A stretch of DNA of 64,000 nucleotides. Origin: Fibrobacter sp. UWEL (GTDB taxonomy: Bacteria; Fibrobacterota; Fibrobacteria; Fibrobacterales; Fibrobacteraceae). Every line of letters begins with the position of its first letter. Positions within the stretch are counted from its first letter, which is position 1. The stretch spans positions 1-64,000 of the forward strand of contig NZ_FRBE01000002.1 in assembly GCF_900142535.1 (NCBI RefSeq), in the 5' to 3' direction. The position numbers were made by a program, and so were the translations under genes. The notes below the pieces were generated by a model that was not told the origin of the DNA, ran no database searches, and was given only the letters and a program-made list of their open reading frames with translations. Shown one piece after another: positions 1 to 64,000 of the stretch.

Positions 1-53
1 TGGTAGAGATCAAAAGCCCGAATCCATTCTTTTTCTGTGTGTTTCTTATACAT
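1..53 (-). CDS. Partial hypothetical gene, 5' end only
   Basis: A minus-strand reading frame opens with ATG at 53 and stays open to the window edge (begins MYKKHTEKEWIRAFDLY). A GGGG stretch about five bases upstream could be a ribosome binding site, and it lies inside the hairpin at 57-88. Only 17 residues are visible, so no family can be assigned. The orientation matches the small gene at 118-282, which suggests that a minus-strand phage operon continues to the left. Confidence 0.35.
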   Translation of the reverse strand, partial: MYKKHTEKEWIRAFDLY

Positions 54-56
54 GAA

Positions 57-88
57 AACCCCGAAGGTTGTGTCCAACTTTCGGGGTT
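57..88 (-). terminator. Strong hairpin between two minus-strand genes
   Basis: The arms 57-65 and 80-88 (AACCCCGAA / TTCGGGGTT) pair perfectly. An inner GTTG/CAAC stem closes a four-base loop. On the minus strand it is followed only by TTTTC, so it is a weak intrinsic terminator at best. It could instead hide the ribosome binding site of the gene that starts at 53. Confidence 0.4.
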
Positions 89-117
89 CACATCAGATGT
101 GAGCGAGGCTTTTTCAT

Positions 118-282
118 TTACTTTCCTTCCTTAACCTTATTCTTCGATCCCTTGGGTCTGCCTCCCTTCTTACCGTTTTCTGCGGAAGAAGGCTTCGGTC
201 GACTCCCTATCATTTGTGAATGAATGGATCGCACCTGGGCATCCGTCAAGATTGCTCCACAGCAGGGACATTTAGCAGGCAT
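118..282 (-). CDS. Small zinc-ribbon / AT-hook-like protein (54 aa)
   Basis: A short minus-strand gene from ATG at 282 to TAA at 118. The protein starts MPAKCPCCGAIL, a CPxCG-type half zinc ribbon. It ends in a basic tail containing GGRPKGSKNK, which resembles an AT-hook (GRP core). Such tiny zinc-finger/AT-hook proteins are frequent in phage genomes next to packaging or tail genes, where they probably bind DNA. The function here is not known. It is separated from the divergent 7-deazaguanine operon by a 211-bp AT-rich region. Confidence 0.5.
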   Translation of the reverse strand: MPAKCPCCGAILTDAQVRSIHSQMIGSRPKPSSAENGKKGGRPKGSKNKVKEGK

Positions 283-359
283 CTATTTCTCCGATATTTT
301 TCGATAGTCAAAGGATAGTCAATAGTCATTTGATTTATAAATGAGTTCTGCCCCATTCA

Positions 360-391
360 AAAACCTAACTAAAGTTAGGTTTTCTTTTTTT
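360..391 (+). terminator. Intrinsic terminator
   Basis: Arms 360-369 (AAAACCTAAC) and 374-383 (GTTAGGTTTT) enclose a four-base loop and run into a T-rich tract ending at 391. It would stop plus-strand transcripts coming from the left before the operon promoter at 420-490. No plus-strand gene is visible to the left in this window, so it may simply insulate the operon. Confidence 0.6.
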
Positions 392-420
392 GAGTGTAAA
401 CCCACAAAAATTTGACTTCT

Positions 421-479
421 ATGCAAATAATTTTATTTACAAACAATTATTATTGCATTATATTTAATTCAAATTGCAT
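421..479 (+). promoter_or_regulatory. Candidate promoter/operator of the 7-deazaguanine operon
   Basis: This very AT-rich stretch lies just upstream of the gene at 494. It contains the hexamer ATGCAA at 421-426 and its inverse TTGCAT at 453-458 and 474-479. The last two are 21 bp apart, two helical turns, on the same face. This spacing is typical of a repressor or activator binding array. No clean -35/-10 pair was identified, so the assignment is inference. Confidence 0.35.
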
Positions 480-493
480 AGGATTCAATTTTT

Positions 494-964
494 ATGGATA
501 TAAAAGAAGTTCCAATTTCGGACATAAAGCCATACGAGAATAACCCCCGTAATAATGAGATGGCGATTGAAAAGGTTGTCGCCAGCATCAAGAATTTCGG
601 CTTCAAGGTTCCCATCATCATCGACCGCGAAAATGTAATCGTCTGCGGTCATACCCGCTACCTCGCGGCCCAGCAGCTAGAAATGGAGAAAATCCCCTGC
701 ATCATGGCGGACGATCTCACCCCAAACCAGGTCAAGGCCTTCCGACTTGCCGACAATAAGGTGGCGGAAGCTAGTGGCTGGGATTTTACGAAGCTCAACG
801 AGGAACTGTCCTTCCTCAATGAAATCGCCTTTGACGTGGAACAGTTCGGCTTCAACCCCAGCGAGGACGTGGACTTCGACAGTTTCCTCACCAACGAGGA
901 AAACCCGGAAAAGAAGCCAAAGACTATCACCTGCCCCCACTGTGGAAAGAGTTTCGAGAAATAA
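494..964 (+). CDS. ParB/sulfiredoxin-fold protein with C-terminal zinc finger, first gene of DNA-modification operon
   Basis: This 156-residue protein has a ParB N-terminal-type nuclease fold. It carries the ENNPRN loop near residue 15 and the GHTRYLAA motif near residue 52, which matches the GHxRxxA signature of ParB and Srx proteins. The C terminus ends in CPHCGKSF, half of a zinc finger. Stand-alone ParB-fold proteins of this kind usually sit beside phage DNA methylases or modification enzymes rather than acting in partition. Here the stop codon overlaps the start of the DpdA-like gene (TAATG), so the two are translationally coupled. A role in DNA modification or in targeting the transglycosylase is inferred; an AGGA lies 11 bases before the ATG. 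Confidence 0.8.
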   Translation: MDIKEVPISDIKPYENNPRNNEMAIEKVVASIKNFGFKVPIIIDRENVIVCGHTRYLAAQQLEMEKIPCIMADDLTPNQVKAFRLADNKVAEASGWDFTKLNEELSFLNEIAFDVEQFGFNPSEDVDFDSFLTNEENPEKKPKTITCPHCGKSFEK

Positions 965-1704
965 TGCTTCTCCACATGGCAACAGATGGACTCGTAGGCG
1001 ATTTCTACACAAAGTTCCCCAAGAAGGAACTCAATATCCTTACGTCCTTTGAATACAAGTCGTCGCTCATGGGCAACGACGTTCGTGAATTTAACCACTT
1101 CATCGCGGATAGTGGCGCCTTCACAGCCATGGCGAGCGGAAAGAAGATTGACGACAAATACATCGACGCCTATATCGACTGGATCAAGTGCGAGCATATC
1201 GACAACTATATCGAAATGGATATCGACGAGATCGTGGGCTACGAGAAGGTCAAGGAAATCCGAAACCGCATAGAACGGGCCACAGGCAAGCAGAGCATCC
1301 CCGTCTGGCATCTTGGACGCAAGAAAGAAGGCTGGCTTGATATGGTCCAGAACTTTTCCTACGTCGCGCTATCGCTTTCCGGATTCACGGATTCTAGCAA
1401 GTGGCTCAAGGCAAATGACTGGAAGCCCCTCCACTTCTTCCTGGAAACTGCGGCGAAGTACAACACGAAGGTTCACGCGCTGGGCTGTACGAACTGGCCC
1501 CTTTTGCGCAAGTTCCACTTTTTCAGCAGCGATTCAAGCACCTGGAGCCTCGGCGAAAGGTACGGAAACTGCTTCCTCTTTCAAGATGGAGTCATGAAGA
1601 ACATCCATCTGCCAAAGAAATTCAAGAAGGACAAGAAAACTCTTGGATTCCACAACAAACAACAATGGTTCAAGGCAATGCAATATGCAAAAATCAAAAT
1701 GTGA
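964..1704 (+). CDS. dpdA: DpdA-like DNA guanine transglycosylase (TGT fold)
   Basis: This 246-residue protein resembles the TIM-barrel of tRNA-guanine transglycosylase. DSGAF at residues 49-53 matches the DSGGF motif of TGT, whose Asp contacts the exchanged base. A later SSDSSTW motif (residues about 183-189) is placed like the nucleophilic Asp region. It is shorter than bacterial Tgt (about 370) and lacks an obvious Cys-rich zinc site, which fits phage DpdA proteins that insert preQ0-type bases into DNA. It lies between a ParB-fold gene and queC, with overlaps at both ends, in an operon that makes preQ0. The predicted reaction is replacement of guanine in DNA by a 7-deazaguanine. The assignment rests on motifs plus context. 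Confidence 0.78.
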   Translation: MLLHMATDGLVGDFYTKFPKKELNILTSFEYKSSLMGNDVREFNHFIADSGAFTAMASGKKIDDKYIDAYIDWIKCEHIDNYIEMDIDEIVGYEKVKEIRNRIERATGKQSIPVWHLGRKKEGWLDMVQNFSYVALSLSGFTDSSKWLKANDWKPLHFFLETAAKYNTKVHALGCTNWPLLRKFHFFSSDSSTWSLGERYGNCFLFQDGVMKNIHLPKKFKKDKKTLGFHNKQQWFKAMQYAKIKM

Positions 1705-2353
1705 TGCGGTGCTGCTGCTATCCGGCGGGATTGACAGCACGACTGTTCTGGAACAGCTTACGAAACAGGGCAAGAAGGTTTTCTGCCTCATTTTCGACTA
1801 CAAGCAGACATTATCCAAGGAAATCGCCTATGCCGCGCAGAACGCGAAGCGACTAAAACAGCCCTACAAGATTATCTCCATCGACCTGGGGTTTGCCGGA
1901 AGCAAGTGTTCTCTGATTTCCAAGACGAAGATCAGCGTAAACAGGGACTTCAAGCAGATAGATTCCTCCATACCCACAAGCTATGTGGAGTTCAGGAACG
2001 GAATCCTGCTCTCTTACGCGGTCATGTTCGCGGAAGTGAACGGCATAGGCGAAATCTACGGAGGCTTCAACGGGCTTGCAAGCGGTCAATACTATGACGA
2101 CACCCTCCCCTTCATCAAGGCTTTCGAGAAGGCTGCAAACCTCGGCACAAGCCCTGCCTTCAACGTCCGTATCCGCGCCCCCTTCTCCATGATGGAAAAG
2201 GCTGAAATCGTCAAGGCCGGACGCAAGATCGGCATCGACTACGAAAAGAACACCTGGAGCTGTTACAACAATGGAGACCGCCATTGTGGAAAGTGCGACA
2301 GCTGCAAACAGCGCGAACGCGCTTTGAAACTGGGAGGCTGTGAAAATGGCTAG
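1685..2353 (+). CDS. queC: 7-cyano-7-deazaguanine synthase QueC
   Basis: QueC converts 7-carboxy-7-deazaguanine to preQ0 with ATP and ammonia. The ATG at 1685 is preferred over an upstream in-frame start at 1643, because it puts the PP-loop motif SGGIDSTT at residues 13-20, as in the family, and overlaps dpdA by only 20 bases. The 222-residue length is normal. The C terminus has the zinc-binding HCGKCDSC cluster. The neighbours queE, queD and folE supply its substrate. No GAT-like extra domain is fused to it, so archaeosine-type amidino products are not predicted from this gene alone. Confidence 0.95.
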   Translation: MQKSKCDAVLLLSGGIDSTTVLEQLTKQGKKVFCLIFDYKQTLSKEIAYAAQNAKRLKQPYKIISIDLGFAGSKCSLISKTKISVNRDFKQIDSSIPTSYVEFRNGILLSYAVMFAEVNGIGEIYGGFNGLASGQYYDDTLPFIKAFEKAANLGTSPAFNVRIRAPFSMMEKAEIVKAGRKIGIDYEKNTWSCYNNGDRHCGKCDSCKQRERALKLGGCENG

Positions 2354-2915
2354 GACCTACAGGATAAACACAATCTTTTTCAGCATCCAGGGCGAAGGCA
2401 AGCGCGTGGGAACGCCGCAGGTCTTTGTGCGTTTCAGCGGATGCAACATGAAATGTCCCTTCTGCGATACGAATCATGAACCGTTCACGGAAATGACCGC
2501 GGAACAGATTATCGCAAAGGCGAAGGAAGTTGGCGGAAATTGCCGAAGCGTCTCCTTCTGCGGTGGCGAGCCGACGCTCCAGCTTGACGCGGAACTTATC
2601 AAGGCCTTCGAAGGCTGGTACAAGTCCATCGAGACGAACGGCACAAAGCCCGTTCCCGCGGGGATTGACTACATCGTTTGCAGTCCCAAGACAAGCAGGA
2701 TCGAGCCGGACAATATCGACGAGCTTCGTTTCGTCATAAAGGCTGGCGACCCGTTACCTTCCCCATGCAAGACAGCGAGAAGAATGTGCCTTTCCCCCTG
2801 TTTTGATGGCGACAATCTTGTTCGCGAGAATCTTGACCACTGTATTGAGCTGGTCAAGCAGAATCCGGGCTGGATTCTTTCACTTCAATGGCACAAGTTC
2901 ATAGGAATCGAATAA
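2346..2915 (+). CDS. queE: 7-carboxy-7-deazaguanine synthase QueE (radical SAM)
   Basis: QueE rearranges 6-carboxytetrahydropterin to 7-carboxy-7-deazaguanine. The protein (189 residues from ATG 2346) shows the radical-SAM cluster with Cys33, Cys37 and Cys40 in the CxxxCxxC spacing. SIQGEG near residue 13 and FCGGEPTLQ near residue 72 are typical of QueE. A GGGAGG sequence at 2332-2337 sits eight bases from this ATG, making it a better start than the GTG at 2340. The gene overlaps queC by eight bases, and its stop overlaps the queD start (TAATG). Confidence 0.95.
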   Translation: MARTYRINTIFFSIQGEGKRVGTPQVFVRFSGCNMKCPFCDTNHEPFTEMTAEQIIAKAKEVGGNCRSVSFCGGEPTLQLDAELIKAFEGWYKSIETNGTKPVPAGIDYIVCSPKTSRIEPDNIDELRFVIKAGDPLPSPCKTARRMCLSPCFDGDNLVRENLDHCIELVKQNPGWILSLQWHKFIGIE

Positions 2916-3256
2916 TGTTCAAGGTAAGCAAGCGTTTTGAAATCGCAGGCGCGCACCGTCTGGAATTACCCTACGAAAGCAAGTGCAACGGCCTCCACGG
3001 ACACAACTGGATTATTACGGTCTGCTGCAAGAGCAAGACCCTGAACGCCCAGGGAATGGTCGTGGATTTCAAGCAGATCAAGCAGAGCATTTCCGAGAAG
3101 CTGGACCACGCCTACATCAATGACGTAGTCCCGTTCAATCCGACTGCGGAAAACATCGCAAGGTGGATTTGCGAACAGGTACCATTCTGCTATCGCGTCG
3201 TCGTACAGGAAAGCGAAGGAAACATCGCGGAATATGATCGAGAAGAAGAAAATTGA
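2915..3256 (+). CDS. queD: 6-carboxytetrahydropterin synthase QueD
   Basis: QueD makes 6-carboxy-5,6,7,8-tetrahydropterin from dihydroneopterin triphosphate. The 113-residue product is standard in size. Zinc ligands His14, His28 and His30 and the catalytic Cys24 are visible in the order AHRL...CNGLHGHNW. The ATG at 2915 overlaps the queE stop. A longer in-frame start at 2888 would only add residues unlike the family. The 3' end overlaps folE by 23 bases, so the gene is tightly packed in the operon. Confidence 0.95.
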   Translation: MFKVSKRFEIAGAHRLELPYESKCNGLHGHNWIITVCCKSKTLNAQGMVVDFKQIKQSISEKLDHAYINDVVPFNPTAENIARWICEQVPFCYRVVVQESEGNIAEYDREEEN

Positions 3257-3797
3257 GAGCCTGGTAAGACAGCTTCTCCAGGCGCTCAATGACAATCCAA
3301 ATCGCGAGGGGCTTCGGGAGACGCCCCGCCGCGTGGCGGACTATTATGCGGAAATGTTCGAAGGCCAGAACTACACCAACGAACAGATTGCAAGGAAGTT
3401 CGGCAAGTGCTTCAAGCAAAAGACGGACGGGCAGATTGTCAAGGTTGACGACATAACGATTTTCAGCCACTGTGAGCACCATCTGGCGCTCATGTACGAC
3501 ATGAAGGTTTCCATCCGCTACATTCCCCATGGCAAGGTTCTCGGACTTTCCAAGTTCGCCCGTATCGCGGAAATGGTGGGAAAGCGTCTCCAGCTCCAGG
3601 AAAAGATAGGAAGCGACATTGCCGAGGTCATTCACCTCGCGACTGGTTCGGAGGACGTCGAAGTGAGCATCGAAGGAAAGCACGCCTGTGTCACAGCAAG
3701 AGGCGCAAAGAACGTCTCCATGGTGACTCGGACCGTTCATTCCAGCGGAGCGTTCCGCAATCACTTGACCTCGAACGTCACCGAATCAATCAGCTGA
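3234..3797 (+). CDS. folE: GTP cyclohydrolase I FolE
   Basis: FolE opens GTP to dihydroneopterin triphosphate, the first step of preQ0 (and folate) synthesis. The 187-residue protein has the zinc/active-site stretch SHCEHH near residues 78-83, the following YIPHGKVLGLSK loop, and a second zinc-type Cys in KHACVTARG. As last gene of the cassette it completes a self-contained GTP-to-preQ0 pathway. Because it lies with queD, queE, queC and dpdA, it most likely serves DNA modification rather than folate supply. Its 3' end overlaps the convergent gene at 3761 by 37 bases. Confidence 0.95.
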   Translation: MIEKKKIESLVRQLLQALNDNPNREGLRETPRRVADYYAEMFEGQNYTNEQIARKFGKCFKQKTDGQIVKVDDITIFSHCEHHLALMYDMKVSIRYIPHGKVLGLSKFARIAEMVGKRLQLQEKIGSDIAEVIHLATGSEDVEVSIEGKHACVTARGAKNVSMVTRTVHSSGAFRNHLTSNVTESIS

Positions 3798-4312
3798 TGA
3801 GTGTCGATGAGGGGTGTCGGACTGTCGTTCTTCTCCCTGCGTCGCGCGATAAGCGTAGCTTCATGCAGCGCCTCGTATCTTGCGCTGTCGCGCATGGCGA
3901 GCGTGATGCAGTCCTTCAATCTTACGCCCAGCTCAAGGCATAGGGCATCAACATCGAACTTTCCAGCAATCACAAGGGGGATATACTTCTGTTCGATCTT
4001 TGGCATCAAGGCCCTGTACCTCTCCATGGCGAAGCGCAGGAACGGACGCGCGGGAATGGCGCTGTAATGGACGCCCTCAAGGGTCGTCCCGGCCTTTCTT
4101 CCGTAGTTGAGCGTTCTTGCGATAAGCGCATTGGAGGGTGGCTCGCGAAGAGCAGCAGTCCTCTTGCCCGTTTTCTTGCGGTAGTCCAGGTTCTGCTTCG
4201 CCTTTCTTGCCGTTCCATTGGAATCCAGCCATCCGGCGACAACCTTCCTCTCGTTCAGCGCCTTGAGAGTGTCGAACCTTTTCTTCAAATCTTCAAATGT
4301 GGTAATAGCCAT
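3761..4312 (-). CDS. Phage tail-completion / head-tail joining-like protein
   Basis: This 183-residue protein (start ATG 4312) has an IPARPFLRFAM segment in the middle and a C-terminal PLIDTHQLIDSVTFEV. These resemble the IPxRPF and P-L-x-D-T-G-x-L-x-x-S-I blocks of Mu-like and HK97-gp10-like minor tail or neck proteins. It is the only clear morphogenesis gene on this strand, wedged between folE (convergent, overlapping 37 bp) and the divergent HTH gene. A longer start at 4378 would run into that divergent gene and is rejected. The precise virion role is inferred from weak motif likeness. Confidence 0.6.
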   Translation of the reverse strand: MAITTFEDLKKRFDTLKALNERKVVAGWLDSNGTARKAKQNLDYRKKTGKRTAALREPPSNALIARTLNYGRKAGTTLEGVHYSAIPARPFLRFAMERYRALMPKIEQKYIPLVIAGKFDVDALCLELGVRLKDCITLAMRDSARYEALHEATLIARRREKNDSPTPLIDTHQLIDSVTFEVK

Positions 4313-4351
4313 GGAAACCGTATATAAAAAAACTTTTCTTCCGGGGAGCCG

Positions 4352-4555
4352 ATGGCTAACATAGACCAAACAAAACAAAAAAACGACTACCTCACAGTCA
4401 AGGAGGTCGCAAAGAAGATCGGCTTCAACCCTTTCACCGTCTATGACTGGATAAAGACGCGCGGGATGCCCGTACGCCGCAGCTGCAAGCGTGGACGCAT
4501 TACAATCTACTGGCCCGATTTTCTGCGCTGGTGGAAGGACTTGAGGAACGACTAA
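4352..4555 (+). CDS. Nu1-like helix-turn-helix DNA-binding protein
   Basis: This 67-residue protein is almost entirely a MerR/excisionase-type winged HTH: an LTVKEVAKKIG helix, then TVYDWIKTRGMPVRR and a basic wing ending in WPDFLRWW. The GMPV turn resembles the N-terminal DNA-binding domain of lambda Nu1 small terminase. Placed directly before terS (stop TAA at 4553-4555, next start at 4559), it may recognise the packaging site. An excisionase role is an alternative but less likely so far from the integrase. Confidence 0.6.
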   Translation: MANIDQTKQKNDYLTVKEVAKKIGFNPFTVYDWIKTRGMPVRRSCKRGRITIYWPDFLRWWKDLRND

Positions 4556-4558
4556 TGT

Positions 4559-5011
4559 ATGAACGAGCCAGTAGATATGAGACAGCTCGGCAAGCTGGGA
4601 GGCCTTGCCGCGTCCAGGAGCAAGCAGAAGGCCAAGGAGGCTCGCGACGTCGCGAGGAATGTACTTGGCACAAAGTTTACGCTGGGTGAAGGGAAGCTCA
4701 AGGAATCGCTGCGGAACATCGGAATCCAGGTTGACAAGCCGATCCAGATACGTGCAGCAATTCTTTCAGTCATGAGCGGCATGGCCCTTTCCGGAAACAT
4801 CAAGGCGGCTCGTTTTGTCTTTGACATAGCCGAGGAGACGGAAGAAACAAAGCTCACCCGCGCAAAGCGAAAAATGCTCGACAGGATGGTTGACTGTCCC
4901 GATGCGATAACGATAGACTCCAACGGGGAAATCCCCACGCCGGAGGAACTGGGAGAAATCAGAAGGCAGGCCAGGGAACTGGGCATCTACGAAAACGACT
5001 CCACAGATTGA
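4559..5011 (+). CDS. Putative terminase small subunit
   Basis: A 150-residue protein with a basic N terminus (LGGLAASRSKQKAKEAR), a central helical part (AILSVMSGMALSGNIKAARFVFDIAEE), and an acidic C terminus. I do not see a classical family signature. Position immediately before the large terminase, and the tendency of such Ala-rich helical proteins to occur there, make a small terminase subunit or packaging accessory the best guess. The first ATG after the preceding stop is used. Confidence 0.55.
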   Translation: MNEPVDMRQLGKLGGLAASRSKQKAKEARDVARNVLGTKFTLGEGKLKESLRNIGIQVDKPIQIRAAILSVMSGMALSGNIKAARFVFDIAEETEETKLTRAKRKMLDRMVDCPDAITIDSNGEIPTPEELGEIRRQARELGIYENDSTD

Positions 5012-5042
5012 AAGACTTGCAAGGAGCAATCTTCTCGCCTTC

Positions 5043-6389
5043 GTGAAGGCGACCATGCCGACGTACAGCATCGGCTGGGTACATAGGGAAATCTGCGCCC
5101 GTCTCATGGGGTTCTTCGTGGACGTCATGGAACGCAAGAGTCCTCGACTCATTCTAACCATGCCTCCGCGACATGGCAAGAGCCAGCTTGTCTCCAAGCA
5201 CTTTCCAGCCTGGTGCTTTGGCGTAAATCCGAACATTTCCTTCATCGCCTATAGCTATAGCGACAGCCTTTCAAAGCGAGTCAATAAGGACGTCCAGAGG
5301 ATCATGGACTCAAGCGAGTTCCATAGAATCTTCCCAAACGTCTCCCTCCCCCCGCGCGGAAGCAGGTTCACCCGTTCCGCAAACCTGCTGGAAATACCGA
5401 ACCACATCGGAAGTTTCCGAAGCACTGGTATCGGAGGCGGCATCACGGGCATGGGCTGTGACATTCTCGGCATTGACGACCCGTTGAAGGACAGACAGGA
5501 AGCGAACAGCATCACAATCCGCGACAGGGTCTGGGACTGGTACACATCTACGGCCTACACACGCCTTTCCCCAGGCGGTGGCGTTCTTGTGACGCTTACC
5601 AGATGGCATGAGGACGACTTGGCTGGGCGTCTGCTCAACGCCATGAAGCGGGGCGATGGAGACCAGTGGACCATCATAAACTATCCCGCAATCGCGGAAA
5701 TTGACGAGCCTCACCGTAGAATCGGCGAAGCCCTCCATCCGGAAAGATACCCCGTCGAAATGCTTGAGAAGATCAAGGCGAACGTGGGAAGCTATGACTG
5801 GAACGCACTTTACCAGCAGCACCCCGCCCCCGTCGGCGGAAGCATCATCAAGCGTGAATGGCTACAGGAATATGAGATTCTGCCGAAGGTATTCGACAAG
5901 ATTATCCAGAGCTGGGATTTCACATTCACGGACAGCGCCTCAAGCGACAATGTAGCAGGAACTGTCTGGGGAAAGGTCGGCTCACGCTTCTACCTCATCG
6001 ACTGCGTCTGCGAGAAGATGGATTTCGTCTCCAGCATCCGCGCCCTGCAAAGAATCACAGTCAAGCATCCCAAGGCATTGAAGAAAATCATAGAGGACAA
6101 GGCCAACGGCCCCGCAATCATAAGCGCATTGAAAAACCAGATCAGCGGAATCGTCCCCTATACGCCGCAGGGGTCAAAGGAGGCGCGAGCCTTCGCTGTC
6201 AGCCCCCTTTTCGAGGCTGGGAACGTTTTCATCCCCAAACAGGATGCGGAACACCCCTGGGTTCGCGACTACGTAGACGAACTGGTCTCCTTCCCCACAG
6301 CCCCGCATGACGACCGCGTGGACTCTACCACGCAAGCCCTCAACTACCTATCGACCGGGACAGGCTCCGGCATGGTCAGCTTCATCTAA
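5043..6389 (+). CDS. terL: Terminase large subunit (ATPase and nuclease)
   Basis: TerL packages DNA into proheads and cuts the concatemer. A Walker A variant PPRHGKS lies near residue 40 and Walker B-like ILGIDDP near residue 142. The RNase H-like nuclease has IIQSWDFTFTD, then IIEDKANG, and HDDRVDSTTQAL near the end. The 448-residue length is normal. The first standard start is GTG at 5043. However, the upstream in-frame residues (IERLARSNLLAF, from 5007) look like a family N terminus and lack ATG/GTG/TTG, so the true N terminus may be longer. Confidence 0.93.
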   Translation: MKATMPTYSIGWVHREICARLMGFFVDVMERKSPRLILTMPPRHGKSQLVSKHFPAWCFGVNPNISFIAYSYSDSLSKRVNKDVQRIMDSSEFHRIFPNVSLPPRGSRFTRSANLLEIPNHIGSFRSTGIGGGITGMGCDILGIDDPLKDRQEANSITIRDRVWDWYTSTAYTRLSPGGGVLVTLTRWHEDDLAGRLLNAMKRGDGDQWTIINYPAIAEIDEPHRRIGEALHPERYPVEMLEKIKANVGSYDWNALYQQHPAPVGGSIIKREWLQEYEILPKVFDKIIQSWDFTFTDSASSDNVAGTVWGKVGSRFYLIDCVCEKMDFVSSIRALQRITVKHPKALKKIIEDKANGPAIISALKNQISGIVPYTPQGSKEARAFAVSPLFEAGNVFIPKQDAEHPWVRDYVDELVSFPTAPHDDRVDSTTQALNYLSTGTGSGMVSFI

Positions 6390-6404
6390 AAAGGAAATCA
6401 ACTC

Positions 6405-7643
6405 ATGGAAAAAAGCAAGATTCAGGACGGTGCCTACGGCAATTTCGTCACAGGAATGGGTCACGCCCAGATGGATAAGGGTGAAAGCACCTTCGCAAAG
6501 CCCTACGGAGGAAGCGACCTCTACGAACTGGCGAAAATGAAGGTGCAGGACGGAATTGCAGCCCGGATCGTGGAATGTGTTCCGGAAACAGCCTTCAAGC
6601 ATGACATTTCCATCATCGGAGACGAAGATGGAACAGTCCTCAAGGAATGTTTCTCCCTTGGCCTCATCGAAGCCCTGCAGGTCGCTGGCGAATATCAGCG
6701 TTTGACTGGAGGCGCAATCATCGTCACGGAATATGAGAATGACGATTTGCAGTCCCTGGCTGCACCCCCGACGTCCAGCGCCAAGGTGAGACAGTACCGC
6801 GTCTATAGCGCAGGGACAGTCGATCTTCAATCCAGCGACTTCGAGGGTGATTCCCCGAAAGTTTTCCGAGTCACCCTTCTGGACGGTGAAAGGCGCGAAA
6901 TCCACCCCCAAAGATGCACTGTCATTTATGGCAAGAAGGCCCCGGACGTCCTTCGTGGAGTCTCCCTGCGGGAACGGTTCTTCGGAACACCCGCCTTGAA
7001 GGCCAGCGAACAGAGCCTAAAGAACCTCGCCAACGTCATGGCAAGCATCGTCAATATGGCAACGGAGACAGGCGTCATGCTTTTCAGCCTGGAGAACTTC
7101 AACGAAATGCTCTCCAAGCCGGACTGCGGCATCCGCGACGCACAGGAGCTTATAAGCCTCGTCAAGCTATCCATGAGTTCGTTCCGGGGCGTTTTCAGCG
7201 GCGCAAATGACAAGTTCGAGATTTTAAGCCACAACTTCACAGGTTTGCCCGAAGTCCTGCAGAAGGCGATGAACATGGTCAGCGCGGATTCAAGAATCCC
7301 CATGAGCATCCTTTTCGGACAGAGCGCCACTGGTCTCGCCCAGACCAACGAGGGCGATACAAAGGCCTATGGCGAACTGGTGGAAAGTTGGCGATCCCGC
7401 TACATCTACCGTCCGGCAGCAAGGCTCATTTCCGAACTTGCCCACAGGAACTGCAACGCAAGCTGTAGCGAGTTCGAATGGGGACCCGTTACCGTCCTCA
7501 GCCTAAAGGAACAGCTGGAAGCAAAGAAGCTCCAGGCGGAAACCCTCAACATCTATTACCAGATGGGAGCCATAGACGCAGACAGCATCCGCGAGAGCGT
7601 CTTTCATAACGGTCACTCCTGGGAAGTAACCGTAGAGGACTAG
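6405..7643 (+). CDS. Portal protein, DUF1073-like
   Basis: The 412-residue product resembles DUF1073 phage portal proteins: an N-terminal stretch on positioning in the DNA gate, GGAIIVTEYEND near residue 105, and VSADSRIPMSILFGQSATGLAQTNEGD near residues 288-314, a hallmark of this family. It follows terL by 15 bases and precedes the minor head protein by five, the standard order of packaging genes. It would form the dodecameric ring at the capsid vertex through which DNA is loaded. Confidence 0.87.
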   Translation: MEKSKIQDGAYGNFVTGMGHAQMDKGESTFAKPYGGSDLYELAKMKVQDGIAARIVECVPETAFKHDISIIGDEDGTVLKECFSLGLIEALQVAGEYQRLTGGAIIVTEYENDDLQSLAAPPTSSAKVRQYRVYSAGTVDLQSSDFEGDSPKVFRVTLLDGERREIHPQRCTVIYGKKAPDVLRGVSLRERFFGTPALKASEQSLKNLANVMASIVNMATETGVMLFSLENFNEMLSKPDCGIRDAQELISLVKLSMSSFRGVFSGANDKFEILSHNFTGLPEVLQKAMNMVSADSRIPMSILFGQSATGLAQTNEGDTKAYGELVESWRSRYIYRPAARLISELAHRNCNASCSEFEWGPVTVLSLKEQLEAKKLQAETLNIYYQMGAIDADSIRESVFHNGHSWEVTVED

Positions 7644-7647
7644 CTGA

Positions 7648-10302
7648 ATGGCAAGCAGCTTTCTCAATTTCGTAAGGAACGTGGAACGCATCGGACAGAA
7701 GAAGCGTGGACGCAGGCCCGTCTTTAGCGCCCACCAGTTCTATCCCAGCGCCATCGAGGCGGACCTTCAAAAGGCTACCCGCGAGGAATTTGCAAGGGCG
7801 CTGGAACAGAATATCCAGCTCGCCCTCATGGGCTTCGTTGACGACCTTGACGACCTTGCGAAAGCGAAAGCTGAACTGCCCCCGGAATTTGTAAAGAAAG
7901 TGTCAAGCCTAGCCGATGCCGTCGGAGTAAAGACGGGCTGGAATTTCAGCGAATATTCAAAGATGCTTGTGGGCCAGCCCTACTTCCCCCCGGAAGCGGA
8001 AAAGTCCATCTTTGACGCATGGAAGGCAAATTTCCAGCAGCTCTGCATAAGTGCCGAAACCGACGCCAAGGCAAAGATATCCAGGCTCGCCACCGACGCG
8101 AGGATGAAGGGCTGGAGCAAATCGCAACTTGAATCTGCAATTCGCAGGGAATTGCCGATGGAGACAAAGCATCGCGCGGAGCTGATCGCCAGAACGGAAA
8201 TGGGAAAGCTCAATTCAGCAGCCAACCTTTCCACCTACAAGAAGCTGGGCATCCGCTACTATATGTGGATGACAACGCTGGACGGACGCGAGCGCGATTC
8301 CCACGCCCTCATGAACGGCTTGATCTGCAGCGTCGAAAATCCGGACGTCTATTATGAGGAAACTCCCGAAGGACTTGTGGAGCATCCAAGAACCTCGGAA
8401 ATGTACCATGGAACCCCCGGAGAGGACTTCCAATGCCGTTGCAGCATGGTCGCCTGGGAGCCGGAAATCGACGGAAAATACCAGGTCAGACAGGCGGAAC
8501 AGCCAGAGACTCCGCAGCAGGGCGCAAACGAGGCTACGAGCGCCCAGCTGGAAAAGATGGAACAGACTATCGCCCAGCAGGAAAAACAGCTGCAGGCGCT
8601 TAAAATGGAGCAGGAATCGCTGTTATCCAGGCAAAGGCTCATCCAGGCCGCAGAAAAACGCCACGAAAGGACGCCCCAGCAGATCGCGGATATCCAAAAC
8701 CGCTGGGAAGAAAGGCTCCGCAGGCGCAGAATTGCCGAAATTGCCCAGAAAAGGCATGAAAAAAGGACTATTTCACAGGAAAACGCCATCAGGAAGGAGC
8801 TGGAACGCAGAACAGCCATCCGTACAGAGGCGCACAAGCTGTTACAGGAAGCAAACGGGCTTCATGGATTGTCCGGTAAGGACGAACTGGAAAAAGCCCT
8901 GCAGAAGGGCGGCAAAAGCGCCTACAGCGAAATGGAAGCCCAGAGCGCCAAGCTGGAGGAATCCCTCAAGAAGCTCAAGGCCTGTACCTACCTTGAGGAC
9001 CCGATCCAGGTCGCCAGGGATTTCGACTATGACACAGCCATTCTAGTCAATGATTCCGTCAAGAAGAAACTCGACGGGATGCCCCGTTCCCTTTCCAGCC
9101 GAAAGCATGACCTTGAATTTGAAATCAAGTGGGTGGAGGACCATAAGAAGTATTCCAGCTGGAAGGTCGCACAGGACGCCTATAAGAAGGCGCTTCGCGA
9201 GGTGGAACAGAAAATCCTATGGGAATCCGACATTCAGCGCGTGGACGAAATCAAGGACTTTCTTGCCAAGCATCCGAAATCCGGAATCATCAAGAAGCTG
9301 GCGGAGGATATGGACGCCGCGATTGCAAAGGGTGACGCCGCAGCAAGAACGGAATTTCAACAGCTATTGAAGAAGGCCGAAACAAGAAAGGCCGAAATCG
9401 AAGCCAAGGAACTTCGCGAACGCTTGAAGAAGATCAAGAGCGGAACAGCTGGTGGAATCCCCTTCGGAACACTCACTCTCCCGGAACTCAAGGCCACCAT
9501 GGGTTCAAAATTACCCAAGACCCTTGAGCATCTGGATGACGCCATCGCCAAGTACGAAAAATCCAGAAAGTACGGTTCGGACACAAAGAAGTACGCCAAG
9601 GAAATTGAAGCCAACATGAAGATGCTTTTCCAGCAGCATGACCTGGGAATGCACATTGACGACGATATTCTCGAAAAGGTTTTCACCAGCCATTTCAAGA
9701 ACACTTTCGAAACAGGAAGCTCCGGCGGTTATTGTGGCCCAAGCCTAAACGCAGATGGTTCAATCAAACAGTCTCACGCACGTTTGGGTGCCGCCCATAA
9801 TCTTTTCGGCCTTGGTTCCACCGACAGGGCAAATCAGCTCAAGATCGGCCAGTACGAAAAATACGGAAACCTGCTGGACCACGACAAACTTCGCGAGTTC
9901 AAGTCCCACAATCCGGCCACGCAGTACGGAAATGTCACAGTTCGTTTCAAGAAGGATAAGGTCGTCTGCACCTGGACTGCTGGCGACAGCCTCGGCGAAA
10001 CTTACCAGCCCAGCCTCGTCACCGATCCCAAGGCTGTGTCCTACGACGATATGAGCGAAAGAAAATTGCCGAAACTTGGAACGGACACTTCCAACATGGC
10101 AAACTTCCGAGACAACAATATCCGAAGCTACTTGGAACTACAGTTCCATGGCGACGTCACAATCGATTGCGTGGAATCACTTACCTATCCCTATGACTTG
10201 ATGGATAAAAGTAAAGCCACCCATTTACAGGTGGCTAAAAAATGGCAGAGCATCGGAGCAGAGGTTTATTACATCAAGAACGGAAAGCTGGAGAAGTTGT
10301 AG
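7648..10302 (+). CDS. Minor head protein (Mu gpF/SPP1 gp7-like) with long coiled coil and C-terminal effector-like domain
   Basis: This 884-residue protein is much longer than ordinary minor head proteins. Residues about 170-265 hold the phage head morphogenesis domain: RAELIARTEMGK, TTLDGRERDSHALMNG, and GEDFQCRCS. Residues about 290-600 are rich in Glu, Lys, Gln and Ala and predict a long coiled coil. Residues about 690-884 form a separate globular part with QYEKYGNL, TWTAGDSLGE and YLELQFHGDV. These three blocks recall DUF3626-type proteins with an ADP-ribosyltransferase-like pattern. If so, this could be an effector packaged in the virion and injected with DNA; that is inference. Confidence 0.85.
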   Translation: MASSFLNFVRNVERIGQKKRGRRPVFSAHQFYPSAIEADLQKATREEFARALEQNIQLALMGFVDDLDDLAKAKAELPPEFVKKVSSLADAVGVKTGWNFSEYSKMLVGQPYFPPEAEKSIFDAWKANFQQLCISAETDAKAKISRLATDARMKGWSKSQLESAIRRELPMETKHRAELIARTEMGKLNSAANLSTYKKLGIRYYMWMTTLDGRERDSHALMNGLICSVENPDVYYEETPEGLVEHPRTSEMYHGTPGEDFQCRCSMVAWEPEIDGKYQVRQAEQPETPQQGANEATSAQLEKMEQTIAQQEKQLQALKMEQESLLSRQRLIQAAEKRHERTPQQIADIQNRWEERLRRRRIAEIAQKRHEKRTISQENAIRKELERRTAIRTEAHKLLQEANGLHGLSGKDELEKALQKGGKSAYSEMEAQSAKLEESLKKLKACTYLEDPIQVARDFDYDTAILVNDSVKKKLDGMPRSLSSRKHDLEFEIKWVEDHKKYSSWKVAQDAYKKALREVEQKILWESDIQRVDEIKDFLAKHPKSGIIKKLAEDMDAAIAKGDAAARTEFQQLLKKAETRKAEIEAKELRERLKKIKSGTAGGIPFGTLTLPELKATMGSKLPKTLEHLDDAIAKYEKSRKYGSDTKKYAKEIEANMKMLFQQHDLGMHIDDDILEKVFTSHFKNTFETGSSGGYCGPSLNADGSIKQSHARLGAAHNLFGLGSTDRANQLKIGQYEKYGNLLDHDKLREFKSHNPATQYGNVTVRFKKDKVVCTWTAGDSLGETYQPSLVTDPKAVSYDDMSERKLPKLGTDTSNMANFRDNNIRSYLELQFHGDVTIDCVESLTYPYDLMDKSKATHLQVAKKWQSIGAEVYYIKNGKLEKL

Positions 10303-10316
10303 GATAAACCAAAGAC

Positions 10317-10703
10317 TCAAGAAGCCGTTTGACTACCCTTACCCAATTTTTTCAACCTAAAGAATTCCTCGCGTTTAGCAACGAATTCCACTATCAGCTG
10401 TTTTAATTCGACTGTACTGACAGTTTCCTCGTTGATTATACCCTCAGCCTCATCATCTTCATCTGGATAAAGATATTCTACTCTTGAACAATCTTTATGA
10501 ATCTCGACAAAGCAAATATTTCCACTCACCTCAGCTCTTTCAAATTTATCTGAAAGGACTAGATCAATGTGTTCCAGAAAAGTCCCCAACAAATCACATT
10601 CACTGGAAAGGAATACACTTATCAAGGAATGTTCCTTACCAAAATCGAAAATGATATCCGTCTTTTCTCCGTCATGGACAATGTGTTCAATAGTGTACTT
10701 CAT
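10317..10703 (-). CDS. Putative immunity protein for the EndoU toxin
   Basis: A 128-residue soluble acidic protein starting MKYTIEHIVHDGEKTDI. It lies three bases downstream of the EndoU-domain gene in the same operon, exactly where immunity proteins of polymorphic or contact-dependent toxins sit. I recognise no conserved motif. Size, acidity and the many Asp/Glu in its second half fit an inhibitor of a basic RNase. The ATG at 10703 gives a normal start; base composition is more AT-rich than the packaging genes. Confidence 0.55.
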   Translation of the reverse strand: MKYTIEHIVHDGEKTDIIFDFGKEHSLISVFLSSECDLLGTFLEHIDLVLSDKFERAEVSGNICFVEIHKDCSRVEYLYPDEDDEAEGIINEETVSTVELKQLIVEFVAKREEFFRLKKLGKGSQTAS

Positions 10704-10706
10704 AAT

Positions 10707-11294
10707 TTATTTCCCCCTAATCGGAAAAGCCGTCCTTATTTTACCTGTGTTTTTATGAACGATAATTCGTATCGTTATTCCCGATAAAGACACTCCTTCA
10801 AGAATGGTTGGTCTATGTGGATTGACTGGGGTTGCGTTTGAATAAGAGTGATTGATTTCGTTCACCACCTGTTGTGGAGACCAATTTCGAGGAAAGAAGG
10901 AGGATTCTTGAGCTTTAACCAGAATTTTCCCGTGATATTCCTTCATTACTTTGCCATAGTAAACTCCATTTTTATCAGGAGCTGTTTTGGAACCGGGAAT
11001 TATCCTCGCCGTATTTCCACGAACACCTTCATGATGGTATCCTTTTAATTCTCCTTTTTCGTTCACCTCTCCCCTAAATATATGATTTAAGGCTTCTTTT
11101 GTAAACGACTGGGTATTTTCCAGTTGGTTCAAAATTGCAGCAGGTTCCCTCGGCTCTTCGGAATTGAGCTGCCGAAACAGCTGTTCGATTTCATTTTCGA
11201 TTTCTTCTACATGCTTTTTGTTTTCAAGTTGTTCAAGACTAAGGTAAACACTCTCCCTAGTGCCACTGGCAAGATTAGTACAGCTTACGCGCAT
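10707..11294 (-). CDS. EndoU-family nuclease toxin
   Basis: The 195-residue protein carries a bacterial EndoU domain from about residue 66 to the end. Visible hallmarks are NHIFRGE (His71), GYHHE (His87/His88), VYYGKV, SSFFPRNWS (131-139) and the C-terminal IRTAFP. Bacterial EndoU domains cleave RNA and occur as C-terminal toxins of CdiA and related systems. Here the domain is free-standing with a short coiled N terminus. It lies between a DUF4417 gene (10-bp overlap) and a probable immunity gene. It may act as a phage-borne toxin for competition, superinfection exclusion or addiction. Confidence 0.8.
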   Translation of the reverse strand: MRVSCTNLASGTRESVYLSLEQLENKKHVEEIENEIEQLFRQLNSEEPREPAAILNQLENTQSFTKEALNHIFRGEVNEKGELKGYHHEGVRGNTARIIPGSKTAPDKNGVYYGKVMKEYHGKILVKAQESSFFPRNWSPQQVVNEINHSYSNATPVNPHRPTILEGVSLSGITIRIIVHKNTGKIRTAFPIRGK

Positions 11295-12034
11295 TTCTTC
11301 CCCCTTCTTTCCTTTGCAAGAACAATATTCCTTTCCTTCAGCATATTGGGTGGAGCCTTAACGTCGATTCCTTTCTGGCGTGCGTAAGCGAAAATTTCAT
11401 CAACAGCATGGTTATCCTTGCACACATCATAAACAAGAATTGACTTTAGCTTCAGTGTATCTACGGTTACCCTTACAGCCTCCATCAGAACACTCTTTTC
11501 GTAGGGATCGTCAACACAACCTTTGGTACTAAACGCAACTACGCTACAATCCTGCAGGCCCTCAAGCACCCAAGCAAGATGTTTCAAGTTCGGAAAAGTA
11601 ATCAGCGGAATCACAGATATCCCCATTTCCTGGTTTAACCATAAGGAAATAATTCGAGATCGCTTCAACCTATACAAGTTTTCAATGTGGTCAACATCAC
11701 CGCACTGCGAACAATCTGGAGCGATGGCAAATCGAACGCCCTTGAACCGTTTCCTAAATTTTTCCAGGTCTCGTTTATTGTCATAGTAGATAGCATTGTA
11801 AAGTCCCCGCTGCCCATCAAACGTATCATCATAACTGAAAAATGAAACAGCTGTAAAAGGAGTGCGATGATAATCACCAGGCTGCTGATATACGGCGATG
11901 TAATCTGGCAGCACCTTCGTATGACAATGCATTTCCGGGAGATCAAACTCCCCGCGCATAGTCGTCTTGAGTAAGTATTTTAGGTAGTGGAGTAGTAGCC
12001 GCTTCACCAGAAGTAGCGGATTTTTCTTTTGCAT
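11285..12034 (-). CDS. DUF4417-like protein
   Basis: A 249-residue protein resembling DUF4417 of phages and mobile elements. It has FAIAPDCSQCGD near residue 101, then YRLKRSRIISLWLNQEMGISVIPLITF and a CSVVAFSTKGCVDD segment. Its biochemical role is not known. The start ATG 12034 is preceded by AAGGAA at a workable distance. It overlaps the toxin gene by 10 bases and begins the toxin-immunity operon. The sequence upstream holds the structured element at 12101-12236. Basic residues dominate its first 25 positions, so a shorter start is possible. Confidence 0.65.
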   Translation of the reverse strand: MQKKNPLLLVKRLLLHYLKYLLKTTMRGEFDLPEMHCHTKVLPDYIAVYQQPGDYHRTPFTAVSFFSYDDTFDGQRGLYNAIYYDNKRDLEKFRKRFKGVRFAIAPDCSQCGDVDHIENLYRLKRSRIISLWLNQEMGISVIPLITFPNLKHLAWVLEGLQDCSVVAFSTKGCVDDPYEKSVLMEAVRVTVDTLKLKSILVYDVCKDNHAVDEIFAYARQKGIDVKAPPNMLKERNIVLAKERRGKKCA

Positions 12035-12100
12035 AAGAAATTTCCTTAAAAGAAAAAATGTTGAATTTTACCAAATTTCGGCATTTACCGAACATGGCGA

Positions 12101-12236
12101 GAATCGACCCGTCTAAAACCAATTTAGACGGGGTGGTCAAAACGCCCATTTATTTCTATTTTAAGGAAACCGTAGCTTCTACAGAAATGTTGAGGCGAAG
12201 TCCTGGATCGCGCCAACGATTCCAGGGCTTTTTTTG
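12101..12236 (+). ncRNA. Structured RNA-like element with intrinsic terminator (copy A)
   Basis: On the plus strand this intergenic stretch folds into a series of stems. CCCGTCTAAA (12108-12117) pairs with TTTAGACGGG (12123-12132). ATTTCT (12152-12157) pairs with AGAAAT (12183-12188). The terminator hairpin has arms 12199-12209 and 12218-12229, followed by TTTTTTT. A related architecture occurs at 13629-13778. The terminator orientation argues for a plus-strand transcript opposite the flanking minus-strand genes. I match it to no named RNA class. Confidence 0.45.
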
Positions 12237-12306
12237 ATGACCGAAAATATTGATTACAGACTTTCGATCTTTACATGGAATCAGCCCTCCATCTTGAAAT
12301 TCCTGG

Positions 12307-12927
12307 TTATAGCGATCCAATCGTGGTATCTATATGCCCTCTAGGATACCCCGTTTTCTCAAACCTGTACGGAAATGTCACCACAGTTTTGCCATTGGAT
12401 TTGGGGAATTTTACAGCATCAACCAAATCTTTAACTTCTTGGTCAAACTTCGGCATATTCGTGCTCGATGAAAGGATTTCACTTCTTTCAACAGAACCCT
12501 TTTCATTGATTACCTGCTTGAAAACGATTTCGCCAGTAAAATACACGGAATCACCTCCAACAGCTTGCATTTCCTCTAACGTTTTTCGGTACAGGCCTCT
12601 TATCAATCCCCCTCGTTCACCTTCGGCTTGTACTATTTGGCTTCTTCTAAGTGAAGAACCCGAATCAACTTCAACAAGTTTGCCATAAGGCACGCGAGAA
12701 TTGAATGGACCTCGGTGAACGATAATACCTGCTGGGTGCTCACACTGAGGACAGGCTTCTATTTTATTACCAACCAACGGCGGTATACCATCCCAATTAA
12801 AAAATAACGTTTCTTGATTTTCACGTTTAACGCCATCTTTGTGCTGCGCAGAATCAGCGTTGGAATCACCACATGAACAATAGAGGATTGACAATCCTGC
12901 AAGAAGAAGGTTCACGACTTTATTCAT
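12307..12927 (-). CDS. Lipoprotein with TonB/AgmX-like C-terminal domain
   Basis: The ATG at 12927 gives a clean type II signal peptide (NLLLAGLSILYCSC, lipobox Cys about residue 17). A disordered linker follows. The C-terminal half, GEIVFKQVINEKGSVERSEI...FDQEVKDLVDAVKFP, looks like the AgmX/TonB C-terminal fold with its beta-hairpin plus helix. It is 206 residues long. A longer ORF start at 12969 would destroy the signal peptide. It lies five bases from the HExxH gene, so both belong to one unit. A surface-exclusion (lipoprotein conversion) role is possible but not shown. Confidence 0.55.
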   Translation of the reverse strand: MNKVVNLLLAGLSILYCSCGDSNADSAQHKDGVKRENQETLFFNWDGIPPLVGNKIEACPQCEHPAGIIVHRGPFNSRVPYGKLVEVDSGSSLRRSQIVQAEGERGGLIRGLYRKTLEEMQAVGGDSVYFTGEIVFKQVINEKGSVERSEILSSSTNMPKFDQEVKDLVDAVKFPKSNGKTVVTFPYRFEKTGYPRGHIDTTIGSL

Positions 12928-12931
12928 ATTT

Positions 12932-13621
12932 CTAATACCCGATTTGAATAAATTCTCCATAAACATCAACCAAGGCCTTCAACATTGGCCAGACATCGGA
13001 TTTTTTGTCTATGACAATTTTTCCGATCCTGTTGTCAAATTTGGCGACATCCATAGAATCCAGTTCTTTGTCCATTTTAGCAAATCTTTCCATAAGGCAT
13101 CTGTAGGCAACGTCGCTCAATGAACGGTAACCATTATTACGTCGGTTCATATGATCCTTATGAATCATTTGACGTACAGAAATGATGGCTTGATGGGAAA
13201 TTTCATGATGAGCAGCATTGGATATATAGTCTGCAGCCCATTCCTGTGCAAGATAGGTTGTTGAACGAGGCTTTACGTAATTTCCGCCATAATTTCCATG
13301 CCAATCTTCCTGGGTTGTACATCCGTACAATTTGCGTGGAGATAAGGTTTCCAGAACGCCATGGCAAACCTCATCTACTTCATCTTTGGGCCAAACAGCC
13401 AGTTCATCATTTTGAGGTGCAAATGTGACACCTTTCTGCCCCAGTCGTTCCGCAATCGGTTGCATCATGGCTGTCGCCTGTGCCAAGGCCCATTCCCAGT
13501 GACGATTGTAAAAACCTTTTGTATCCAGGTTGGAATCCAAAAGTTCTTCTGTGGATTCATCTTCAAAGTCTATATCGCCGACTTTAGGGGCGCTGTTAAG
13601 AAATGCAGTCATTGCATTCAC
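12932..13621 (-). CDS. Unknown protein with HExxH motif
   Basis: A 229-residue protein without a recognised family. Near residue 138 it contains NAAHHEISHQAI, which includes HEISH, the HExxH pattern of zinc metalloproteases, flanked by small residues as in a true helix. An upstream region rich in Trp, Gln and Ala and a C-terminal acidic part have no visible motif. There is no signal peptide, so it acts in the cytoplasm if at all. It is the first gene of a two-gene cassette with a lipoprotein, between two RNA-like elements. Confidence 0.5.
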   Translation of the reverse strand: MNAMTAFLNSAPKVGDIDFEDESTEELLDSNLDTKGFYNRHWEWALAQATAMMQPIAERLGQKGVTFAPQNDELAVWPKDEVDEVCHGVLETLSPRKLYGCTTQEDWHGNYGGNYVKPRSTTYLAQEWAADYISNAAHHEISHQAIISVRQMIHKDHMNRRNNGYRSLSDVAYRCLMERFAKMDKELDSMDVAKFDNRIGKIVIDKKSDVWPMLKALVDVYGEFIQIGY

Positions 13622-13628
13622 CTTTCGA

Positions 13629-13778
13629 GTAGCGATTTCCGCCTTTCGGCAGAAATCTAGGTTTGACTAAACCCACCTATATTGCTACTTTAAAGGTTCC
13701 TTACGTCTTATCTGGTAGCAATACCTGGTGAGCATTGTGCCGGAAGGCTGCACATGCGGCTTTCCGGCATTTTTTTTA
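13629..13778 (+). ncRNA. Structured RNA-like element with intrinsic terminator (copy B)
   Basis: Stems visible on the plus strand: GATTTC/GAAATC with an inner GCC/GGC (about 13634-13657); TATTGCTAC (13680-13688) with GTAGCAATA (13715-13723), nine perfect pairs; and a long terminator hairpin with arms 13739-13751 and 13756-13768 followed by eight T residues. The middle stem encloses TTTAAAGG, close to TTTTAAGG enclosed by the matching stem of copy A, while the paired bases differ in a compensatory way. No known RNA family is recognised. Confidence 0.45.
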
Positions 13779-13801
13779 AAGGATTTATCCTTCTCAAAAA
13801 A

Positions 13802-14323
13802 TTACATAGCAGAGTTTCTCCATTTGATAATTCTACTTTCGCATTCTTCTTTCGGGAGCCTAACGTTCTTCTTCATCAAGGCCTCCAGCTTTTCAGCAGC
13901 AATTCCAGGTAAAAGAACGCTTTTCTCGACCAACCTGTCAAATATATAGAGGATGCCGGAGACTCGCACAGAGTCCTGTTCCGCGACCGACCGCAGCTTC
14001 CTGTCCCCGGTCAGTAAACGCCCATTCACTTTCTTCGCATAATACCAGACGGAACAGTCCGGCATGGAGGCGTTATTCACGCAAGACCTTTGCATTGCGG
14101 AAATTTCAAACATTTCCTGCAACTCGAATACAGCCACTTTCAGTTTTCCTTCCTTCTGGAATCCTTCAATTCTCGTCAGCTGTTCTGGCTTTGTGATTTC
14201 ACCAATCACCAAGTCCGTGGTATGCACTTCCCAAGGCAAGTCGAAGAACAGCGTCAGTAGGTCCACCGACAGCAGATCGAACAAAATGTTCGCATCACTT
14301 ATGACAATTCGTTCATCCATCAT
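13802..14323 (-). CDS. PIN-domain toxin-like protein
   Basis: The 173-residue protein begins MMDERIVISDANILFDLL, the first acidic site of a PIN nuclease (Asp10). It later has MPDCSVWYYAKKVNGRLLTGDRKLR, which holds the conserved downstream Asp residues. PIN toxins cleave RNA and are usually neutralised by a partner DNA-binding antitoxin. The start codon overlaps the stop of the XRE-ImmA gene by an ATGA, so both are co-translated. This matches a known arrangement of HTH/COG2856 proteins with PIN partners. Confidence 0.8.
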   Translation of the reverse strand: MMDERIVISDANILFDLLSVDLLTLFFDLPWEVHTTDLVIGEITKPEQLTRIEGFQKEGKLKVAVFELQEMFEISAMQRSCVNNASMPDCSVWYYAKKVNGRLLTGDRKLRSVAEQDSVRVSGILYIFDRLVEKSVLLPGIAAEKLEALMKKNVRLPKEECESRIIKWRNSAM

Positions 14324-15375
14324 GCGAGAGCGTAATCCTCTCTTACATCTTCAATGTTGATGCGCAACAGATTTGCCGCCTTGGAAATAGTAATCAATTC
14401 GCTATAGAGCGCCTTATAGACCAGGCTGGTAAAGCGGTTTGATTCTTCCTTGCGACAAATGGACTGTTCTACAAAACGTTTGTAGCTTGGGTCCTGGCTT
14501 TTGTGGATATTGTACCACTTATAGCATTGAGACGTAATCACACCACATTCACAGGCTTTGTACATCAGGGCATCATAGGAAATTCCGAAACGGGTTTGCA
14601 ACGGAGCCACTTCCTTATAGGAAATGCTCTTTCGCGCAACACCGAGAAAGCGCTTCATTTCGGATTCCGGAATCAGCATTTCGTTTGCAAAAAGATTGCA
14701 AAGAGCTTCTTCTTCCTTCGTTTCGATTCCATCCTTAAAGCGCATGATCAAATGGCCAAGTTCATGCAAGGCGGTAAAACGCTTTCTTTCCGCATTTTCA
14801 GAACGCCTTAGGACAATTACCGGATGCTTAACATCGTCAGCGCTACTCAACCCGTCAAAGATATCTGGAGCATCAACTTCAACGACCTTGTAGCCATGTT
14901 CTTCAAGCAAGTCAATAACATTCGGGATTCCATCGATACCCAGATTCCATTTCCGTCTAAGTTCCTGGGCAGTTTTCTTTACATCATCCTTTGTTTCGAC
15001 CGGATATTTCTTTACTTCCGCAGAAACGGAAACCTCGTTGCAGATTTCCTCGACATTGATGTAACGTTCAACTTTATCAATAATGGTTTCTTCAATGGAC
15101 TTTATTTCTTTCTGAGTTACGGAAGCCTTTTTTCTGAACTTGACAGCACCCATTTTGAAGGTGATTGGACGAAAGAAATAATCAATAGGCTGTTCCAGCG
15201 CCTTCGCGATGGAAAGAAGCGTAGTGCTGTTGGGCTGCATAGCGCCACTTTCATACTTAGAGATCGTCATTTTTGACACTTTGGGGGTCATTTTTTCACA
15301 AAGTTCTTCCATAGAATACCCCTTCATAAGTCGGGCACTCTTTAACCTCGTCATAAAAATTTCCATATCAGTCAT
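14320..15375 (-). CDS. XRE-type HTH regulator with ImmA/IrrE peptidase domain
   Basis: This 351-residue protein has an N-terminal XRE HTH (residues about 8-68, with KMTISKYESGAMQPNSTTL as recognition helix region) and a C-terminal COG2856/ImmA metallopeptidase domain with HELGHLIMRF near residue 204. Family members either degrade phage repressors or act as the antitoxin part of a pair. The ATGA overlap with the PIN gene supports the second role. An upstream GGAG seven bases from ATG 15375 fits this start. The 223-bp AT-rich upstream region probably holds its autoregulated promoter. Confidence 0.85.
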   Translation of the reverse strand: MTDMEIFMTRLKSARLMKGYSMEELCEKMTPKVSKMTISKYESGAMQPNSTTLLSIAKALEQPIDYFFRPITFKMGAVKFRKKASVTQKEIKSIEETIIDKVERYINVEEICNEVSVSAEVKKYPVETKDDVKKTAQELRRKWNLGIDGIPNVIDLLEEHGYKVVEVDAPDIFDGLSSADDVKHPVIVLRRSENAERKRFTALHELGHLIMRFKDGIETKEEEALCNLFANEMLIPESEMKRFLGVARKSISYKEVAPLQTRFGISYDALMYKACECGVITSQCYKWYNIHKSQDPSYKRFVEQSICRKEESNRFTSLVYKALYSELITISKAANLLRINIEDVREDYALA

Positions 15376-15598
15376 AATGTGTCTCCGTTTTCTATTTTAC
15401 AAATCTAATAAATTTTTATTCAAATGTAAACACCAAAAATAAACATTTTCCATCAATACAACCAGAAAACGACCAAATTCGTAAATATATTTAGTCTTTT
15501 TTGCAAAAAAAAACGTTCTTTTCATTCTTATTTACGGAATAACATCCAAAAACGTAGGCTTTAGTTTCAAAGACACCATCAAGGGAATAATCGAAAAA
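15376..15598. other. AT-rich regulatory gap upstream of XRE-ImmA
   Basis: No gene is seen here. The stretch is strongly AT-rich and contains TTCGTAAATATATTTAGTC (15477-15495) and ATTTACGGAAT (15530-15540). These share the TTTACG/CGTAAA half-site in opposite orientation and could be operators for the XRE protein. It may carry the promoter of the gene at 15375; that assignment is inference. Confidence 0.3.
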
Positions 15599-15931
15599 TC
15601 ACCCACGAACATTCTTATCCACAGTTTCCTTGCACTGTTTCAGCATTGCTTCCGCAGCCTTGTGGGCATCACCATGTATCTTTTCCAGGAAGGCTTTAGT
15701 CTTACTACGAAAGTTATCATTGAACTCACCCTGCAAGACATTAGGCCATTTCCCAATTTTCAAATCTTTGACAAAGGTGTTTGCCAAAACACGAATTTCA
15801 CTTTTTCCAGGATATTTCTTTTCCCGGTAATAGTCGCGCGTCAAGTTCGAAAGGCGCGCCATCGCTGTTTCCAAATCAATGTCGGCGCCCGTTTTGACAA
15901 AGATTTTTAGGGAATTTTCAAGGCATTGCAT
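15599..15931 (-). CDS. Hypothetical phage protein (110 aa)
   Basis: A basic helical protein of 110 residues with no recognised family. A repeat of Lys, Arg, Asn and Ala and the predicted helices TAMARLSNLTRDYYREKKY and HKAAEAMLKQCKETV suggest a small all-alpha cytoplasmic protein. It lies at the distal end of the minus-strand early gene run, after the terminator at 16243-16275. Its own gene is AT-rich like its neighbours. Coding status rests on the open frame and on its gene-like spacing to the next gene (17 bases). Confidence 0.5.
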   Translation of the reverse strand: MQCLENSLKIFVKTGADIDLETAMARLSNLTRDYYREKKYPGKSEIRVLANTFVKDLKIGKWPNVLQGEFNDNFRSKTKAFLEKIHGDAHKAAEAMLKQCKETVDKNVRG

Positions 15932-15948
15932 AAAAAGTCCAACAGCTT

Positions 15949-16209
15949 CTAAAGAATAATATCCAGCGAAGCGGGTTTCACTGGTTCCAGGAAGCCAATC
16001 AAAGGATCGAGAGAACTGTTTCCCCTAGCTTCCTGAATAACCTTGAAAATCTTTGCTGCGGTGGCGCCTGCCTTGGGCGTAAACTCCGATCCATCGGAAT
16101 ACCTGGTAAAGATGATGTTATCCAACCAGCGACACCATGTAATCGAATAATCATGGATCATGCAGTATTCCGTCAATTCAACAGATGCAGCAAGGTCTTT
16201 GTAATTCAT
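15949..16209 (-). CDS. Hypothetical phage protein (86 aa)
   Basis: The ATG at 16209 is preceded by AAAGGGAAG, a good ribosome binding site; an upstream in-frame ATG at 16239 overlaps the terminator side and is less likely. The 86 residues (MNYKDLAASVELTEYC...) show no known domain. Trp and Cys near residues 25-28 and an Ala-rich helix KAGATAAKIFKVIQEA are the main visible features. No signal peptide is present. The function is unknown; it lies just after a minus-strand terminator, so it probably has its own promoter. Confidence 0.5.
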   Translation of the reverse strand: MNYKDLAASVELTEYCMIHDYSITWCRWLDNIIFTRYSDGSEFTPKAGATAAKIFKVIQEARGNSSLDPLIGFLEPVKPASLDIIL

Positions 16210-16242
16210 GGTCAGCTTCCCTTTAGGATTCAATTTCAAGAT

Positions 16243-16275
16243 AACAAAAACTCCAAGATTTGTGCAATCTTGGAG
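16243..16275 (-). terminator. Intrinsic terminator of the early small-gene operon
   Basis: The arms CTCCAAGATT (16251-16260) and AATCTTGGAG (16266-16275) are perfect inverse complements around a five-base loop. On the minus strand the stem is followed by TTTTTG. It closes the operon that runs from about 18866 down to the 51-residue gene at 16306. Confidence 0.75.
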
Positions 16276-16305
16276 CCTTGATGAACAGTTTATGGATTTA
16301 AATCT

Positions 16306-16461
16306 CTATTCCCTGTCGCCAGCGACAATCAGCAGATCGTCATAATTGTCGTCCTTTTCCAGTTTTTCGACCTGGCGATAATCGCCATTTCCATTCTGAG
16401 AAAGAACAACCCAGTCCGAGGGGAACTTCTGCAGTTCCTTGATAAGTTCTCCAGCTGTCAT
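16306..16461 (-). CDS. Small phage protein (51 aa)
   Basis: A 51-codon gene from ATG 16461 to TAG 16306. The protein starts MTAGELIKELQKFPSDWVVL, a pattern common in small phage and plasmid proteins where a GELI-helix is followed by an LPxDxxV strand; the function of such proteins is unknown. It ends just before the terminator at 16275 and follows the gene at 16475 by 13 bases, so it is the last gene of the operon. Confidence 0.6.
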   Translation of the reverse strand: MTAGELIKELQKFPSDWVVLSQNGNGDYRQVEKLEKDDNYDDLLIVAGDRE

Positions 16462-16474
16462 TTAGGCCTCACCG

Positions 16475-16753
16475 TTAGAAATAGAGCTTGCTGACGTTCA
16501 TGCGAATTTCTTCGCTTGCCTTGGAGTTCTTGAGGTACTCCCGAATCAGTTCTACAAACTGATAGGGCGCCCACTTTGCGATATAGGCGCAGACCATCCT
16601 AAAGAAGTCCAGCTCAGTCTGTTTTTCAACAGTCCGCGCATACTCCTTGCAGACGAAATTTTCAGCCACCCAGAACTTGCCTGCATGACCCTTCCCCGCC
16701 TCGAAAGGACAGTTTTCCTCGCCCTTGTAATAGGTACAGAAATCTTCAAACAT
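16475..16753 (-). CDS. Hypothetical phage protein (92 aa)
   Basis: Ninety-two residues beginning MFEDFCTYYKGEENCPFE. Several Cys residues and a Trp-rich helix (VCAYIAKWAPYQFVELIREYL) are visible. The CxxYYxGExxCPF arrangement recalls small Cys-containing phage proteins, but I cannot name a family. It sits in a chain of minus-strand early genes with short gaps and is likely co-transcribed with them. Confidence 0.5.
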   Translation of the reverse strand: MFEDFCTYYKGEENCPFEAGKGHAGKFWVAENFVCKEYARTVEKQTELDFFRMVCAYIAKWAPYQFVELIREYLKNSKASEEIRMNVSKLYF

Positions 16754-16783
16754 TGATTTTTCCTCTTGTGATAAGATAGCATT

Positions 16784-17197
16784 TTAAGACTGTTGCTGAA
16801 TGTCCTTCAACATATCGGCAACCACAGACTTTATCCAGCCAGGTTTCAGCTCATACCCGGAGGAACATTTCTCCAGATAGTCCGTCACCTTGGCCTCAAT
16901 CTGATCCAGATTGTCGAATACTGTAAAGCAGCATTCCGGGTCCTGGGTCAATGGCGAGCCACGCCCAGCCATGCGGTTCTGCAAGCTGCAGGCGTAATAG
17001 ACATAAGGATAGAGAAGCGCGCATTTAAGCTCCAAATAGGCCATGTAGCCCTCGCCCTTCGTATAGGTGTGAACATTCGTCACATAGACGCCCACATCGT
17101 TCGTAAGGGCGCAAAGCCACGATTTACACCATGGCTTTGCACTGTTGGGGATTTCTACGCGGTCAAGTATCGAAAAGAAATCCAGCTGGTCTGTCAT
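16784..17197 (-). CDS. Hypothetical phage protein (137 aa)
   Basis: A 137-residue protein with no assigned family. It has several Cys and aromatic residues (KPWCKSWLCALTNDVG, then YVYYACSLQNRMAGRGSP). The start ATG 17197 overlaps the stop of the DUF4314-like gene by an ATGA, which is strong evidence that the frame is real and translationally coupled. No signal peptide or membrane segment is seen. It is part of the early gene chain, where small replication, takeover or anti-defence proteins usually reside. Confidence 0.6.
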   Translation of the reverse strand: MTDQLDFFSILDRVEIPNSAKPWCKSWLCALTNDVGVYVTNVHTYTKGEGYMAYLELKCALLYPYVYYACSLQNRMAGRGSPLTQDPECCFTVFDNLDQIEAKVTDYLEKCSSGYELKPGWIKSVVADMLKDIQQQS

Positions 17198-17367
17198 TTG
17201 TGGCCTATAACCTCGAAGCGATCGTTCTCGGGCTGAACAGCCAGCCCACCCCAGCTTCCATGCAACTGGCCCAGGCTGTCGATGTGTTCCACGACGCCAG
17301 TCTTTCCCGTATAACGCGGTTCACCAAGCATTTCAATAATCTTGATAATGTCTCCAACTTTTACCAT
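17194..17367 (-). CDS. DUF4314-like small protein (57 aa)
   Basis: The 57 residues start MVKVGDIIKIIEMLGEP and continue with TGKTGVVEHIDSLGQLHGSW and a final NDRFEVIG. This order resembles the DUF4314 domain, an SH3-like barrel with G-T-x-G-x-V-x-x-x-D-x-x-G-x-I-H-x-x-W. A perfect AGGAGG sits five bases before ATG 17367. The stop TGA shares the ATGA overlap with the next gene. DUF4314 proteins are common in phages and conjugative elements; their role is unknown. Confidence 0.7.
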   Translation of the reverse strand: MVKVGDIIKIIEMLGEPRYTGKTGVVEHIDSLGQLHGSWGGLAVQPENDRFEVIGHK

Positions 17368-17376
17368 GGTCGCCTC

Positions 17377-17754
17377 CTAGCAGTATTCCACCTGGGTGAG
17401 CATTTCATAGCCTTCCGGAAAGTTACGGGTACAGAGCTTCTGGACTCGCTCGCGAACGTATTCGATTTCATCATCCTCAAGTCCGGTTTCTACGCCATCC
17501 TTGCAGTTCACCACAAGAAGGTTGCCAACAAACATAGGCGCGCCCAGGTTGTCGATGGCGCTGATCTTGTTATCTTCCTTCATCAGCCCCTCATCATCAC
17601 AGATAATGTCGAATACCTTCTTGCCGACCTTGCGCGACTGGATGTCAATCAGTTCACAGTGAAGCTCGCGATAATAGTCCTCCAGCTTGTTTTCGATTTC
17701 AACGACGCGGCTGTTTCCGCCAATCACGTCAATAAGAAATGCCTTGATTTTCAT
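17377..17754 (-). CDS. DUF3846-like protein (125 aa)
   Basis: A 125-residue protein with the DUF3846 pattern: an N-terminal strand MKIKAFLIDV, a helix with VVEIENKLEDYYRELH, then FDIICDDEGLMKEDNKISAID, and a glycine turn NLGAPMFVGNLLVV. DUF3846 proteins are small accessory proteins of phages and integrative elements without known function. The stop codon overlaps the Shine-Dalgarno of the next gene, so the two are closely coupled. Confidence 0.7.
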   Translation of the reverse strand: MKIKAFLIDVIGGNSRVVEIENKLEDYYRELHCELIDIQSRKVGKKVFDIICDDEGLMKEDNKISAIDNLGAPMFVGNLLVVNCKDGVETGLEDDEIEYVRERVQKLCTRNFPEGYEMLTQVEYC

Positions 17755-17784
17755 AATTCGGTGTCCCTTAAATTTTGGTGGTGA

Positions 17785-18018
17785 TTATTTGATGGTCCAG
17801 CAGGATTCTCGCGCCTGCCATTCAGCCTTGAGTCCAAATGCGGCCGCGATCTCGATTACAGTCTGTTTCTGGACCGCTACGGCACTCAAAAGCTCACGCT
17901 GGTACTTGCGATACTCCGCGCTGGAGCTGTTTTCGGCGGTCTTGCGAAGTTCCACCGATTTTTGCTCATAACCCCAGAGCGCCTTGAGCAGCACCTTCTT
18001 GACTTCTTCAATTTCCAT
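17785..18018 (-). CDS. Small helical phage protein (77 aa)
   Basis: From ATG 18018 the 77 residues begin MEIEEVKKVLLKALWGYEQK. The codon at 18018 is favoured because AGGGA lies six bases before it, whereas the ATG at 18024 directly abuts that sequence. An upstream extension in the same frame to 18138 reads through a terminator-like hairpin and is rejected. Helical, charged, no known domain. It ends at 17785, 30 bases before the DUF3846-like gene. Confidence 0.5.
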   Translation of the reverse strand: MEIEEVKKVLLKALWGYEQKSVELRKTAENSSSAEYRKYQRELLSAVAVQKQTVIEIAAAFGLKAEWQARESCWTIK

Positions 18019-18033
18019 TTTCATTCCCTGTTC

Positions 18034-18056
18034 AAAAATACCTAACTTAATTAGGT
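18034..18056 (-). terminator. Weak terminator/attenuator hairpin
   Basis: ACCTAA (18040-18045) and TTAGGT (18051-18056) pair around a five-base loop; TATTTTT follows on the minus strand. Lying between the genes at 18098 and 18018, it may reduce read-through from the SpoVG end of the operon. It shares CCTAAC..TTAGG sequence with the terminator at 360-391. Confidence 0.4.
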
Positions 18057-18097
18057 TTTTCAAGTAATAAAAAAGGAGGAATCTGAACAGCCTTAAA

Positions 18098-18511
18098 CTA
18101 GGCCTCCGATTCCTCCGGTTCTTCTTCGGATTCCTCAATCGCGCTGTCGATCAATTCCTCCAGTTCCTCCATGGCCTTTTCAATTCCCTCGTCCAGCAAA
18201 TAGCAACGGATCGTCACGTCAGCCCATTCGGCGCCCTTCGCGATGGCGTCACACTCGCAACAGAACTCGCTCATGGCTTCGCCAAGCAGGTCCCAGTTAC
18301 CAGCAAGATTCTGTTCCGCTTCATAGGAGGAAAAGGTATAGGAACCGGAAGCATTGCCTGTGACGGAATCGTCAATCCAGAACGCGTCATGGAACTTTTC
18401 AGTCAGCGTTTCCTTCGACATTCCCTTCACTTCATCCTTATGGTAATCCAGATATTCCTTGATGGCGGTTTCACAATCTTCTTTGATGGCGTCGTGGTAA
18501 TTGTAGCTCAT
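18098..18511 (-). CDS. Acidic phage protein of unknown function (137 aa)
   Basis: A 137-residue protein with a very acidic C-terminal tail (ELEELIDSAIEESEEEPEESEA) and two adjacent Cys residues (SEFCCECDAIAKG). Overall strong negative charge is compatible with a DNA-mimic or anti-restriction role, but no specific family is recognised. It lies between spoVG and the small-helical gene in the early region, where phage anti-defence genes tend to cluster. The ATG at 18511 follows the preceding gene by 31 bases. Confidence 0.55.
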   Translation of the reverse strand: MSYNYHDAIKEDCETAIKEYLDYHKDEVKGMSKETLTEKFHDAFWIDDSVTGNASGSYTFSSYEAEQNLAGNWDLLGEAMSEFCCECDAIAKGAEWADVTIRCYLLDEGIEKAMEELEELIDSAIEESEEEPEESEA

Positions 18512-18542
18512 GGTTTGGAATCCTTATTTTCAATGGTGATTT

Positions 18543-18866
18543 TTAAGCGATTGCGGCCTGGTATTTTTCCAGGATGCAATTTTCGATGTGTTCACGAAGC
18601 TGGCGGGTAATGGGCTGGGCGATACAGCGGAAATCCTCGCCCTTGTAGAACGGATCGTTCGGATAGCCAACAAAAAGACCGTTTTCACCGTCCATAATGC
18701 GCAAGCCGCGAAGCATGAGCTGGTCATTGAAAACAACAGTTGCAAGGCCCTTCATGTGGCCCATGCTGGGGCCTTCCTTGAAGGGGAAAACCTGCACGTT
18801 CGTGATTGCCAAACAGTCAAAGACGTTTGCGATCTGGGTTTCGGTGTTTTTGGTTTCGTTATTCAT
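18543..18866 (-). CDS. spoVG: SpoVG family protein
   Basis: The 107-residue protein matches SpoVG: after about 22 variable residues come ITNVQVFPF, a beta-hairpin LATVVFNDQLMLRGLRIMDGENGLFVGYP, and the DFRCIAQPITRQLREHIENCILEKY helix. SpoVG binds nucleic acids and regulates gene expression in Firmicutes and spirochaetes. It is rarely mentioned in Fibrobacterota. In a phage early region it probably acts as a regulator of host or phage transcripts. It heads the minus-strand chain down to 16306. Confidence 0.85.
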   Translation of the reverse strand: MNNETKNTETQIANVFDCLAITNVQVFPFKEGPSMGHMKGLATVVFNDQLMLRGLRIMDGENGLFVGYPNDPFYKGEDFRCIAQPITRQLREHIENCILEKYQAAIA

Positions 18867-18923
18867 GATTTTTTCCTTTTTTAGGGTTTGTGGTTAAAAG
18901 AAAGGCCTGCCGATCAGCAGGTC

Positions 18924-19109
18924 CTAAATGATGTAGGCCGGGTGAGCCTTGTGGTCGGTTCCGCCAAGGTAGCGTTTGACCCATTCAATAGCAGCCTTCT
19001 TGCTGCTGGCTACGTCAACAGTCACGCTCCAGGTTCTGGGTTCCCCGTTAAACTTGTAGGCGACGTTGTAGTACCTAAACTCGCCCTTATTTGTCTTTCT
19101 TGTATTCAT
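18924..19109 (-). CDS. Small hypothetical protein (61 aa)
   Basis: Sixty-one residues, MNTRKTNKGEFRYYNVAYK..., with beta-rich start and a helix SSKKAAIEWVKRYLGG. No family recognised. The basic, compact make-up resembles small DNA- or RNA-binding phage proteins. It is the gene closest to the integrase terminator in the early block and probably has its own AT-rich promoter at 19110-19230. Confidence 0.45.
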   Translation of the reverse strand: MNTRKTNKGEFRYYNVAYKFNGEPRTWSVTVDVASSKKAAIEWVKRYLGGTDHKAHPAYII

Positions 19110-19233
19110 TTGAACCAGCCTTGTTTGCTCATTTGTACACTACAAATCTACATAACCGCACAGCTATGTCAAGACGTAAATCAAGAAAAATTCAAATATT
19201 TTTCATTTTCTTTCAATTTTCATTGTTCAATAG

Positions 19234-19269
19234 ACAAAAAAAGAGCCATAGACGGATAGTCTATAGCCC
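19234..19269 (-). terminator. Intrinsic terminator downstream of the integrase
   Basis: AGCCATAGAC (19244-19253) pairs with GTCTATAGCC (19259-19268). On the minus strand the stem is followed by a run of seven T, so it ends the integrase transcript before the small early genes. Confidence 0.8.
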
Positions 19270-19290
19270 TTTCACGATTTCCGCAAGGTT

Positions 19291-20379
19291 CTAAATCTTG
19301 GGAACCAGTTCGACAGCCTTGCGCTTGCCCTCATCCAGCACCTTTGTGTAGATTTGGGTAGTCTTGACGTTGGTGTGGCCAAGAATCTTGCTAACGGTAT
19401 AAAGGTCCGCCCCATAGGAAAGCATCAATGTTGCACAAGTATGGCGGGAACAGTGAAAGGTAATGTGCTTCTTTATGCCAGACAGTTCAACGAGCTTCGC
19501 CAACTTTTCATCCGCATGGCATGATCTACCAGGAATGGAGTCAAAAATTCGATCTTCGTCTTGAACGTTTTCGTTTCTTTGCGGAATAAATTGCAAAGCG
19601 TTTTGCGAAAGAGGAATACGAACTTCCTCCTTCGTTTTCATCTGTTCCGTAATCAAAATACCGTCTTGAATGTCGCCCCATTTTGCCTTATAAATATCGC
19701 TATAACGAAGTCCCGTAAAACAACCGAAAAGAAAAGCGTCCTTTATCATGAACCAGCGCCTTGCTGCAGAAGCGCCACATTTCTCAACAGGAGGTTCTAC
19801 AGCCATGAATTGCTTTATTTCATCCAGCGTCAAGAAAACCTTATTACCAGGTTTTGGCGATGGAACAACACCAGAAAAATCCGGGAGCTGAGGAATAAGA
19901 CCTTCCTTGAAAGCTTGTCGCATGGCCAACTTAAGAAACGCACCGTTTGAGTTTTGTGCGTTTTGAGAACATTCTCCCCAAGCATCTCGAATGATCTTTG
20001 AAAGGCAGGCCCTATCAACAGAAGCGAGCATTATCTTATTCGGAATACGTTTCGCAGCCGACGTAAAAGATCGAACGGTATTTTTCACTTTATATCGACT
20101 TGCAACTTCCAAAGCATAATCTCTAAATGAGATGCTGGTTGCTTCAAATTTCTTGACAGCGATTCCTGCTTCTATGGCAATCAGCTCTTCCATTTTCTTG
20201 GCCTTGAGTTGTTGGGCCAAACGCATTGTAGTTGCATTTTGAACTTTATCTTTTCCAAGATAGAGTCCTAAAAATTCGCGTTCCCTTTTGCCATGAAAGA
20301 ACCAATCCAGATATAGGGACTGGCCTCCATTTTTCATGGTACGCTTTCTCAAATTGACTGTTTCACGAACCTTACTCAT
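19291..20379 (-). CDS. int: Tyrosine recombinase (integrase)
   Basis: A 362-residue phage-type integrase. A SAM-like N-terminal DNA-binding region (about residues 95-165) precedes the catalytic domain with GCFTGLRYSDI (first Arg), HCSRHTCATLMLSYG (HxxR), LGHTNVKTTQIY (His and catalytic Tyr). The ATG at 20379 is chosen because GGGGAGG stands a few bases before it, whereas the upstream start at 20412 has none. It lies at the right end of the element, next to the host junction, as typical of integrases. It should catalyse integration and, with an excisionase, excision. Confidence 0.95.
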   Translation of the reverse strand: MSKVRETVNLRKRTMKNGGQSLYLDWFFHGKREREFLGLYLGKDKVQNATTMRLAQQLKAKKMEELIAIEAGIAVKKFEATSISFRDYALEVASRYKVKNTVRSFTSAAKRIPNKIMLASVDRACLSKIIRDAWGECSQNAQNSNGAFLKLAMRQAFKEGLIPQLPDFSGVVPSPKPGNKVFLTLDEIKQFMAVEPPVEKCGASAARRWFMIKDAFLFGCFTGLRYSDIYKAKWGDIQDGILITEQMKTKEEVRIPLSQNALQFIPQRNENVQDEDRIFDSIPGRSCHADEKLAKLVELSGIKKHITFHCSRHTCATLMLSYGADLYTVSKILGHTNVKTTQIYTKVLDEGKRKAVELVPKI

Positions 20380-20412
20380 AGACCTCCCCGGCGATCCTCG
20401 GGTGCCAGTCAA

Positions 20413-20537
20413 GTGACGCTCGAGTGACGGTTTCAGTCCAAAAGTAACACTACAAAAGCAAAATTGAAAGAGGTATTTTTACGAAAATTGCCGTTTTTAG
20501 CTCAATTTAGGCGTTTTTGAGTTTATGCAGGTTTCTG
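20413..20537. other. Junction of phage element and host DNA, candidate attachment region
   Basis: The 125 bp between the integrase and the host gene at 20538 should contain the right attachment site. There is no tRNA gene here, and no direct repeat can be paired because the left end is outside the window. A GTGCCAGTCAAGTGACGCTCGAGTGACGG stretch (20400-20428) contains repeated GTGACG, possibly integrase arm-type sites. Confidence 0.3.
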
Positions 20538-20864
20538 TCAGCGCGAAGGGTTATAATTGTTCATGAGCACCATGGCTAGTGCCACACAGAGCATGACGAC
20601 ACTTCCAACTACCACCTGCTGTTTGTGGTTATACTCGCGCTTGATATAGCTGGGATTTTCCTCGTTCAATTCCTGAAGGCTAGGACCTGCGACCAGCTTG
20701 GTGGAATCTACCCCAAGGACCGCCTCGATTTCCTCATCCGTCATATTCAACGTGTTCACATGAGCGGAATCATATCGGTCCAGTTTGTCTGCAGCCGTTG
20801 AAACCGCCGGCGTCAGTGCGACGCAGACGATTGCAAAAGCGAGAATTCCGAGGGCCTTGCGCAA
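20538..20864 (-). CDS. Small secreted/membrane protein downstream of gatB
   Basis: A 108-residue protein with an N-terminal signal peptide (ALGILAFAIVCVALTPAVSTAADKL) and a C-terminal hydrophobic segment VVVGSVVMLCVALAMVLM. The middle is acidic and hydrophilic. It is probably inner-membrane anchored with a periplasmic loop. No family is recognised. It follows gatB by 23 bases, so it shares its transcript. It is the last host gene before the integrated element; whether integration altered its C terminus cannot be told from here. Confidence 0.6.
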   Translation of the reverse strand: MRKALGILAFAIVCVALTPAVSTAADKLDRYDSAHVNTLNMTDEEIEAVLGVDSTKLVAGPSLQELNEENPSYIKREYNHKQQVVVGSVVMLCVALAMVLMNNYNPSR

Positions 20865-20887
20865 CGTTCTTCTTCGGAGAAAAACGA

Positions 20888-22342
20888 TTATTCCTGAGCC
20901 AACTTGTCGAGAATTTCGTTGACCATAGCCGGGTTGGCCTTGCCACCGGACTTACGCATGGTCATACCCACAAGGAAGCCCTTCAAAGCAACCTTACCGG
21001 CCTTGAATTCTGCAAACTGAGCAGCGTTGGCAGCGCAAACTTCGCGGACGATTGCTTCGATAGCGCCAGTGTCAGCCACCTGAACCAGACCCTTTTCCTT
21101 AACGATGTCTGCAGGATCCTTACCGGTTTCGAACATGTCGGCGAAGACGGTCTTAGCGATCTTACCGTTGATGGTCTTGTCTTCGATCAAGTTCACCAGA
21201 GCGCAGAGCTGTTCCGGCTTAATCTTCAGGTCAGCGAGGCCGCCTTCCAGATCCTTCATCTTGGCCAGGAGTTCAGTAATGACCCAGTTAGCCAGTACCT
21301 TACCGTTCTTGCAATTCTTGGAAGCTGTATCGAACCAGTCGCTGATGTCGCGGTCGTCGGTCAAAACCTGTGCGTCGTATTCAGACACACCCAGGTCGTT
21401 CATAAAGCGTGCGCGGCGGGCATCCGGCAGTTCCGGAAGGGTGCGGCGGATTTCTTCCACGAAGGCAGGATCGGTAACGAGGCGTACCATGTCCGGTTCC
21501 GGGAAGTACTTATAGTCGTGAGCGTCTTCCTTGGAGCGGATGACGATAGTCTTGTCGGCGTTGGGATCGTAACGCTTGGTGCACTGTTCCACTTCCTTGC
21601 CAGCGTCCAGAGTAGCGGACTGCAGGTAGTATTCGGCGTTCAAAGCCTTTTCAAGGTTGGTGAAGCTGTTCAAGTTCTTGATTTCTGCACGGGTGCCGAA
21701 AGGAGCGTCTTCGGAAGCACGGAGGGAGATGTTACCGTCGCAGCGCATGTTGCCGTTTTCCATGTTAGCATTGGAAACGCGGGTGTATTCCAAAGTCTGC
21801 TTAATCTTCTTGAGGACCAGCACTGCTTCTTCCGGACTACGGATGTCCGGTTCAGTCACGATTTCGCACAGCGGGGTACCGCAGCGGTTTGCGTCAAAAT
21901 GAGAATCGGTGGGGCTCATGTCGTGAATCAGCTTACCAGCGTCTTCTTCCATATGGATACGGGTAATGCCCACGCGCTTCTTGGTACCGTCAGCCTTGAT
22001 GATTTCCAGCCAGCCGTTCTTGCAGATGGGATGATCGTACACCGGAAGACCACCAGTCTGAGTGATCTGATAACCCTTGGGAAGGTCCGGGTAGAAATAG
22101 TTCTTACGAGTCCACATAGCGTTCAGGTCAATTTCGCAGTTGAGAGCGAGACCCAAACGGATTGCGTATTCCACAGCCTTCTTGTTGGGAACAGGCATTG
22201 CACCAGGCATACCCAGGCAAACCGGGCAAACGTGCTTGTTAGGAGTAGTGTTCACTTCAATTTCGCAACCGCAGAACATCTTGGTCTTGGTAGCGAGCTG
22301 GCAATGGATTTCGAGACCGATAACGGTAGAGTAATTAGGCAT
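20888..22342 (-). CDS. gatB: Asp-tRNA(Asn)/Glu-tRNA(Gln) amidotransferase subunit B
   Basis: GatB is the kinase and tRNA-binding subunit of the amidotransferase that converts Glu-tRNA(Gln) to Gln-tRNA(Gln) (and Asp-tRNA to Asn-tRNA). It begins with the family block VIGLEIHCQLATKTKMFC. The LPKGYQITQ loop and HMEEDAGK follow, and the C-terminal YqeY-like domain ends in NPAMVNEILDKL. At 484 residues the length is normal. gatA and gatC are not in the window. Being essential, it is a stable host neighbour for the integrated element. Confidence 0.97.
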   Translation of the reverse strand: MPNYSTVIGLEIHCQLATKTKMFCGCEIEVNTTPNKHVCPVCLGMPGAMPVPNKKAVEYAIRLGLALNCEIDLNAMWTRKNYFYPDLPKGYQITQTGGLPVYDHPICKNGWLEIIKADGTKKRVGITRIHMEEDAGKLIHDMSPTDSHFDANRCGTPLCEIVTEPDIRSPEEAVLVLKKIKQTLEYTRVSNANMENGNMRCDGNISLRASEDAPFGTRAEIKNLNSFTNLEKALNAEYYLQSATLDAGKEVEQCTKRYDPNADKTIVIRSKEDAHDYKYFPEPDMVRLVTDPAFVEEIRRTLPELPDARRARFMNDLGVSEYDAQVLTDDRDISDWFDTASKNCKNGKVLANWVITELLAKMKDLEGGLADLKIKPEQLCALVNLIEDKTINGKIAKTVFADMFETGKDPADIVKEKGLVQVADTGAIEAIVREVCAANAAQFAEFKAGKVALKGFLVGMTMRKSGGKANPAMVNEILDKLAQE

Positions 22343-22377
22343 ATTAGCTCCAGTAAATTTTTACGGATAAAATTTAG

Positions 22378-22406
22378 AAAAAAGGCCGATTCCCCATGGA
22401 GTCGGC
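22378..22406 (-). terminator. Intrinsic terminator between PIN gene and gatB
   Basis: Reading the minus strand, GGCCGACTCC pairs with GGGAATCGGCC (some mismatches at the loop side) and TTTTTTC follows. It would end the PIN gene transcript before gatB starts at 22342. Confidence 0.7.
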
Positions 22407-22438
22407 CAGACTAATTTTCCAATGTTTTTCGTTGAAAA

Positions 22439-22888
22439 CTATACTTCGTCCAGAGTCACTACGGGAATGTCCATAGCGCTGGCAAAGTTGGCGTTTTCTG
22501 TAAGGATACAGTCGGCACCGTTCACGAAGGCGGTGGCCAGACGTAAGGAATCGGCTTCGGAAATTTTATGGTTGGTACGACCTGCGGCAGCAAAGAGTTC
22601 CGCGGCCTTCACGGCGATTTCACCATTGACGTCGCAGAGCTTGACGTTGGAGGAATTCTCGAAGAATTCGCGGTACTGGCGGGCAAGAACGCCCTCCCCC
22701 GCTACACAGGCTTTCTGGGAAAGTTCGAACAAGGTAACAGAAGATGCCAGCAGGGTAATGTTCTTTTCGTAGGCATAGTCCAGCACTTCGGATACAACGG
22801 GATAGTAATCCGGATGCATCTGCAGAAGACGCACCACGGCGCTTGTATCAAGAAACAAGATGCGGGACTGTTCAACGGCCTTGTTCAT
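22439..22888 (-). CDS. PIN-domain protein (VapC-like)
   Basis: The 149-residue protein starts RILFLDTSAVVRLLQMHPDY, the first Asp of a PIN site, with ALLASSVTLFELSQKA for the acidic helix. NHKISEADSLRLATAFVNGADCILTENANF carries the later acidic residues. It should be an RNase toxin-like nuclease. No antitoxin gene is visible next to it (the neighbour 22918 is a secreted protein), so it could be an orphan or solitary nuclease. The gene is separated from gatB by a terminator. Confidence 0.75.
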   Translation of the reverse strand: MNKAVEQSRILFLDTSAVVRLLQMHPDYYPVVSEVLDYAYEKNITLLASSVTLFELSQKACVAGEGVLARQYREFFENSSNVKLCDVNGEIAVKAAELFAAAGRTNHKISEADSLRLATAFVNGADCILTENANFASAMDIPVVTLDEV

Positions 22889-22917
22889 ATACTGGACTAG
22901 AGATCCGGCAGGGGCAA

Positions 22918-24006
22918 TTACTCGTAAATTTCCATCTGGGCGATGTCTTCACGCATGCCTGCACGGACCATCTTGAAGCGTTCAGCCTTGGGATAGAAGT
23001 ACCAGATCCACCATTCACCGCTAATATCGGTACGCTTGGTCTTGATTGCCAGGGGCTTTTCACCCTTGAAGAAGTCGCGCTTATGGGGAATCACATGTTC
23101 AAAGGGACGGTAGGTATGAACTTCGTCGCCGGCCTTACGTTCAATAAAGCCGTTGCCGCCCTTACTCCAGGTGATGGTCACCTTGCCGTTTTCGTCCTTT
23201 TCTTCCTTGCAGGAATCAAAGCCGCTATCGCACCACTTGAAGTACTTGTAGGTAAAGGCCTGTTCCGGCGAGCTGAAGTTTTCGGTAACGCGGGGATTAC
23301 CCTTGAAAGTATTGTAGTCGCCTTCCAATGCGTAAGAGCCAACGTTGTAGGCTGTGCAGCCACGCTGTGCCACCTTGACCTTGCGGTTGACCACAGCCAC
23401 ATCCACGGTGCAGTCTTCTTCGGAGTAGGTCATGCGGATGTTGCCGTTGGATTCACGGGCTTCCACGTTACTTGCCTCGAATTCAGCGCGATTGCCAAAG
23501 GGACCATTCTGAATCACGATGGTGAACAGGCGGGGATTGGTGGGAGACTTCTTGAGGGTTACCGTACCGGAGTTGGAAGCGTAGACACCGCTCAAGTCCT
23601 GGGAGGCCTGTTTGAAACGAGCCAGGTCGGCGCGCTTGACCCAGAGGTCATCACCAAACTTACACTGGATGGGGAGATACTTGGGAGGTTCGCTGGATTC
23701 CACCTTTTCCCAGTAGTAGACTTTCTTTTTCTTGACCTTGAACTTAGGCTTGCCCTTCTTGTCGTACACCTTCTTGCCCTTTTTCATGACATAGACGGTG
23801 TCTTTTTCAAATCTGAACTTCTTAACGGAATCCTGGGGAGGAGGAAGTTCCTTGATCCAGTCGGAAACAATCAGGGAGCCTGCAGGATTGGATTCATCAA
23901 CTTCGTTTTGATATTTACGGAAAACAGAAAGAGTTTCCTGACTAAATGCAAATGTGGTAAGAATAAACAGAGCACAAATAAGAACTTTTCTCAAAATCAA
24001 CCTCAC
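22918..24006 (-). CDS. Secreted protein of unknown function (362 aa)
   Basis: An N-terminal signal peptide (LILRKVLICALFILTTFAFS) is followed by a 340-residue periplasmic or extracellular protein. A Lys-rich part (MKKGKKVYDKKGKPKFKVKKKK) lies near residue 75, and a beta-rich core with DLSGVYASNSGTVTL follows. Six or more Cys residues suggest disulfides. No family recognised. It is a monocistronic-looking minus-strand gene, divergent from the outer-membrane protein gene at 24103. Confidence 0.65.
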   Translation of the reverse strand: MRLILRKVLICALFILTTFAFSQETLSVFRKYQNEVDESNPAGSLIVSDWIKELPPPQDSVKKFRFEKDTVYVMKKGKKVYDKKGKPKFKVKKKKVYYWEKVESSEPPKYLPIQCKFGDDLWVKRADLARFKQASQDLSGVYASNSGTVTLKKSPTNPRLFTIVIQNGPFGNRAEFEASNVEARESNGNIRMTYSEEDCTVDVAVVNRKVKVAQRGCTAYNVGSYALEGDYNTFKGNPRVTENFSSPEQAFTYKYFKWCDSGFDSCKEEKDENGKVTITWSKGGNGFIERKAGDEVHTYRPFEHVIPHKRDFFKGEKPLAIKTKRTDISGEWWIWYFYPKAERFKMVRAGMREDIAQMEIYE

Positions 24007-24102
24007 TTGGGGCTAAAATTAGCTTTTTAATGGTGTATTTTCCCTACGTGAATATTTTTTTACTACAATTTGATTGTGGAATTAGTGAAAGGAGTTCCTT
24101 AT

Positions 24103-25485
24103 ATGAAAAAAATGTTCCTCGCCTCTTGCGTTCTGGCCGCAGCAGTTTACGCCCAGGATGCAGCACCCGCCGCAGCAGCTGCACCCGCCGCAGCAGCTGC
24201 ACCCGCAGCAGCAGCTCCCGCCGCTAACGCTGCAGAACCTGCACCCGTAGCTGAAGCAGCTCCTGCACAGGAAGCAGCACCGGTGGCAGAAGCCGCCCCC
24301 GCAGAAGCTCCCGCAGCCGAAGCTCCGGTAGCAGAAGCAGCACCTGCAGCAGAACCTGTCGCCGAAGCAGCTCCCGCCGCTGAAGCTCCCGCCGAAGCAG
24401 CACCTGCAGTAGAAGCAGCTCCCGCAGCAACCGAAGAAGTTGCAGCAGCATCTAACGACCAGCCCAAGAAGAAGAAGCGTCGCAAGAAGAAAAAGATGAT
24501 CGAAAACGCAGTGATGTCTGTAAACCAGATTAACTTCGACATCAACGCCGACTTCGAATTGGAAGCAGGCAAGACTTTCTGGACAAGCGAAGACGACGAT
24601 CTGGGCGACAACTTCGAAGTGTGGAACGGCGAAGCAAACTTTGCAGTCCTCGCAGAAACCGACGACTTCAAGGGCAAGATCGGTATCGCATTCTATCCGG
24701 GCGACCTGGCTACTGGCGATTACGATTCCAAGAAGGTTAAGCGCGAAGCTATCCGCTCCAACTCCAACAATGTTGCCGACAACTTCTCCCTGGACGAAGC
24801 ATGGGCTCAGCAGGGTACCGAATACTTCACCTTCAAGGTGGGTCGTTGGGACAACACAGACAAGAGCGGCGACTACTTCGGTGGCTACATCGATGGTTAC
24901 CTGAACGGTTTCCTCTCTACTCAGAAGTCTGAAAACCAGTTGCAGTTCGGTTTCACCCCGACTGAAAATCTGGACATGTACCTATCCTTGATCAGCGGTT
25001 CTTCTAACCTGAACAAGGGCGACCTCCGTGCAGCATTCAACTTCCACGGTCTGGAAGGTCTGGAAGGTCTGAAGGTTCAGCTGGCATACCGTGCAAACCT
25101 GTTCGACGCCATCTATGACGCCGACGCAGACCTGAAGCACAACATCTCCGCCAAGTTCAACCTCCCCCTCAACAACACCTTCGGCATCTTTGCTGAAGCT
25201 GCTTTGATGGATGCTTCCGACGAAATGAACCTGCCGGTGACCGGCGGTATCGCAATCACCACTAAGGTTGTGGACCGTATCATTCTCGAAGCTGAATACG
25301 TTAAGGACCGTCATGAATGCGGTTACGGCGTGAACGACAAGCAGAAGCATGTTAAGGACGTTCTCGGTGCATTCTACATCGAAAAGGCCTTCACCGACCG
25401 CTTCAGCCTGTCCGCTGGCTTCCACAACTTCGGCTCTACCAAGGACTACATGCTCTCTGGCAACCTGGTTGGTAGAATCAACTAA
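24103..25485 (+). CDS. Outer-membrane beta-barrel protein with Ala/Pro/Glu linker
   Basis: The start ATG 24103 is preceded by AAAGGAG at an ideal distance, and a signal peptide LASCVLAAAVYA follows. Residues about 20-125 are a low-complexity linker of Ala, Pro and Glu (AEAAPAAE-type repeats), then a basic patch KKKKRRKKKK. The rest alternates in beta-strand fashion with aromatic ends (FWTSEDD, DNFEVWN, TFKVGRWDN) and ends in LVGRIN, typical of a barrel. The linker could span the peptidoglycan and the basic cluster could bind wall or surface polymers; that is inference. Confidence 0.75.
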   Translation: MKKMFLASCVLAAAVYAQDAAPAAAAAPAAAAAPAAAAPAANAAEPAPVAEAAPAQEAAPVAEAAPAEAPAAEAPVAEAAPAAEPVAEAAPAAEAPAEAAPAVEAAPAATEEVAAASNDQPKKKKRRKKKKMIENAVMSVNQINFDINADFELEAGKTFWTSEDDDLGDNFEVWNGEANFAVLAETDDFKGKIGIAFYPGDLATGDYDSKKVKREAIRSNSNNVADNFSLDEAWAQQGTEYFTFKVGRWDNTDKSGDYFGGYIDGYLNGFLSTQKSENQLQFGFTPTENLDMYLSLISGSSNLNKGDLRAAFNFHGLEGLEGLKVQLAYRANLFDAIYDADADLKHNISAKFNLPLNNTFGIFAEAALMDASDEMNLPVTGGIAITTKVVDRIILEAEYVKDRHECGYGVNDKQKHVKDVLGAFYIEKAFTDRFSLSAGFHNFGSTKDYMLSGNLVGRIN

Positions 25486-25508
25486 CGCAAGAGCGTTGAT
25501 AGCGATTT

Positions 25509-25542
25509 CAAAAGGCATCTGGTTAAGACCAGATGCCTTTTT
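25509..25542 (+). terminator. Intrinsic terminator after the outer-membrane protein gene
   Basis: AAAGGCATCTGGT (25511-25523) and ACCAGATGCCTTT (25528-25540) are perfect inverse complements, ending in TTTTT. It terminates the plus-strand transcript of the 24103 gene. Confidence 0.85.
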
Positions 25543-25549
25543 CACACAC

Positions 25550-25588
25550 AAAAAAAGCTAGGTCGCTTCTGCGATCTAGCTTTTTTTA
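25550..25588 (-). terminator. Bidirectional terminator between convergent genes
   Basis: AAAAAAAGCTAGGTCGC / GCGATCTAGCTTTTTTT pair around TTCT with one mismatch. A- and T-runs flank both sides, so it can act for the minus-strand gene at 25614 as well as for rightward transcripts. Confidence 0.75.
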
Positions 25589-25613
25589 ATACCGGCGCTT
25601 GAGGCTTGCGGAA

Positions 25614-25811
25614 TTACAGGCCCTTGCGGTCCAGTTCCATGATGAGGGACTGGAGTGATTCTTCAACACTGGAACGGAAGTCAGAGGAACCAACGCTGCA
25701 GCTGGCAACAATGTCAGCACCCTTGGTGATGCGGATGATAGCGAAGCCTGCTTCCTGAGAGAAAGAAACGTTAAGACCCTTATTCAAAACCTTTTCCAAA
25801 AGATCGCGCAT
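25614..25811 (-). CDS. Small hypothetical protein (65 aa)
   Basis: Sixty-five residues: MRDLLEKVLNKGLNVSFSQEAGFAIIRIT..., with a helix, three strands and a final helix SLQSLIMELDRKGL. It looks like a compact cytosolic alpha/beta protein. No family recognised. It has its own upstream AT-rich region and a downstream terminator, so it is probably a single-gene unit. Confidence 0.6.
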   Translation of the reverse strand: MRDLLEKVLNKGLNVSFSQEAGFAIIRITKGADIVASCSVGSSDFRSSVEESLQSLIMELDRKGL

Positions 25812-25938
25812 TAGAAAACTCCTTTCTAGTGTAAATAAAAATTGTTGCTATCAAATTAGGCTTTTTTCCTAGGAAAAACAAGATGAAATTTGATTTTTAT
25901 GGCTTTTTCTTTGATTTTTCGTGGCTATATTGTAGTTG

Positions 25939-26628
25939 ATGTTCGATTTTCACCTTCACCTGGCCCGTTTTAAGTCTCCCACGACCGTTGCAAAGGGACT
26001 TTTTGACGTCGGAACAGGTTTTAATACCATCGCCTGCGAACCTCGGGAATGGGAAAAATCCCTGGATTTGGAATCCCGGGGACTGGAAGCACATCAAGCC
26101 TTTGGAATCCACCCCATGGTGGCGACCCAAATGACGGATGAAGACTTTGAACATCTGAAGGCAATCCTGCGAACACATCCAGAAGCCGATGTGGGAGAAT
26201 GCGGACTGGACAAGCGCTTTGAAGGGTATGCCCCCGCAGGCATCCAGGAGCAAGTATTTAAAAGGCAAATTGAACTTGCGCAAGATTTAAACCGTCCCTT
26301 GCACATTCATTGCGTCGGGGACTATTCTCGCATTTTACAAGCAGTAGCAGATGACGCTAGGCAGATTCCCCAGGTGGTCTTCCATCGCTTTGGCGGTGAC
26401 ATTTCCGCAGTTCGTTCCGCCCAGAAGTTGCTTGGACCTCGGGCAGTATTCAGCCTTCACGCAGATTCCTTCCGAAAGAAGTCTACGGTAGCTGCCATCA
26501 GGGAAATCCCTCCAGAGCAAGTCCGATTCGAGACGGACGCCGATGATGAAAGCTGGACCGCAGAACGAATTATCCACCAGCTAAAGGCTGTGGAAGAATT
26601 ATTTCTTAACCTCACCCACGCCTGCTAA
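25939..26628 (+). CDS. TatD-like metal-dependent hydrolase
   Basis: The 229-residue protein begins MFDFHLHLARF (HxH metal site), continues FGIHPMVATQ and VGECGLDKRF (Glu ligand in GECGLD), then PLHIHCVGDYSRI and VVFHRFGGD (His), and RFETDADDES (Asp). All metal ligands of the TatD DNase family are present. The family repairs DNA ends by 3'-5' exonuclease activity. It is shorter than average and divergent. Its end overlaps the convergent mfd gene by 30 bases. A second TatD gene occurs at 38493. Confidence 0.8.
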   Translation: MFDFHLHLARFKSPTTVAKGLFDVGTGFNTIACEPREWEKSLDLESRGLEAHQAFGIHPMVATQMTDEDFEHLKAILRTHPEADVGECGLDKRFEGYAPAGIQEQVFKRQIELAQDLNRPLHIHCVGDYSRILQAVADDARQIPQVVFHRFGGDISAVRSAQKLLGPRAVFSLHADSFRKKSTVAAIREIPPEQVRFETDADDESWTAERIIHQLKAVEELFLNLTHAC

Positions 26629-29600
26629 CAGCGGGTTCTTGGGCTGGATGGTGGCTGCCTGAGCCTTAATGACTGCGAAGGAACGGAACTGCTTGAGGGC
26701 GTTTTCCGCCAATGTCTTTGCAGAACCCTTCCCCACTTCAATAATCACCTGCATAGGAGAACCTGCGAGAATACGCATAGGGAACAGAGCGAGGCCGTAC
26801 ATTTCACTGATGATACGAACATCGGGAGGCGGGAATTCCGCGAAGGTTGCCGCAAGCATTCCCTTTCGCTGGACAAGACCCTGAATACGCAGGCGGCCAG
26901 CCAGAAGCCCCACTTCCGTCACTAGCAGCAACATCTTGGCGGGGTCAGGCACAGGACCGAAACGGTCTTCCAATTCCTGGGCAATACTCTGAATTTCATC
27001 CGTATGGGTAATGCGGGCAATACGCTGGTAAAGGTCGATTCGAGTAAGGCCATCCTGAATGTAGTCTTCCGGCAGATAGGCATCCACACCCAGTTCCACG
27101 CGAGTTTGGATAGGCTTTTCCACGGGGCCGCCACGAAGCATTTCCACCGCTTCCTTCACCAGACGAACATAGGTTTCAAAGCCCACTTCAGCGATGAAGC
27201 CATGCTGTTCCTGGCCCAGCAAGTTACCTGCGCCACGAATTTCCAAGTCGCGCATAGCCAGCTGGTAGCCGCTACCCAAGTCCGTAAACTGTTCCAGAGC
27301 TTTTAAGCGACGCATGGATTCTGCCGAGATTTCGTGCTTGGCGGGAACCACCAGCAGGGCCTTAGCAAGAACACTACTGCGTCCCACACGACCGCGCATC
27401 TGATACAGCTGGCTAATGCCAAAGTGATGGGCGTTCATAATGATGATGGTATTTGCGTTAGGAACGTCCAAGCCAGATTCAATAATGCTGGTACTGATCA
27501 GCACGTCGAACTTCTTGGAAATAAAGGCGTCCATGGCATTTTCCAGTTCGCGGTCATCCATCTGGCCGTGAGCCACACCGATGGAAGCGTTGGGAACTAG
27601 AGCCTCGATTTCATCCGCCAGAGTGTAAATGCTGTGAACGCGATCGTTGACGATAAACACCTGGCCGCCGCGGGCCAGTTCATCCAGGATGGCGTTCTTG
27701 ATCACTTCGTCATCCCGCTTCATCAAGGTGGTTTCTACGGGAAGGCGGTTGATGGGCGGAGTATTAATGAGGGAGATGTCGCGGACTCCGGTCATACTCA
27801 AATGGAGGGAGCGGGGAATGGGCGTTGCACTCATGCTCAGGGAGTCCACCGTCAAGCGGAGCTCGCGGAGTTTTTCCTTCTGCTTCACGCCAAACTTCTG
27901 TTCTTCATCGATGATGAGAAGTCCCAAGTCCTTGAACTTGTTCTTTTCGGAGAGAAGTGCGTGAGTTCCGATCAGGATATCCACCTTCCCTTCTTCCGCT
28001 TGCTTGAAAATATCCTTCTTTTCCTTGGCAGTCTTGTAACGATTTACAAGAGAGATATTGATACCAAAGCCAGCGAAGCGATCCATGAAGTTTTCGTAAT
28101 GCTGGGCGGCAAGAATGGTGGTGGGAACCAGAAGGGCCACTTGTTTCTTGCTGACCACGCACTTGAAGGCCGCACGCATGGCGACTTCCGTCTTGCCGAA
28201 CCCCACGTCGCCACAAACCAGACGGTCCATGGGGCGGCGGCTTTCCATATCCTGCTTGATTTCTGCAGTTGCCTTCACCTGGTCCGGCGTCGGGTCGTAC
28301 TCAAAAGCTTCTTCGAATTCTTCCTGAAGTTTGCCGTCCTTCGGGAAGGCGAAACCTTCAATCATTTCACGCTTGGCGTACAGTTCCACCAGGTCGCGGG
28401 CAATCTGGATGACCTTCTGCTTGACGCGCTTCTTCAGGTTTTCCCAGCTCTTGCCGCCTAGCTTATCCAGCTTGGGAGGTTCCTCACCGTGGTCCAGACG
28501 TTCAATCTTCTGGAGGTCTGCCACAGGGAATTTCAGGCGGTCGCCCCCTTCGTATTCCAGCAAGGCGCAGTCCACCATACCGCCGTTCACTTCCACACGG
28601 ACAAGGCCCAGATACTTACCTACGCCATGATCCTCATGAGCGACGAAGTCTCCTCGATTCAAGGATTCAATCATCAGAGCGCCGGAAACAGAACCGGACA
28701 CCTTCCTCTTGCGGGTCTTGTTGGAATGACGATTAAAAATTCGAGTTTCCGTCAGGAAGGCCACGTTATCTTCTTCCAGCCAGAAGCCTTCCGAAAGATT
28801 GCCCAGAATATAGTCCTCAATGGGCAAGTCACTGAACACGGTCTTCAGGCGATTAATACCGCCAGAGGTGGGAGCCACCACGAAGACGGAGCCGCCAGCA
28901 GCCGTAAACTCTTCAATCTGTTTCGCCACCGCATCCGTACCTGTGGAGGAGAAATCCTGAACACGACAATGCAAGTCATGCCAGTTTCCATCATCCACAT
29001 TGACGCGGGTCAAATCCATGGATCCACGACCAGCAAAACTGCGGGAAACCTCACCCATCTTCAACCAGATTTCGCTGGGAGGAACTGCATCACTTTCGAC
29101 CTGACGCAACTCATGGAAATCATTTTCGCACTTGAAAAAATACTTGGTGGCAGTTTCTGAAAGTACTGATAATTCTTCAAAAACCAGCGGGGCCTTTGGT
29201 AGGTAATCCAGCAGCGTATAGTCTAGTGATTCGTACTTACTGCGGTTCCACCAAAGCCCAGCGCTATCGCCATTATATTTCGCCAGTTCCCTTTCCGGAA
29301 TTACAAACTCTCCCATGGGGAAAAGCTGTACGGAATTCATCTTTTCTACAGAACGCTGGCTGAAAATATCAAAACTACGGATAGATTCGATTTCATCGCC
29401 AAAGAATTCAATTCGGATGGGATGAGGATACAAAAGGCAGTTGACATCAACAATACAGCCTCGGATGGAGAATTCCCCCACACCGCTTACCACAGGCTGT
29501 TCCACAAAGCCATGGTCCATCAGCCAGGGGCGCAATGTGGAAGGCTCAAATACGTCACCCACCTTCAGGGTGCGAGAATTCTTCATGATGGAGCCAGGAG

Positions 29601-29991
29601 CTGGCAACCTCATGAGGAATGCATCCAGAGGGCAAACAGTAATGAAGGGCGCTTCGTTCTTTTCCAAGTCGCGGAAGAACTTCAGACGTTCTTCCAGCAC
29701 CCCCTCAAAGGGCACCTTCTTTTCGTAAGGCTTCAATCCGATGGAAGGAAGAAAACGGACGAAATCCTCCCCCACCATGCTTTCCAAGTTTTCTACCCAG
29801 GTTTCCGCACTCTTGTAATCCTTGGCAATGACCAGGATGTGTTCCGGCTTCTGCTGGAAACGGATTGCCACCATCATGGATGCTACCGGAATGGTGGTTC
29901 CATTGACATGGATAGCCTCCCCCTGAACATTCTTGAACAGGGACAGAGAAGGCAAATGCGTAAAGGTGAGAAATTCGGAAAGATGATCCAT
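26599..29991 (-). CDS. mfd: Transcription-repair coupling factor Mfd
   Basis: Mfd releases stalled RNA polymerase and recruits UvrA. The 1130-residue protein has the normal order: UvrB-like N-terminal domains, the RNA polymerase interaction domain with YLGLVRVEV near residue 465, the helicase with GDVGFGKTEVAMRAAF (Walker A), LLIIDEEQKFGV (DEEQ), SATPIPRSLHLSMTGVRD, and the TRG/TRCF end. It is divergent from lexA; the 135 bp between them includes the SOS box, so SOS control of both genes is possible. Its 3' end overlaps the convergent tatD-like gene. Confidence 0.97.
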   Translation of the reverse strand: MDHLSEFLTFTHLPSLSLFKNVQGEAIHVNGTTIPVASMMVAIRFQQKPEHILVIAKDYKSAETWVENLESMVGEDFVRFLPSIGLKPYEKKVPFEGVLEERLKFFRDLEKNEAPFITVCPLDAFLMRLPAPGSIMKNSRTLKVGDVFEPSTLRPWLMDHGFVEQPVVSGVGEFSIRGCIVDVNCLLYPHPIRIEFFGDEIESIRSFDIFSQRSVEKMNSVQLFPMGEFVIPERELAKYNGDSAGLWWNRSKYESLDYTLLDYLPKAPLVFEELSVLSETATKYFFKCENDFHELRQVESDAVPPSEIWLKMGEVSRSFAGRGSMDLTRVNVDDGNWHDLHCRVQDFSSTGTDAVAKQIEEFTAAGGSVFVVAPTSGGINRLKTVFSDLPIEDYILGNLSEGFWLEEDNVAFLTETRIFNRHSNKTRKRKVSGSVSGALMIESLNRGDFVAHEDHGVGKYLGLVRVEVNGGMVDCALLEYEGGDRLKFPVADLQKIERLDHGEEPPKLDKLGGKSWENLKKRVKQKVIQIARDLVELYAKREMIEGFAFPKDGKLQEEFEEAFEYDPTPDQVKATAEIKQDMESRRPMDRLVCGDVGFGKTEVAMRAAFKCVVSKKQVALLVPTTILAAQHYENFMDRFAGFGINISLVNRYKTAKEKKDIFKQAEEGKVDILIGTHALLSEKNKFKDLGLLIIDEEQKFGVKQKEKLRELRLTVDSLSMSATPIPRSLHLSMTGVRDISLINTPPINRLPVETTLMKRDDEVIKNAILDELARGGQVFIVNDRVHSIYTLADEIEALVPNASIGVAHGQMDDRELENAMDAFISKKFDVLISTSIIESGLDVPNANTIIIMNAHHFGISQLYQMRGRVGRSSVLAKALLVVPAKHEISAESMRRLKALEQFTDLGSGYQLAMRDLEIRGAGNLLGQEQHGFIAEVGFETYVRLVKEAVEMLRGGPVEKPIQTRVELGVDAYLPEDYIQDGLTRIDLYQRIARITHTDEIQSIAQELEDRFGPVPDPAKMLLLVTEVGLLAGRLRIQGLVQRKGMLAATFAEFPPPDVRIISEMYGLALFPMRILAGSPMQVIIEVGKGSAKTLAENALKQFRSFAVIKAQAATIQPKNPLLAGVGEVKK

Positions 29992-30068
29992 ATGGCCAAA
30001 GATAGAAAGTAAAAATAAGTTCGTTCAGTGATAAAAAAGAAAAAGTTACTTTTTGTGCAGTGAAAGTA

Positions 30069-30097
30069 TTGACAATTGCCCAAGAGTGCACTATATT
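30069..30097 (+). promoter_or_regulatory. lexA promoter with LexA operator
   Basis: TTGACA at 30069-30074 and TATATT at 30092-30097 are separated by 17 bp, a near-consensus sigma-70 promoter. The 14-bp sequence TGCCCAAGAGTGCA at 30077-30090 lies in the spacer and fits TGCNCN4GTGCA, the LexA box of Fibrobacter. LexA binding there would block RNA polymerase, so lexA is autoregulated. Confidence 0.85.
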
Positions 30098-30126
30098 TAT
30101 AATCGTAAAAATTTAAGAGGTACAAG

Positions 30127-30837
30127 ATGGAAAAACCGAACATTATTACGCCCGCTTTCGACCGCGATGTCGAAACCGAAACCTATGGTGATGCAAGCCC
30201 CCGCAAGGAGCTGACCAAGCGTCAGGAAGAAATCCTGGACTACATCAAGAAGTATTCCAAGGAAAATCGCATGCCGCCTACCGTTCGCGAAATCGGCAAC
30301 CATTTTGAAATTTCTTCTACCAATGGCGTTCGTTCCATCTTGGCAGCCCTCATCAAGAAGGGTTACATCAACCGTTCTCCCCGCTTGAGCCGCGGTATCG
30401 AAATCGTTTCCAACGGCAACGAAGAAGTCAAGGATATCGCTCCTAGCAATTCTATCGAAATCCCTATCGTAGGCCGCGTTGCAGCAGGTACACCCATTCT
30501 CGCCGTACAGAACCTTGAAGGCACCGTCACCATCGACCGCGACTTCCTGGCTTGCCGCACCGACGTGTTCGCTCTCCGCGTTAAGGGTGACTCCATGATC
30601 AACGCAGGTATCTTCGATGGAGACCTGGTATTCGCACGTCAGCAGAAGACTGCAGACCGTGGTGAAATCATCGTTGCCCAGGTGGATAACGAAGCTACCG
30701 TCAAGTATTATCATCCGGCTCCCACCCATGTGGAACTGCGTCCCGCAAACCCCACCTACAGCCCGATTATCGTCAAGAAGGACAAGGACTTCTCTATCGC
30801 AGGTCGCGTCATCGGCGTCATGCGAAAGATCAACTAA
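30127..30837 (+). CDS. lexA: SOS repressor LexA
   Basis: LexA represses DNA damage genes and cuts itself when RecA filaments form. This 236-residue protein has a winged HTH (residues about 30-95, [21 protein letters not shown]). The cleavage site is RVAAG (Ala120-Gly121), the catalytic Ser156 lies in GDSM, and Lys193 lies in the ATVKYY stretch. An N-terminal extension of about 25 residues precedes the HTH. The upstream LexA box shows autoregulation. It is divergent from mfd, with a terminator downstream at 30879. Confidence 0.96.
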
Positions 30838-30878
30838 TAAGATCAACTAAGCCCTCCCCTCTAGAAATATCTTGTACA

Positions 30879-30908
30879 AAAAAAGACGGACAAAAGTCCG
30901 TCTTTTTT
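30879..30908 (+). terminator. lexA intrinsic terminator
   Basis: AAAAAGACGGAC pairs with GTCCGTCTTTTT around a four-base loop and continues into a long T run. It ends the lexA transcript. Confidence 0.85.
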
Positions 30909-30983
30909 TATAGAAATTCTAATTAGAAATAAAGATTTTCTTTCCTGCAGTAATGTTCTAACCTGCTTGCGCGTCGGCCAAGG

Positions 30984-31170
30984 ATGGGGAGGGTGCGGGA
31001 GGGGCCCGTGCGGCCTTCGCAACTCCGAGCTTGGGCCCCGCCCGCCCTAAAGCAAGCGAAGCGTAGCTTCTTAACCGACTCGCGTAGCGAGTCAACTAGG
31101 GGACTCTTACGAGTCCCTCGCACTGCATCTTGGCAATACAAACAAGCAAGCTTGTTTGTGCAGCCAAGAT
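30984..31170. repeat. Dense array of palindromes in a GC-rich intergenic island
   Basis: The gap between lexA and the basic zinc-ribbon gene holds, in order: GGGGCCC...GGGCCCC (30991-31039); GAAGC/GCTTC (31058-31070); GACTCGC/GCGAGTC (31077-31093); GGGACTC/GAGTCCC (31100-31117); and nested TCTTGG/CCAAGA (31128-31169) around ACAAACAAGC/GCTTGTTTGT (31138-31159). Several loops read GTA or TTAC. These look like a cluster of host palindromic repeat elements or a structured untranslated RNA. I see no gene in it. Confidence 0.6.
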
Positions 31171-31177
31171 TTGTACG

Positions 31178-32320
31178 CTAGTCATCCATTTCGGCGAGAT
31201 CTTCTTCGGCTTCCTTCAGGTCGTCTGCATCCGGTCCGAGAATTTCATCATCTTCTTCGTCCAGAGAGTCACCGCCCATGGCGCCCAGCTGGTATTCCAC
31301 CTTACGGGCTTCCTTGGACTGACCAAGCTTCAGAATCATAGCGCATTCTTCGCAGTAGCCGAGGTGCTTGTCCACCCAGAATTCCGGAGAGACAAGATTG
31401 CGGTTACAGCGAGTACACATCTGAGTTGCCGCTTCACGTTCGAAGGCAAGGTTCTGTTCTTCCAGTTCCTTCAAAATACGTTCAGTCAATTCTTCCTGGG
31501 TTTCTTCAGCAAGAGAGCTCTTACGGCGGATAGAAGCGGTAGGCTTCATTTCCAGACTCTTCATTTCAGAAGACATCTTCTTCTTGTTGGAGCGATCTTC
31601 CTGTTCATCCACTTCGACGAACATGATGGACTTGGAAAGCTTCTTCACGCCTTCCAGAAGAATTGCATAGTCGTAATCATTGGCAGGCTTCTTGCCGTTA
31701 TCCTTAGCAGGAGCGGCATCCACATGTTCAACAACTTCGGGTTCGGGCTTAACCTTAGTATTTGCCTTGGAGGGCTTTGCTTCGGGAGCCTTTTCTACAG
31801 GCTGTTCAACAGGCTTTGCAGCAGCCTTTGCCTTCTTGTCTGCAGCCTTGGGTTCTGCCTTAGGAGCAACCTTCGGTTCAGCCTTTGCAGCAGCCTTGGC
31901 TGCGGGCTTTGCGGCAGCCTTCGGTTCAGCCTTAGGGGCGGCCTTTGCGGGAGCCTTGGCAGCAGCCTTTGCTGCGGCCTTCGGTTCAGCCTTAGGAGCT
32001 GCCTTTGCGGGAGCCTTGGCAGCGGACTTCGCAGCAGCCTTCGGTTCGGCCTTGGGGGCAGCCTTTGCAGGAGCCTTTACAGCGGGCTTTGCCTTTGCGG
32101 TAACCTTGGTATCCTTTGCAGCAGCCTTAGGTGCAGGCTTCTTGGCAGCACTAGCAGTGGCAGTCTTTGCTGCGGGCTTCTTTTCAGGAGCCTTAGCCTT
32201 TGCAGCAGGCTTCTTTTCAGCGGCCTTGGCAGGCTTTGCTGCAGCCTTGGCAGCGGGCTTTGCAGCCGGCTTCTTAGCAGCAGTCTTGGTTTCCTTTGTC
32301 GATGCTTTCTTAGAACTCAT
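31178..32320 (-). CDS. Histone H1-like Lys/Ala-rich protein fused to DksA-type zinc ribbon
   Basis: The 380-residue protein has a roughly 200-residue N-terminal tail of AAKPAAKA and KAEPKAAAKA-type repeats, typical of bacterial H1-like proteins that coat DNA. Residues about 245-380 form a separate acidic-helical part with CTRCNRNLVSPEFW and YCEECA, a four-Cys zinc ribbon recalling DksA/TraR proteins. The C terminus is strongly acidic. DNA binding through the basic tail, with a possible RNA polymerase contact through the ribbon, is inferred. It is followed by a cyclophilin gene upstream (four-base gap), so both may share one operon. Confidence 0.75.
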   Translation of the reverse strand: MSSKKASTKETKTAAKKPAAKPAAKAAAKPAKAAEKKPAAKAKAPEKKPAAKTATASAAKKPAPKAAAKDTKVTAKAKPAVKAPAKAAPKAEPKAAAKSAAKAPAKAAPKAEPKAAAKAAAKAPAKAAPKAEPKAAAKPAAKAAAKAEPKVAPKAEPKAADKKAKAAAKPVEQPVEKAPEAKPSKANTKVKPEPEVVEHVDAAPAKDNGKKPANDYDYAILLEGVKKLSKSIMFVEVDEQEDRSNKKKMSSEMKSLEMKPTASIRRKSSLAEETQEELTERILKELEEQNLAFEREAATQMCTRCNRNLVSPEFWVDKHLGYCEECAMILKLGQSKEARKVEYQLGAMGGDSLDEEDDEILGPDADDLKEAEEDLAEMDD

Positions 32321-32323
32321 AGG

Positions 32324-32857
32324 TTACTTCTTTTCCACAATTTTAATGTTTATAATAGGGTCGTTCTGCTCAATACGGCAGACCACATCCAGACCTTTAA
32401 TGACCTTGCCAAAAACGGAGTGCTTTCCGTCCAGGTGGTGCTGCGGCGTCTGGGTAATGAAAAACTGAGAGCCATTGGTGTTAGGACCACGGTTTGCCAT
32501 GGAGATAACGCCTTCTTCGTGGGTAAGCTTGCTGATTTCATCCATGAAGGTGTAATCAGGACCGCCTTGTCCATTCCCCTTCGGGTCGCCGCCCTGAATC
32601 ATGAAACCGGGAATGACACGATGGAATGTCAGGCCATCGTAGAACCCGCTATTGGCAAGTTCCACGAAATTTGCAACTGTGTTGGGTGCGGACTTAAAAT
32701 CCAGGGAAAGTACGATTGTACCTTCGTGGGTTTCGATAGTTGCCTCGATTTCCTTAATACCGGTATAGTCCTTGTCAAAGGTTTTCACCTTTGCACAGCT
32801 TACGGAAACAAGGCCGCTTACTAAAGCCGCTAGCAATAGTTTTTTAACGATTTTCAT
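32324..32857 (-). CDS. Cyclophilin-type peptidyl-prolyl isomerase, lipoprotein
   Basis: From ATG 32857 the signal peptide [15 protein letters not shown] ends in a lipobox Cys near residue 21. The cyclophilin core follows: [41 protein letters not shown], and [16 protein letters not shown], all hallmark active-site blocks. The 177-residue size is typical of single-domain bacterial cyclophilins. It should catalyse proline isomerisation of exported proteins in the periplasm. An upstream in-frame start at 32890 would place the signal peptide internally and is rejected. Confidence 0.93.
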
Positions 32858-33015
32858 AGATCCTATTATGTAATCGTATTGAAGATTCAATTTGTAAACA
32901 GAATATAGATTTTTTAAAAACCAACTATAGCCGACTCACTCCCAATTAGAGCGCATTTTTCCAACATTCTTGCGCCATTTTCTATATTTGTTCCAAAATT
33001 ATTAAATGGGACTAT

Positions 33016-34839
33016 ATGGCTCACAACGACAATATCAGAAACTTTAGTATTATCGCCCACATCGACCATGGTAAATCCACCCTGGCCGACCGTATGATCG
33101 AGCTTACAAAGACTGTTTCTAAGAACGAAATGATGAACCAGCTCCTGGATGACATGGATCTGGAACGTGAACGCGGCATTACCATCAAGGCCCACGCCAT
33201 CCGTATGGTGTACGAACGTGACGGCAAGGAATACATCCTGAACATGATCGATACCCCGGGGCATGTGGACTTTACTTACGAAGTGAGCCGTTCCCTGGCC
33301 GCTTGCGAAGGTGCAATCCTGGTGGTGGATGCAAGCCAGGGTATTGAGGCCCAGACCCTTTCCAACTTGTATCTGGCTATCGAAAACAACCTGGAAGTCA
33401 TTCCCGTTTTGAACAAAGTAGATTTGCCGGGCGCACAACCAGACCATTTCGCCCAGATGATTGGCGACTTGCTGGGTTACGATCCCGATAAGATTCCCCG
33501 CATTTCTGCAAAGACAGGCTTGAATGTAGAACAAGTGCTGGATAAGATTGTGGACGAAATTCCCGCTCCCACTGGCGAAAACGACAAGCCCCTGAAGGCT
33601 TTGATTTTTGACTCCGTGTACGATTCCTACCGCGGCGTGATCAACTACATCCGTATTGTAGAAGGCACTCTCAAGCCAGGCATGAAGATTCGCATGATGA
33701 AGACCGGCGGCGAATATATGGTGACCGAAGTGGGCACCTTCAGTATGCGTCGCGATCCCAAGCCAGAACTGACCGCGGGCATGGTAGGCTATGTGCTTGC
33801 CAACGTGAAGACCATTAGCGACGTGAAGATTGGCGACACCTTGACCGATGCGGCAAATCCGGCCACCGAGCCACTGCCCGGCTACAAGGACATTCTTCCC
33901 ATGATCTATTCCGGTATCTACCCCATCAATCCGGAAGATTACAAGGACTTGCGCGAAGCCCTGGAAAAATTGCGTCTCAACGACTCCGCCCTTACCTGGG
34001 AACCGGAAACTTCCGAAGCATTGGGCTTTGGTTTCCGTACAGGCTTCTTGGGCCTTCTGCACATGGAAATCGTGCAGGAACGTTTGGACCGCGAGTTTAA
34101 CGTAGACATCATTACCACCGTTCCCAACGTGGAATACCACGTTTACATGAGCGATGGCGAAATGATCAAGATCGAAAGTCCCTCTAAGCTCCCCGATGCC
34201 AGCCGTTACGACCACATCGAAGAACCTTACGTGAAGGCTCAGATCTTTACGCCCAAGGAATTCGTGGGCGCCCTCATGACTCTCTGCGATGAAAAGCGCG
34301 GCGAGTTCGAGACCATGGAATACCTGGACGAGACCAAGTGCATCTTGAAATACAACCTCCCGCTGGCAGAAATCATGTTCGACTTCTACGACCGTCTGAA
34401 GTCCGTGAGCCGCGGTTATGCAGGTCTGGACTACGCTCCCATGGGCTACCGCCAGAATAACCTGGTGAAGCTGGACATTCTTTTGAACGGTGACCCGGTG
34501 GATGCCTTCTCCGTGATTATCCATCGCGACAAGGCCCATACCTACGCCCAGGCAATCTGCGTGAAGCTGAAGGATTTGATTCCTCGCCAGCAGTTCGACG
34601 TGGCTATCCAGGGCGCCATCGGCGGCAAGATCATTAGCCGCAGCACCGTTAAGGCAGTCCGTAAGGATGTGCTTGCCAAGTGCTATGGCGGTGACATTAC
34701 CCGTAAGCGCAAGCTCCTTGAAAAGCAGAAGGAAGGTAAGAAGCGCATGAAGAGCATCGGCTCCGTGGAAGTGCCCCAGAAAGCATTCCTCGCTGTGCTT
34801 TCCCTCTCCGACAACTCCTCTGGCGGCAGCGAAGACTAA
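33016..34839 (+). CDS. lepA: Elongation factor 4 (LepA)
   Basis: LepA is a ribosome-binding GTPase that aids translation under stress. G1 motif [14 protein letters not shown] near residue 14, [22 protein letters not shown] (G3) and NKVDLPGA (G4) are seen, and the LepA-specific C-terminal domain follows with [21 protein letters not shown]. At 607 residues the length is normal. It is followed 27 bases later by signal peptidase I, the classical lepA-lepB order. Confidence 0.97.
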
Positions 34840-34865
34840 TCCACATTCGGGGATCAGGAAGTACA

Positions 34866-35999
34866 ATGGCGTCCTTAAAGCAAAAGCTGAAAAGGTTACA
34901 TCGTCGGAATTCAAAACGGCATGTCTTGCTGTTGTTTCTTGTGCTTCTTGCATTTCTTGGAGCATCGGGCGTGGCTCGCTACTACGCCTTCGTACCGCTC
35001 CGTCTGATGGACAACTCCATGAGTCCGGGATTCAAGGAACGCTCCGTCATCTGGATGTGCCAACTTCCCAACTGCCTTACTCATTTTGAAGAAGGTGACA
35101 TCGTTCTGGAAAGCCGACCCGGCAACGAGAAGATGATCCGTAAAATCCTGGGACAGCCTGGCGATACCATCAAGATTACCGACCAAGGCCGAGTCACAAC
35201 CCCTCGCACAAACTTTAAGTGGAAGCAGGAAGACACCTTTATCCAGAGCAGAGCCTTCTACGTTCCTAAAGCGGGAGACACGCTTGTTTTCGATCAGCTC
35301 AATGATGTAGAACAAGATTACGTGATTGGATACTTGCGGAATAAGGGTCAGCATATCATCATCCAAACAACCCTTTGGCAAGGCGAGCACGAGATTAACC
35401 TGGACCGTGTAGGCTCTACCAAAATTGCCAACCGTCAGGTCAGCCTCAACGAAATCGATTTCCTCCCCTGGCAGGATCGCTTCCTCATCGAAACTCAAAT
35501 TCGACAGAGCGAACCGGGCAACGCCCCCATCGCCTTAAAGCGAAAGATTTTCCGCGGATCAAAGAAAATCATTCCACAAAATCCGCCCACGATCAAAGAC
35601 ACTCTCGTTCAGGATTCCCTCGCTAATCAAGATTCTCTTACGCCTCAAGTTGTGGAAGAAATCATTGACCCCATCAATACCATTGTGATTGAAGACGACT
35701 GTTACTACCTGGTTTGCAACAAAGGTTCCAACTGTCCAGACTCCCGCGAGACAGGCTACGTGACTGCAGATAAAATCACTGGACGCATCATGGAGACCCC
35801 TACAAGATTCCAGAACAGCGTCATCGCACCGACCATCAGAAAGACTCAAACGGCAGCAAGGCTAGCCTCAGAACTCATCAGCAAAGCTGTCAATGCCGTT
35901 ACCGAGTTTTTCAATTCAGAAGAATCCAATGAAGAAAAGGATGCGGAAAAAAAACCGCCAAAAACATCCAAGATAAAACTACCTAAAGGGGCAAAATAA
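34866..35999 (+). CDS. lepB: Signal peptidase I family protein
   Basis: A 377-residue membrane-bound peptidase. An N-terminal transmembrane segment (HVLLLFLVLLAFLGASGVARYY) is followed by MDNSMSPGF with the catalytic Ser near residue 58. KMIRKILGQPGD holds the catalytic Lys, and a degenerate C-terminal box (NKGSNCPDSRETGYV) replaces the usual GDNRxxSxDSR. It is longer than usual, with a large insert and a basic, Pro- and Lys-rich tail. It would remove signal peptides from exported proteins. Gene order with lepA supports the call. Confidence 0.88.
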   Translation: MASLKQKLKRLHRRNSKRHVLLLFLVLLAFLGASGVARYYAFVPLRLMDNSMSPGFKERSVIWMCQLPNCLTHFEEGDIVLESRPGNEKMIRKILGQPGDTIKITDQGRVTTPRTNFKWKQEDTFIQSRAFYVPKAGDTLVFDQLNDVEQDYVIGYLRNKGQHIIIQTTLWQGEHEINLDRVGSTKIANRQVSLNEIDFLPWQDRFLIETQIRQSEPGNAPIALKRKIFRGSKKIIPQNPPTIKDTLVQDSLANQDSLTPQVVEEIIDPINTIVIEDDCYYLVCNKGSNCPDSRETGYVTADKITGRIMETPTRFQNSVIAPTIRKTQTAARLASELISKAVNAVTEFFNSEESNEEKDAEKKPPKTSKIKLPKGAK

Positions 36000-36043
36000 T
36001 CTTCAAGATGTTTCCGCAAGAATTGAAAAGAACATATAACAGA

Positions 36044-36076
36044 AAAGGCGTCTAGCAAAACTAGACGCCTTTCTCA
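36044..36076 (+). terminator. Intrinsic terminator after lepB
   Basis: AAAGGCGTCTAG pairs with CTAGACGCCTTT around a five-base loop. It ends in TTTCTC and also separates the convergent gene at 36116. Confidence 0.75.
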
Positions 36077-36115
36077 TTTGCTTTTCGTCGCCGTATTCCA
36101 GCGATTTTCAGCTCA

Positions 36116-37966
36116 TTAGTCCAGAGTATGAACCAGGAGACCGTCACGGAGCTTGGGTTCAAACCAAGTGCTCTTGGGCGGCATGATTTCGCCAGCGTCG
36201 GCGATGTTCATGAGCTGGTCCAGAGTGGTCGGGTACATTGCAAATGCGCAAGTGCATTCACCGCTATCAACGCGCTTTACCAGTTCGCCCAGACCGCGGA
36301 TGCCACCGACGAAGTCGATGTTCTTGGAGGTACGGGGATCGTCCACATTGAAGAGGGGCTTCAAGATGAGCTTCTGGAGGAGAGCCACATCAAGGCTGTC
36401 CACAGGACCCAGGTTCTGCAGGTATTCAGACTTGAAGGTGCAAGCATACCACTTGCCGCCCATGTAGAAGTTCACCTGGTTCTGCTTTGCGGGGCTCTGC
36501 ATTTCAGCAAGTTCTGCAATGTCAAAGACCTTGGCCATTTCTGCCATGAGCTGTTCCGGAGTGTGGCCGTTCAGAGTCTTGAGAACACGGTTGTAGTCAA
36601 GAATCTTCAGCTGGGTGCTGGGGAACAGGATAGCGAGATAACGGTTGAATTCTTCTTCACCAGTGTAGGTGCCGGCCTTCTTGGCTTCTTCGGCACGGAA
36701 GCTAGCGGCGCGAGCGCCAGCAGCACTACGGTGGTGACCGTCAGCGATGTAGCTCACGGGAACAGCTTCGAAAGCCTTACGGATAGCAGCGATCTTGGCG
36801 TCGTCTTCGATAACCCAAACGGTGTGGCCAAAGCCATCAGCTTCGGTAACGAAGTCATAAGTGGGGGCCGTCTTAATCACGTCAGCCAGCAATTCGAACT
36901 GACCTTCGTCGCGGTAGGTCAGGAACACCGGACCGGTGTTGGCGTTGGTGCCCAGAACATGACGGAGACGGTCTTCTTCCTTGTCTGCGCGGGTCAGTTC
37001 GTGCTTCTTGATGATGCCGTTGAAGTAGTCTTCTGCGGGAACGCAGCAAACCAGGCCGTACTGTTCGCGACCGTTCATGGTCTGACGGTAGATGTACAGG
37101 CAATCCTTCTTGTCGTGAGCGATAACGCCGTCGGCAATCATCTTGTCCAGGTTTTCGCGAGCATGAGCGTAGACCTTCGGGTCGTATGCGTCAACGCTAT
37201 CGTCCAGTTCCAGTTCGGAACGGGTAACGCGGAGGTAGGAGTGAGGAAGGCCCTGAGCCATTTCCTTGGCTTCAGCGCGGTTCATCACGTCGTACGGGAG
37301 TGCGGAGATGTTCTTGGCTTCGGCGGGGTCAACCGGGCGAAGAGCCTTGAACGGATAGATGTGCATCATAGGTTTCTTTCCTTTGTGAGCTTCTTTGATT
37401 AAAACTTCGTCTTCAGCAATAAGATTATGAATAAATCCAGTCTTCTTTGCAATCCACTTTTTGCGGCGGTGACTTACGATGACATAAGCTAGAATAAAAA
37501 AGATGATTCCGCCGATGGCTGCAACAATTGTAATGCCAATTAAGAAAGCGATTAGATGATCCGGTGCGTTGTGAGCCAAATTCTTGATAACGGTGACGCA
37601 ATTTTTGAAGGAAAGCCCTTCCATTTCGGACAGGAAGTCGAAATGGATCTTATCCGGTTCGATGATCTGGCAGCCAATATAATACCCCGCCGGATAGAAA
37701 AGCCCGAATTGGGTGAAAGGGTTTGCTACAAAAGAGGATACTACGCCAGGAACCTTAGGCAAACGGAACAAGGCGCAAAATGCAACCGTCAAAATGATAG
37801 CCACACCAATAGTGGGCCAAATGCCGATAAATACACCTGCGAAAACAGAAAAAGCGACACGAAGTGCGTCCTGGTTCTTGGGGAACATGCGATTGTAGTA
37901 GATTCTACTCAATCGTTTAATCTTCGGTTCCTGTCTTCTTTTGGGCAATCTATGCAACATGCTCAT
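36116..37966 (-). CDS. DUF2062 membrane domain fused to DUF1015 protein
   Basis: The first ~165 residues form a DUF2062-type membrane domain: FSVFAGVFIGIWPTIGVAIILTVAFCALFRLPKVPG, SFVANPFTQFGLFYPAGYYIG, and a third segment near 150. From about residue 200 (MMHIYPFKALRPVDP) the rest is a complete DUF1015 protein (ADGHHRSAAGAR, FPSTQLKILDYNRV). These two families are normally separate. An AAAGGAAAG sequence stands nine bases before the MMH codons, so the DUF1015 part could also be translated from an internal start. Functions are unknown; DUF1015 is often linked to serine or lipid metabolism in annotations, a weak hint. Confidence 0.8.
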   Translation of the reverse strand: MSMLHRLPKRRQEPKIKRLSRIYYNRMFPKNQDALRVAFSVFAGVFIGIWPTIGVAIILTVAFCALFRLPKVPGVVSSFVANPFTQFGLFYPAGYYIGCQIIEPDKIHFDFLSEMEGLSFKNCVTVIKNLAHNAPDHLIAFLIGITIVAAIGGIIFFILAYVIVSHRRKKWIAKKTGFIHNLIAEDEVLIKEAHKGKKPMMHIYPFKALRPVDPAEAKNISALPYDVMNRAEAKEMAQGLPHSYLRVTRSELELDDSVDAYDPKVYAHARENLDKMIADGVIAHDKKDCLYIYRQTMNGREQYGLVCCVPAEDYFNGIIKKHELTRADKEEDRLRHVLGTNANTGPVFLTYRDEGQFELLADVIKTAPTYDFVTEADGFGHTVWVIEDDAKIAAIRKAFEAVPVSYIADGHHRSAAGARAASFRAEEAKKAGTYTGEEEFNRYLAILFPSTQLKILDYNRVLKTLNGHTPEQLMAEMAKVFDIAELAEMQSPAKQNQVNFYMGGKWYACTFKSEYLQNLGPVDSLDVALLQKLILKPLFNVDDPRTSKNIDFVGGIRGLGELVKRVDSGECTCAFAMYPTTLDQLMNIADAGEIMPPKSTWFEPKLRDGLLVHTLD

Positions 37967-38025
37967 ACGGAGGTCAAAGATAGCAAAAATTTACAAGTCA
38001 AGGCGCTTTTTTCTACATTTAGGCC

Positions 38026-38493
38026 ATGAAACATCTTATTTCAAAAGAAGGCTTTGAGAAGTTCAAAGCAGAATGGGAGCAGCTCAAGTATGTGGAGCGT
38101 CCCGCCATGATCAACCAGGTTCAGGCCGCCGCTGCCGAAGGTGACCGTAGCGAAAACGCCGCCTATACCTATGGCCGTATGCGTGTCCGTGAAATTGACC
38201 GCCGCCTTCGTGAACTGGACCGCATTCTGGACGGAGCAAAGGTCGTTGAAAGTATGGCTTCCGATGATGGTTCCATCCGCTTTGGCGCCACCATCAAGCT
38301 GAAAGATGTTAAAACCAAGCGTGAAAAGACCTACCAGATTGTGGGCGACAAGGAAATTGACCCCCTCCAGGGTAAAATCAGCATGAAATCCCCCGTTGGA
38401 GAAGCCCTCATGGGTAAAAAACAGGGCGAACAAGTGCAAGTACAAGCTCCCCGCGGCACCATTACCTACGAGATTGTAGAAGTAAGCTACTAA
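38026..38493 (+). CDS. greB: Transcription elongation factor GreA/GreB
   Basis: This 155-residue protein rescues backtracked RNA polymerase. The N-terminal coiled-coil shows ISKEGFEKFKAEWEQLK, EGDRSENAAYTYGRMRVREIDRRLREL (the acidic tip and GreB-like RxREIDRRxR), and the C-terminal FKBP-like domain ends GTITYEIVEVSY. The Tyr-Gly-Arg and DRRLREL pattern favours GreB over GreA. The stop overlaps the ATG of the next TatD gene, so they are co-translated. Confidence 0.92.
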   Translation: MKHLISKEGFEKFKAEWEQLKYVERPAMINQVQAAAAEGDRSENAAYTYGRMRVREIDRRLRELDRILDGAKVVESMASDDGSIRFGATIKLKDVKTKREKTYQIVGDKEIDPLQGKISMKSPVGEALMGKKQGEQVQVQAPRGTITYEIVEVSY

Positions 38494-39374
38494 TGTTTAT
38501 CGATTCTCATTGCCATCTTGATGCTTACGAGGAATACTCCGGCGAAAAGCTGGACGAATTGTTCGCTCGACTGCAGGCTGCAACCGACGCCGCCCGAGGC
38601 GACTCCCCCTCCTTCCCTATTCCCGACTTAAGCAGCCAGAAGAGCTGGAGCAGTTCCAAGTCCGACGCACCGGACCCCAACGTGAGAATGCCCGAGGCAT
38701 TCATCCATGTGGCATGTGACCCCAAGGACTTGACCCGCGGTGTTGAACTCATCGAGAAGTACAGCTTCGTGTACGGAGCCTTCGGCATCCATCCCGAGTA
38801 CGTCAGCGTGACGACACCCGAAGATGAAGCCCGCATTGGAGAGCTGTTGAAGCATCCCAAGTGCGTCGCCTGCGGAGAAATCGGCCTGGATTATCATTAC
38901 GGAGCCGACAAGAAGAACGAACAATGTAAGCTGTTCGAGCGACAGCTTGCCATTGGAATTTCCTCTGGAAAACCCCTGGTGTTCCACCTGCGAGAAGCAG
39001 ACGATGACGCCCTAGCCATCCTGCGAAATGCGGATTTACACAACAGGAACATTCACGTTCACTGCTTTACGGGAGACCCTGAATTCGTCGAGGAATTGCT
39101 GGCACTAGACGCCAACGTCTTTATCGGCTTTACGGGAATCGTTACCTTCAAGAGTGCACAGAACGTTCGAGATGCAGCCATGCTGGTACCCTACAACCAG
39201 ATCCTGCTGGAAACGGACTCGCCCTATATGGCCCCCGTTCCTCACCGCGGGAAGACATGCCATTCCGGTTTCATTCCCTACACCGCCCAGATGCTTGCGG
39301 ATATTAAAAAGATACCCGTAGACGAACTCTACAGGCAATGCCGGGAAAACACCCGCAACTGTTACAACATCTAA
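38493..39374 (+). CDS. TatD family deoxyribonuclease
   Basis: The 293-residue protein has all TatD metal ligands: FIDSHCHLDAYE (HxH), FGIHPEYV, VACGEIGLDYHYG (Glu), PLVFHLREADDDAL, IHVHCFTGDPEF and LLETDSPYMAP (Asp). An insert of about 40 residues (residues 33-75, rich in Ser) follows the first motif and is unusual. It is translationally coupled to greB by the TAATG overlap. It is predicted to act as a 3'-5' exonuclease in repair or DNA turnover. Confidence 0.93.
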   Translation: MFIDSHCHLDAYEEYSGEKLDELFARLQAATDAARGDSPSFPIPDLSSQKSWSSSKSDAPDPNVRMPEAFIHVACDPKDLTRGVELIEKYSFVYGAFGIHPEYVSVTTPEDEARIGELLKHPKCVACGEIGLDYHYGADKKNEQCKLFERQLAIGISSGKPLVFHLREADDDALAILRNADLHNRNIHVHCFTGDPEFVEELLALDANVFIGFTGIVTFKSAQNVRDAAMLVPYNQILLETDSPYMAPVPHRGKTCHSGFIPYTAQMLADIKKIPVDELYRQCRENTRNCYNI

Positions 39375-39381
39375 TTAATGC

Positions 39382-39413
39382 AAAGAGGCTCGCGAATGCG
39401 AGCCTTTCCTTTT
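39382..39413 (+). terminator. Intrinsic terminator after the TatD gene
   Basis: AGGCTCGC (39386-39393) pairs with GCGAGCCT (39398-39405) around GAAT and runs into TTTCCTTTT. Confidence 0.75.
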
Positions 39414-41385
39414 AAGCTTTTACTACGGGTTCGCCGTAGTGCTCTTCCATATAAGTCAGAGCATCTTCGGGAGAAAGTGGCCTGCTGAAATAGAAACCTT
39501 GAATCAGGCGGCAACCTTCTGCACGAAGGAATTCCAGCTGATCTTCGTTTTCGACGCCTTCCGCAATGAGGTCCAGTCCCATACTCTTGGCAATTCCAAC
39601 CACCATTCGAGCAAAGGAAGCATCTTCTTCGTCATCTGCCACATGGTCAATGAAAGACTTATCCATCTTGAGAGTGTGAATGGGATAGCGCTTCAAGTAA
39701 GACAAGCTGCTATAGCCGGTACCAAAGTCATCGATAGAAATCTGAAGTCCCATACCGGAAAGAGCCTTCATGATTTCGATGGTCTTTTCCGCTTCGCACA
39801 TGGCAGTGTATTCTGTAATTTCCAACTTCAGGTTACGAGGATTCAGCTTCGTCTCGAGCAGGACTCGTTTCACGTCCTCCACCATGTTGTCCAGGGCGAA
39901 CTGCTTTGCAGAGAAGTTCACGGCCACTTGAATATCCTTATACCCCATATCCACCCATTTCTTAGCCTGCAGGCAAGCCATACGAAGAATGAGTGCACCC
40001 ATGGGGATAATCAAGCCAGTTTCTTCTGCAATAGGAATGAATTCCGCCGGAGAAATAACGCCACGTTCAGACTGATTCCAGCGAACCAAGGCTTCAAAAC
40101 CAGCAATACGATTGTTCTTAGTAATGTCAACAATGGGCTGATAAAGCAAGATGAATTCCTGGGCCTGGATAGCCCTACGAATTTCAAATTCTAGCTTATA
40201 CAGCTTCATGGCCTTTTCACGGATACCACCGCTAAAGAACTGGATACCGCCATGGTTCACGCTCTTCTTGATTTCACGAAGGCTGGCGGTCGCATTAGCA
40301 AGAATATCTTCCACGCAGTCCACGTCGTGATTCAGAACCACGGACATGGAGGAACTAATATAGAGGGAACGACCATCCATCTGCATGGGCATCTTCACTG
40401 CATTATGGATTCTGCGGACAACCGTCAGGACGTCGTCGTTGTTGTCCTGCAAGCCGTGAAGAACAATGGCAAACACGTCAGGTCCAATACGTGCAATCGT
40501 ATCATTGTTGCGGCACTGGGACTTGATTCGGTCAGATACAATACGGAGCACACGGTCACCAACATTGGTGGAATAAGACGTATTGATAGCGCCAAAGCTA
40601 TCGATGTCCAATAGGGCAACCGCAAAAACGTAATCCGGACGCTGTTGTGCAAGGTCTACATCAATCTTCAGCTTTTCCAGGAAAAACTTACGGTTGTATA
40701 CGCCGGTCAATGCATCCTGATAGGCGTAGAAATAATTCTGTTTTTCGGAGGATGCGCGATCGGAATATTCGTTGATGGCTCCGATAATGCGAATGGGACG
40801 ACCTTCCTCATTCTTCTGGATATTACCAGAAATCTGGAGGAACTGCTCCACGGAATCCGCATTCAGAACGGTAACCTTCAGGGAGAAACTTTCACCCGTT
40901 TCCAGGGCGGTACGCATCACCTTCTTGAAGTTTTCCCAGTCCGTATCCACAATACGGCCGTGGAGAGCGTCAAACGTATCCCCCACAGTAAAGGTATCGC
41001 TAAGCAAAAGCTTGGCAGCCTTCTGAGACCAGTAAACCTTTCCAGATGCAACATCAAAAGTCCAGAAGCCGCTGGAGGAAACATCCACCATCATCTTGAA
41101 AAGTTCATCCTTCTCAAGCAAATCCTTCTGGAGATCTCTGACATGGAACGATCCAGTCGCATGTTCTTCAATCTTCACATCTGTACGCATCTTTCTTGTG
41201 TTTCCAATCATGGGGAAACGATATGCAAGCGCGACAGCAAGAACAAGAACGATGGATAAAATGTAGGCGGCAATAAAAACAGGACTTACCGAAAGAGTAA
41301 TAACCTCCGGCAAAAACCCTACAAAGAAGACGCATGCCACAATCAGCAAGAGTCTTAAGACAATCTTTCCATCAAATAAACGCAT
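39412..41385 (-). CDS. Membrane GGDEF-EAL protein
   Basis: The 657-residue protein has two N-terminal transmembrane segments (residues about 8-55), a PAS-like sensor region, a GGDEF domain (about 230-390) and an EAL domain (about 400-650). The GGDEF site reads IGPDVF and is degenerate, so cyclase activity is unlikely. EAL is intact (GFEALVRW, EITEYTAM, DDFGTGYSSLSYL), so a c-di-GMP phosphodiesterase is predicted. A GTP-sensing role for the degenerate domain is possible. It is encoded singly, with a terminator on each side. Confidence 0.9.
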   Translation of the reverse strand: MRLFDGKIVLRLLLIVACVFFVGFLPEVITLSVSPVFIAAYILSIVLVLAVALAYRFPMIGNTRKMRTDVKIEEHATGSFHVRDLQKDLLEKDELFKMMVDVSSSGFWTFDVASGKVYWSQKAAKLLLSDTFTVGDTFDALHGRIVDTDWENFKKVMRTALETGESFSLKVTVLNADSVEQFLQISGNIQKNEEGRPIRIIGAINEYSDRASSEKQNYFYAYQDALTGVYNRKFFLEKLKIDVDLAQQRPDYVFAVALLDIDSFGAINTSYSTNVGDRVLRIVSDRIKSQCRNNDTIARIGPDVFAIVLHGLQDNNDDVLTVVRRIHNAVKMPMQMDGRSLYISSSMSVVLNHDVDCVEDILANATASLREIKKSVNHGGIQFFSGGIREKAMKLYKLEFEIRRAIQAQEFILLYQPIVDITKNNRIAGFEALVRWNQSERGVISPAEFIPIAEETGLIIPMGALILRMACLQAKKWVDMGYKDIQVAVNFSAKQFALDNMVEDVKRVLLETKLNPRNLKLEITEYTAMCEAEKTIEIMKALSGMGLQISIDDFGTGYSSLSYLKRYPIHTLKMDKSFIDHVADDEEDASFARMVVGIAKSMGLDLIAEGVENEDQLEFLRAEGCRLIQGFYFSRPLSPEDALTYMEEHYGEPVVKA

Positions 41386-41465
41386 TAAACGCCAATCCTA
41401 AACCCAAAGATAGAACTTTATTTTGGAATATACCAATAAATAATAATGAGTGTGACATTACACAC

Positions 41466-41501
41466 AAAAAAAGACAATTCCCGAAGGAATTGTCTTTTTT
41501 T
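41466..41501 (-). terminator. Terminator downstream of tRNA-Glu
   Basis: AAAAAAGACAATTCC and GGAATTGTCTTTTTT pair perfectly around CGAA, a very strong bidirectional hairpin. It follows the 3' end of the tRNA on the minus strand. Confidence 0.85.
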
Positions 41502-41502
41502 A

Positions 41503-41575
41503 TAGTGCCAGAGGGACTCGAACCCTCGTTGCCGGCGTGAGAGGCCAGTGTCCTAGACCACTAGACGATGGCACC
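41503..41575 (-). tRNA. tRNA-Glu (anticodon CTC)
   Basis: The minus strand gives a full cloverleaf: acceptor GGTGCCA with TGGCACT, D-arm GTCTAGTGGTCTAGGAC, anticodon arm CTGGC-CTCTCAC-GCCGG with anticodon CTC, and T-arm GAGGG-TTCGAGT-CCCTC. CCA is not encoded. A strong terminator follows immediately. No CTC-decoding duplicate is visible in the window. Confidence 0.9.
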
Positions 41576-41629
41576 GAAATGTTGCTTAAGAAGCGGGCGC
41601 TAATATAGCAACATTAAAGGATTTTGTCA

Positions 41630-43555
41630 TTAGTCCTTGTAGAACAGGTCCATATTGTTCACGACCTTGGCAGAATTCACCAGGTTGCCGGTGAAATCGT
41701 TGAACATCATGGACTGGTTCATGTTACGGCTGTTCTGCTGAGAAGCGATTTCTGCGGCGACAGCGTCATCAGCAGGAGCCTTCTTGGAAACAACCTTCAC
41801 CATCACAGCACCGTTTTCAGTAGTGATGACATCGGACCATTCACCTTCCTTGGCGTTCTTGAGAGCCTTGGCAATTTCAACACTGCCATAGCCGAAGCCA
41901 GGAACGTAACCTTCAACAGAAGCGTTCTTCTTGTCCAGCTTCACCTTTTCGATTGCAGCGTCGGTGGAGTCGAACTTGGCAGCCTTCACCTGAGCAGCAA
42001 CGGAAGTCAGGTAAGCGGCAGCAGCCTTAGCGGAAGCCTGCTGGAGGAGAGTGTTCTTGATGCTTTCTGCATAGTAGTCCTGGCTACGAACGCCAGCTTC
42101 AAGATCAGCAACCTTCATGGCAACGACAGCAAAGTTTGCATTTTCCATGATCGGGGAAACCTTGCTGGGTTCTTCCGGAAGGATTTCGTTGGGCCATGCG
42201 TATGCGCCCAGGCCCTTCAGGTAACCGATGCCAGCGATGTTTTCGCCACGAGCGATCCAATTGGAAGTTGCAACCTGGAGATTACGAGCTGCAGCGGCTT
42301 CTTCAAAGGACTTGCCTGCGTCAACGTCAGTCTTGATGCCGTTGAGTTCATTCTTCAGGCTATCGATGGTCTGAGAGGATGCGTTGATACGGAGCAGGAT
42401 GTGACCCACGTTAGCAAGAGTCTTGCCGGTGGAATCAGTAGACTTGCTGTAGCACTTGATAATGTGGAAGCCATACTGAGTTGCAATGGGAGCGGAGATT
42501 GCACCGGAATCCAGAGCGAGAGCAGCCTGTTCAAATTCAGGAACATAGAGACCGAGACCAGCGGGCTGATCCAGCTTGCCGTCGTTCTTTGCAGTACCCG
42601 GATCTTCAGAGGAAATGCGAGCCATTTCTTCGAAGGTGGTAGAGCTGTTGGAGTCAACGAGAACGTCGTAGATGTTGGTCTTGGCGTAATCGAGAATCTG
42701 AGCGATGTCGCCATCGGTGGGCTTGATGGGGAGCATGGCGTAAACGAACTTAGCCACATCCTTCTTCACGAAGAAGCTATCTGCATGAGCGTTGTAGTAA
42801 GCAGCGATTGCAGCATCATCAATGGTCTTTTCGTCAGCAGCGAAGTCTGCAGAAGAAGCGACTGCCACCTGCAGTTCGTAGTCGGTCAGGCGACGGTTTG
42901 CAGCCCACTTAGCTTCCAGGCTAGTGGAGTGAGCGCCTGCACCAACGAAAATCTGGAGCTGACGCATGGGGATGGTATTCTGAACGAACTGTTCTTCAAG
43001 TTCGCGGAGAGAAGGCCACTTGCCAGCGTTGGGCTTCACCCAAGCTTCGTAGGCAGCCTGGTTGAAGTTGGTGTCAGTGAGGAAGCTGGGCAGAGTTGCA
43101 AGGTATGCCTGGTAGCGCTGCATGAAGTCATCCTGGGAAGTAGCCTGCTGCTGCATCATGCTGATACGAGCGTTCACTTCCTGAGACATATAGCTAGCAA
43201 CAGCATTGGGGTTGCGAACGAACTCGTTTACCACTTCCGGATCGGAAGCCTGGATACCAGCATTGGCGTAGAGGTTTTCAAGAACGTTCTTGCGAACGAA
43301 TTCATTGAACACGCTGTTGCGGATTTGGTTGTACTGTTCGTCTTCGAGACGCTGTTCCTGAGCCTGAGCCTGGGAAGTAACTCTCTTGACCTGAGCTTCA
43401 AATTCGCCATAGGGAATCTTTTCGCCGTTGACCACACCTACCGGATGGCTCTGTGCAGTGTTAGGCACACGGTCCATGGCCAGAAGGCCCACTGCGATAC
43501 CTGCAGCGAAGATTACAACAATCCACTTGGCTTTTTCATTAATCCACGTTAACAT
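41630..43555 (-). CDS. ppiD: Peptidyl-prolyl isomerase PpiD-like, membrane-anchored
   Basis: From ATG 43555 the 641-residue protein starts MLTWINEKAKWIVVIFAAGIAVG, a membrane anchor. A SurA/PpiD N-terminal helical domain follows, with KRVTSQAQAQEQRLEDEQYNQIRNS. A parvulin domain holds NVGHILLRINASSQTIDSL and GFHIIKCYSK, and a second less clear parvulin part follows. A GGAG is eight bases upstream of this start; the longer ORF start at 43588 is rejected. It would help fold outer-membrane proteins at the inner-membrane exit. The C terminus is rich in Asn, Met and Gln. Confidence 0.88.
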   Translation of the reverse strand: MLTWINEKAKWIVVIFAAGIAVGLLAMDRVPNTAQSHPVGVVNGEKIPYGEFEAQVKRVTSQAQAQEQRLEDEQYNQIRNSVFNEFVRKNVLENLYANAGIQASDPEVVNEFVRNPNAVASYMSQEVNARISMMQQQATSQDDFMQRYQAYLATLPSFLTDTNFNQAAYEAWVKPNAGKWPSLRELEEQFVQNTIPMRQLQIFVGAGAHSTSLEAKWAANRRLTDYELQVAVASSADFAADEKTIDDAAIAAYYNAHADSFFVKKDVAKFVYAMLPIKPTDGDIAQILDYAKTNIYDVLVDSNSSTTFEEMARISSEDPGTAKNDGKLDQPAGLGLYVPEFEQAALALDSGAISAPIATQYGFHIIKCYSKSTDSTGKTLANVGHILLRINASSQTIDSLKNELNGIKTDVDAGKSFEEAAAARNLQVATSNWIARGENIAGIGYLKGLGAYAWPNEILPEEPSKVSPIMENANFAVVAMKVADLEAGVRSQDYYAESIKNTLLQQASAKAAAAYLTSVAAQVKAAKFDSTDAAIEKVKLDKKNASVEGYVPGFGYGSVEIAKALKNAKEGEWSDVITTENGAVMVKVVSKKAPADDAVAAEIASQQNSRNMNQSMMFNDFTGNLVNSAKVVNNMDLFYKD

Positions 43556-43701
43556 AGAGATGACTCCATTAAAATTTTGTCGGGGCAAAATGTAGTAAAA
43601 AATTCCATTTTATTTTATTTTACTTCTAGATAATGCCGAAATACGGCTTTTTTTCTATTTATGGGATATCCAAAGTCGAAGTTACTTAACGGAGTTCGAA
43701 T

Positions 43702-45285
43702 ATGTACGATATTTTGGTCCTGGGAGCCGGTATTTCCGGTCTGAGTGCAGCCCTTCACGCCGCAGAAAAAGGTCTGTCAGTAGTGATTCTTACCAAGGGA
43801 GCAAAACCGGACGGATCATCCAACTACGCCCAGGGCGGTATCGCAACCGTTACCGAAAAAACGGACAAGTTCAAGTTCCATATCGACGACACCCTTGAAG
43901 CAGGTGCAGGCCTTTGCAAGAAGGAACCGGTGAACATCCTCACCAAGAGTGGTCCCGCCACCATCCAGCAGCTGGTAAAGTGGGGTGTCCAGTTCACCCC
44001 CAATCCGCAAAACCATTCTGAATTTGACCTCCATCTGGAAGGTGGACACAGCCATCACCGCATTCTCCACGCCGCAGACCTTACCGGTAAGGAAATCATG
44101 CGCGCACTGCTGTGCACCCTGCACCAGCAGAAGAATATCGACTACCTGGAAAACTGCTACATCAAGGATTTGATCTGCCAGGGCGAAGGCAAGGACAAGC
44201 GTTGCGTCGGTGCAAAGATTATTCATCAGAAGACCGGCATCGTGGAAAATATTTATGCCAAGGCTACCATCCTTTCCACAGGTGGTGCAGGCCGTATCTG
44301 GCAGTACACCGTCTGCCCGCCGGATAGCTGTGGCGATGGTATGGCAATTGCCGCCCGCGCAGGTGCCGCACTGCAGGACATTGAATTCATGCAGTTCCAC
44401 CCCACTAGTTTGTATGCACCCAGCCTCAAGAAGCCCTTCCTGATTTCCGAAGCGGTTCGTGGCTTTGGCGGCATCCTGAAGAACTACAAGGGTGAAGAGT
44501 TCATGAACCAGGTTCATCCCCTCCACTCCCTGGCACCTCGCGACATCGTGGCACGCGCTATCCACGCCGAAATGCAGCGCCTGGGCCAGACCAACATGTT
44601 TATCGACCTCACCGGTCACACTCCCAAGGACATCAAGAGCCACTTCCCCAACATCTATGCCAAGTGCAAGGAAGTTGGCGTGGACATGACCAAGGAATGG
44701 ATCCCTGTGGTTCCTGCCGCTCACTACATGTGCGGTGGTGTGCTTGTGGATACTTGGTCCCGTACGGAAATCAAGGGCTTGTATGCTTGCGGCGAAGTCG
44801 CCGCAACAGGTGTTCACGGAGCAAACCGTCTGGCCTCCAACTCCCTGCTGGAAAGCGTGGTCTACGCCCTTCGTGCCGTTGATAACATCACTGAATCTGG
44901 CATCCTGAAGGATAAGATCAGCACGTCTCATTCCAAGAAGCAGGAAAAGGTTTCCTATACCAAGTCCGCCTACTGGCGCAAGCGTCGCAAGATCCTGCAG
45001 GACATGATGTGGACCTACTGCAGTATCGTTCGTACGGTAGCAGGCTTGAACCAGGGTCTCAAGGTGATCGCCGGTCTCGAAGCAGACGTGCAGACCGCCA
45101 TCAAGAATAAGGAAATAGAAAACTTCTACTTCCTGGAATTCTTGAACGCTCTGCAGGTTTCCAAGATGATTCTTATTGCAGCCCTCCGTCGTAAGGAATC
45201 CCGCGGTCTCCACTACATTCTGGACTACCCCAATCCCGATCCCAAGAGCAAGCACCAGAGCATTTACCTGGGCGAAGAGAAGTAG
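43702..45285 (+). CDS. nadB: L-aspartate oxidase NadB
   Basis: NadB oxidises aspartate to iminoaspartate, the first step of NAD synthesis. FAD-binding ILVLGAGISGLSAALHAAEKG lies at the N terminus, then GSSNYAQGGIAT, and the catalytic region HHRILHAADLTGKEI. Further on are MQFHPTS, APRDIVARAIHAE, MCGGVLVDTWSRTEIKGLYACGEV, and the C-terminal helix domain. The 527-residue length is normal. The partner nadA is not in view. Confidence 0.96.
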   Translation: MYDILVLGAGISGLSAALHAAEKGLSVVILTKGAKPDGSSNYAQGGIATVTEKTDKFKFHIDDTLEAGAGLCKKEPVNILTKSGPATIQQLVKWGVQFTPNPQNHSEFDLHLEGGHSHHRILHAADLTGKEIMRALLCTLHQQKNIDYLENCYIKDLICQGEGKDKRCVGAKIIHQKTGIVENIYAKATILSTGGAGRIWQYTVCPPDSCGDGMAIAARAGAALQDIEFMQFHPTSLYAPSLKKPFLISEAVRGFGGILKNYKGEEFMNQVHPLHSLAPRDIVARAIHAEMQRLGQTNMFIDLTGHTPKDIKSHFPNIYAKCKEVGVDMTKEWIPVVPAAHYMCGGVLVDTWSRTEIKGLYACGEVAATGVHGANRLASNSLLESVVYALRAVDNITESGILKDKISTSHSKKQEKVSYTKSAYWRKRRKILQDMMWTYCSIVRTVAGLNQGLKVIAGLEADVQTAIKNKEIENFYFLEFLNALQVSKMILIAALRRKESRGLHYILDYPNPDPKSKHQSIYLGEEK

Positions 45286-45289
45286 TTAC

Positions 45290-45360
45290 TAATTACGAGT
45301 TACGAGATACGAGTTATTAATTACGAATTACGAGATATGAGTTATTAGTTACGAGAGTTG
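45290..45360. repeat. Tandem 28-bp repeat
   Basis: Two adjacent 28-bp copies (45290-45317 and 45318-45345) differ at only two positions, and a third partial copy follows. The unit contains ACGAGNTACGAGATANGAG-type blocks. A similar sequence occurs at 62844-62943. It lies between nadB and the kinase gene and contains no reading frame of note. Confidence 0.8.
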
Positions 45361-45364
45361 ATTA

Positions 45365-46423
45365 GTGGCAGAGAAGGCTGGGAAGACAAATAAAATCGGT
45401 GGATACAAGCCGGTACAGGAGCTGGGACACGGCGCTATGGGCAACCTGTGGCTGTGTCATGACCCGTCCATGGATCGTATGGTGGTGGTCAAGCAAATGC
45501 AGGACGACCTGGAACAGAACGAAGGAAACGTCCGTCGCTTCCTTCAGGAAGCCTACATCCTGGCTCACCTCAATCATCCCGCTATTATCGCACCCCACGC
45601 CCTCTGGAAAGAGAAGGACGGCAAGTATTCCATCTCCATGGAATTCGTCCACGGCAAGACTCTGCGAGAAATTCTAGACAAGTGCCCCACCCCGCCTCTG
45701 TGGGTGGTCCTCAATGTCATCTACGAAGTGCTGAGCGCTCTGGGACATGCCCATCGCAGTGGCATTGTCCATCGCGATTTAAAGCCATCCAACATCATGA
45801 TCGACAAGGATGGCCGCGTCCGTCTGCTGGATTTCGGTATCGCCCACAACGATAACGCCATCAAGCTCATGAAGGATGACTCCACGGACCTGAGAATTAC
45901 AGGCGAAAACGTCATTCTGGGAACAGTCACATACATGAGCCCGGAACAGACGGTTGGCGCAGAAGCAACCGCTTCCTCCGACTTGTTCGCCGTAGGGATT
46001 ATTGCAAGCGAGATGCTGCTTGGCGAAAACGTTTTCCGCGGAACAAACTTTAGGGATACCGCACAGCGCATCCAGCGACTTCGCGTCACCCGCAAGGCAT
46101 TTCCCAAGGACAAGGTCCCTCCCGAACTCGCCAAGCTGGTGGTAAAGCTTTTAAGCAAGAAGCCTAAGGACCGCCCCCTCACCGCCAATGATGCCGCCGA
46201 AAAGCTCTCCTCCCTCATGAAGGAATTGCCCAGAGACCTCTCCCCCTATATGGGTATGTGGCTTTCCGCAGTAAAGCATAGCGAAGACGGAAACATCAGC
46301 GAAGAAGATTACAGCACTCCCCCGCTCTATCAGGATAGCCAGGCCCTCTCTCTCCTGAAGGGTTTTGGTCTGGGAGCCCTCTTTGCGGCCATCGCCTTCG
46401 CCATCGTCACTTACATCATGTAA
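45365..46423 (+). CDS. Serine/threonine protein kinase (Hanks type)
   Basis: The 352-residue kinase uses a GTG start at 45365. It has the Gly loop ELGHGAMGNLW, VVVKQM (ATP-binding Lys), HRDLKPSNIMIDKDG (catalytic loop), LLDFGIAHND (DFG), and TYMSPEQTVGAEATASSDLFAVG. A C-terminal hydrophobic segment GALFAAIAFAIVTYIM anchors it in the membrane, with the kinase cytoplasmic and essentially no sensor domain outside. The adjacent cvpA-like gene follows by nine bases. Substrates are unknown. Confidence 0.93.
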   Translation: MAEKAGKTNKIGGYKPVQELGHGAMGNLWLCHDPSMDRMVVVKQMQDDLEQNEGNVRRFLQEAYILAHLNHPAIIAPHALWKEKDGKYSISMEFVHGKTLREILDKCPTPPLWVVLNVIYEVLSALGHAHRSGIVHRDLKPSNIMIDKDGRVRLLDFGIAHNDNAIKLMKDDSTDLRITGENVILGTVTYMSPEQTVGAEATASSDLFAVGIIASEMLLGENVFRGTNFRDTAQRIQRLRVTRKAFPKDKVPPELAKLVVKLLSKKPKDRPLTANDAAEKLSSLMKELPRDLSPYMGMWLSAVKHSEDGNISEEDYSTPPLYQDSQALSLLKGFGLGALFAAIAFAIVTYIM

Positions 46424-46432
46424 ATTTACCCT

Positions 46433-47089
46433 ATGAACGCTATTGATATCGCAAGCCTCATTTTCATTCTGCTCCTTACCCTGTTAGGTATCTGGCACGG
46501 ATTCCTTCGCGGTATTTTCCGCCTCATGGCCTGGGTTGCAGCCATCGTGGGCGCCTATTACGCCAACGACTACCTGTCCGAAATAATTCTTGAAAATCTC
46601 GGACTTAGCCAGTTTTCCACCACCATCGTCTGCATGGCCCTGGGATTCCTTATTCCGTTCCTGTTCCTACTTCTCATAGGACGTTTGCTCAAGAAAGCCA
46701 TTGCCGATACAACTTTCGGAAGAATCGACCGCGTATTCGGCGGCCTGCTAGGTTTCATCAAGTCCATCCTGATCTGCTTTGTCATTTTTTCCATTCTTCA
46801 TATTATGCCATTTGGAGAAGCACTCCTGGCCGCTCGCGACGCATCTGTGGGCTATGGCTTATACAAGAATAGCTTGGAACTGATGGGCTTCTCTTCAGAC
46901 CCCATCGACCTGGTGGGTGTAGCCGAAAAGAAGGCTTCTGAAATTACCCAGAAGGCCGTAGAAAAAGCTACAGACAAGGCAACTGAAGCAGCCAATGAAG
47001 TGAAGGATGCGGCAAAGGACGCAGCTAAAAATGCTGCTAAAGACGCCGCTAAAAAAGTTGTAGACGAAGCAACTTCCATTACAAAATAA
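46433..47089 (+). CDS. cvpA: CvpA family membrane protein with Ala/Lys-rich tail
   Basis: The 218-residue protein has four transmembrane segments in the first 140 residues: IASLIFILLLTLLGIWHGFLRGIFRLMAWVAAIVG, then VCMALGFLIPFLFLLLIGRLLKK, and ILICFVIFSILHIMPFG. This is the CvpA (colicin V production) pattern. Residues about 165-218 form an Ala/Lys-rich amphipathic tail (KDAAKNAAKDAAKK). It follows the kinase by nine bases and may be co-transcribed. The function of CvpA is not well established. Confidence 0.85.
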   Translation: MNAIDIASLIFILLLTLLGIWHGFLRGIFRLMAWVAAIVGAYYANDYLSEIILENLGLSQFSTTIVCMALGFLIPFLFLLLIGRLLKKAIADTTFGRIDRVFGGLLGFIKSILICFVIFSILHIMPFGEALLAARDASVGYGLYKNSLELMGFSSDPIDLVGVAEKKASEITQKAVEKATDKATEAANEVKDAAKDAAKNAAKDAAKKVVDEATSITK

Positions 47090-47104
47090 ATTTGAACCCG
47101 TAGA

Positions 47105-47133
47105 GAAAAAGCCCTGCTCAGCAGGGCTTTCTT
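47105..47133 (+). terminator. Intrinsic terminator after cvpA
   Basis: AAAGCCCTGC and GCAGGGCTTT are perfect arms around TCA. A TTCTT tail follows. Confidence 0.75.
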
Positions 47134-47150
47134 AATGCAAGAATTTATTG

Positions 47151-48395
47151 CTACGCCAGGCGCTTTGCGCAAAGTTCCGCTTCACGCACAATATCTTCTT
47201 CCCCATCCACATGATGATTCTCCATGACGAACTGTCCATTACAGAGGACAGAATGAATGGAACTGGAATCGGCAGCATACACCCAATTGCTCACCAGATT
47301 GTGGCAGGGATTCAGGCGTTCGTTTTTCAAGTCCACCAGCAGGGCGTCCGCAAGGAAACCTTCTGCAATCACACCTGCAGGTATACCATAGGCAATAGCC
47401 ACATTGGAGGTAGCCATCTTCAATACTTCTCCTGCAGGCAACTTTTCAGCACTGCTGGACACCTTAGTGAGAAGAGACGTTAGCTTCATTTCTTCGTGCA
47501 TATCCAGATTGTTATTGGAAGATGCACCATCAGTACCAATTCCCACCAACATACCGCTTTCCAGCATCTTGGGAATCTTGGGAATGCCACTACACAACTT
47601 TAGGTTAGAACAGGGATTTAGAATAGCTGCCGAACAGGATTCCGCCATCATCGCCATATCATCCTGATTCATATGAACGCAGTGGGCAGCCACAAAGTTT
47701 CCGCCCAGCACGCCATAACGATCCATCAGTTCCACAGGAGTGCAGCCATACTGCTTCTTGCAATCCGCCACTTCCTTCTTGGTTTCTGCCAGATGGGTAT
47801 GAAGAATCATTTCTTCCTCCCGAGCCACCTGGGCGCAACGCTTGAAGAGCTTTTCCCCAACCATGTAGGGAGAATGAGGCATTACTGCAAGAGCTACTCG
47901 ATCCGATTCAAACTTATGATCCCTAAGGAACTTGAAGTTGTTTTCGATAGCCTCTTGTGGCACAAGACCTTCGGCAAAAGTCACCCCGATGGTTGCCCGG
48001 ATGCCCATTTCCTTCACCACCTTCATGGTCTGTTCGCGATGCCAGTACATATCCGCAAAAAAGACCGTCCCGGACTTGATCATTTCAAGAATCGCTAGAC
48101 GACTTCCGATTTCAATGTCCTTGGGCTTCATCTTTCCTTCAAAGGGCCAGATATGGTTCTGAAGCCATTCCTGGAGCGGCATGTCATCGGCATATCCCCT
48201 TAAAAGGGTCATGGCTGCATGGCAATGTCCATTGTAGAACGGCGGGAGAATCGCAAGGCCATTGCAGTCAACCACCTTGGCCTTTTCGTAATCCTTGGGC
48301 GTTAGACCACCAATCTTCGCAAATCGCTTGTTAGAAATGAGGATATCACAAAAGTTACCCTGATGGAATACCGATTTCAGAATTGTTTTTGCCAC
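47151..48395 (-). CDS. mtaD: Amidohydrolase, MTA/SAH deaminase-like
   Basis: A 414-residue TRZ/ATZ-family amidohydrolase. The metal-binding HxH in NGHCHAAMTLLRGYADD is followed by IWPFEGKM, HTHLAETKKEV, HCVHMNQDDM and GTDGASSNNNLDM, and the C terminus carries LLVDLKNERLNP. These match S-adenosylhomocysteine/5-methylthioadenosine deaminases. The substrate is not certain from sequence; guanine or other deaminase activity remains possible. A terminator stands between its end and cvpA, with which it converges. Confidence 0.85.
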   Translation of the reverse strand: MAKTILKSVFHQGNFCDILISNKRFAKIGGLTPKDYEKAKVVDCNGLAILPPFYNGHCHAAMTLLRGYADDMPLQEWLQNHIWPFEGKMKPKDIEIGSRLAILEMIKSGTVFFADMYWHREQTMKVVKEMGIRATIGVTFAEGLVPQEAIENNFKFLRDHKFESDRVALAVMPHSPYMVGEKLFKRCAQVAREEEMILHTHLAETKKEVADCKKQYGCTPVELMDRYGVLGGNFVAAHCVHMNQDDMAMMAESCSAAILNPCSNLKLCSGIPKIPKMLESGMLVGIGTDGASSNNNLDMHEEMKLTSLLTKVSSSAEKLPAGEVLKMATSNVAIAYGIPAGVIAEGFLADALLVDLKNERLNPCHNLVSNWVYAADSSSIHSVLCNGQFVMENHHVDGEEDIVREAELCAKRLA

Positions 48396-48488
48396 AAGAT
48401 CCTCCAGAGGACGAAAATTTACAACACTGAAAATAGTACTTTTTTAACAAAAAATTGACGTTTTTTCGCTTTTTTGGCAATTTTTGTA

Positions 48489-48500
48489 TATAATATCAAC
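48489..48500 (+). promoter_or_regulatory. Candidate -10 element at the diguanylate cyclase start
   Basis: TATAAT at 48489-48494 sits only six bases before the ATG at 48501, so transcription would begin close to the start codon and the mRNA would be leaderless or nearly so. No matching -35 element at normal spacing was found in the T-rich upstream sequence, hence modest confidence. Confidence 0.35.
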
Positions 48501-49496
48501 ATGAGTGTGACCCAACTTGAAACCCTTCCTATTTCTAGATCCGAATTTTTAAGACTGGAGATTTTTAAGAATGTCTCCTTTGAAAGCCTTGCAGGTTATT
48601 TGCTGGGCTGTAAAACCGTTGTTGTCGAAGAAGGCGAACTGCTGATCGATCCCGATCATCCCAAGCGTCGCCTAATCGTGATTCTGGAAGGTCTTCTAGA
48701 GGTAAGAGCAGAAGCAAAGGGTGGCAGCTTTTCCAGTTTGATTGAAGCAGGGCACTGCGCAGGTGAAATGTCCATCTTCGATAACATCAAGCCCAGCGCC
48801 TATGTTTACTCCAAAGTCCAGAGCCGTCTTCTGATTATTGAACCGGAAATGGCCCTGGCAATGATCCATGCATCTCATGATTTGTGCCTCAATTTCCTGC
48901 ACATGTTAAGCCAGCGTATCCGCAACAACACCAAGGTTGTGTGCGAAGAAGAATACCACATTCGCTGCATCGAGGAAAACGCAAAAGTGGACTCCCTTAC
49001 AGGACTCCACAATCGCCGTTGGCTGGAAGAAATGTACACCCGCGAAATCAATCGCAGTAACGCAGGCAATTTCAGGCTGTCCGCCTTTATGATGGACATC
49101 GACCATTTCAAGCAGGTCAACGACACCTACGGTCATCTTGCCGGCGACCAAGTGCTGATCGCTGTGGCAAAGACAATCGTAGAATGTCTGAGACCGTCCG
49201 ACATGCCTGTACGTTATGGTGGCGAAGAATTCACCGTGTTCTTACCGGGAACTTCCACCGAGAACGCAAAGATCATTGCCGAACGTCTCCGAGCCAGCGT
49301 GGAACGCAAGGATATCCTCCTCCCCTCCGGCGAGGTTATCCATGCGACCATTAGCGTAGGCTTCACGGAACGCGTAGAAGCCGACACTGTTCGCTCCATT
49401 ATCGAGCGCGCTGACAAGGCTCTTTATCACGCCAAGGAAAACGGACGAAACCGAGTCTGCCTGAACCTTGACGGTGATGACATGTTCTTGTTCTAA
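48501..49496 (+). CDS. Diguanylate cyclase with cyclic-nucleotide-binding-like domain
   Basis: This 331-residue soluble protein has an N-terminal cNMP-binding-like barrel (residues about 25-125, GELLIDPDHPKRRLIVILEGLLEV) and a C-terminal GGDEF domain with SLTGLHNRRWLEE, MMDIDHFKQVNDTYGH and GGEEF, the active signature. An RxxD-type inhibitory site is not evident. The ATG at 48501 is chosen over a longer upstream start because the frame is preceded by a promoter-like TATAAT. It should make c-di-GMP in response to a ligand of the barrel domain. Confidence 0.92.
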   Translation: MSVTQLETLPISRSEFLRLEIFKNVSFESLAGYLLGCKTVVVEEGELLIDPDHPKRRLIVILEGLLEVRAEAKGGSFSSLIEAGHCAGEMSIFDNIKPSAYVYSKVQSRLLIIEPEMALAMIHASHDLCLNFLHMLSQRIRNNTKVVCEEEYHIRCIEENAKVDSLTGLHNRRWLEEMYTREINRSNAGNFRLSAFMMDIDHFKQVNDTYGHLAGDQVLIAVAKTIVECLRPSDMPVRYGGEEFTVFLPGTSTENAKIIAERLRASVERKDILLPSGEVIHATISVGFTERVEADTVRSIIERADKALYHAKENGRNRVCLNLDGDDMFLF

Positions 49497-49498
49497 CG

Positions 49499-50737
49499 TT
49501 ATTGCATTTCAATAACGGTACCGGCCTTATCCTGCTTGCTACCGCCCTTGGTAATCACCCAAATGACGTCCAGGCCCTCAATCTGTTCCTGAGAAACCGC
49601 ATCAGCAAAACCATCCGTAAGGACTACCACCTGGGAGATTTGCCTTGAACGAGCGTGTTCAAATACCGGTGCAAAGCATGTTCCCCCACGGCCCTTGAAC
49701 TCAATGGAGTCAATGGACCGGCGAGTAAACAGAACTTCCTCGTCGGGATCCTTGACATCGGTGTCAAAACTCCAGAGGTACACCCCCGTGTAATTGGCAA
49801 TGCGCTCGATTTCCACAATAAAGCGGGAAAGGTCCGCAGACCCCACACTGCCCGAAGTATCGGCATAGACGGCAACAGGCTCCACACTCTTGGTGGTGTT
49901 TCCCAGAAAGGGCTTTCCGTAATGCTTGTTCCAGCGGCGACGGGAAGGTTCCTTCTGGAAAGAGAGGAAAGGTCCCAGCTTTAGCCTTAGGATATCGCCC
50001 CAGTTGAGAGGTTGCTCCTGAGCCTTCTTAACCATCTCGATGGCGTTTGCCCCCAGATGGCCCCAGTTGTGGTTTCGTTCAATATTTTCAACCACATTAC
50101 GTACGTAGTCATCAATGAAGGCATCTTCGTCGTAGCCTTCCCCATGAGATTCATCAATACGATGCTTGATGATTTTACCCAAGGGACACTTTTCACTGAT
50201 GACCATACTACCATCCTGACCACCATCTCCCTGCATTGGAATCAGAATGATGGTATCGTCCGGGAATTTCTTGTCCAGCAGAGCCAGGTACTGTTCATAG
50301 CTCAAGCCATCCTTGAATCCGAACATGCTGGGAAGAAGGCCCAGGATTTCTCCCTTCTTCTTATCTCCTACATCTTCCTTGAAGCGGGGCATCTTCACCC
50401 CCACTTCTTCGGGGATCATGCAGTTAATTGCAAGATCCATGGCCACGTTTTCCTTACGGGCACGGCGCAAGTCACCAGAGGAACGGTGAGTACAATGGTG
50501 CAGCAGGACATGCATCATCTCGTGAATCAGCACGAAGGTTCGTTCCGATTCCTCCAGGGACGCAAAGAACTTAGGGTTATACCCCAAGGTAATACGGCCA
50601 TTCTTGACACGGACGCCAAGAGTCTCGATAGACTCAGAGGGTTCCTGTACCATGCCCACCAGCATGTTAAAGCTGAACGGGCTATAAAGCAGAAGACGAC
50701 ACATCGTGCTCTGGAAGGTTTCTTCAACTTCTGTCAT
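49499..50737 (-). CDS. DUF2201-like protein: metallopeptidase-like domain plus VWA-like domain
   Basis: The 412-residue protein has a HExxH motif in VLIHEMMHVLLHHCTHRSSGD (residues about 69-90). A second half has a VWA-like strand AVYADTSGSVGSADL, a MIDAS-type DxSxS. This matches COG3864/DUF2201 proteins, which are usually next to a MoxR-type AAA ATPase and presumed to be chaperone-linked. Here the neighbour upstream is the large unknown gene at 50839 rather than a recognisable AAA ATPase, unlike the common layout. Confidence 0.8.
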   Translation of the reverse strand: MTEVEETFQSTMCRLLLYSPFSFNMLVGMVQEPSESIETLGVRVKNGRITLGYNPKFFASLEESERTFVLIHEMMHVLLHHCTHRSSGDLRRARKENVAMDLAINCMIPEEVGVKMPRFKEDVGDKKKGEILGLLPSMFGFKDGLSYEQYLALLDKKFPDDTIILIPMQGDGGQDGSMVISEKCPLGKIIKHRIDESHGEGYDEDAFIDDYVRNVVENIERNHNWGHLGANAIEMVKKAQEQPLNWGDILRLKLGPFLSFQKEPSRRRWNKHYGKPFLGNTTKSVEPVAVYADTSGSVGSADLSRFIVEIERIANYTGVYLWSFDTDVKDPDEEVLFTRRSIDSIEFKGRGGTCFAPVFEHARSRQISQVVVLTDGFADAVSQEQIEGLDVIWVITKGGSKQDKAGTVIEMQ

Positions 50738-50838
50738 AACCCTCCTTAGGCGTATTCTTTACAAAATGATTGTTTGTATTCATATTATCTCTTTTTACTT
50801 CACAATAAGTTTATCGGCCTTACGAAACGAAATGTCAA

Positions 50839-52212
50839 CTATTTTTCAAAAAACGATCCGTTAATAAGTCCATTCACGTACTTTCGAATCGCTGGCACTG
50901 GATACTCAACGTATTGAATAGGATCAATTTTAATGGAATTGACAATCATTTCACCCATATCCTGCACCAAGTTTTCAGAAGAACACTCTTCAATAGCGGC
51001 CCAGAGGGTCTCCAAGGCCTTGTGAAGGGATTCCAGGCAGGTCGTATATTCTTCCAAGCTTTCACGAATCTTCGGAATACCGTCCTTCACCTTTTTAAGG
51101 ATGGTATCGTCTGCGCTCATAGGCCAAAGCATCAGCTGGCATCCCGACACCTTATAATTGGAAACGTTATTCCATGTCCAGGGAAGACTAAACTTTTTCT
51201 TATCCAGAACCGTTCTACATTCACGGATTTTCTGGAGCAGATAATCGCAAACATGGCTCAGGCAAAAGAGCGCATCTTCTCTGGAAACGGGATATCCGAA
51301 GGATACAGAAACGAAACTTTCAAAATAATAGCTGTAGATTCCACTGACGGGAGGATAGAACTTTCGTTCAAAGCTAAACTGTTCATTGCGATTTCCCTGG
51401 GGAAGAAACTCGGGAAACAGCGCCATATTCTTTCGCACTTCCGGGCTGCGAGAAAAATCACGCATGAACATGCCCAGCATATACAAGGTCGGAGGATTTT
51501 CCCGAAACAGTTCCCGCATAAAGAACAGATCACTTTCCAAATCCGATTCAGGCAGAAGCCCACAGGTCTTGCACCCCTGACTCACCCACACCTTATCAGG
51601 ATGTTCCATGAAGGTTCTCAATACAGAATAAAGAGACGTATTGTCGTCTTCATAGATGAAGGTGTTCTTCAATTGTGCGAGAGGCAGTTTAGGCACTGCC
51701 GACAAAAGCTGGATGTTCACATCAAAGGAAACATCCAGAACCTGGGAGAATGGCGTCAAGCAGGCATTTGACTTTGCCGGCATTAAATCCGCATATTCTA
51801 CAGGCGGGTTCTGTACGTTAAAAACCCGTACATTCAAGGTGTCCGGCAGGATGCTGTAATCCAGCGGGAGAAATGAATCACGAAAGTATCCCCGCCCCGA
51901 ATAAGCCTTATGGAAAATTTTTTCCATTACGGACTTTCCGCAGGCCTGATCGGGCACCAAGCTCTCCGCCACACGAAAGAGCATGTGGTTGTCTTGCAAC
52001 AGCACGTTCTCCCCTGCCAAGAAACGCTTCAGCAGCTCTATACGTCCTGCGTCAAATTGCATCAGGGAACGTACGCCAGCCACCGGGTCATCTTTCATTT
52101 CGGGAAGCCCAAAGTCCTGGGCAAACATCCAGAAACTCTTGGCAAGATCCTTAAGATTCTCATCAAAGAAAATCTGTGGTCCACTTTCATTGCAACCGTG
52201 AATGATACTCAC
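50839..52212 (-). CDS. Large protein of unknown function (457 aa)
   Basis: A cytoplasmic-looking 457-residue protein starting MSIIHGCNESGPQIFFDENL. It has no membrane segment and no recognised motif. Several Cys (SQGCKTCGL) and many aromatic residues are present; the C-terminal third is helical (KDGIPKIRESLEEYTTCLESLHKALETL). It lies upstream of the VWA-like gene with a 100-bp gap, and the two may form a unit. A terminator at 52273 separates it from hisD. Probably a lineage-specific family. Confidence 0.6.
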   Translation of the reverse strand: MSIIHGCNESGPQIFFDENLKDLAKSFWMFAQDFGLPEMKDDPVAGVRSLMQFDAGRIELLKRFLAGENVLLQDNHMLFRVAESLVPDQACGKSVMEKIFHKAYSGRGYFRDSFLPLDYSILPDTLNVRVFNVQNPPVEYADLMPAKSNACLTPFSQVLDVSFDVNIQLLSAVPKLPLAQLKNTFIYEDDNTSLYSVLRTFMEHPDKVWVSQGCKTCGLLPESDLESDLFFMRELFRENPPTLYMLGMFMRDFSRSPEVRKNMALFPEFLPQGNRNEQFSFERKFYPPVSGIYSYYFESFVSVSFGYPVSREDALFCLSHVCDYLLQKIRECRTVLDKKKFSLPWTWNNVSNYKVSGCQLMLWPMSADDTILKKVKDGIPKIRESLEEYTTCLESLHKALETLWAAIEECSSENLVQDMGEMIVNSIKIDPIQYVEYPVPAIRKYVNGLINGSFFEK

Positions 52213-52272
52213 AAGTTCCTCCTTCTAGATATAGTATCGAGGAGAAATTTGAAAATGTCAAAAGTATCTCAC

Positions 52273-52315
52273 AAAAAGAGGATCAGTTCAGAATGTGAAC
52301 TGATCCTCTTTTTGA
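52273..52315 (-). terminator. Strong hairpin terminator near hisD
   Basis: AAAAAGAGGATCAGTTCA and TGAACTGATCCTCTTTTT pair perfectly around a short loop. A T run follows on both strands. It lies between the end of hisD and the unknown gene at 52212. Confidence 0.8.
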
Positions 52316-52362
52316 TTTATAGAGAGGCGAAGCCTCTCCTATCAACAAGACGTTTGGGGAAA

Positions 52363-53652
52363 TTACAGACGCTTGAGAACTGCCTGGGCGTGGTGGTAGA
52401 AACCTTCTTCCATTGCCACGGCGGCAATTGCCTTACCATTCTTCTTGATGGCCTTTTCGCTGTAGCGGATGATGGACATACGCTTCAGGAAGTCGTATAC
52501 GCCCAGGGGGCTGAAGAAGCGGCCAGTGCCGTTGGTGGGCAGCACATGGTTGGGGCCAGCGAAGTAATCGCCCACAGGTTCAGAAGACCAGTGGCCAATG
52601 AACACGGCACCTGCGTTTTCAATCTGGGCGGCCATGGATTCAGCTTCGTCGGTCATCACTTCCAAGTGTTCCGGAGCGATCTTGTTTGCAATGGCAACGC
52701 CATCGAACCAGTCCTTCACAACGAGAATGCGGCCGAAGTTGTTCAGAACCTTTTCCAGCAGTTCGCGCTTGGGGCTGTTTTCAACCTGAACGTCAACGCA
52801 GGCAGAAATCATCTGGGCGGTTTCCATGTCATCGGTAATGCAGATGGCTGCTTCGAAACCAGAGCCATGTTCAGCCTGGGAAAGCAGGTCTGCTGCGACG
52901 AAATCCGGATCAGCAGTGCGGTCGGCCATGACCAGAACTTCGGAGGGGCCAGCCACCATGTCGATATCTACGACACCAAAGACTTCCTTCTTAGCAACAG
53001 CTGCGAAAACGTTACCCGGACCAACAATCTTGTCCACGCGTTCTACGATGGTCTTGCCCTTGGCATCCTTGGCACCGTAAGCCAGCAGGCCGATAGCCTG
53101 TGCGCCACCAATGTGGTAGACTTCGGTAACGCCCAATTCCTTAAGAACAAATGCAACAGCGCGGTTGATTTCGCCCTTGATGGGAGTAACAACCACGATG
53201 TCCTGAACGCCAGCAACAATTGCGGGCACAGCGTTCATGATCACGGTGCTGGGGTAAATGCCTGCGCCACCGGGAACATAAAGACCCACGCGCTTCATGG
53301 GGCGAATACGCTGACCAAGAACAACACCGTCCTTCCCTTCCATGAGCCAGGATTCTTCCATCTGGTTCTTGTGGAAGTCGCGAACGTTCTTGATAGCCTG
53401 CTTCAGAGCCTTCTGCAATTCTGCAGGGCACTTGGCAGCGGACTTTTCAATTTCCTTTTCGGACACGCGGATGTTCTTGCCCTTGAGGCCATCGAACTTC
53501 TGGGCGTATTCCACAGCCTTGGCATAACCACCCTTCTTGATGTCGGCAAGGATATCTACAACCTTGTTATAAATTTCGCGGCTGGGAGCAACTTCGCGAC
53601 CGCAAATACGTTCAATTTCCTTAGAGCTCGGAGTAGCTTTTACTATTTGCAT
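52363..53652 (-). CDS. hisD: Histidinol dehydrogenase HisD
   Basis: HisD carries out the last two oxidations in histidine synthesis. The 429-residue protein has GLYVPGGAGIYPSTVIMNAVPA, DMVAGPSEVLVMAD (zinc/substrate region) and DLLSQAEHGSG, then PTNGTGRFFSPLGVYDFLK, all HisD signatures. It overlaps the 3' end of cimA by ten bases, an unusual pairing of histidine and isoleucine genes in one operon. Confidence 0.97.
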   Translation of the reverse strand: MQIVKATPSSKEIERICGREVAPSREIYNKVVDILADIKKGGYAKAVEYAQKFDGLKGKNIRVSEKEIEKSAAKCPAELQKALKQAIKNVRDFHKNQMEESWLMEGKDGVVLGQRIRPMKRVGLYVPGGAGIYPSTVIMNAVPAIVAGVQDIVVVTPIKGEINRAVAFVLKELGVTEVYHIGGAQAIGLLAYGAKDAKGKTIVERVDKIVGPGNVFAAVAKKEVFGVVDIDMVAGPSEVLVMADRTADPDFVAADLLSQAEHGSGFEAAICITDDMETAQMISACVDVQVENSPKRELLEKVLNNFGRILVVKDWFDGVAIANKIAPEHLEVMTDEAESMAAQIENAGAVFIGHWSSEPVGDYFAGPNHVLPTNGTGRFFSPLGVYDFLKRMSIIRYSEKAIKKNGKAIAAVAMEEGFYHHAQAVLKRL

Positions 53653-55217
53653 TTCTTAGTTTCCTTCAAAATCTTGTAGCACAGACCATCCATCAAGGCA
53701 AGCCAGCTAGCTTCGATGATATTGGTGCTAACGCCTGCCACATTCCAGTGTTCCTTTTCATCACCGAAGGTAGTCCACACGCGGACCAGAGCATCGGAAC
53801 CAACGGAAGAACCCAGAACGCGAACCTTAAAGTCATCCAGACGGACCTTGGCCATGTACGGGAAGAACGGGAGCAGAGCCTTACGGAGTGCAGCATCCAG
53901 AGCGTTCACAGGACCGTCACCTTCGCTTACCTGATGGCTGATCTTGTCACCAATCTTCAGCTTGACGCTAGCCTGAGAAACAGACACACCCTGCGGGGTC
54001 TTGTCTTCAGTAACGCGGTAGTTCATGAATTCAAACGGAGCCGTAAACATTCCCAGCTGGCGATAAACCAGCATCTTGAAGCTGGCTTCGGCAGAGTCGA
54101 AGTGCCAGCCGGCGTTTTCCTTCTCCTTGATAGCAAGCAACAGCTTTGCCACCATGGGGTCCTTCTTGTCGATGCCGGGCTTGATAGCCTTCAGCTTTTC
54201 TACAACCAGAGAGCCGCCAGCCTGATCGCTGGTGACGAACACGCGGTCATTGCCCACGGAGTGCGGATCCACATGTTCAAAGCTACGGGAAACCTTCATG
54301 ACGCCATCAATATGTGCGCCGCCCTTATGAGCGAAAGCAGCCTCGCCCACGTACGGTGCGCGAACGTCGCTTGCCAGATTTACGATCTGGTCAACGCTCA
54401 GGAACAGCTTGCGAAGGCCAGCCATCTTCTTAGAGGCAAAGAACTTTGCACCCATCTTGAAGACCAAGTCAGCCATAATGGTGGTAAGGTTTGCGTTACC
54501 GCAACGTTCGCCGTAACCGTTCACAACGCCCTGAACCATGGTAGCACCGGACTTCACGGCATAGATGCTGTTTGCTACAGCAAGGCCGGAGTCGTTATGC
54601 ACATGGATTCCCAGGGGAACGTCTACGTGTTCCTTAACGGCTTCAAAAATTTCTTCCAATTCCCAAGGCATGGTACCGCCATTGGTATCGCAAAGCACGA
54701 TAAAATCAGCACCACCGAGGGCAGCGGCCTTCAGGGTTTCGATAGCGTATTCCGGATTAGCCTTATAGCCGTCAAAGAAATGTTCGGCGTCGTAAATGAC
54801 TTCCTTGGAATGTTCCTTCAAAAATTCGATGGAAGACTGGATCATATCCAGGTTTTCTTCCAGAGTAGTATGAATGACTTCTGTAACGTGAAGGTCCCAG
54901 CTCTTACCGAAGATGGTCTTTACGGGAGCTTCGGACTTTACCAATGCCTGGAGCAGCGGATCCTTCTCGGGAAGAATCTTCGGACGACGAGTGCTACCGA
55001 AAGCAGCGATCTTTGCATGCTTCAGCTTAAGCTTCTTAACTTCCTTGAAGTATTCTTCGTCGGTAGGATTGCTCGGGTTGGGCCAGCCGCCTTCAATGTA
55101 ATCAATACCGAAAGAGTCAAGAATTCGAGTAATCTGGATTTTATCGGCCAGAGAGAGACTAATCTTGCGATCTTGATTGCCGTCGCGCAGCGTGGTATCA
55201 TATATAAAGCATTTCAT
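53643..55217 (-). CDS. cimA: Citramalate synthase
   Basis: The 524-residue enzyme belongs to the alpha-isopropylmalate/citramalate family, of the long citramalate synthase subgroup. The catalytic part has YDTTLRDGNQDRKISLS, YIEGGWPNPSNP, CDTNGGTMPWELEEIF, and HVHNDSGLAVANSI. The C-terminal LeuA-type allosteric domain ends with VSTNIIEASWLALMDGL. It condenses acetyl-CoA and pyruvate to citramalate, providing a threonine-independent route to isoleucine. It shares an operon with hisD. Confidence 0.93.
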   Translation of the reverse strand: MKCFIYDTTLRDGNQDRKISLSLADKIQITRILDSFGIDYIEGGWPNPSNPTDEEYFKEVKKLKLKHAKIAAFGSTRRPKILPEKDPLLQALVKSEAPVKTIFGKSWDLHVTEVIHTTLEENLDMIQSSIEFLKEHSKEVIYDAEHFFDGYKANPEYAIETLKAAALGGADFIVLCDTNGGTMPWELEEIFEAVKEHVDVPLGIHVHNDSGLAVANSIYAVKSGATMVQGVVNGYGERCGNANLTTIMADLVFKMGAKFFASKKMAGLRKLFLSVDQIVNLASDVRAPYVGEAAFAHKGGAHIDGVMKVSRSFEHVDPHSVGNDRVFVTSDQAGGSLVVEKLKAIKPGIDKKDPMVAKLLLAIKEKENAGWHFDSAEASFKMLVYRQLGMFTAPFEFMNYRVTEDKTPQGVSVSQASVKLKIGDKISHQVSEGDGPVNALDAALRKALLPFFPYMAKVRLDDFKVRVLGSSVGSDALVRVWTTFGDEKEHWNVAGVSTNIIEASWLALMDGLCYKILKETKKCK

Positions 55218-55246
55218 AAGTAACCCAAATTTAGAAAATCATAAAC

Positions 55247-55283
55247 AAAAAACGAGAGTTGGATGGCCAAACTCTCGTCTTTT
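55247..55283 (-). terminator. Intrinsic terminator after the Wzc-like gene
   Basis: On the minus strand ACGAGAGTT pairs with AACTCTCGT around GGCCATCC-type loop sequence, then TTTTTTG. It ends the Wzc transcript before cimA. Confidence 0.75.
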
Positions 55284-55315
55284 ACGATTGTACTTGTTCA
55301 ACAACAATTTGAAAA

Positions 55316-57478
55316 TTATTTCTTCTTTTTCTTGTTGCTGTAATAGCCATACTTACCGTAGCCATGGCCACCATAGCCGTATCCGTAACCACGACCATCG
55401 TGTTCCACATGGTTCATCACAAATGCATGAGGCTTATCGCCGCAGCGGTCCACCTTAATCATGGATTCCTTAATCTGATCCATGGAGTGGCGGCCGTAGT
55501 GGAGAACGAACAGAGCGAAATCCACCACAGGGTAAATCAGTTCAGAATCGGTAACAAGATTCAGAGGAGGAGTATCCACCACGATCATGTCAAATTTTGT
55601 CTTAGCATCTTCGAGCAATTTCTTGAAGTTATCACCGCGAAGAAGTTCACTGGGGGCAACTTCGGAGTTACCGGCACCCAGAGTATACATGTTCTTCACC
55701 AGAGATTCAGAGACAACAGCATCCAGAGAAGCCTTTCCAGACAGGACGTCACCCAAGCCTTCACGATGTTTGCTATACACAACACCGCGGCGCATGTCTG
55801 CATCAATGAGAAGCACCTTCTTGCCATTGGAAGCATAGAGTGCAGTCAAGTTCTTGGAAACGAAGGACTTACCTACGCCAGGAACCATACCCGTCACCAT
55901 GATAACCTTCTGGTCCGCAATACTAAAGTCAATTGCAGTATAGAGTGAACGGAAAGCTTCACTAGCAGGATCATCCGGAGATTCATCCACAAGAGGCAGA
56001 GTATTCTTGCCCTTCTTACGACGGCTCAACAGGCTATTGTCGGATTCAGGAATCTTGGCGTAGACGCTAACACCAGTTTCACGTTCAATTTCCAGAGAGC
56101 TACGAACACCACGCTTGGTCATCTGGAGCAGATAAATCAACAGAGCGCCAAGGAGGAACGCACCAGCCACACAACCCAAGAAAATCATCTTCTTGTTGGG
56201 CTTGGAAGGAAGGCGTTCAATCTGAGCGTAGTCCACAACACGAACGGTACCCACTTCACCGGCACGCACCACGCGAAGCTGCTGGATATTATTCAACATG
56301 GAAGTATACTGAGCATTCTGCACGGCAACTTCTTCTTGCAAGCGGAGAACTTCCTGCTGGGTCAAAGGCATCTTTTCTGCAGAATTCTTCAACTTGGAAA
56401 GTTCTGCACGAAGGCGATTCTGCTGCTTAACGATGGTCTGAACAGAGGGATGTTCTTCCTTGAAGAGACGAGTTGTTTCCTGACGCTGCTGTTCAAGTTC
56501 CAGGATCTGACGCTGCAGGGCGGCATCCTTTTCCAAGTGAGCTCGGGTTTCACCAGTCATATCCACAGAACCGATCTTATGGCGATAGTCAGCCAAATTC
56601 TTTTCTGCAGAATCCAGCTTAGCCTTCACGCCGGGAAGCTGCTGTTCCAGGAATTCCAAAGTCTTTTCAGCTTCGGCACTACGCATTTCCACATTCTGAC
56701 GGAGATAGACATTGGCAATGGAATTCAAGATTGCAGCGGCACGATCCGGGTACTGATGGGTAAAGGACACTCCAATGATGCCAGTCTGCTTTCCTTTTTC
56801 TGCAACATTCAGTTTCTTTACAAGACCACGCATAGCGTCCAGAGGATCAGTCTGGACCAAGACAAAGACCTGTCCCGGTTCAGCTCGCATTCTCTTTACA
56901 AGAATTGTGAGGGAATCTCCAGCATAGGAAGCAACCAAAGGTTGTCCAATGACACCACGGGCAAGTTCCGTTTCCTCGGGGGTAATAATCGCATAAGTCG
57001 TGTCATCAATGGTCTTGGCGAGCCACTTATCCGTAATAGCAATTTCAGGAATGTGCAGTTCTTCCAGATCCATACGACCTTCCTTATGGGTCAATCGCTT
57101 AATAGGATCCTTGGGATAGGCATTAAAGCACAAATGTTCCTGATTCACCACATAACTCAGGACCATACGGCTCTTCAAAAGCTCAATTTCAGCTTCTGCA
57201 GGGCTAGCAACATCCAGAAGTGCACCCATTTCACCCATGGCCTTACCAGCCTTGTTACCCTTGACGTCAATCTGCAAGAGCGCATCACTGGTATACTGGG
57301 GACGGGCCCAATTGGAGGCCAAAAAGCCAACACAACAACCAACCATAATGCAGAAAACGAGGAAAACCTTATGCTTCAAGAGAATGCCTAGCACTTCAAG
57401 GAGATCAATTTCATCATCCTTGGCTGTCGCTACCTGAGTCACATTCTGCACATTGTTCTGAGAATTCAAATCCATCAT
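55316..57478 (-). CDS. wzc: Polysaccharide co-polymerase with tyrosine-kinase domain (Wzc-like)
   Basis: The 720-residue protein has a Wzz-type N-terminal region with two transmembrane segments (about residues 32-50 and 430-452). A long periplasmic coiled-coil lies between them, with PLTQQEVLRLQEEVAVQN. A C-terminal BY-kinase follows, with GMVPGVGKSFVSKNL (Walker A), LLIDADMRRGVV (Walker A') and VDTPPL (Walker B). The C terminus has a Gly/Tyr cluster GYGYGYGGHGYGKYGYY, probably autophosphorylated, and a KKKKK end. It controls chain length and export of surface polysaccharide. Confidence 0.93.
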   Translation of the reverse strand: MMDLNSQNNVQNVTQVATAKDDEIDLLEVLGILLKHKVFLVFCIMVGCCVGFLASNWARPQYTSDALLQIDVKGNKAGKAMGEMGALLDVASPAEAEIELLKSRMVLSYVVNQEHLCFNAYPKDPIKRLTHKEGRMDLEELHIPEIAITDKWLAKTIDDTTYAIITPEETELARGVIGQPLVASYAGDSLTILVKRMRAEPGQVFVLVQTDPLDAMRGLVKKLNVAEKGKQTGIIGVSFTHQYPDRAAAILNSIANVYLRQNVEMRSAEAEKTLEFLEQQLPGVKAKLDSAEKNLADYRHKIGSVDMTGETRAHLEKDAALQRQILELEQQRQETTRLFKEEHPSVQTIVKQQNRLRAELSKLKNSAEKMPLTQQEVLRLQEEVAVQNAQYTSMLNNIQQLRVVRAGEVGTVRVVDYAQIERLPSKPNKKMIFLGCVAGAFLLGALLIYLLQMTKRGVRSSLEIERETGVSVYAKIPESDNSLLSRRKKGKNTLPLVDESPDDPASEAFRSLYTAIDFSIADQKVIMVTGMVPGVGKSFVSKNLTALYASNGKKVLLIDADMRRGVVYSKHREGLGDVLSGKASLDAVVSESLVKNMYTLGAGNSEVAPSELLRGDNFKKLLEDAKTKFDMIVVDTPPLNLVTDSELIYPVVDFALFVLHYGRHSMDQIKESMIKVDRCGDKPHAFVMNHVEHDGRGYGYGYGGHGYGKYGYYSNKKKKK

Positions 57479-57561
57479 CTACCCATAAATCTAATTGACG
57501 AAAAGATAGTAAACTTCAATTAACAAAGAAAGGTTTTCGTAACATTAAAAGCATAAAAATA

Positions 57562-57593
57562 GGAAGGTTACGTTGAGTACAACGCAACCTTCC
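57562..57593 (-). terminator. Intrinsic terminator downstream of adk
   Basis: The minus strand has GGAAGGTTGCGTTG and CAACGTAACCTTCC as arms (one internal mismatch) around TACT, followed by TATTTTT. It ends the adk transcript. Confidence 0.75.
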
Positions 57594-57617
57594 TTAATTT
57601 GCTTAAAAAAGTAGAAA

Positions 57618-58274
57618 TTACTTAGACTTCTTAGCCTTTGCAGCCGGCTTCTTGGCCGGAGCCTTCTTTGCCTTAGGAGCAGAAGCCTTGCAGAAGTCAA
57701 CGTATGCCTTCAGCACGTCGCAGAACACTTCGTCCGGAGTATTGTCGCCAACGATGTGAGAGATGATCTTCTTGTTGTACTTGGAAAGAACCTTAGCGGT
57801 GGATTCCTTGTAAACCTTCAGACGGTTCTTGATGACGTTTTCATCAGCGTCGTCCTTACGGCCTTCGATCTTGGCGCGGTTCAGGAGGCGAGCAACGATG
57901 GTAGCTTCGTCCTTAATGTCCAGAACGAAGATGTGCTTCACGTCAACGATGGATTCGATGAGCTTCACCTGTTCAACGGTACGAGGAATGCCGTCCAGAA
58001 GGAGGGTGTCCTTTTCCGGATTCAGCTTGTTGGTGTTCACGAGACCTTCAACATAGCGGCCGAAGATTTCGACGGTAGCTTCGTTAGGAACCAGGAGGCC
58101 CTTGCTGGAATAGGAAGCCAGGAGCTTGCCAGATTCGCTGGAGGGAGCGATGCCGCGGAAGATGTCACCAGTGGAGAGGTGCTTCAGAGAAGTAGTAGCA
58201 GCGAGCTTAGCGCCCACAGTGCCCTTACCGGAACCCGGTGCACCGAAGATAAGAACGGCAGAAATCTTTGCCAT
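57618..58274 (-). CDS. adk: Adenylate kinase with basic C-terminal tail
   Basis: Adk balances AMP, ADP and ATP. LIFGAPGSGKGTVGAKL (P-loop) is at the N terminus, HLSTGDIFRG, LLDGIPRTVEQV and the lid segment near IEGRKDDADENV follow. The lid lacks the four Cys zinc site of some relatives. The last 25 residues (SAPKAKKAPAKKPAAKAKKSK) are an unusual Lys/Ala/Pro extension like the H1-type tail at 31178. The tail may bind nucleic acid or membranes; that is inference. Confidence 0.92.
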   Translation of the reverse strand: MAKISAVLIFGAPGSGKGTVGAKLAATTSLKHLSTGDIFRGIAPSSESGKLLASYSSKGLLVPNEATVEIFGRYVEGLVNTNKLNPEKDTLLLDGIPRTVEQVKLIESIVDVKHIFVLDIKDEATIVARLLNRAKIEGRKDDADENVIKNRLKVYKESTAKVLSKYNKKIISHIVGDNTPDEVFCDVLKAYVDFCKASAPKAKKAPAKKPAAKAKKSK

Positions 58275-58331
58275 GATGTTGTCCTTTGGTTGATAGGTTA
58301 ATTTTTCAAGCGCAATTATAGAAAAGTTATT

Positions 58332-60866
58332 CTAGCTGGGCAATGCCTCGGAGGTGAACTTCAGCTTCCCATCCACAACATCCAGAGTAATGGTAGAGAA
58401 GTCCTTGTAGATTCCAAGAAGCAGGCCTTCAGCGATTTCGTCTTCGATCAGCTGTTGGATAGAGCGGCGAATGGGGCGAGCACCCAGTGCGGAATCGTAA
58501 TTGTGGCTCACCACAAATTCCTTTGCGGCCTGGGAAACTTCCAGGAGGATACCTCTTTCAGAAAGATTCTTCTGGAGGAAGGTCAGCTGAATGTCCACTA
58601 CGGAGCTCAAATCAGACTTGGTGAGAGGACGGAATACGATTTGTTCGTCAATACGGTTCAGGAATTCCGGAGAGAACACGCGCTTGGTTTCTTCGCGGAT
58701 TGCCGTTTCCATACGTTCGTAATCGTCGGTCTCCCCCATCTTGGTGAAGCCCATGCCGGAGCTATGACGGACTTCGCGAGCACCTGCATTACTAGTCATG
58801 ATAATGATGGTGTTCTTGAAGTTGATCTTACGACCATAACTATCCGTAAGGATACCGTCGTCCAGAATCTGCAGGAGCAGATTGTACACGTCGGGATGAG
58901 CCTTCTCGATTTCATCCAGAAGGACCACGCAGTAGGGGCGCTTGCGCACCTTTTCGGAAAGCTGTCCACCGCTATCCTCAAAACCTACGTATCCCGGAGG
59001 CGCACCAATCAAGCGGCTAATGCTGTGCTTTTCCATATACTCGCTCATGTCGATACGAATCATGGAGTCTTCGCTACCAAACAGGGAAAGGCTCAGGACC
59101 TTTGCAAGTTCAGTCTTACCCACGCCCGTGGGGCCCAGGAACAGGAAGCTGCCCATGGGACGCTTCGTATCGCGAATACCGGCGCGGGTACGGCGAATAG
59201 CCTTGACAACAGCATCCACCGCCTGATCCTGACCGATCACGCGTTCCTTAATTTCGTTACCCAGCTTGAGAAGTTTCTGGGCTTCTTCACCAGCGAGACG
59301 GCTCACAGGAATGCCCGTCATCTTGCTGATGCAATCACGAATTTCATTTTCGTCAACTACCGGAAGTTCTGCAGCGTCTTCCTTATTCAAGGTTTCGCGA
59401 CGTTCTGCAATCTGAGCCGTGAGGGCTTCGATCTTGTCACGAAGTGCGGCAGCAGATTCATACTGCTGTTCAGCAATGGCTTCTTCCTTCTGCTGCATGG
59501 CCTGAGCAAGTTCGTCTTCCATAGCCTTCAGGTCTTCCGGAGTGCGAATGGAATTCAGTCGGACACGAGCGCCTGCTTCATCCAGCACATCGATGGCCTT
59601 ATCCGGAAGGAAGCGTTCAGAAATATAACGTTCCGCCAGGCTGACGGAAGCGCGGATAGCTTCCGGAGTGTAACGCACCTTATGGTGCTGTTCATACTTG
59701 GCGCGCAAGCCTTCCAGAATGCGGATCGATTCTTCGGAAGACGGCGGGTTTACTACGATGGTCTGGAAGCGTCTATCCAGGGCGGCATCCTTCTCGATAT
59801 ACTTGCGGTATTCGTCCAGAGTGGTAGCGCCAATGCACTGCAGTTCCCCGCGGGCCAGAGCCGGCTTGAAAATGTTGGAAGCATCCAGACTACCTTCAGA
59901 ACCGCCAGCCCCTACGATGGTATGAAGTTCATCGATGAATAGGATGACGGAATTGTCCACGCGCTGAAGTTCCATAATGAGGCCCTTCACGCGTTCTTCA
60001 AACTGACCGCGGTACTTTGTTCCAGCGACCATAGCAGCCACATCCAGACTGACCACGCGCTTGTTAGCCAACAGTTCGGGGATCTTCTTCTGAGCAATCT
60101 TGAGGGCAAGACCTTCAATAATAGCGGTCTTACCTACCCCCGGTTCACCAATCAACGCTGGATTATTCTTCTTGCGGCGGCAAAGAATCTGAATCAGTCG
60201 TTCAATTTCCTGTTCACGGCCGATAATGGGGTCCAGTTTTCCCTGGCGAGCCATAGCAGTCAAATCACGTCCGAAATGTTCCAGAATCGGAGTCTTGGAG
60301 CGGGACTGTGCGCGAGCCTGCTGACGAGTTTCACCAACACGAGGTGCGCCCTCGCCCATTTTTTCAGCACCTTCACCCGCTTCGCCAGGCACCTGTTCAT
60401 CAGTCACTTCCCGCTTAATCAGGGCCAAAGCCTGCTGGAAGTTTTCAAATGTCACACCGAAAGTGGACAAGGTACCTGCGGCAGGAGTATCGCTCTTCTG
60501 GAGAATGGCCAGCATCAAATGTTCAGGACCAATATACTGGTCGTCTTCGTCCTTGGCAATTTTAGCCGCATTAAAAAGCGCCGCCTTACAGGTTGCCGTA
60601 AAGGAGAGCAAGGAACCATGAGCATCGCCCACAGTCATAATGCCGCCATTGGAGGAAAGAGAACGCTGGACCGTTTCGCCCAGATCATTCAGGTTCACCT
60701 TAAGATACTTCAAGGTTTCTGCAGCGAAACCAGAATCTTCGCGAACCAGCCCCAAGAGTAAATGCTCCGTGCTGATACTATCACTGCCTAAGTTGCGGGC
60801 AGCCATACGGGCCGCCTGCAGGACAGCCTTAGCCTTCTTCGAAAAAATACCATTAATATCGGACAT
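58332..60866 (-). CDS. clpC: ATP-dependent protease ATPase subunit ClpC
   Basis: The 844-residue chaperone unfolds proteins for ClpP. Two Clp-N repeats occupy residues about 1-150. AAA-1 has [15 protein letters not shown] near residue 225, the middle UVR-type linker [31 protein letters not shown] near residue 430, and AAA-2 [14 protein letters not shown] near residue 580. This layout matches ClpC rather than ClpA or ClpB. No McsB partner is visible in the window. Confidence 0.95.
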
Positions 60867-60919
60867 GTCTTACCTTATCGTTTCAGTATTTATCGCAACT
60901 AATTTCAAATTCGTAAAAT

Positions 60920-61603
60920 CTATTCAATCGACTGGATGACGCCACCGTGCATGACCACTCGACGTTTGGCAAAACTAGCCAGTTTTTCGTCGTGAGTGAC
61001 AATGAGGAAAGCCTGGTTAAACTTTTCATTCAGTTCCCCGAACAGTTCGTTCAACCTTGCCGAATTTTCTTCGTCCAGGTTACCGCTAGGTTCATCTGCC
61101 AAAACCAGGTCCGGCTTATTCATGAGCGCACGGGCAATGGCAATACGCTGACGTTCGCCACCGGAAAGTTCACGAGGCAAGTGCTTCAGGCGTTCCTTCA
61201 GGCCAACGGTTTCCAAAAGCATTTCCGCACGTTCGCGACATTCCTTTTCAGAAGTTCCCAGAATTCGACCAGGAACACAGACATTTTCCAACGCCGTAAA
61301 CTCGCTAAGCAAGTGATGGAACTGGAACACAAAACCCACCTGAACACGATGGTACATATCACGTTCCAGACTGCTGAACTTGGACAAAGGCTTGCCCTTG
61401 AAAAGAATTTCACCGGAGGATGGAGTATCCAGCATTCCAACAAGATTCAGGAAGGTGGACTTACCAGAACCGGAGGAACCTGTAAGAGCCACCAGTTCTC
61501 CTTCATTCATGGAGAAATTCACACCCTTCAGGATTTCCAGCTTTTCGCCAGTTTCACTAAAGACGCGTCGCAGATCTCGGGTTTCTAACAAGATATTACT
61601 CAT
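60920..61603 (-). CDS. lolD: Lipoprotein-releasing ABC transporter ATP-binding protein LolD
   Basis: From ATG 61603, which overlaps the end of the permease gene, the 227-residue ATPase has GSSGSGKSTFLNLVG (Walker A), LSGGERQRIAIARAL (signature) and LVLADEPSGNLDEENS (Walker B). EKLEILKGVNFSMNEGE is typical of LolD. A longer ORF start at 61690 would run far into the permease gene. With LolC/E it extracts lipoproteins from the inner membrane to LolA. Gene order permease then ATPase is coupled. Confidence 0.92.
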   Translation of the reverse strand: MSNILLETRDLRRVFSETGEKLEILKGVNFSMNEGELVALTGSSGSGKSTFLNLVGMLDTPSSGEILFKGKPLSKFSSLERDMYHRVQVGFVFQFHHLLSEFTALENVCVPGRILGTSEKECRERAEMLLETVGLKERLKHLPRELSGGERQRIAIARALMNKPDLVLADEPSGNLDEENSARLNELFGELNEKFNQAFLIVTHDEKLASFAKRRVVMHGGVIQSIE

Positions 61604-62843
61604 GACGAATCGCTCCCACAGGATCAAGTCTGCTGGCTTTCCAGGCAGGAAGAATGGTGGCAGCAACGCAAAGAGCAATGCCAATGACAAAAATCAGAAC
61701 CACGTCAATCAAATGCACAGAAATGGGGAAATAGGGAATCACGTAAACGTCACCCGGCAGCTTGATGAAGTGATAGGCTTCCTGCAACTTGCAAAGAACA
61801 AGACCGATCGTTCCACCCACAATGGTTCCGCCCACGCCAATGAAACTTCCCATCAGCATGAACACTCGCATGATGCCAGCCTTGCTAAAGCCCATGCTAC
61901 GAAGGATACCAATTTCCTTAGTCTTATCGATGACCACCATGATCAGGGAACTGATGATGTTAAATGCAGCCACCAGAATAATCAAGCAGATTACCGCTGC
62001 CACAATGAACTTTTCATAGTTCATCCATTTCAAGAGAGTGGAATTCTTTGTCTTCCAGTCAGTAGCATAGTAGGGATAACCTAACCAGGAACCCAAGCTA
62101 TCCACCACTTCACCAGCAATCCAGTGGTCCGTCAGGCGGAACTGGACACCAGTTACAGCATCGCCAATACCCAGCAGTTTCTGTAATTCAGGAATTCCAA
62201 TGTACGCCAAATTTCCATCATACTCGTACGTACCCGTCTCAAAGATACCGCTGACAACGCACATGAGCATCTTGGGGCCACCGCCGGCCACAACCGCATC
62301 GGGGCTCTGGAACGTCTGAAGAACAAGCTTATCGCCAACAACCACACGAAGTCTGTTTGCAAGACCGGAGCCCAGGATAATGCCCGGACGGAGCTTGCCG
62401 CTCAAGTCTTCCAGACTGTCAATGGAGTAGTTACCCCACTTGATGTACTTGTGGATGTCCGTTACCGTCTTGGCAGATTCAGTCTCGATACCGTAAATGA
62501 CAATGCCGTCGTTTACCTTCTTGGAGCTGATGCCCACCTTATACACCAGGAAAGGAGACGCACCCGTCACACGAGGTTCACGAGCACGGACTTCCTTCAT
62601 CAGGCTGTCGTAGGGAGCGATTGCTTCCCCATTGTAGGACATAATATCGAAGTGAGCATCCTTGCCAATCATCTGGGCAGTGACTTCTTCTTCGAAACCA
62701 TTTACAGCAGCAAGAGCCACCACCAGCGCAAAAACGCCGATGGAAACGCCCAGCATACTGAAAACGCCAATAAGAGAAACAAAGAGGCTCTTACGCTGAG
62801 CCCCCAAGTATCTCCAGGCAATAAGCCATTCAAGTTTCTTCAT
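61596..62843 (-). CDS. lolC: Lipoprotein-releasing ABC transporter permease (LolC/LolE)
   Basis: The 415-residue permease has an N-terminal transmembrane segment after WLIAWRYLGAQRKSLFVSLIGVFSMLGVSIGVFALVVALAAVNGF. A large periplasmic MacB-type domain of about 200 residues follows, then three C-terminal segments including VAAVICLIILVAAFNIISSLIMVV. The motif KTKEIGILRSMGFSKAGIMRVFMLMG is typical. As only one permease gene is seen, the transporter may be a homodimer (LolF-like), which fits lineages outside gamma-proteobacteria. Confidence 0.92.
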   Translation of the reverse strand: MKKLEWLIAWRYLGAQRKSLFVSLIGVFSMLGVSIGVFALVVALAAVNGFEEEVTAQMIGKDAHFDIMSYNGEAIAPYDSLMKEVRAREPRVTGASPFLVYKVGISSKKVNDGIVIYGIETESAKTVTDIHKYIKWGNYSIDSLEDLSGKLRPGIILGSGLANRLRVVVGDKLVLQTFQSPDAVVAGGGPKMLMCVVSGIFETGTYEYDGNLAYIGIPELQKLLGIGDAVTGVQFRLTDHWIAGEVVDSLGSWLGYPYYATDWKTKNSTLLKWMNYEKFIVAAVICLIILVAAFNIISSLIMVVIDKTKEIGILRSMGFSKAGIMRVFMLMGSFIGVGGTIVGGTIGLVLCKLQEAYHFIKLPGDVYVIPYFPISVHLIDVVLIFVIGIALCVAATILPAWKASRLDPVGAIRHE

Positions 62844-62943
62844 ACACAGTTACGAGAGACAAGTTACGAGATACGAGATATGAATTATGAATTAGGAGTT
62901 AAGAGAAAAACTCAGCTCTGATAATTCATAATTCATCACTGAT
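62844..62943. repeat. Repeat-rich intergenic sequence before lolC
   Basis: This gap between lysS and the permease contains TTACGAG- and GAATTATGAATTA-type repeats. A 16-bp stretch AGTTACGAGATACGAG (62862-62877) is identical to part of the tandem repeat at 45298-45313. It carries no gene; part of it may be the lolC promoter. Confidence 0.65.
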
Positions 62944-64000
62944 TTACACTTCGGGCTTCATCAGCGGGAAGAGTTGCACGTCGCGGATGGTTTCCTGATT
63001 GGTCAAGAGCATGATCATACGGTCGATACCGAAGCCCACACCACCGGTAGGAGGCAGACCAGATTCGATAGCGTGCAGGAAGTTTTCGTCCATGGGGTGA
63101 GTTTCGCCTTCACCACCGCGGCCACGACGGACCTGGTCTTCCAGGAGTTCGCGCTGACGGATGGGGTCATTCAATTCGGTATAGGCGTTGCCCAGTTCCC
63201 AGCCGTTTGCGTACGGTTCAAACTGTTCGATGAGGCCTTCCTGGGTACGGTGCTTCTTGCAAAGCGGAGTAGATTCGGTAGGCATGTCGATAATGAAGGT
63301 AGGCTGGATCAGCTGTTCTTCAACAGTCAGTTCAAACAATTCCAGAATACCACGACCACGGCTGAATTCGCCATCCAGATGGCCACCCAGTTCATCGATC
63401 TTAGCCTGGATCTGTTCGTCGGACAGGTCATCCACCTTGATGCCGCCGAACTTTTCGATAGCACCCTTCATGGTGTAACGGGGCCACGGAGCCTTAAAGT
63501 CGATTTCCTTGCCCTGAGTCATGATCTTGGTGGTGCCGTTTGCAGCGATACAGGCGCGTTCGTAGATGTTTTCGAAGTGAACCATCATATCATTGTAGTC
63601 TGCATAGGCTTCGTAGAATTCCAGACCGGTGAATTCCGGGCTATGGGTACGGTCCATACCTTCGTTACGGAAGTTCTTGGAGAATTCAAAAACCTTTTCC
63701 ATACCGCCCACAATGCAGCGCTTCAGGTAAAGTTCCGGAGCAACGCGCATGTAGAGGGTCATGTCGCAAGCGTTATGGTGAGTGGTAAACGGACGAGCGT
63801 TTGCACCGCCATAAATGGGCTGCAGAGTCGGGGTTTCCACTTCGATGTAGCCCTTTTCGATGAGGTATTCACGAATGGACTGCATGATCTTGGAACGCTT
63901 GATAAATACTTCCTTCACGTCGTCGTTCAGGGCCATGTCCACATAACGCTGACGGTAGCGGGTATCCACGTCGGCAAATTCGTTGAAAACAACCTTGTTG
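62944..64000 (-). CDS. lysS: Lysyl-tRNA synthetase, class II (partial)
   Basis: The open frame runs past the right window edge, so the N-terminal OB-fold anticodon domain is missing. The catalytic part shows RYRQRYVDMA, FIKRSKIMQSIREYL, MYLRVAPELYLKRCIVGG-type motif 1/2 region (ELYLKR), VFEFSKNFRNEGMD (motif 2) and GVGFGIDRMIMLLT (motif 3). It ends at TAA 62944 with VQLFPLMKPEV, as in LysS. It charges tRNA-Lys. Confidence 0.95.
   Translation of the reverse strand, partial: NKVVFNEFADVDTRYRQRYVDMALNDDVKEVFIKRSKIMQSIREYLIEKGYIEVETPTLQPIYGGANARPFTTHHNACDMTLYMRVAPELYLKRCIVGGMEKVFEFSKNFRNEGMDRTHSPEFTGLEFYEAYADYNDMMVHFENIYERACIAANGTTKIMTQGKEIDFKAPWPRYTMKGAIEKFGGIKVDDLSDEQIQAKIDELGGHLDGEFSRGRGILELFELTVEEQLIQPTFIIDMPTESTPLCKKHRTQEGLIEQFEPYANGWELGNAYTELNDPIRQRELLEDQVRRGRGGEGETHPMDENFLHAIESGLPPTGGVGFGIDRMIMLLTNQETIRDVQLFPLMKPEV

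What the first reader, a model, noticed from the sequence alone, without database searches (positions are those of the whole stretch)
12101..13778. Two related structured RNA-like elements with compensatory changes
Seen: 12101-12236 and 13629-13778 share a stem of the form ATTNCT...AGNAAT (ATTTCT/AGAAAT vs ATTGCT/AGCAAT) enclosing (T)TTTAA(A)GG, a preceding hairpin and a terminal hairpin with a T run on the plus strand. Base changes that keep pairing suggest a conserved RNA. Both flank cargo cassettes. No known RNA family comes to mind.
Basis: partly seen in the sequence, partly recalled or inferred. Interest (0 to 1): 0.65.

Follow-up and report, generated by a model that had tools for sequence, protein, structure and literature searches.

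The report
Antisense RNAs guarding phage toxin genes
Two short stretches in a Fibrobacter prophage each encode a small RNA that runs backwards through the start of a toxin-like gene cluster, and the same arrangement recurs in about twenty related genomic places, suggesting a new family of antisense RNA switches that keep such genes quiet until needed.

Summary
In detail: both elements share the stem ATTnCT...AGnAAT, a preceding hairpin and a plus-strand terminator. A covariance model finds 21 distinct loci, almost all in Fibrobacteraceae, with strong covariation (0/500 shuffles).

The 5' arm of the named stem is the -10 box (TTGCTATnTT) of the element's own promoter. The plus-strand product is therefore most likely a ~70-85 nt sRNA: a short 5' single strand, a hairpin usually capped by GNRA, and a terminator.

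Every scored copy lies antisense to, and just upstream of, a minus-strand cargo operon: DUF4417 plus EndoU, Ntox50 or other toxin-like genes, or an HExxH protein. Where no co-directional gene precedes the operon, a minus-strand promoter usually sits just past the sRNA terminator, so the cargo mRNA leader should read through the sRNA gene.

Best explanation: a cis-antisense RNA silencing toxin-like operons, resembling hok/sok, SymE/SymR or CopA/CopT, probably by refolding the leader so that an anti-Shine-Dalgarno segment covers the ribosome site. The antisense geometry is well supported; the refolding step is inferred; expression and function are untested. No Rfam family matches. I call it a new variant of a known kind.

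The parts
12134..12162 (+). e1 sRNA promoter: -35 region TGGTCA (12134-12139), 17 nt, -10 TATTTT (12157-12162)
   Evidence: Sequence; conserved in the A-type members; the -10 matches the organism's TTGCTATnTT promoter type seen before tRNA-Glu. The -35 is weak.
12168..12235 (+). e1 small RNA, start estimated about 7 nt after the -10: 5' single strand, hairpin 12175-12196 (GAAA loop 12184-12187), terminator about 12198-12229 plus T run
   Evidence: Folds; R2 hit 12130-12238, 73.4 bits, E 7.6e-15; start not measured.
12143..12197 (-). e1 long-range stem S2 (outer CGCC 12143-12146 / GGCG 12194-12197, inner ATTTCT 12152-12157 / AGAAAT 12183-12188), most likely a hairpin of the minus-strand mRNA leader
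   Evidence: Covariation; minus-strand fold; wobble bias not plus.
12042..12052 (-). e1 cargo Shine-Dalgarno region TTTTAAGGAAA, complementary over 11 nt to the anti-SD stretch TTTCCTTAAAA (plus coordinates 12159-12169)
   Evidence: Inverted repeat I2; S3 analysis.
12107..12131 (.). e1 preceding hairpin CCCGTCTAAA...TTTAGACGGG, between S2 and the ribosome site on the mRNA strand
   Evidence: Sequence and fold.
13663..13691 (+). e2 sRNA promoter: TTGACT (13663-13668), 17 nt, extended -10 TGC-TACTTT (13686-13691)
   Evidence: Sequence.
13698..13778 (+). e2 small RNA, start estimated: hairpin 13707-13732 with GCAA loop 13718-13721, terminator 13737-13770, T run
   Evidence: R2 hit 13659-13778, 105.2 bits, E 3.2e-22; start not measured.
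13674..13730 (-). e2 long-range stem S2 (CACC 13674-13677 / GGTG 13727-13730; ATTGCTAC 13681-13688 / GTAGCAAT 13715-13722)
13620..13632 (-). e2 ribosome-site region CTACTCGAAAGGT, partner of the anti-SD stretch ACCTTTAAAGTAG (plus coordinates 13685-13697)
11285..12034 (-). DUF4417 protein (PF14386), first gene of the e1-controlled cargo operon
   Evidence: Pfam E 1.1e-18.
10707..11294 (-). EndoU ribonuclease toxin-like gene (PF14436), overlaps DUF4417 by 10 nt
   Evidence: Pfam E 1.8e-23.
10317..10703 (-). Putative immunity protein after EndoU; homologues follow EndoU in G018 and G061
   Evidence: Synteny and phmmer matches.
12932..13621 (-). HExxH (HEISH) protein, first gene of the e2-controlled cassette
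   Evidence: Motif in sequence; homologue next to another copy in G117b, E 4e-71; no Pfam match.
12307..12969 (-). Lipoprotein-like partner with a TonB/AgmX-like C-terminus
   Evidence: NCBIfam NF033768 E 1.1e-8, below its cut-off.
13802..14323 (-). 173-aa PIN-like gene, usual neighbour on the other flank
   Evidence: PADLOC PDC-S70 E 3.7e-6; homologues in G117a, G136, G096; PIN assignment is by eye.
14320..15375 (-). HTH + M78 (ImmA/IrrE-type) regulator, RmrA-like
   Evidence: Pfam E 2.7e-15; PADLOC RmrA E 9.8e-47.

Best explanation
Each element is the gene of a ~70-85 nt cis-antisense RNA lying in the 5' leader (or the intercistronic gap) of a minus-strand operon that encodes toxin-like proteins, candidate immunity proteins and usually DUF4417. 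A plus-strand housekeeping promoter makes the sRNA, which folds into a capped hairpin and ends at an intrinsic terminator. The cargo mRNA is transcribed through the same DNA in the other direction, either from a promoter just past the sRNA terminator or from the upstream HTH-M78 genes. In the free mRNA the leader forms the long stem S2. The sRNA pairs with the S2 loop and 5' arm; this frees the 3' arm, which contains an anti-Shine-Dalgarno stretch, to pair with the cargo ribosome site (S3) and block translation. When the regulator switches the operon on or the sRNA runs out, the cargo is made. Shown by sequence: element family, promoter and terminator signals, antisense geometry, covariation of S2, locus-specific complementarity of S3. 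Inferred: that both RNAs are made, that they pair, that pairing represses, and that the cargo is toxic.
For: Family and covariation. Cargo: DUF4417 in the same divergent operon at 17 of 21 loci, with EndoU, Ntox50 (E 7.1e-20) or other small toxin-like genes; the other 4 have HExxH proteins. Antisense transcription: TTGACA-17-TATATT/TATTAT/TAGTTT promoters on the minus strand within ~80 nt of the sRNA terminator at 5 of 8 loci lacking a co-directional upstream gene (0-3 of 500 shuffles reach them); weaker ones elsewhere. The sRNA hairpin S1 folds on the plus strand: 27 G-U vs 7 A-C in the 12-column core, p 0.0008; S2 shows 8 vs 12, Fisher 0.007. Ribosome-site complementarity S3: own 18.4 vs swapped 15.6, 0/20000 permutations; mRNA-strand wobbles 24 vs 11. 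Blocking the sRNA-covered part raises predicted S3 from 0.39 to 0.74 (p 0.0001). G001 and G032b have a short leader ORF ending inside the toxin start, as in mok-hok (read by eye).
Against: No transcript data exist here. The predicted overall accessibility of the ribosome site does not change on blocking (0.42 to 0.40, p 0.7), and blocking a competitor raises S3 almost by construction. S2's wobble count alone does not reach significance for the minus strand, and the S1-S2 contrast depends on the core length chosen (not significant at 10 columns). S3 is weak in G140, G144b, G010 and G038. G032c and G001 lack a good minus-strand -35. Start codons and S1/S2 anchors were set by hand, and the permutation tests do not model phylogeny.
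Confidence: 0.62

Rival explanations
1. A free-standing plus-strand regulatory RNA that acts in trans on other messages; its place beside cargo genes is hitch-hiking on the cassette.
For: Own promoter and terminator, plus-strand wobble bias of the hairpin, conserved 5' single strand such as GGTTCCT.
Against: Does not explain the locus-specific complementarity to the neighbouring ribosome site, the covariation with its own promoter arm or the minus-strand promoters aimed through it.
Confidence: 0.12
2. The inverted repeat S2 is a pair of DNA operator half-sites for the HTH-M78 (CapH/CapP- or ImmR-like) regulator: one site covers the sRNA -10 box and the other lies downstream.
For: HTH and/or M78 homologues flank 14 of 21 loci; S2 pairs are mostly Watson-Crick with no clear strand bias; in G117a both arms are the same palindromic sequence.
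Against: The spacing between arms varies by several bases (20-27), G144b and G032c show no such regulator nearby, and the repeat stays similar next to very different HTH proteins. It does not predict S3 or the wobble bias of S1.
Confidence: 0.15
3. The RNA is a stable partner or guide bound by DUF4417, forming a ribonucleoprotein.
For: DUF4417 at 17 of 21 loci; the predicted fold is weakly TIM-barrel-like, with queuine tRNA-ribosyltransferases among marginal matches.
Against: Four copies have no DUF4417 in their cargo operon, and many DUF4417 genes show no recognisable element. Structure matches are weak (TM about 0.4).
Confidence: 0.07
4. Only a promoter-terminator insulator between cassettes, with no specific RNA function.
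For: Terminators and promoters are the most constant features.
Against: The covariation inside the transcript and with the ribosome site would be unnecessary.
Confidence: 0.04

Closest known systems
Type I toxin-antitoxin SymE/SymR (E. coli)
   Same: An antisense RNA encoded opposite the 5' end of a non-hydrophobic, nuclease-type toxin gene, blocking its translation; induced by DNA damage (PMC4147584).
   Different: SymR overlaps the ribosome site and start codon. Here the RNA ends upstream and would act by refolding. Cargo is polycistronic with candidate immunity proteins and DUF4417. No sequence relation was looked for or is claimed.
hok/Sok with the mok leader ORF (plasmid R1)
   Same: Antisense RNA aimed at a leader, and at two loci a short leader ORF that overlaps the toxin start (PMC4147584).
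   Different: Hok is a small membrane peptide; no leader ORF in most members here; no evidence for 3' processing.
aapA/IsoA of Helicobacter pylori
   Same: Cis antisense RNA plus anti-Shine-Dalgarno structures that sequester the toxin ribosome site (PMC6733600).
   Different: Small toxin peptides; the long-distance interaction is 5'-3' and relieved by 3' cleavage.
CopA/CopT of plasmid R1 (from general knowledge)
   Same: Antisense RNA to a leader stem-loop controls translation of a downstream gene.
   Different: Controls replication initiation, not toxin-like cargo; CopA carries the whole stem-loop, whereas here the sRNA carries only one arm.
MuF polymorphic toxins of temperate phages (PMC5576092)
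   Same: Same toxin repertoire (EndoU, Ntox50, metallopeptidases) and a MuF gene directly beside this locus.
   Different: Those toxins are fused to MuF; here they are separate genes on the opposite strand with an antisense RNA.

Membership tests
Type I toxin-antitoxin system | Antitoxin is an RNA with antisense complementarity to the toxin mRNA | tested here: inconclusive
   Antisense geometry and minus-strand promoters found; neither transcript has been measured.
Type I toxin-antitoxin system | Toxin is typically a small hydrophobic peptide | tested here: not met
   First cargo genes are roughly 120-320 aa soluble-type proteins: DUF4417, EndoU, HExxH. SymE and RalR are accepted exceptions.
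Type I toxin-antitoxin system | Toxicity without the RNA and rescue by it | not testable with these tools
   Needs expression experiments.
Type III toxin-antitoxin system (ToxIN-like) | RNA antitoxin encoded just upstream of and in the same direction as the toxin, as tandem repeats | tested here: not met
   RNA is on the opposite strand with its own promoter and has no tandem repeats.
Any Rfam 15 family | Score at or above the family's gathering threshold | tested here: not met
   Only tRNA-Glu matches in the window; best weak match MicX 22.2 bits against 75.
RosmerTA defence system | RmrA (HTH-M78) paired with an RmrT toxin | tested here: inconclusive
   RmrA matches strongly (E 9.8e-47) but no RmrT match; the neighbour matches PDC-S70 instead.
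Polymorphic toxin cassettes | Exchangeable toxin domains each followed by a cognate immunity gene | tested here: inconclusive
   EndoU, Ntox50, HExxH and unknown small proteins exchange beside the same RNA; immunity genes are inferred from position.

The most novel reading that the evidence does not exclude
A new family of cis-antisense RNAs in Fibrobacteraceae prophages and islands controls whole polymorphic-toxin operons through a three-way leader switch (stem S2, sRNA, anti-SD S3), under an HTH-M78 regulator. DUF4417 is a constant, uncharacterised component of these toxin cassettes.
Probability: 0.4. Interest if true: 0.76.

Novelty: new variant of a known kind. Interest (0 to 1): 0.63.

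Why it matters
Antisense control of toxins is known mainly for small membrane peptides in a few phyla. Here one RNA architecture guards many unrelated, swappable toxin-like enzymes in a rumen phylum with little RNA biology described in what I found. It would explain how phages carry dangerous cargo silently, and it ties the unknown protein DUF4417 to toxin cassettes, giving a testable handle on its function. The three mutually exclusive pairings are defined base by base and can be tested with reporter mutants.

Tried and rejected
Rfam search at gathering and relaxed thresholds: no family. BLAST with single copies: only fragments, though these gave the first two homologues. DUF4417 relatives in IMG/VR by peptide pattern: only the window's own contig. 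Integron attC-like or retron-like readings were dropped once promoter, terminator and antisense cargo were clear. A sRNA-DUF4417 two-gene system was demoted because four copies lack DUF4417 in their operon. A DUF4417 structure search gave only weak TIM-barrel-like matches.

Full report
What is there. The window is the first 64 kb of contig C2 of a 3.5 Mb genome in the genus Fibrobacter or very near it (a pattern scan reaches a Fibrobacter succinogenes MAG contig that fits one of the same-genus genomes). Window 494-20412 looks like a prophage: ParB-like, TGT-like and QueE-like genes, terminase, portal, MuF and an integrase, and IMG/VR holds the same DNA as a viral contig. The elements lie in a train of minus-strand cargo genes between MuF (ends 10302) and the integrase (19291-20412): HTH-M78, PIN-like, [e2], HExxH protein, lipoprotein-like, [e1], DUF4417, EndoU, putative immunity.

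Anatomy. Each element has a sigma-70-like promoter (e2: TTGACT, 17 nt, TGC-TACTTT), a short 5' single strand, a hairpin with a lower and an upper stem capped by a GNRA loop, and an intrinsic terminator, all on the plus strand. TTGCTATnTT is the organism's ordinary extended -10 box: it also stands before the window's tRNA-Glu gene and before another gene.

Family. A model from four copies found ten clear members in 61 genomes of the genus. A second model from eleven copies, searched in 168 genomes of the phylum, gave 21 distinct loci after near-duplicates are set aside and one order-level relative (G038, weak at E 0.012) is included. More diverged copies can be seen by eye upstream of other DUF4417 genes (L081, L082, L084; contig C21 of the own genome). 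Nothing was found outside Fibrobacterota, with the limits stated.

Neighbourhood. All 21 loci have a cargo operon on the opposite strand starting next to the element. DUF4417 belongs to it in 17; the other four have an HExxH protein, with a lipoprotein and sometimes a Fic protein. Toxin-like domains exchange: EndoU, Ntox50, a nuclease-like protein, and unknown 120-aa proteins. HTH and/or M78 homologues flank 14 of 21 by sequence search; the window's copy matches RmrA and more weakly CapP.

Which RNA folds. Over the 21 sequences the named stem plus terminator shows 91.6% paired cells and 73 two-sided changes, with no shuffle in 500 reaching either; slid controls collapse. The named helix extends outward into the promoter spacer (for example AATGCTCAC/GTGAGCATT in G079, CCGAAT/ATTCGG in G002, CGCT/AGCG in G061), and arms of one locus fit each other better than arms of other loci, 0/20000 permutations. 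Wobble pairs tell the strands apart: the hairpin inside the sRNA has 27 G-U against 7 A-C in its 12-column core (p 0.0008), while the named stem has 8 against 12 (Fisher 0.007). The contrast holds for core lengths of 12 to 20 columns but not for 10. The hairpin thus folds in the plus-strand sRNA; the named stem shows no such bias and fits the opposite strand, or DNA, better.

The opposite strand. Of eight loci with no co-directional gene upstream, five have a TTGACA-17-(TATATT, TATTAT or TAGTTT) promoter on the minus strand just past the sRNA terminator, pointing at the cargo; shuffles reach these scores in 0-0.6%. The other three are weaker. Elsewhere the upstream HTH-M78 or PIN gene ends close to the element with no minus-strand terminator seen, so a shared transcript is likely. 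The cargo mRNA leader should therefore run through the sRNA gene.

Mechanism. The leader stretch just beyond the sRNA-covered part is complementary to the cargo's own ribosome site or start codon: 11 nt in e1 (already listed as inverted repeat I2), AACCTTTAAGAT/ATCTTAGAGGTT in G136, TCTTCATAA/TTATGAAGA over the AUG in G018. Own pairs beat swapped pairs (18.4 vs 15.6; 0/20000), and wobbles favour the mRNA strand, 24 to 11. Blocking the sRNA-covered bases raises the predicted probability of this pairing from 0.39 to 0.74. The predicted overall openness of the ribosome site did not change, so the refolding step stays an inference. In G001 and G032b a short leader ORF ends inside the toxin start, like mok in hok/Sok (sequences; comparison).

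Comparison. It works like a type I antitoxin or a plasmid copy-control antisense RNA, with SymE/SymR the nearest in logic. I do not file it as a type I system: the cargo is not a small hydrophobic peptide, immunity proteins seem to be present, and no toxicity has been shown. It is not type III (wrong strand, no repeats) and not in Rfam.

Limits. No expression data. Anchors and start codons were set by hand. Genomes are mostly drafts and unnamed. Related sequences make permutation results approximate.

Noticed in passing
L072, L078, L094, L095, L096, L097, roughly 100-300 nt upstream of DUF4417-like genes: A different, highly structured ~200-nt conserved element (AATAAAAAAGGCGTGG...CACCACAACCC...AATAAGCACAAACGACCCACGCCC) recurs upstream of other DUF4417-like genes in Fibrobacter; terminator-like end on the other strand; a possible fragment near G010. 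Could be another RNA family or a dispersed repeat.
   Followed up: no
window 494-2915: Prophage genes resembling ParB-like, queuine tRNA-ribosyltransferase (phrog_887, E 1.5e-39) and QueE radical SAM proteins: a likely 7-deazaguanine DNA modification set.
   Followed up: no
window 11285-12034 and homologues: DUF4417 recurs in operons with toxin-like and candidate immunity genes; predicted fold weakly TIM-barrel-like (pLDDT 86). Its role is unknown; a 2025 paper reports phage ParB-DUF4417 fusions.
   Followed up: partly
G000 contig C21, about 150-300 nt upstream of the DUF4417 gene at 1057-1551 (L209): A further diverged copy of the antisense element (TATGCTATATT...CTATAGCGAAA, terminator GCGCCTCGG...GGGGCGC) with a perfect TTGACA-17-TATATT promoter facing back through it.
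   Followed up: partly
window 25492-25590: A weak R2 match (18.6 bits, E 0.04) on the plus strand; not examined.
   Followed up: no
L201 and L204 (G144b, G032c): HExxH proteins followed by a small secreted-looking protein and a Fic protein (PF02661 E 9.2e-20 in G144b) beside the antisense element, without DUF4417.
   Followed up: partly
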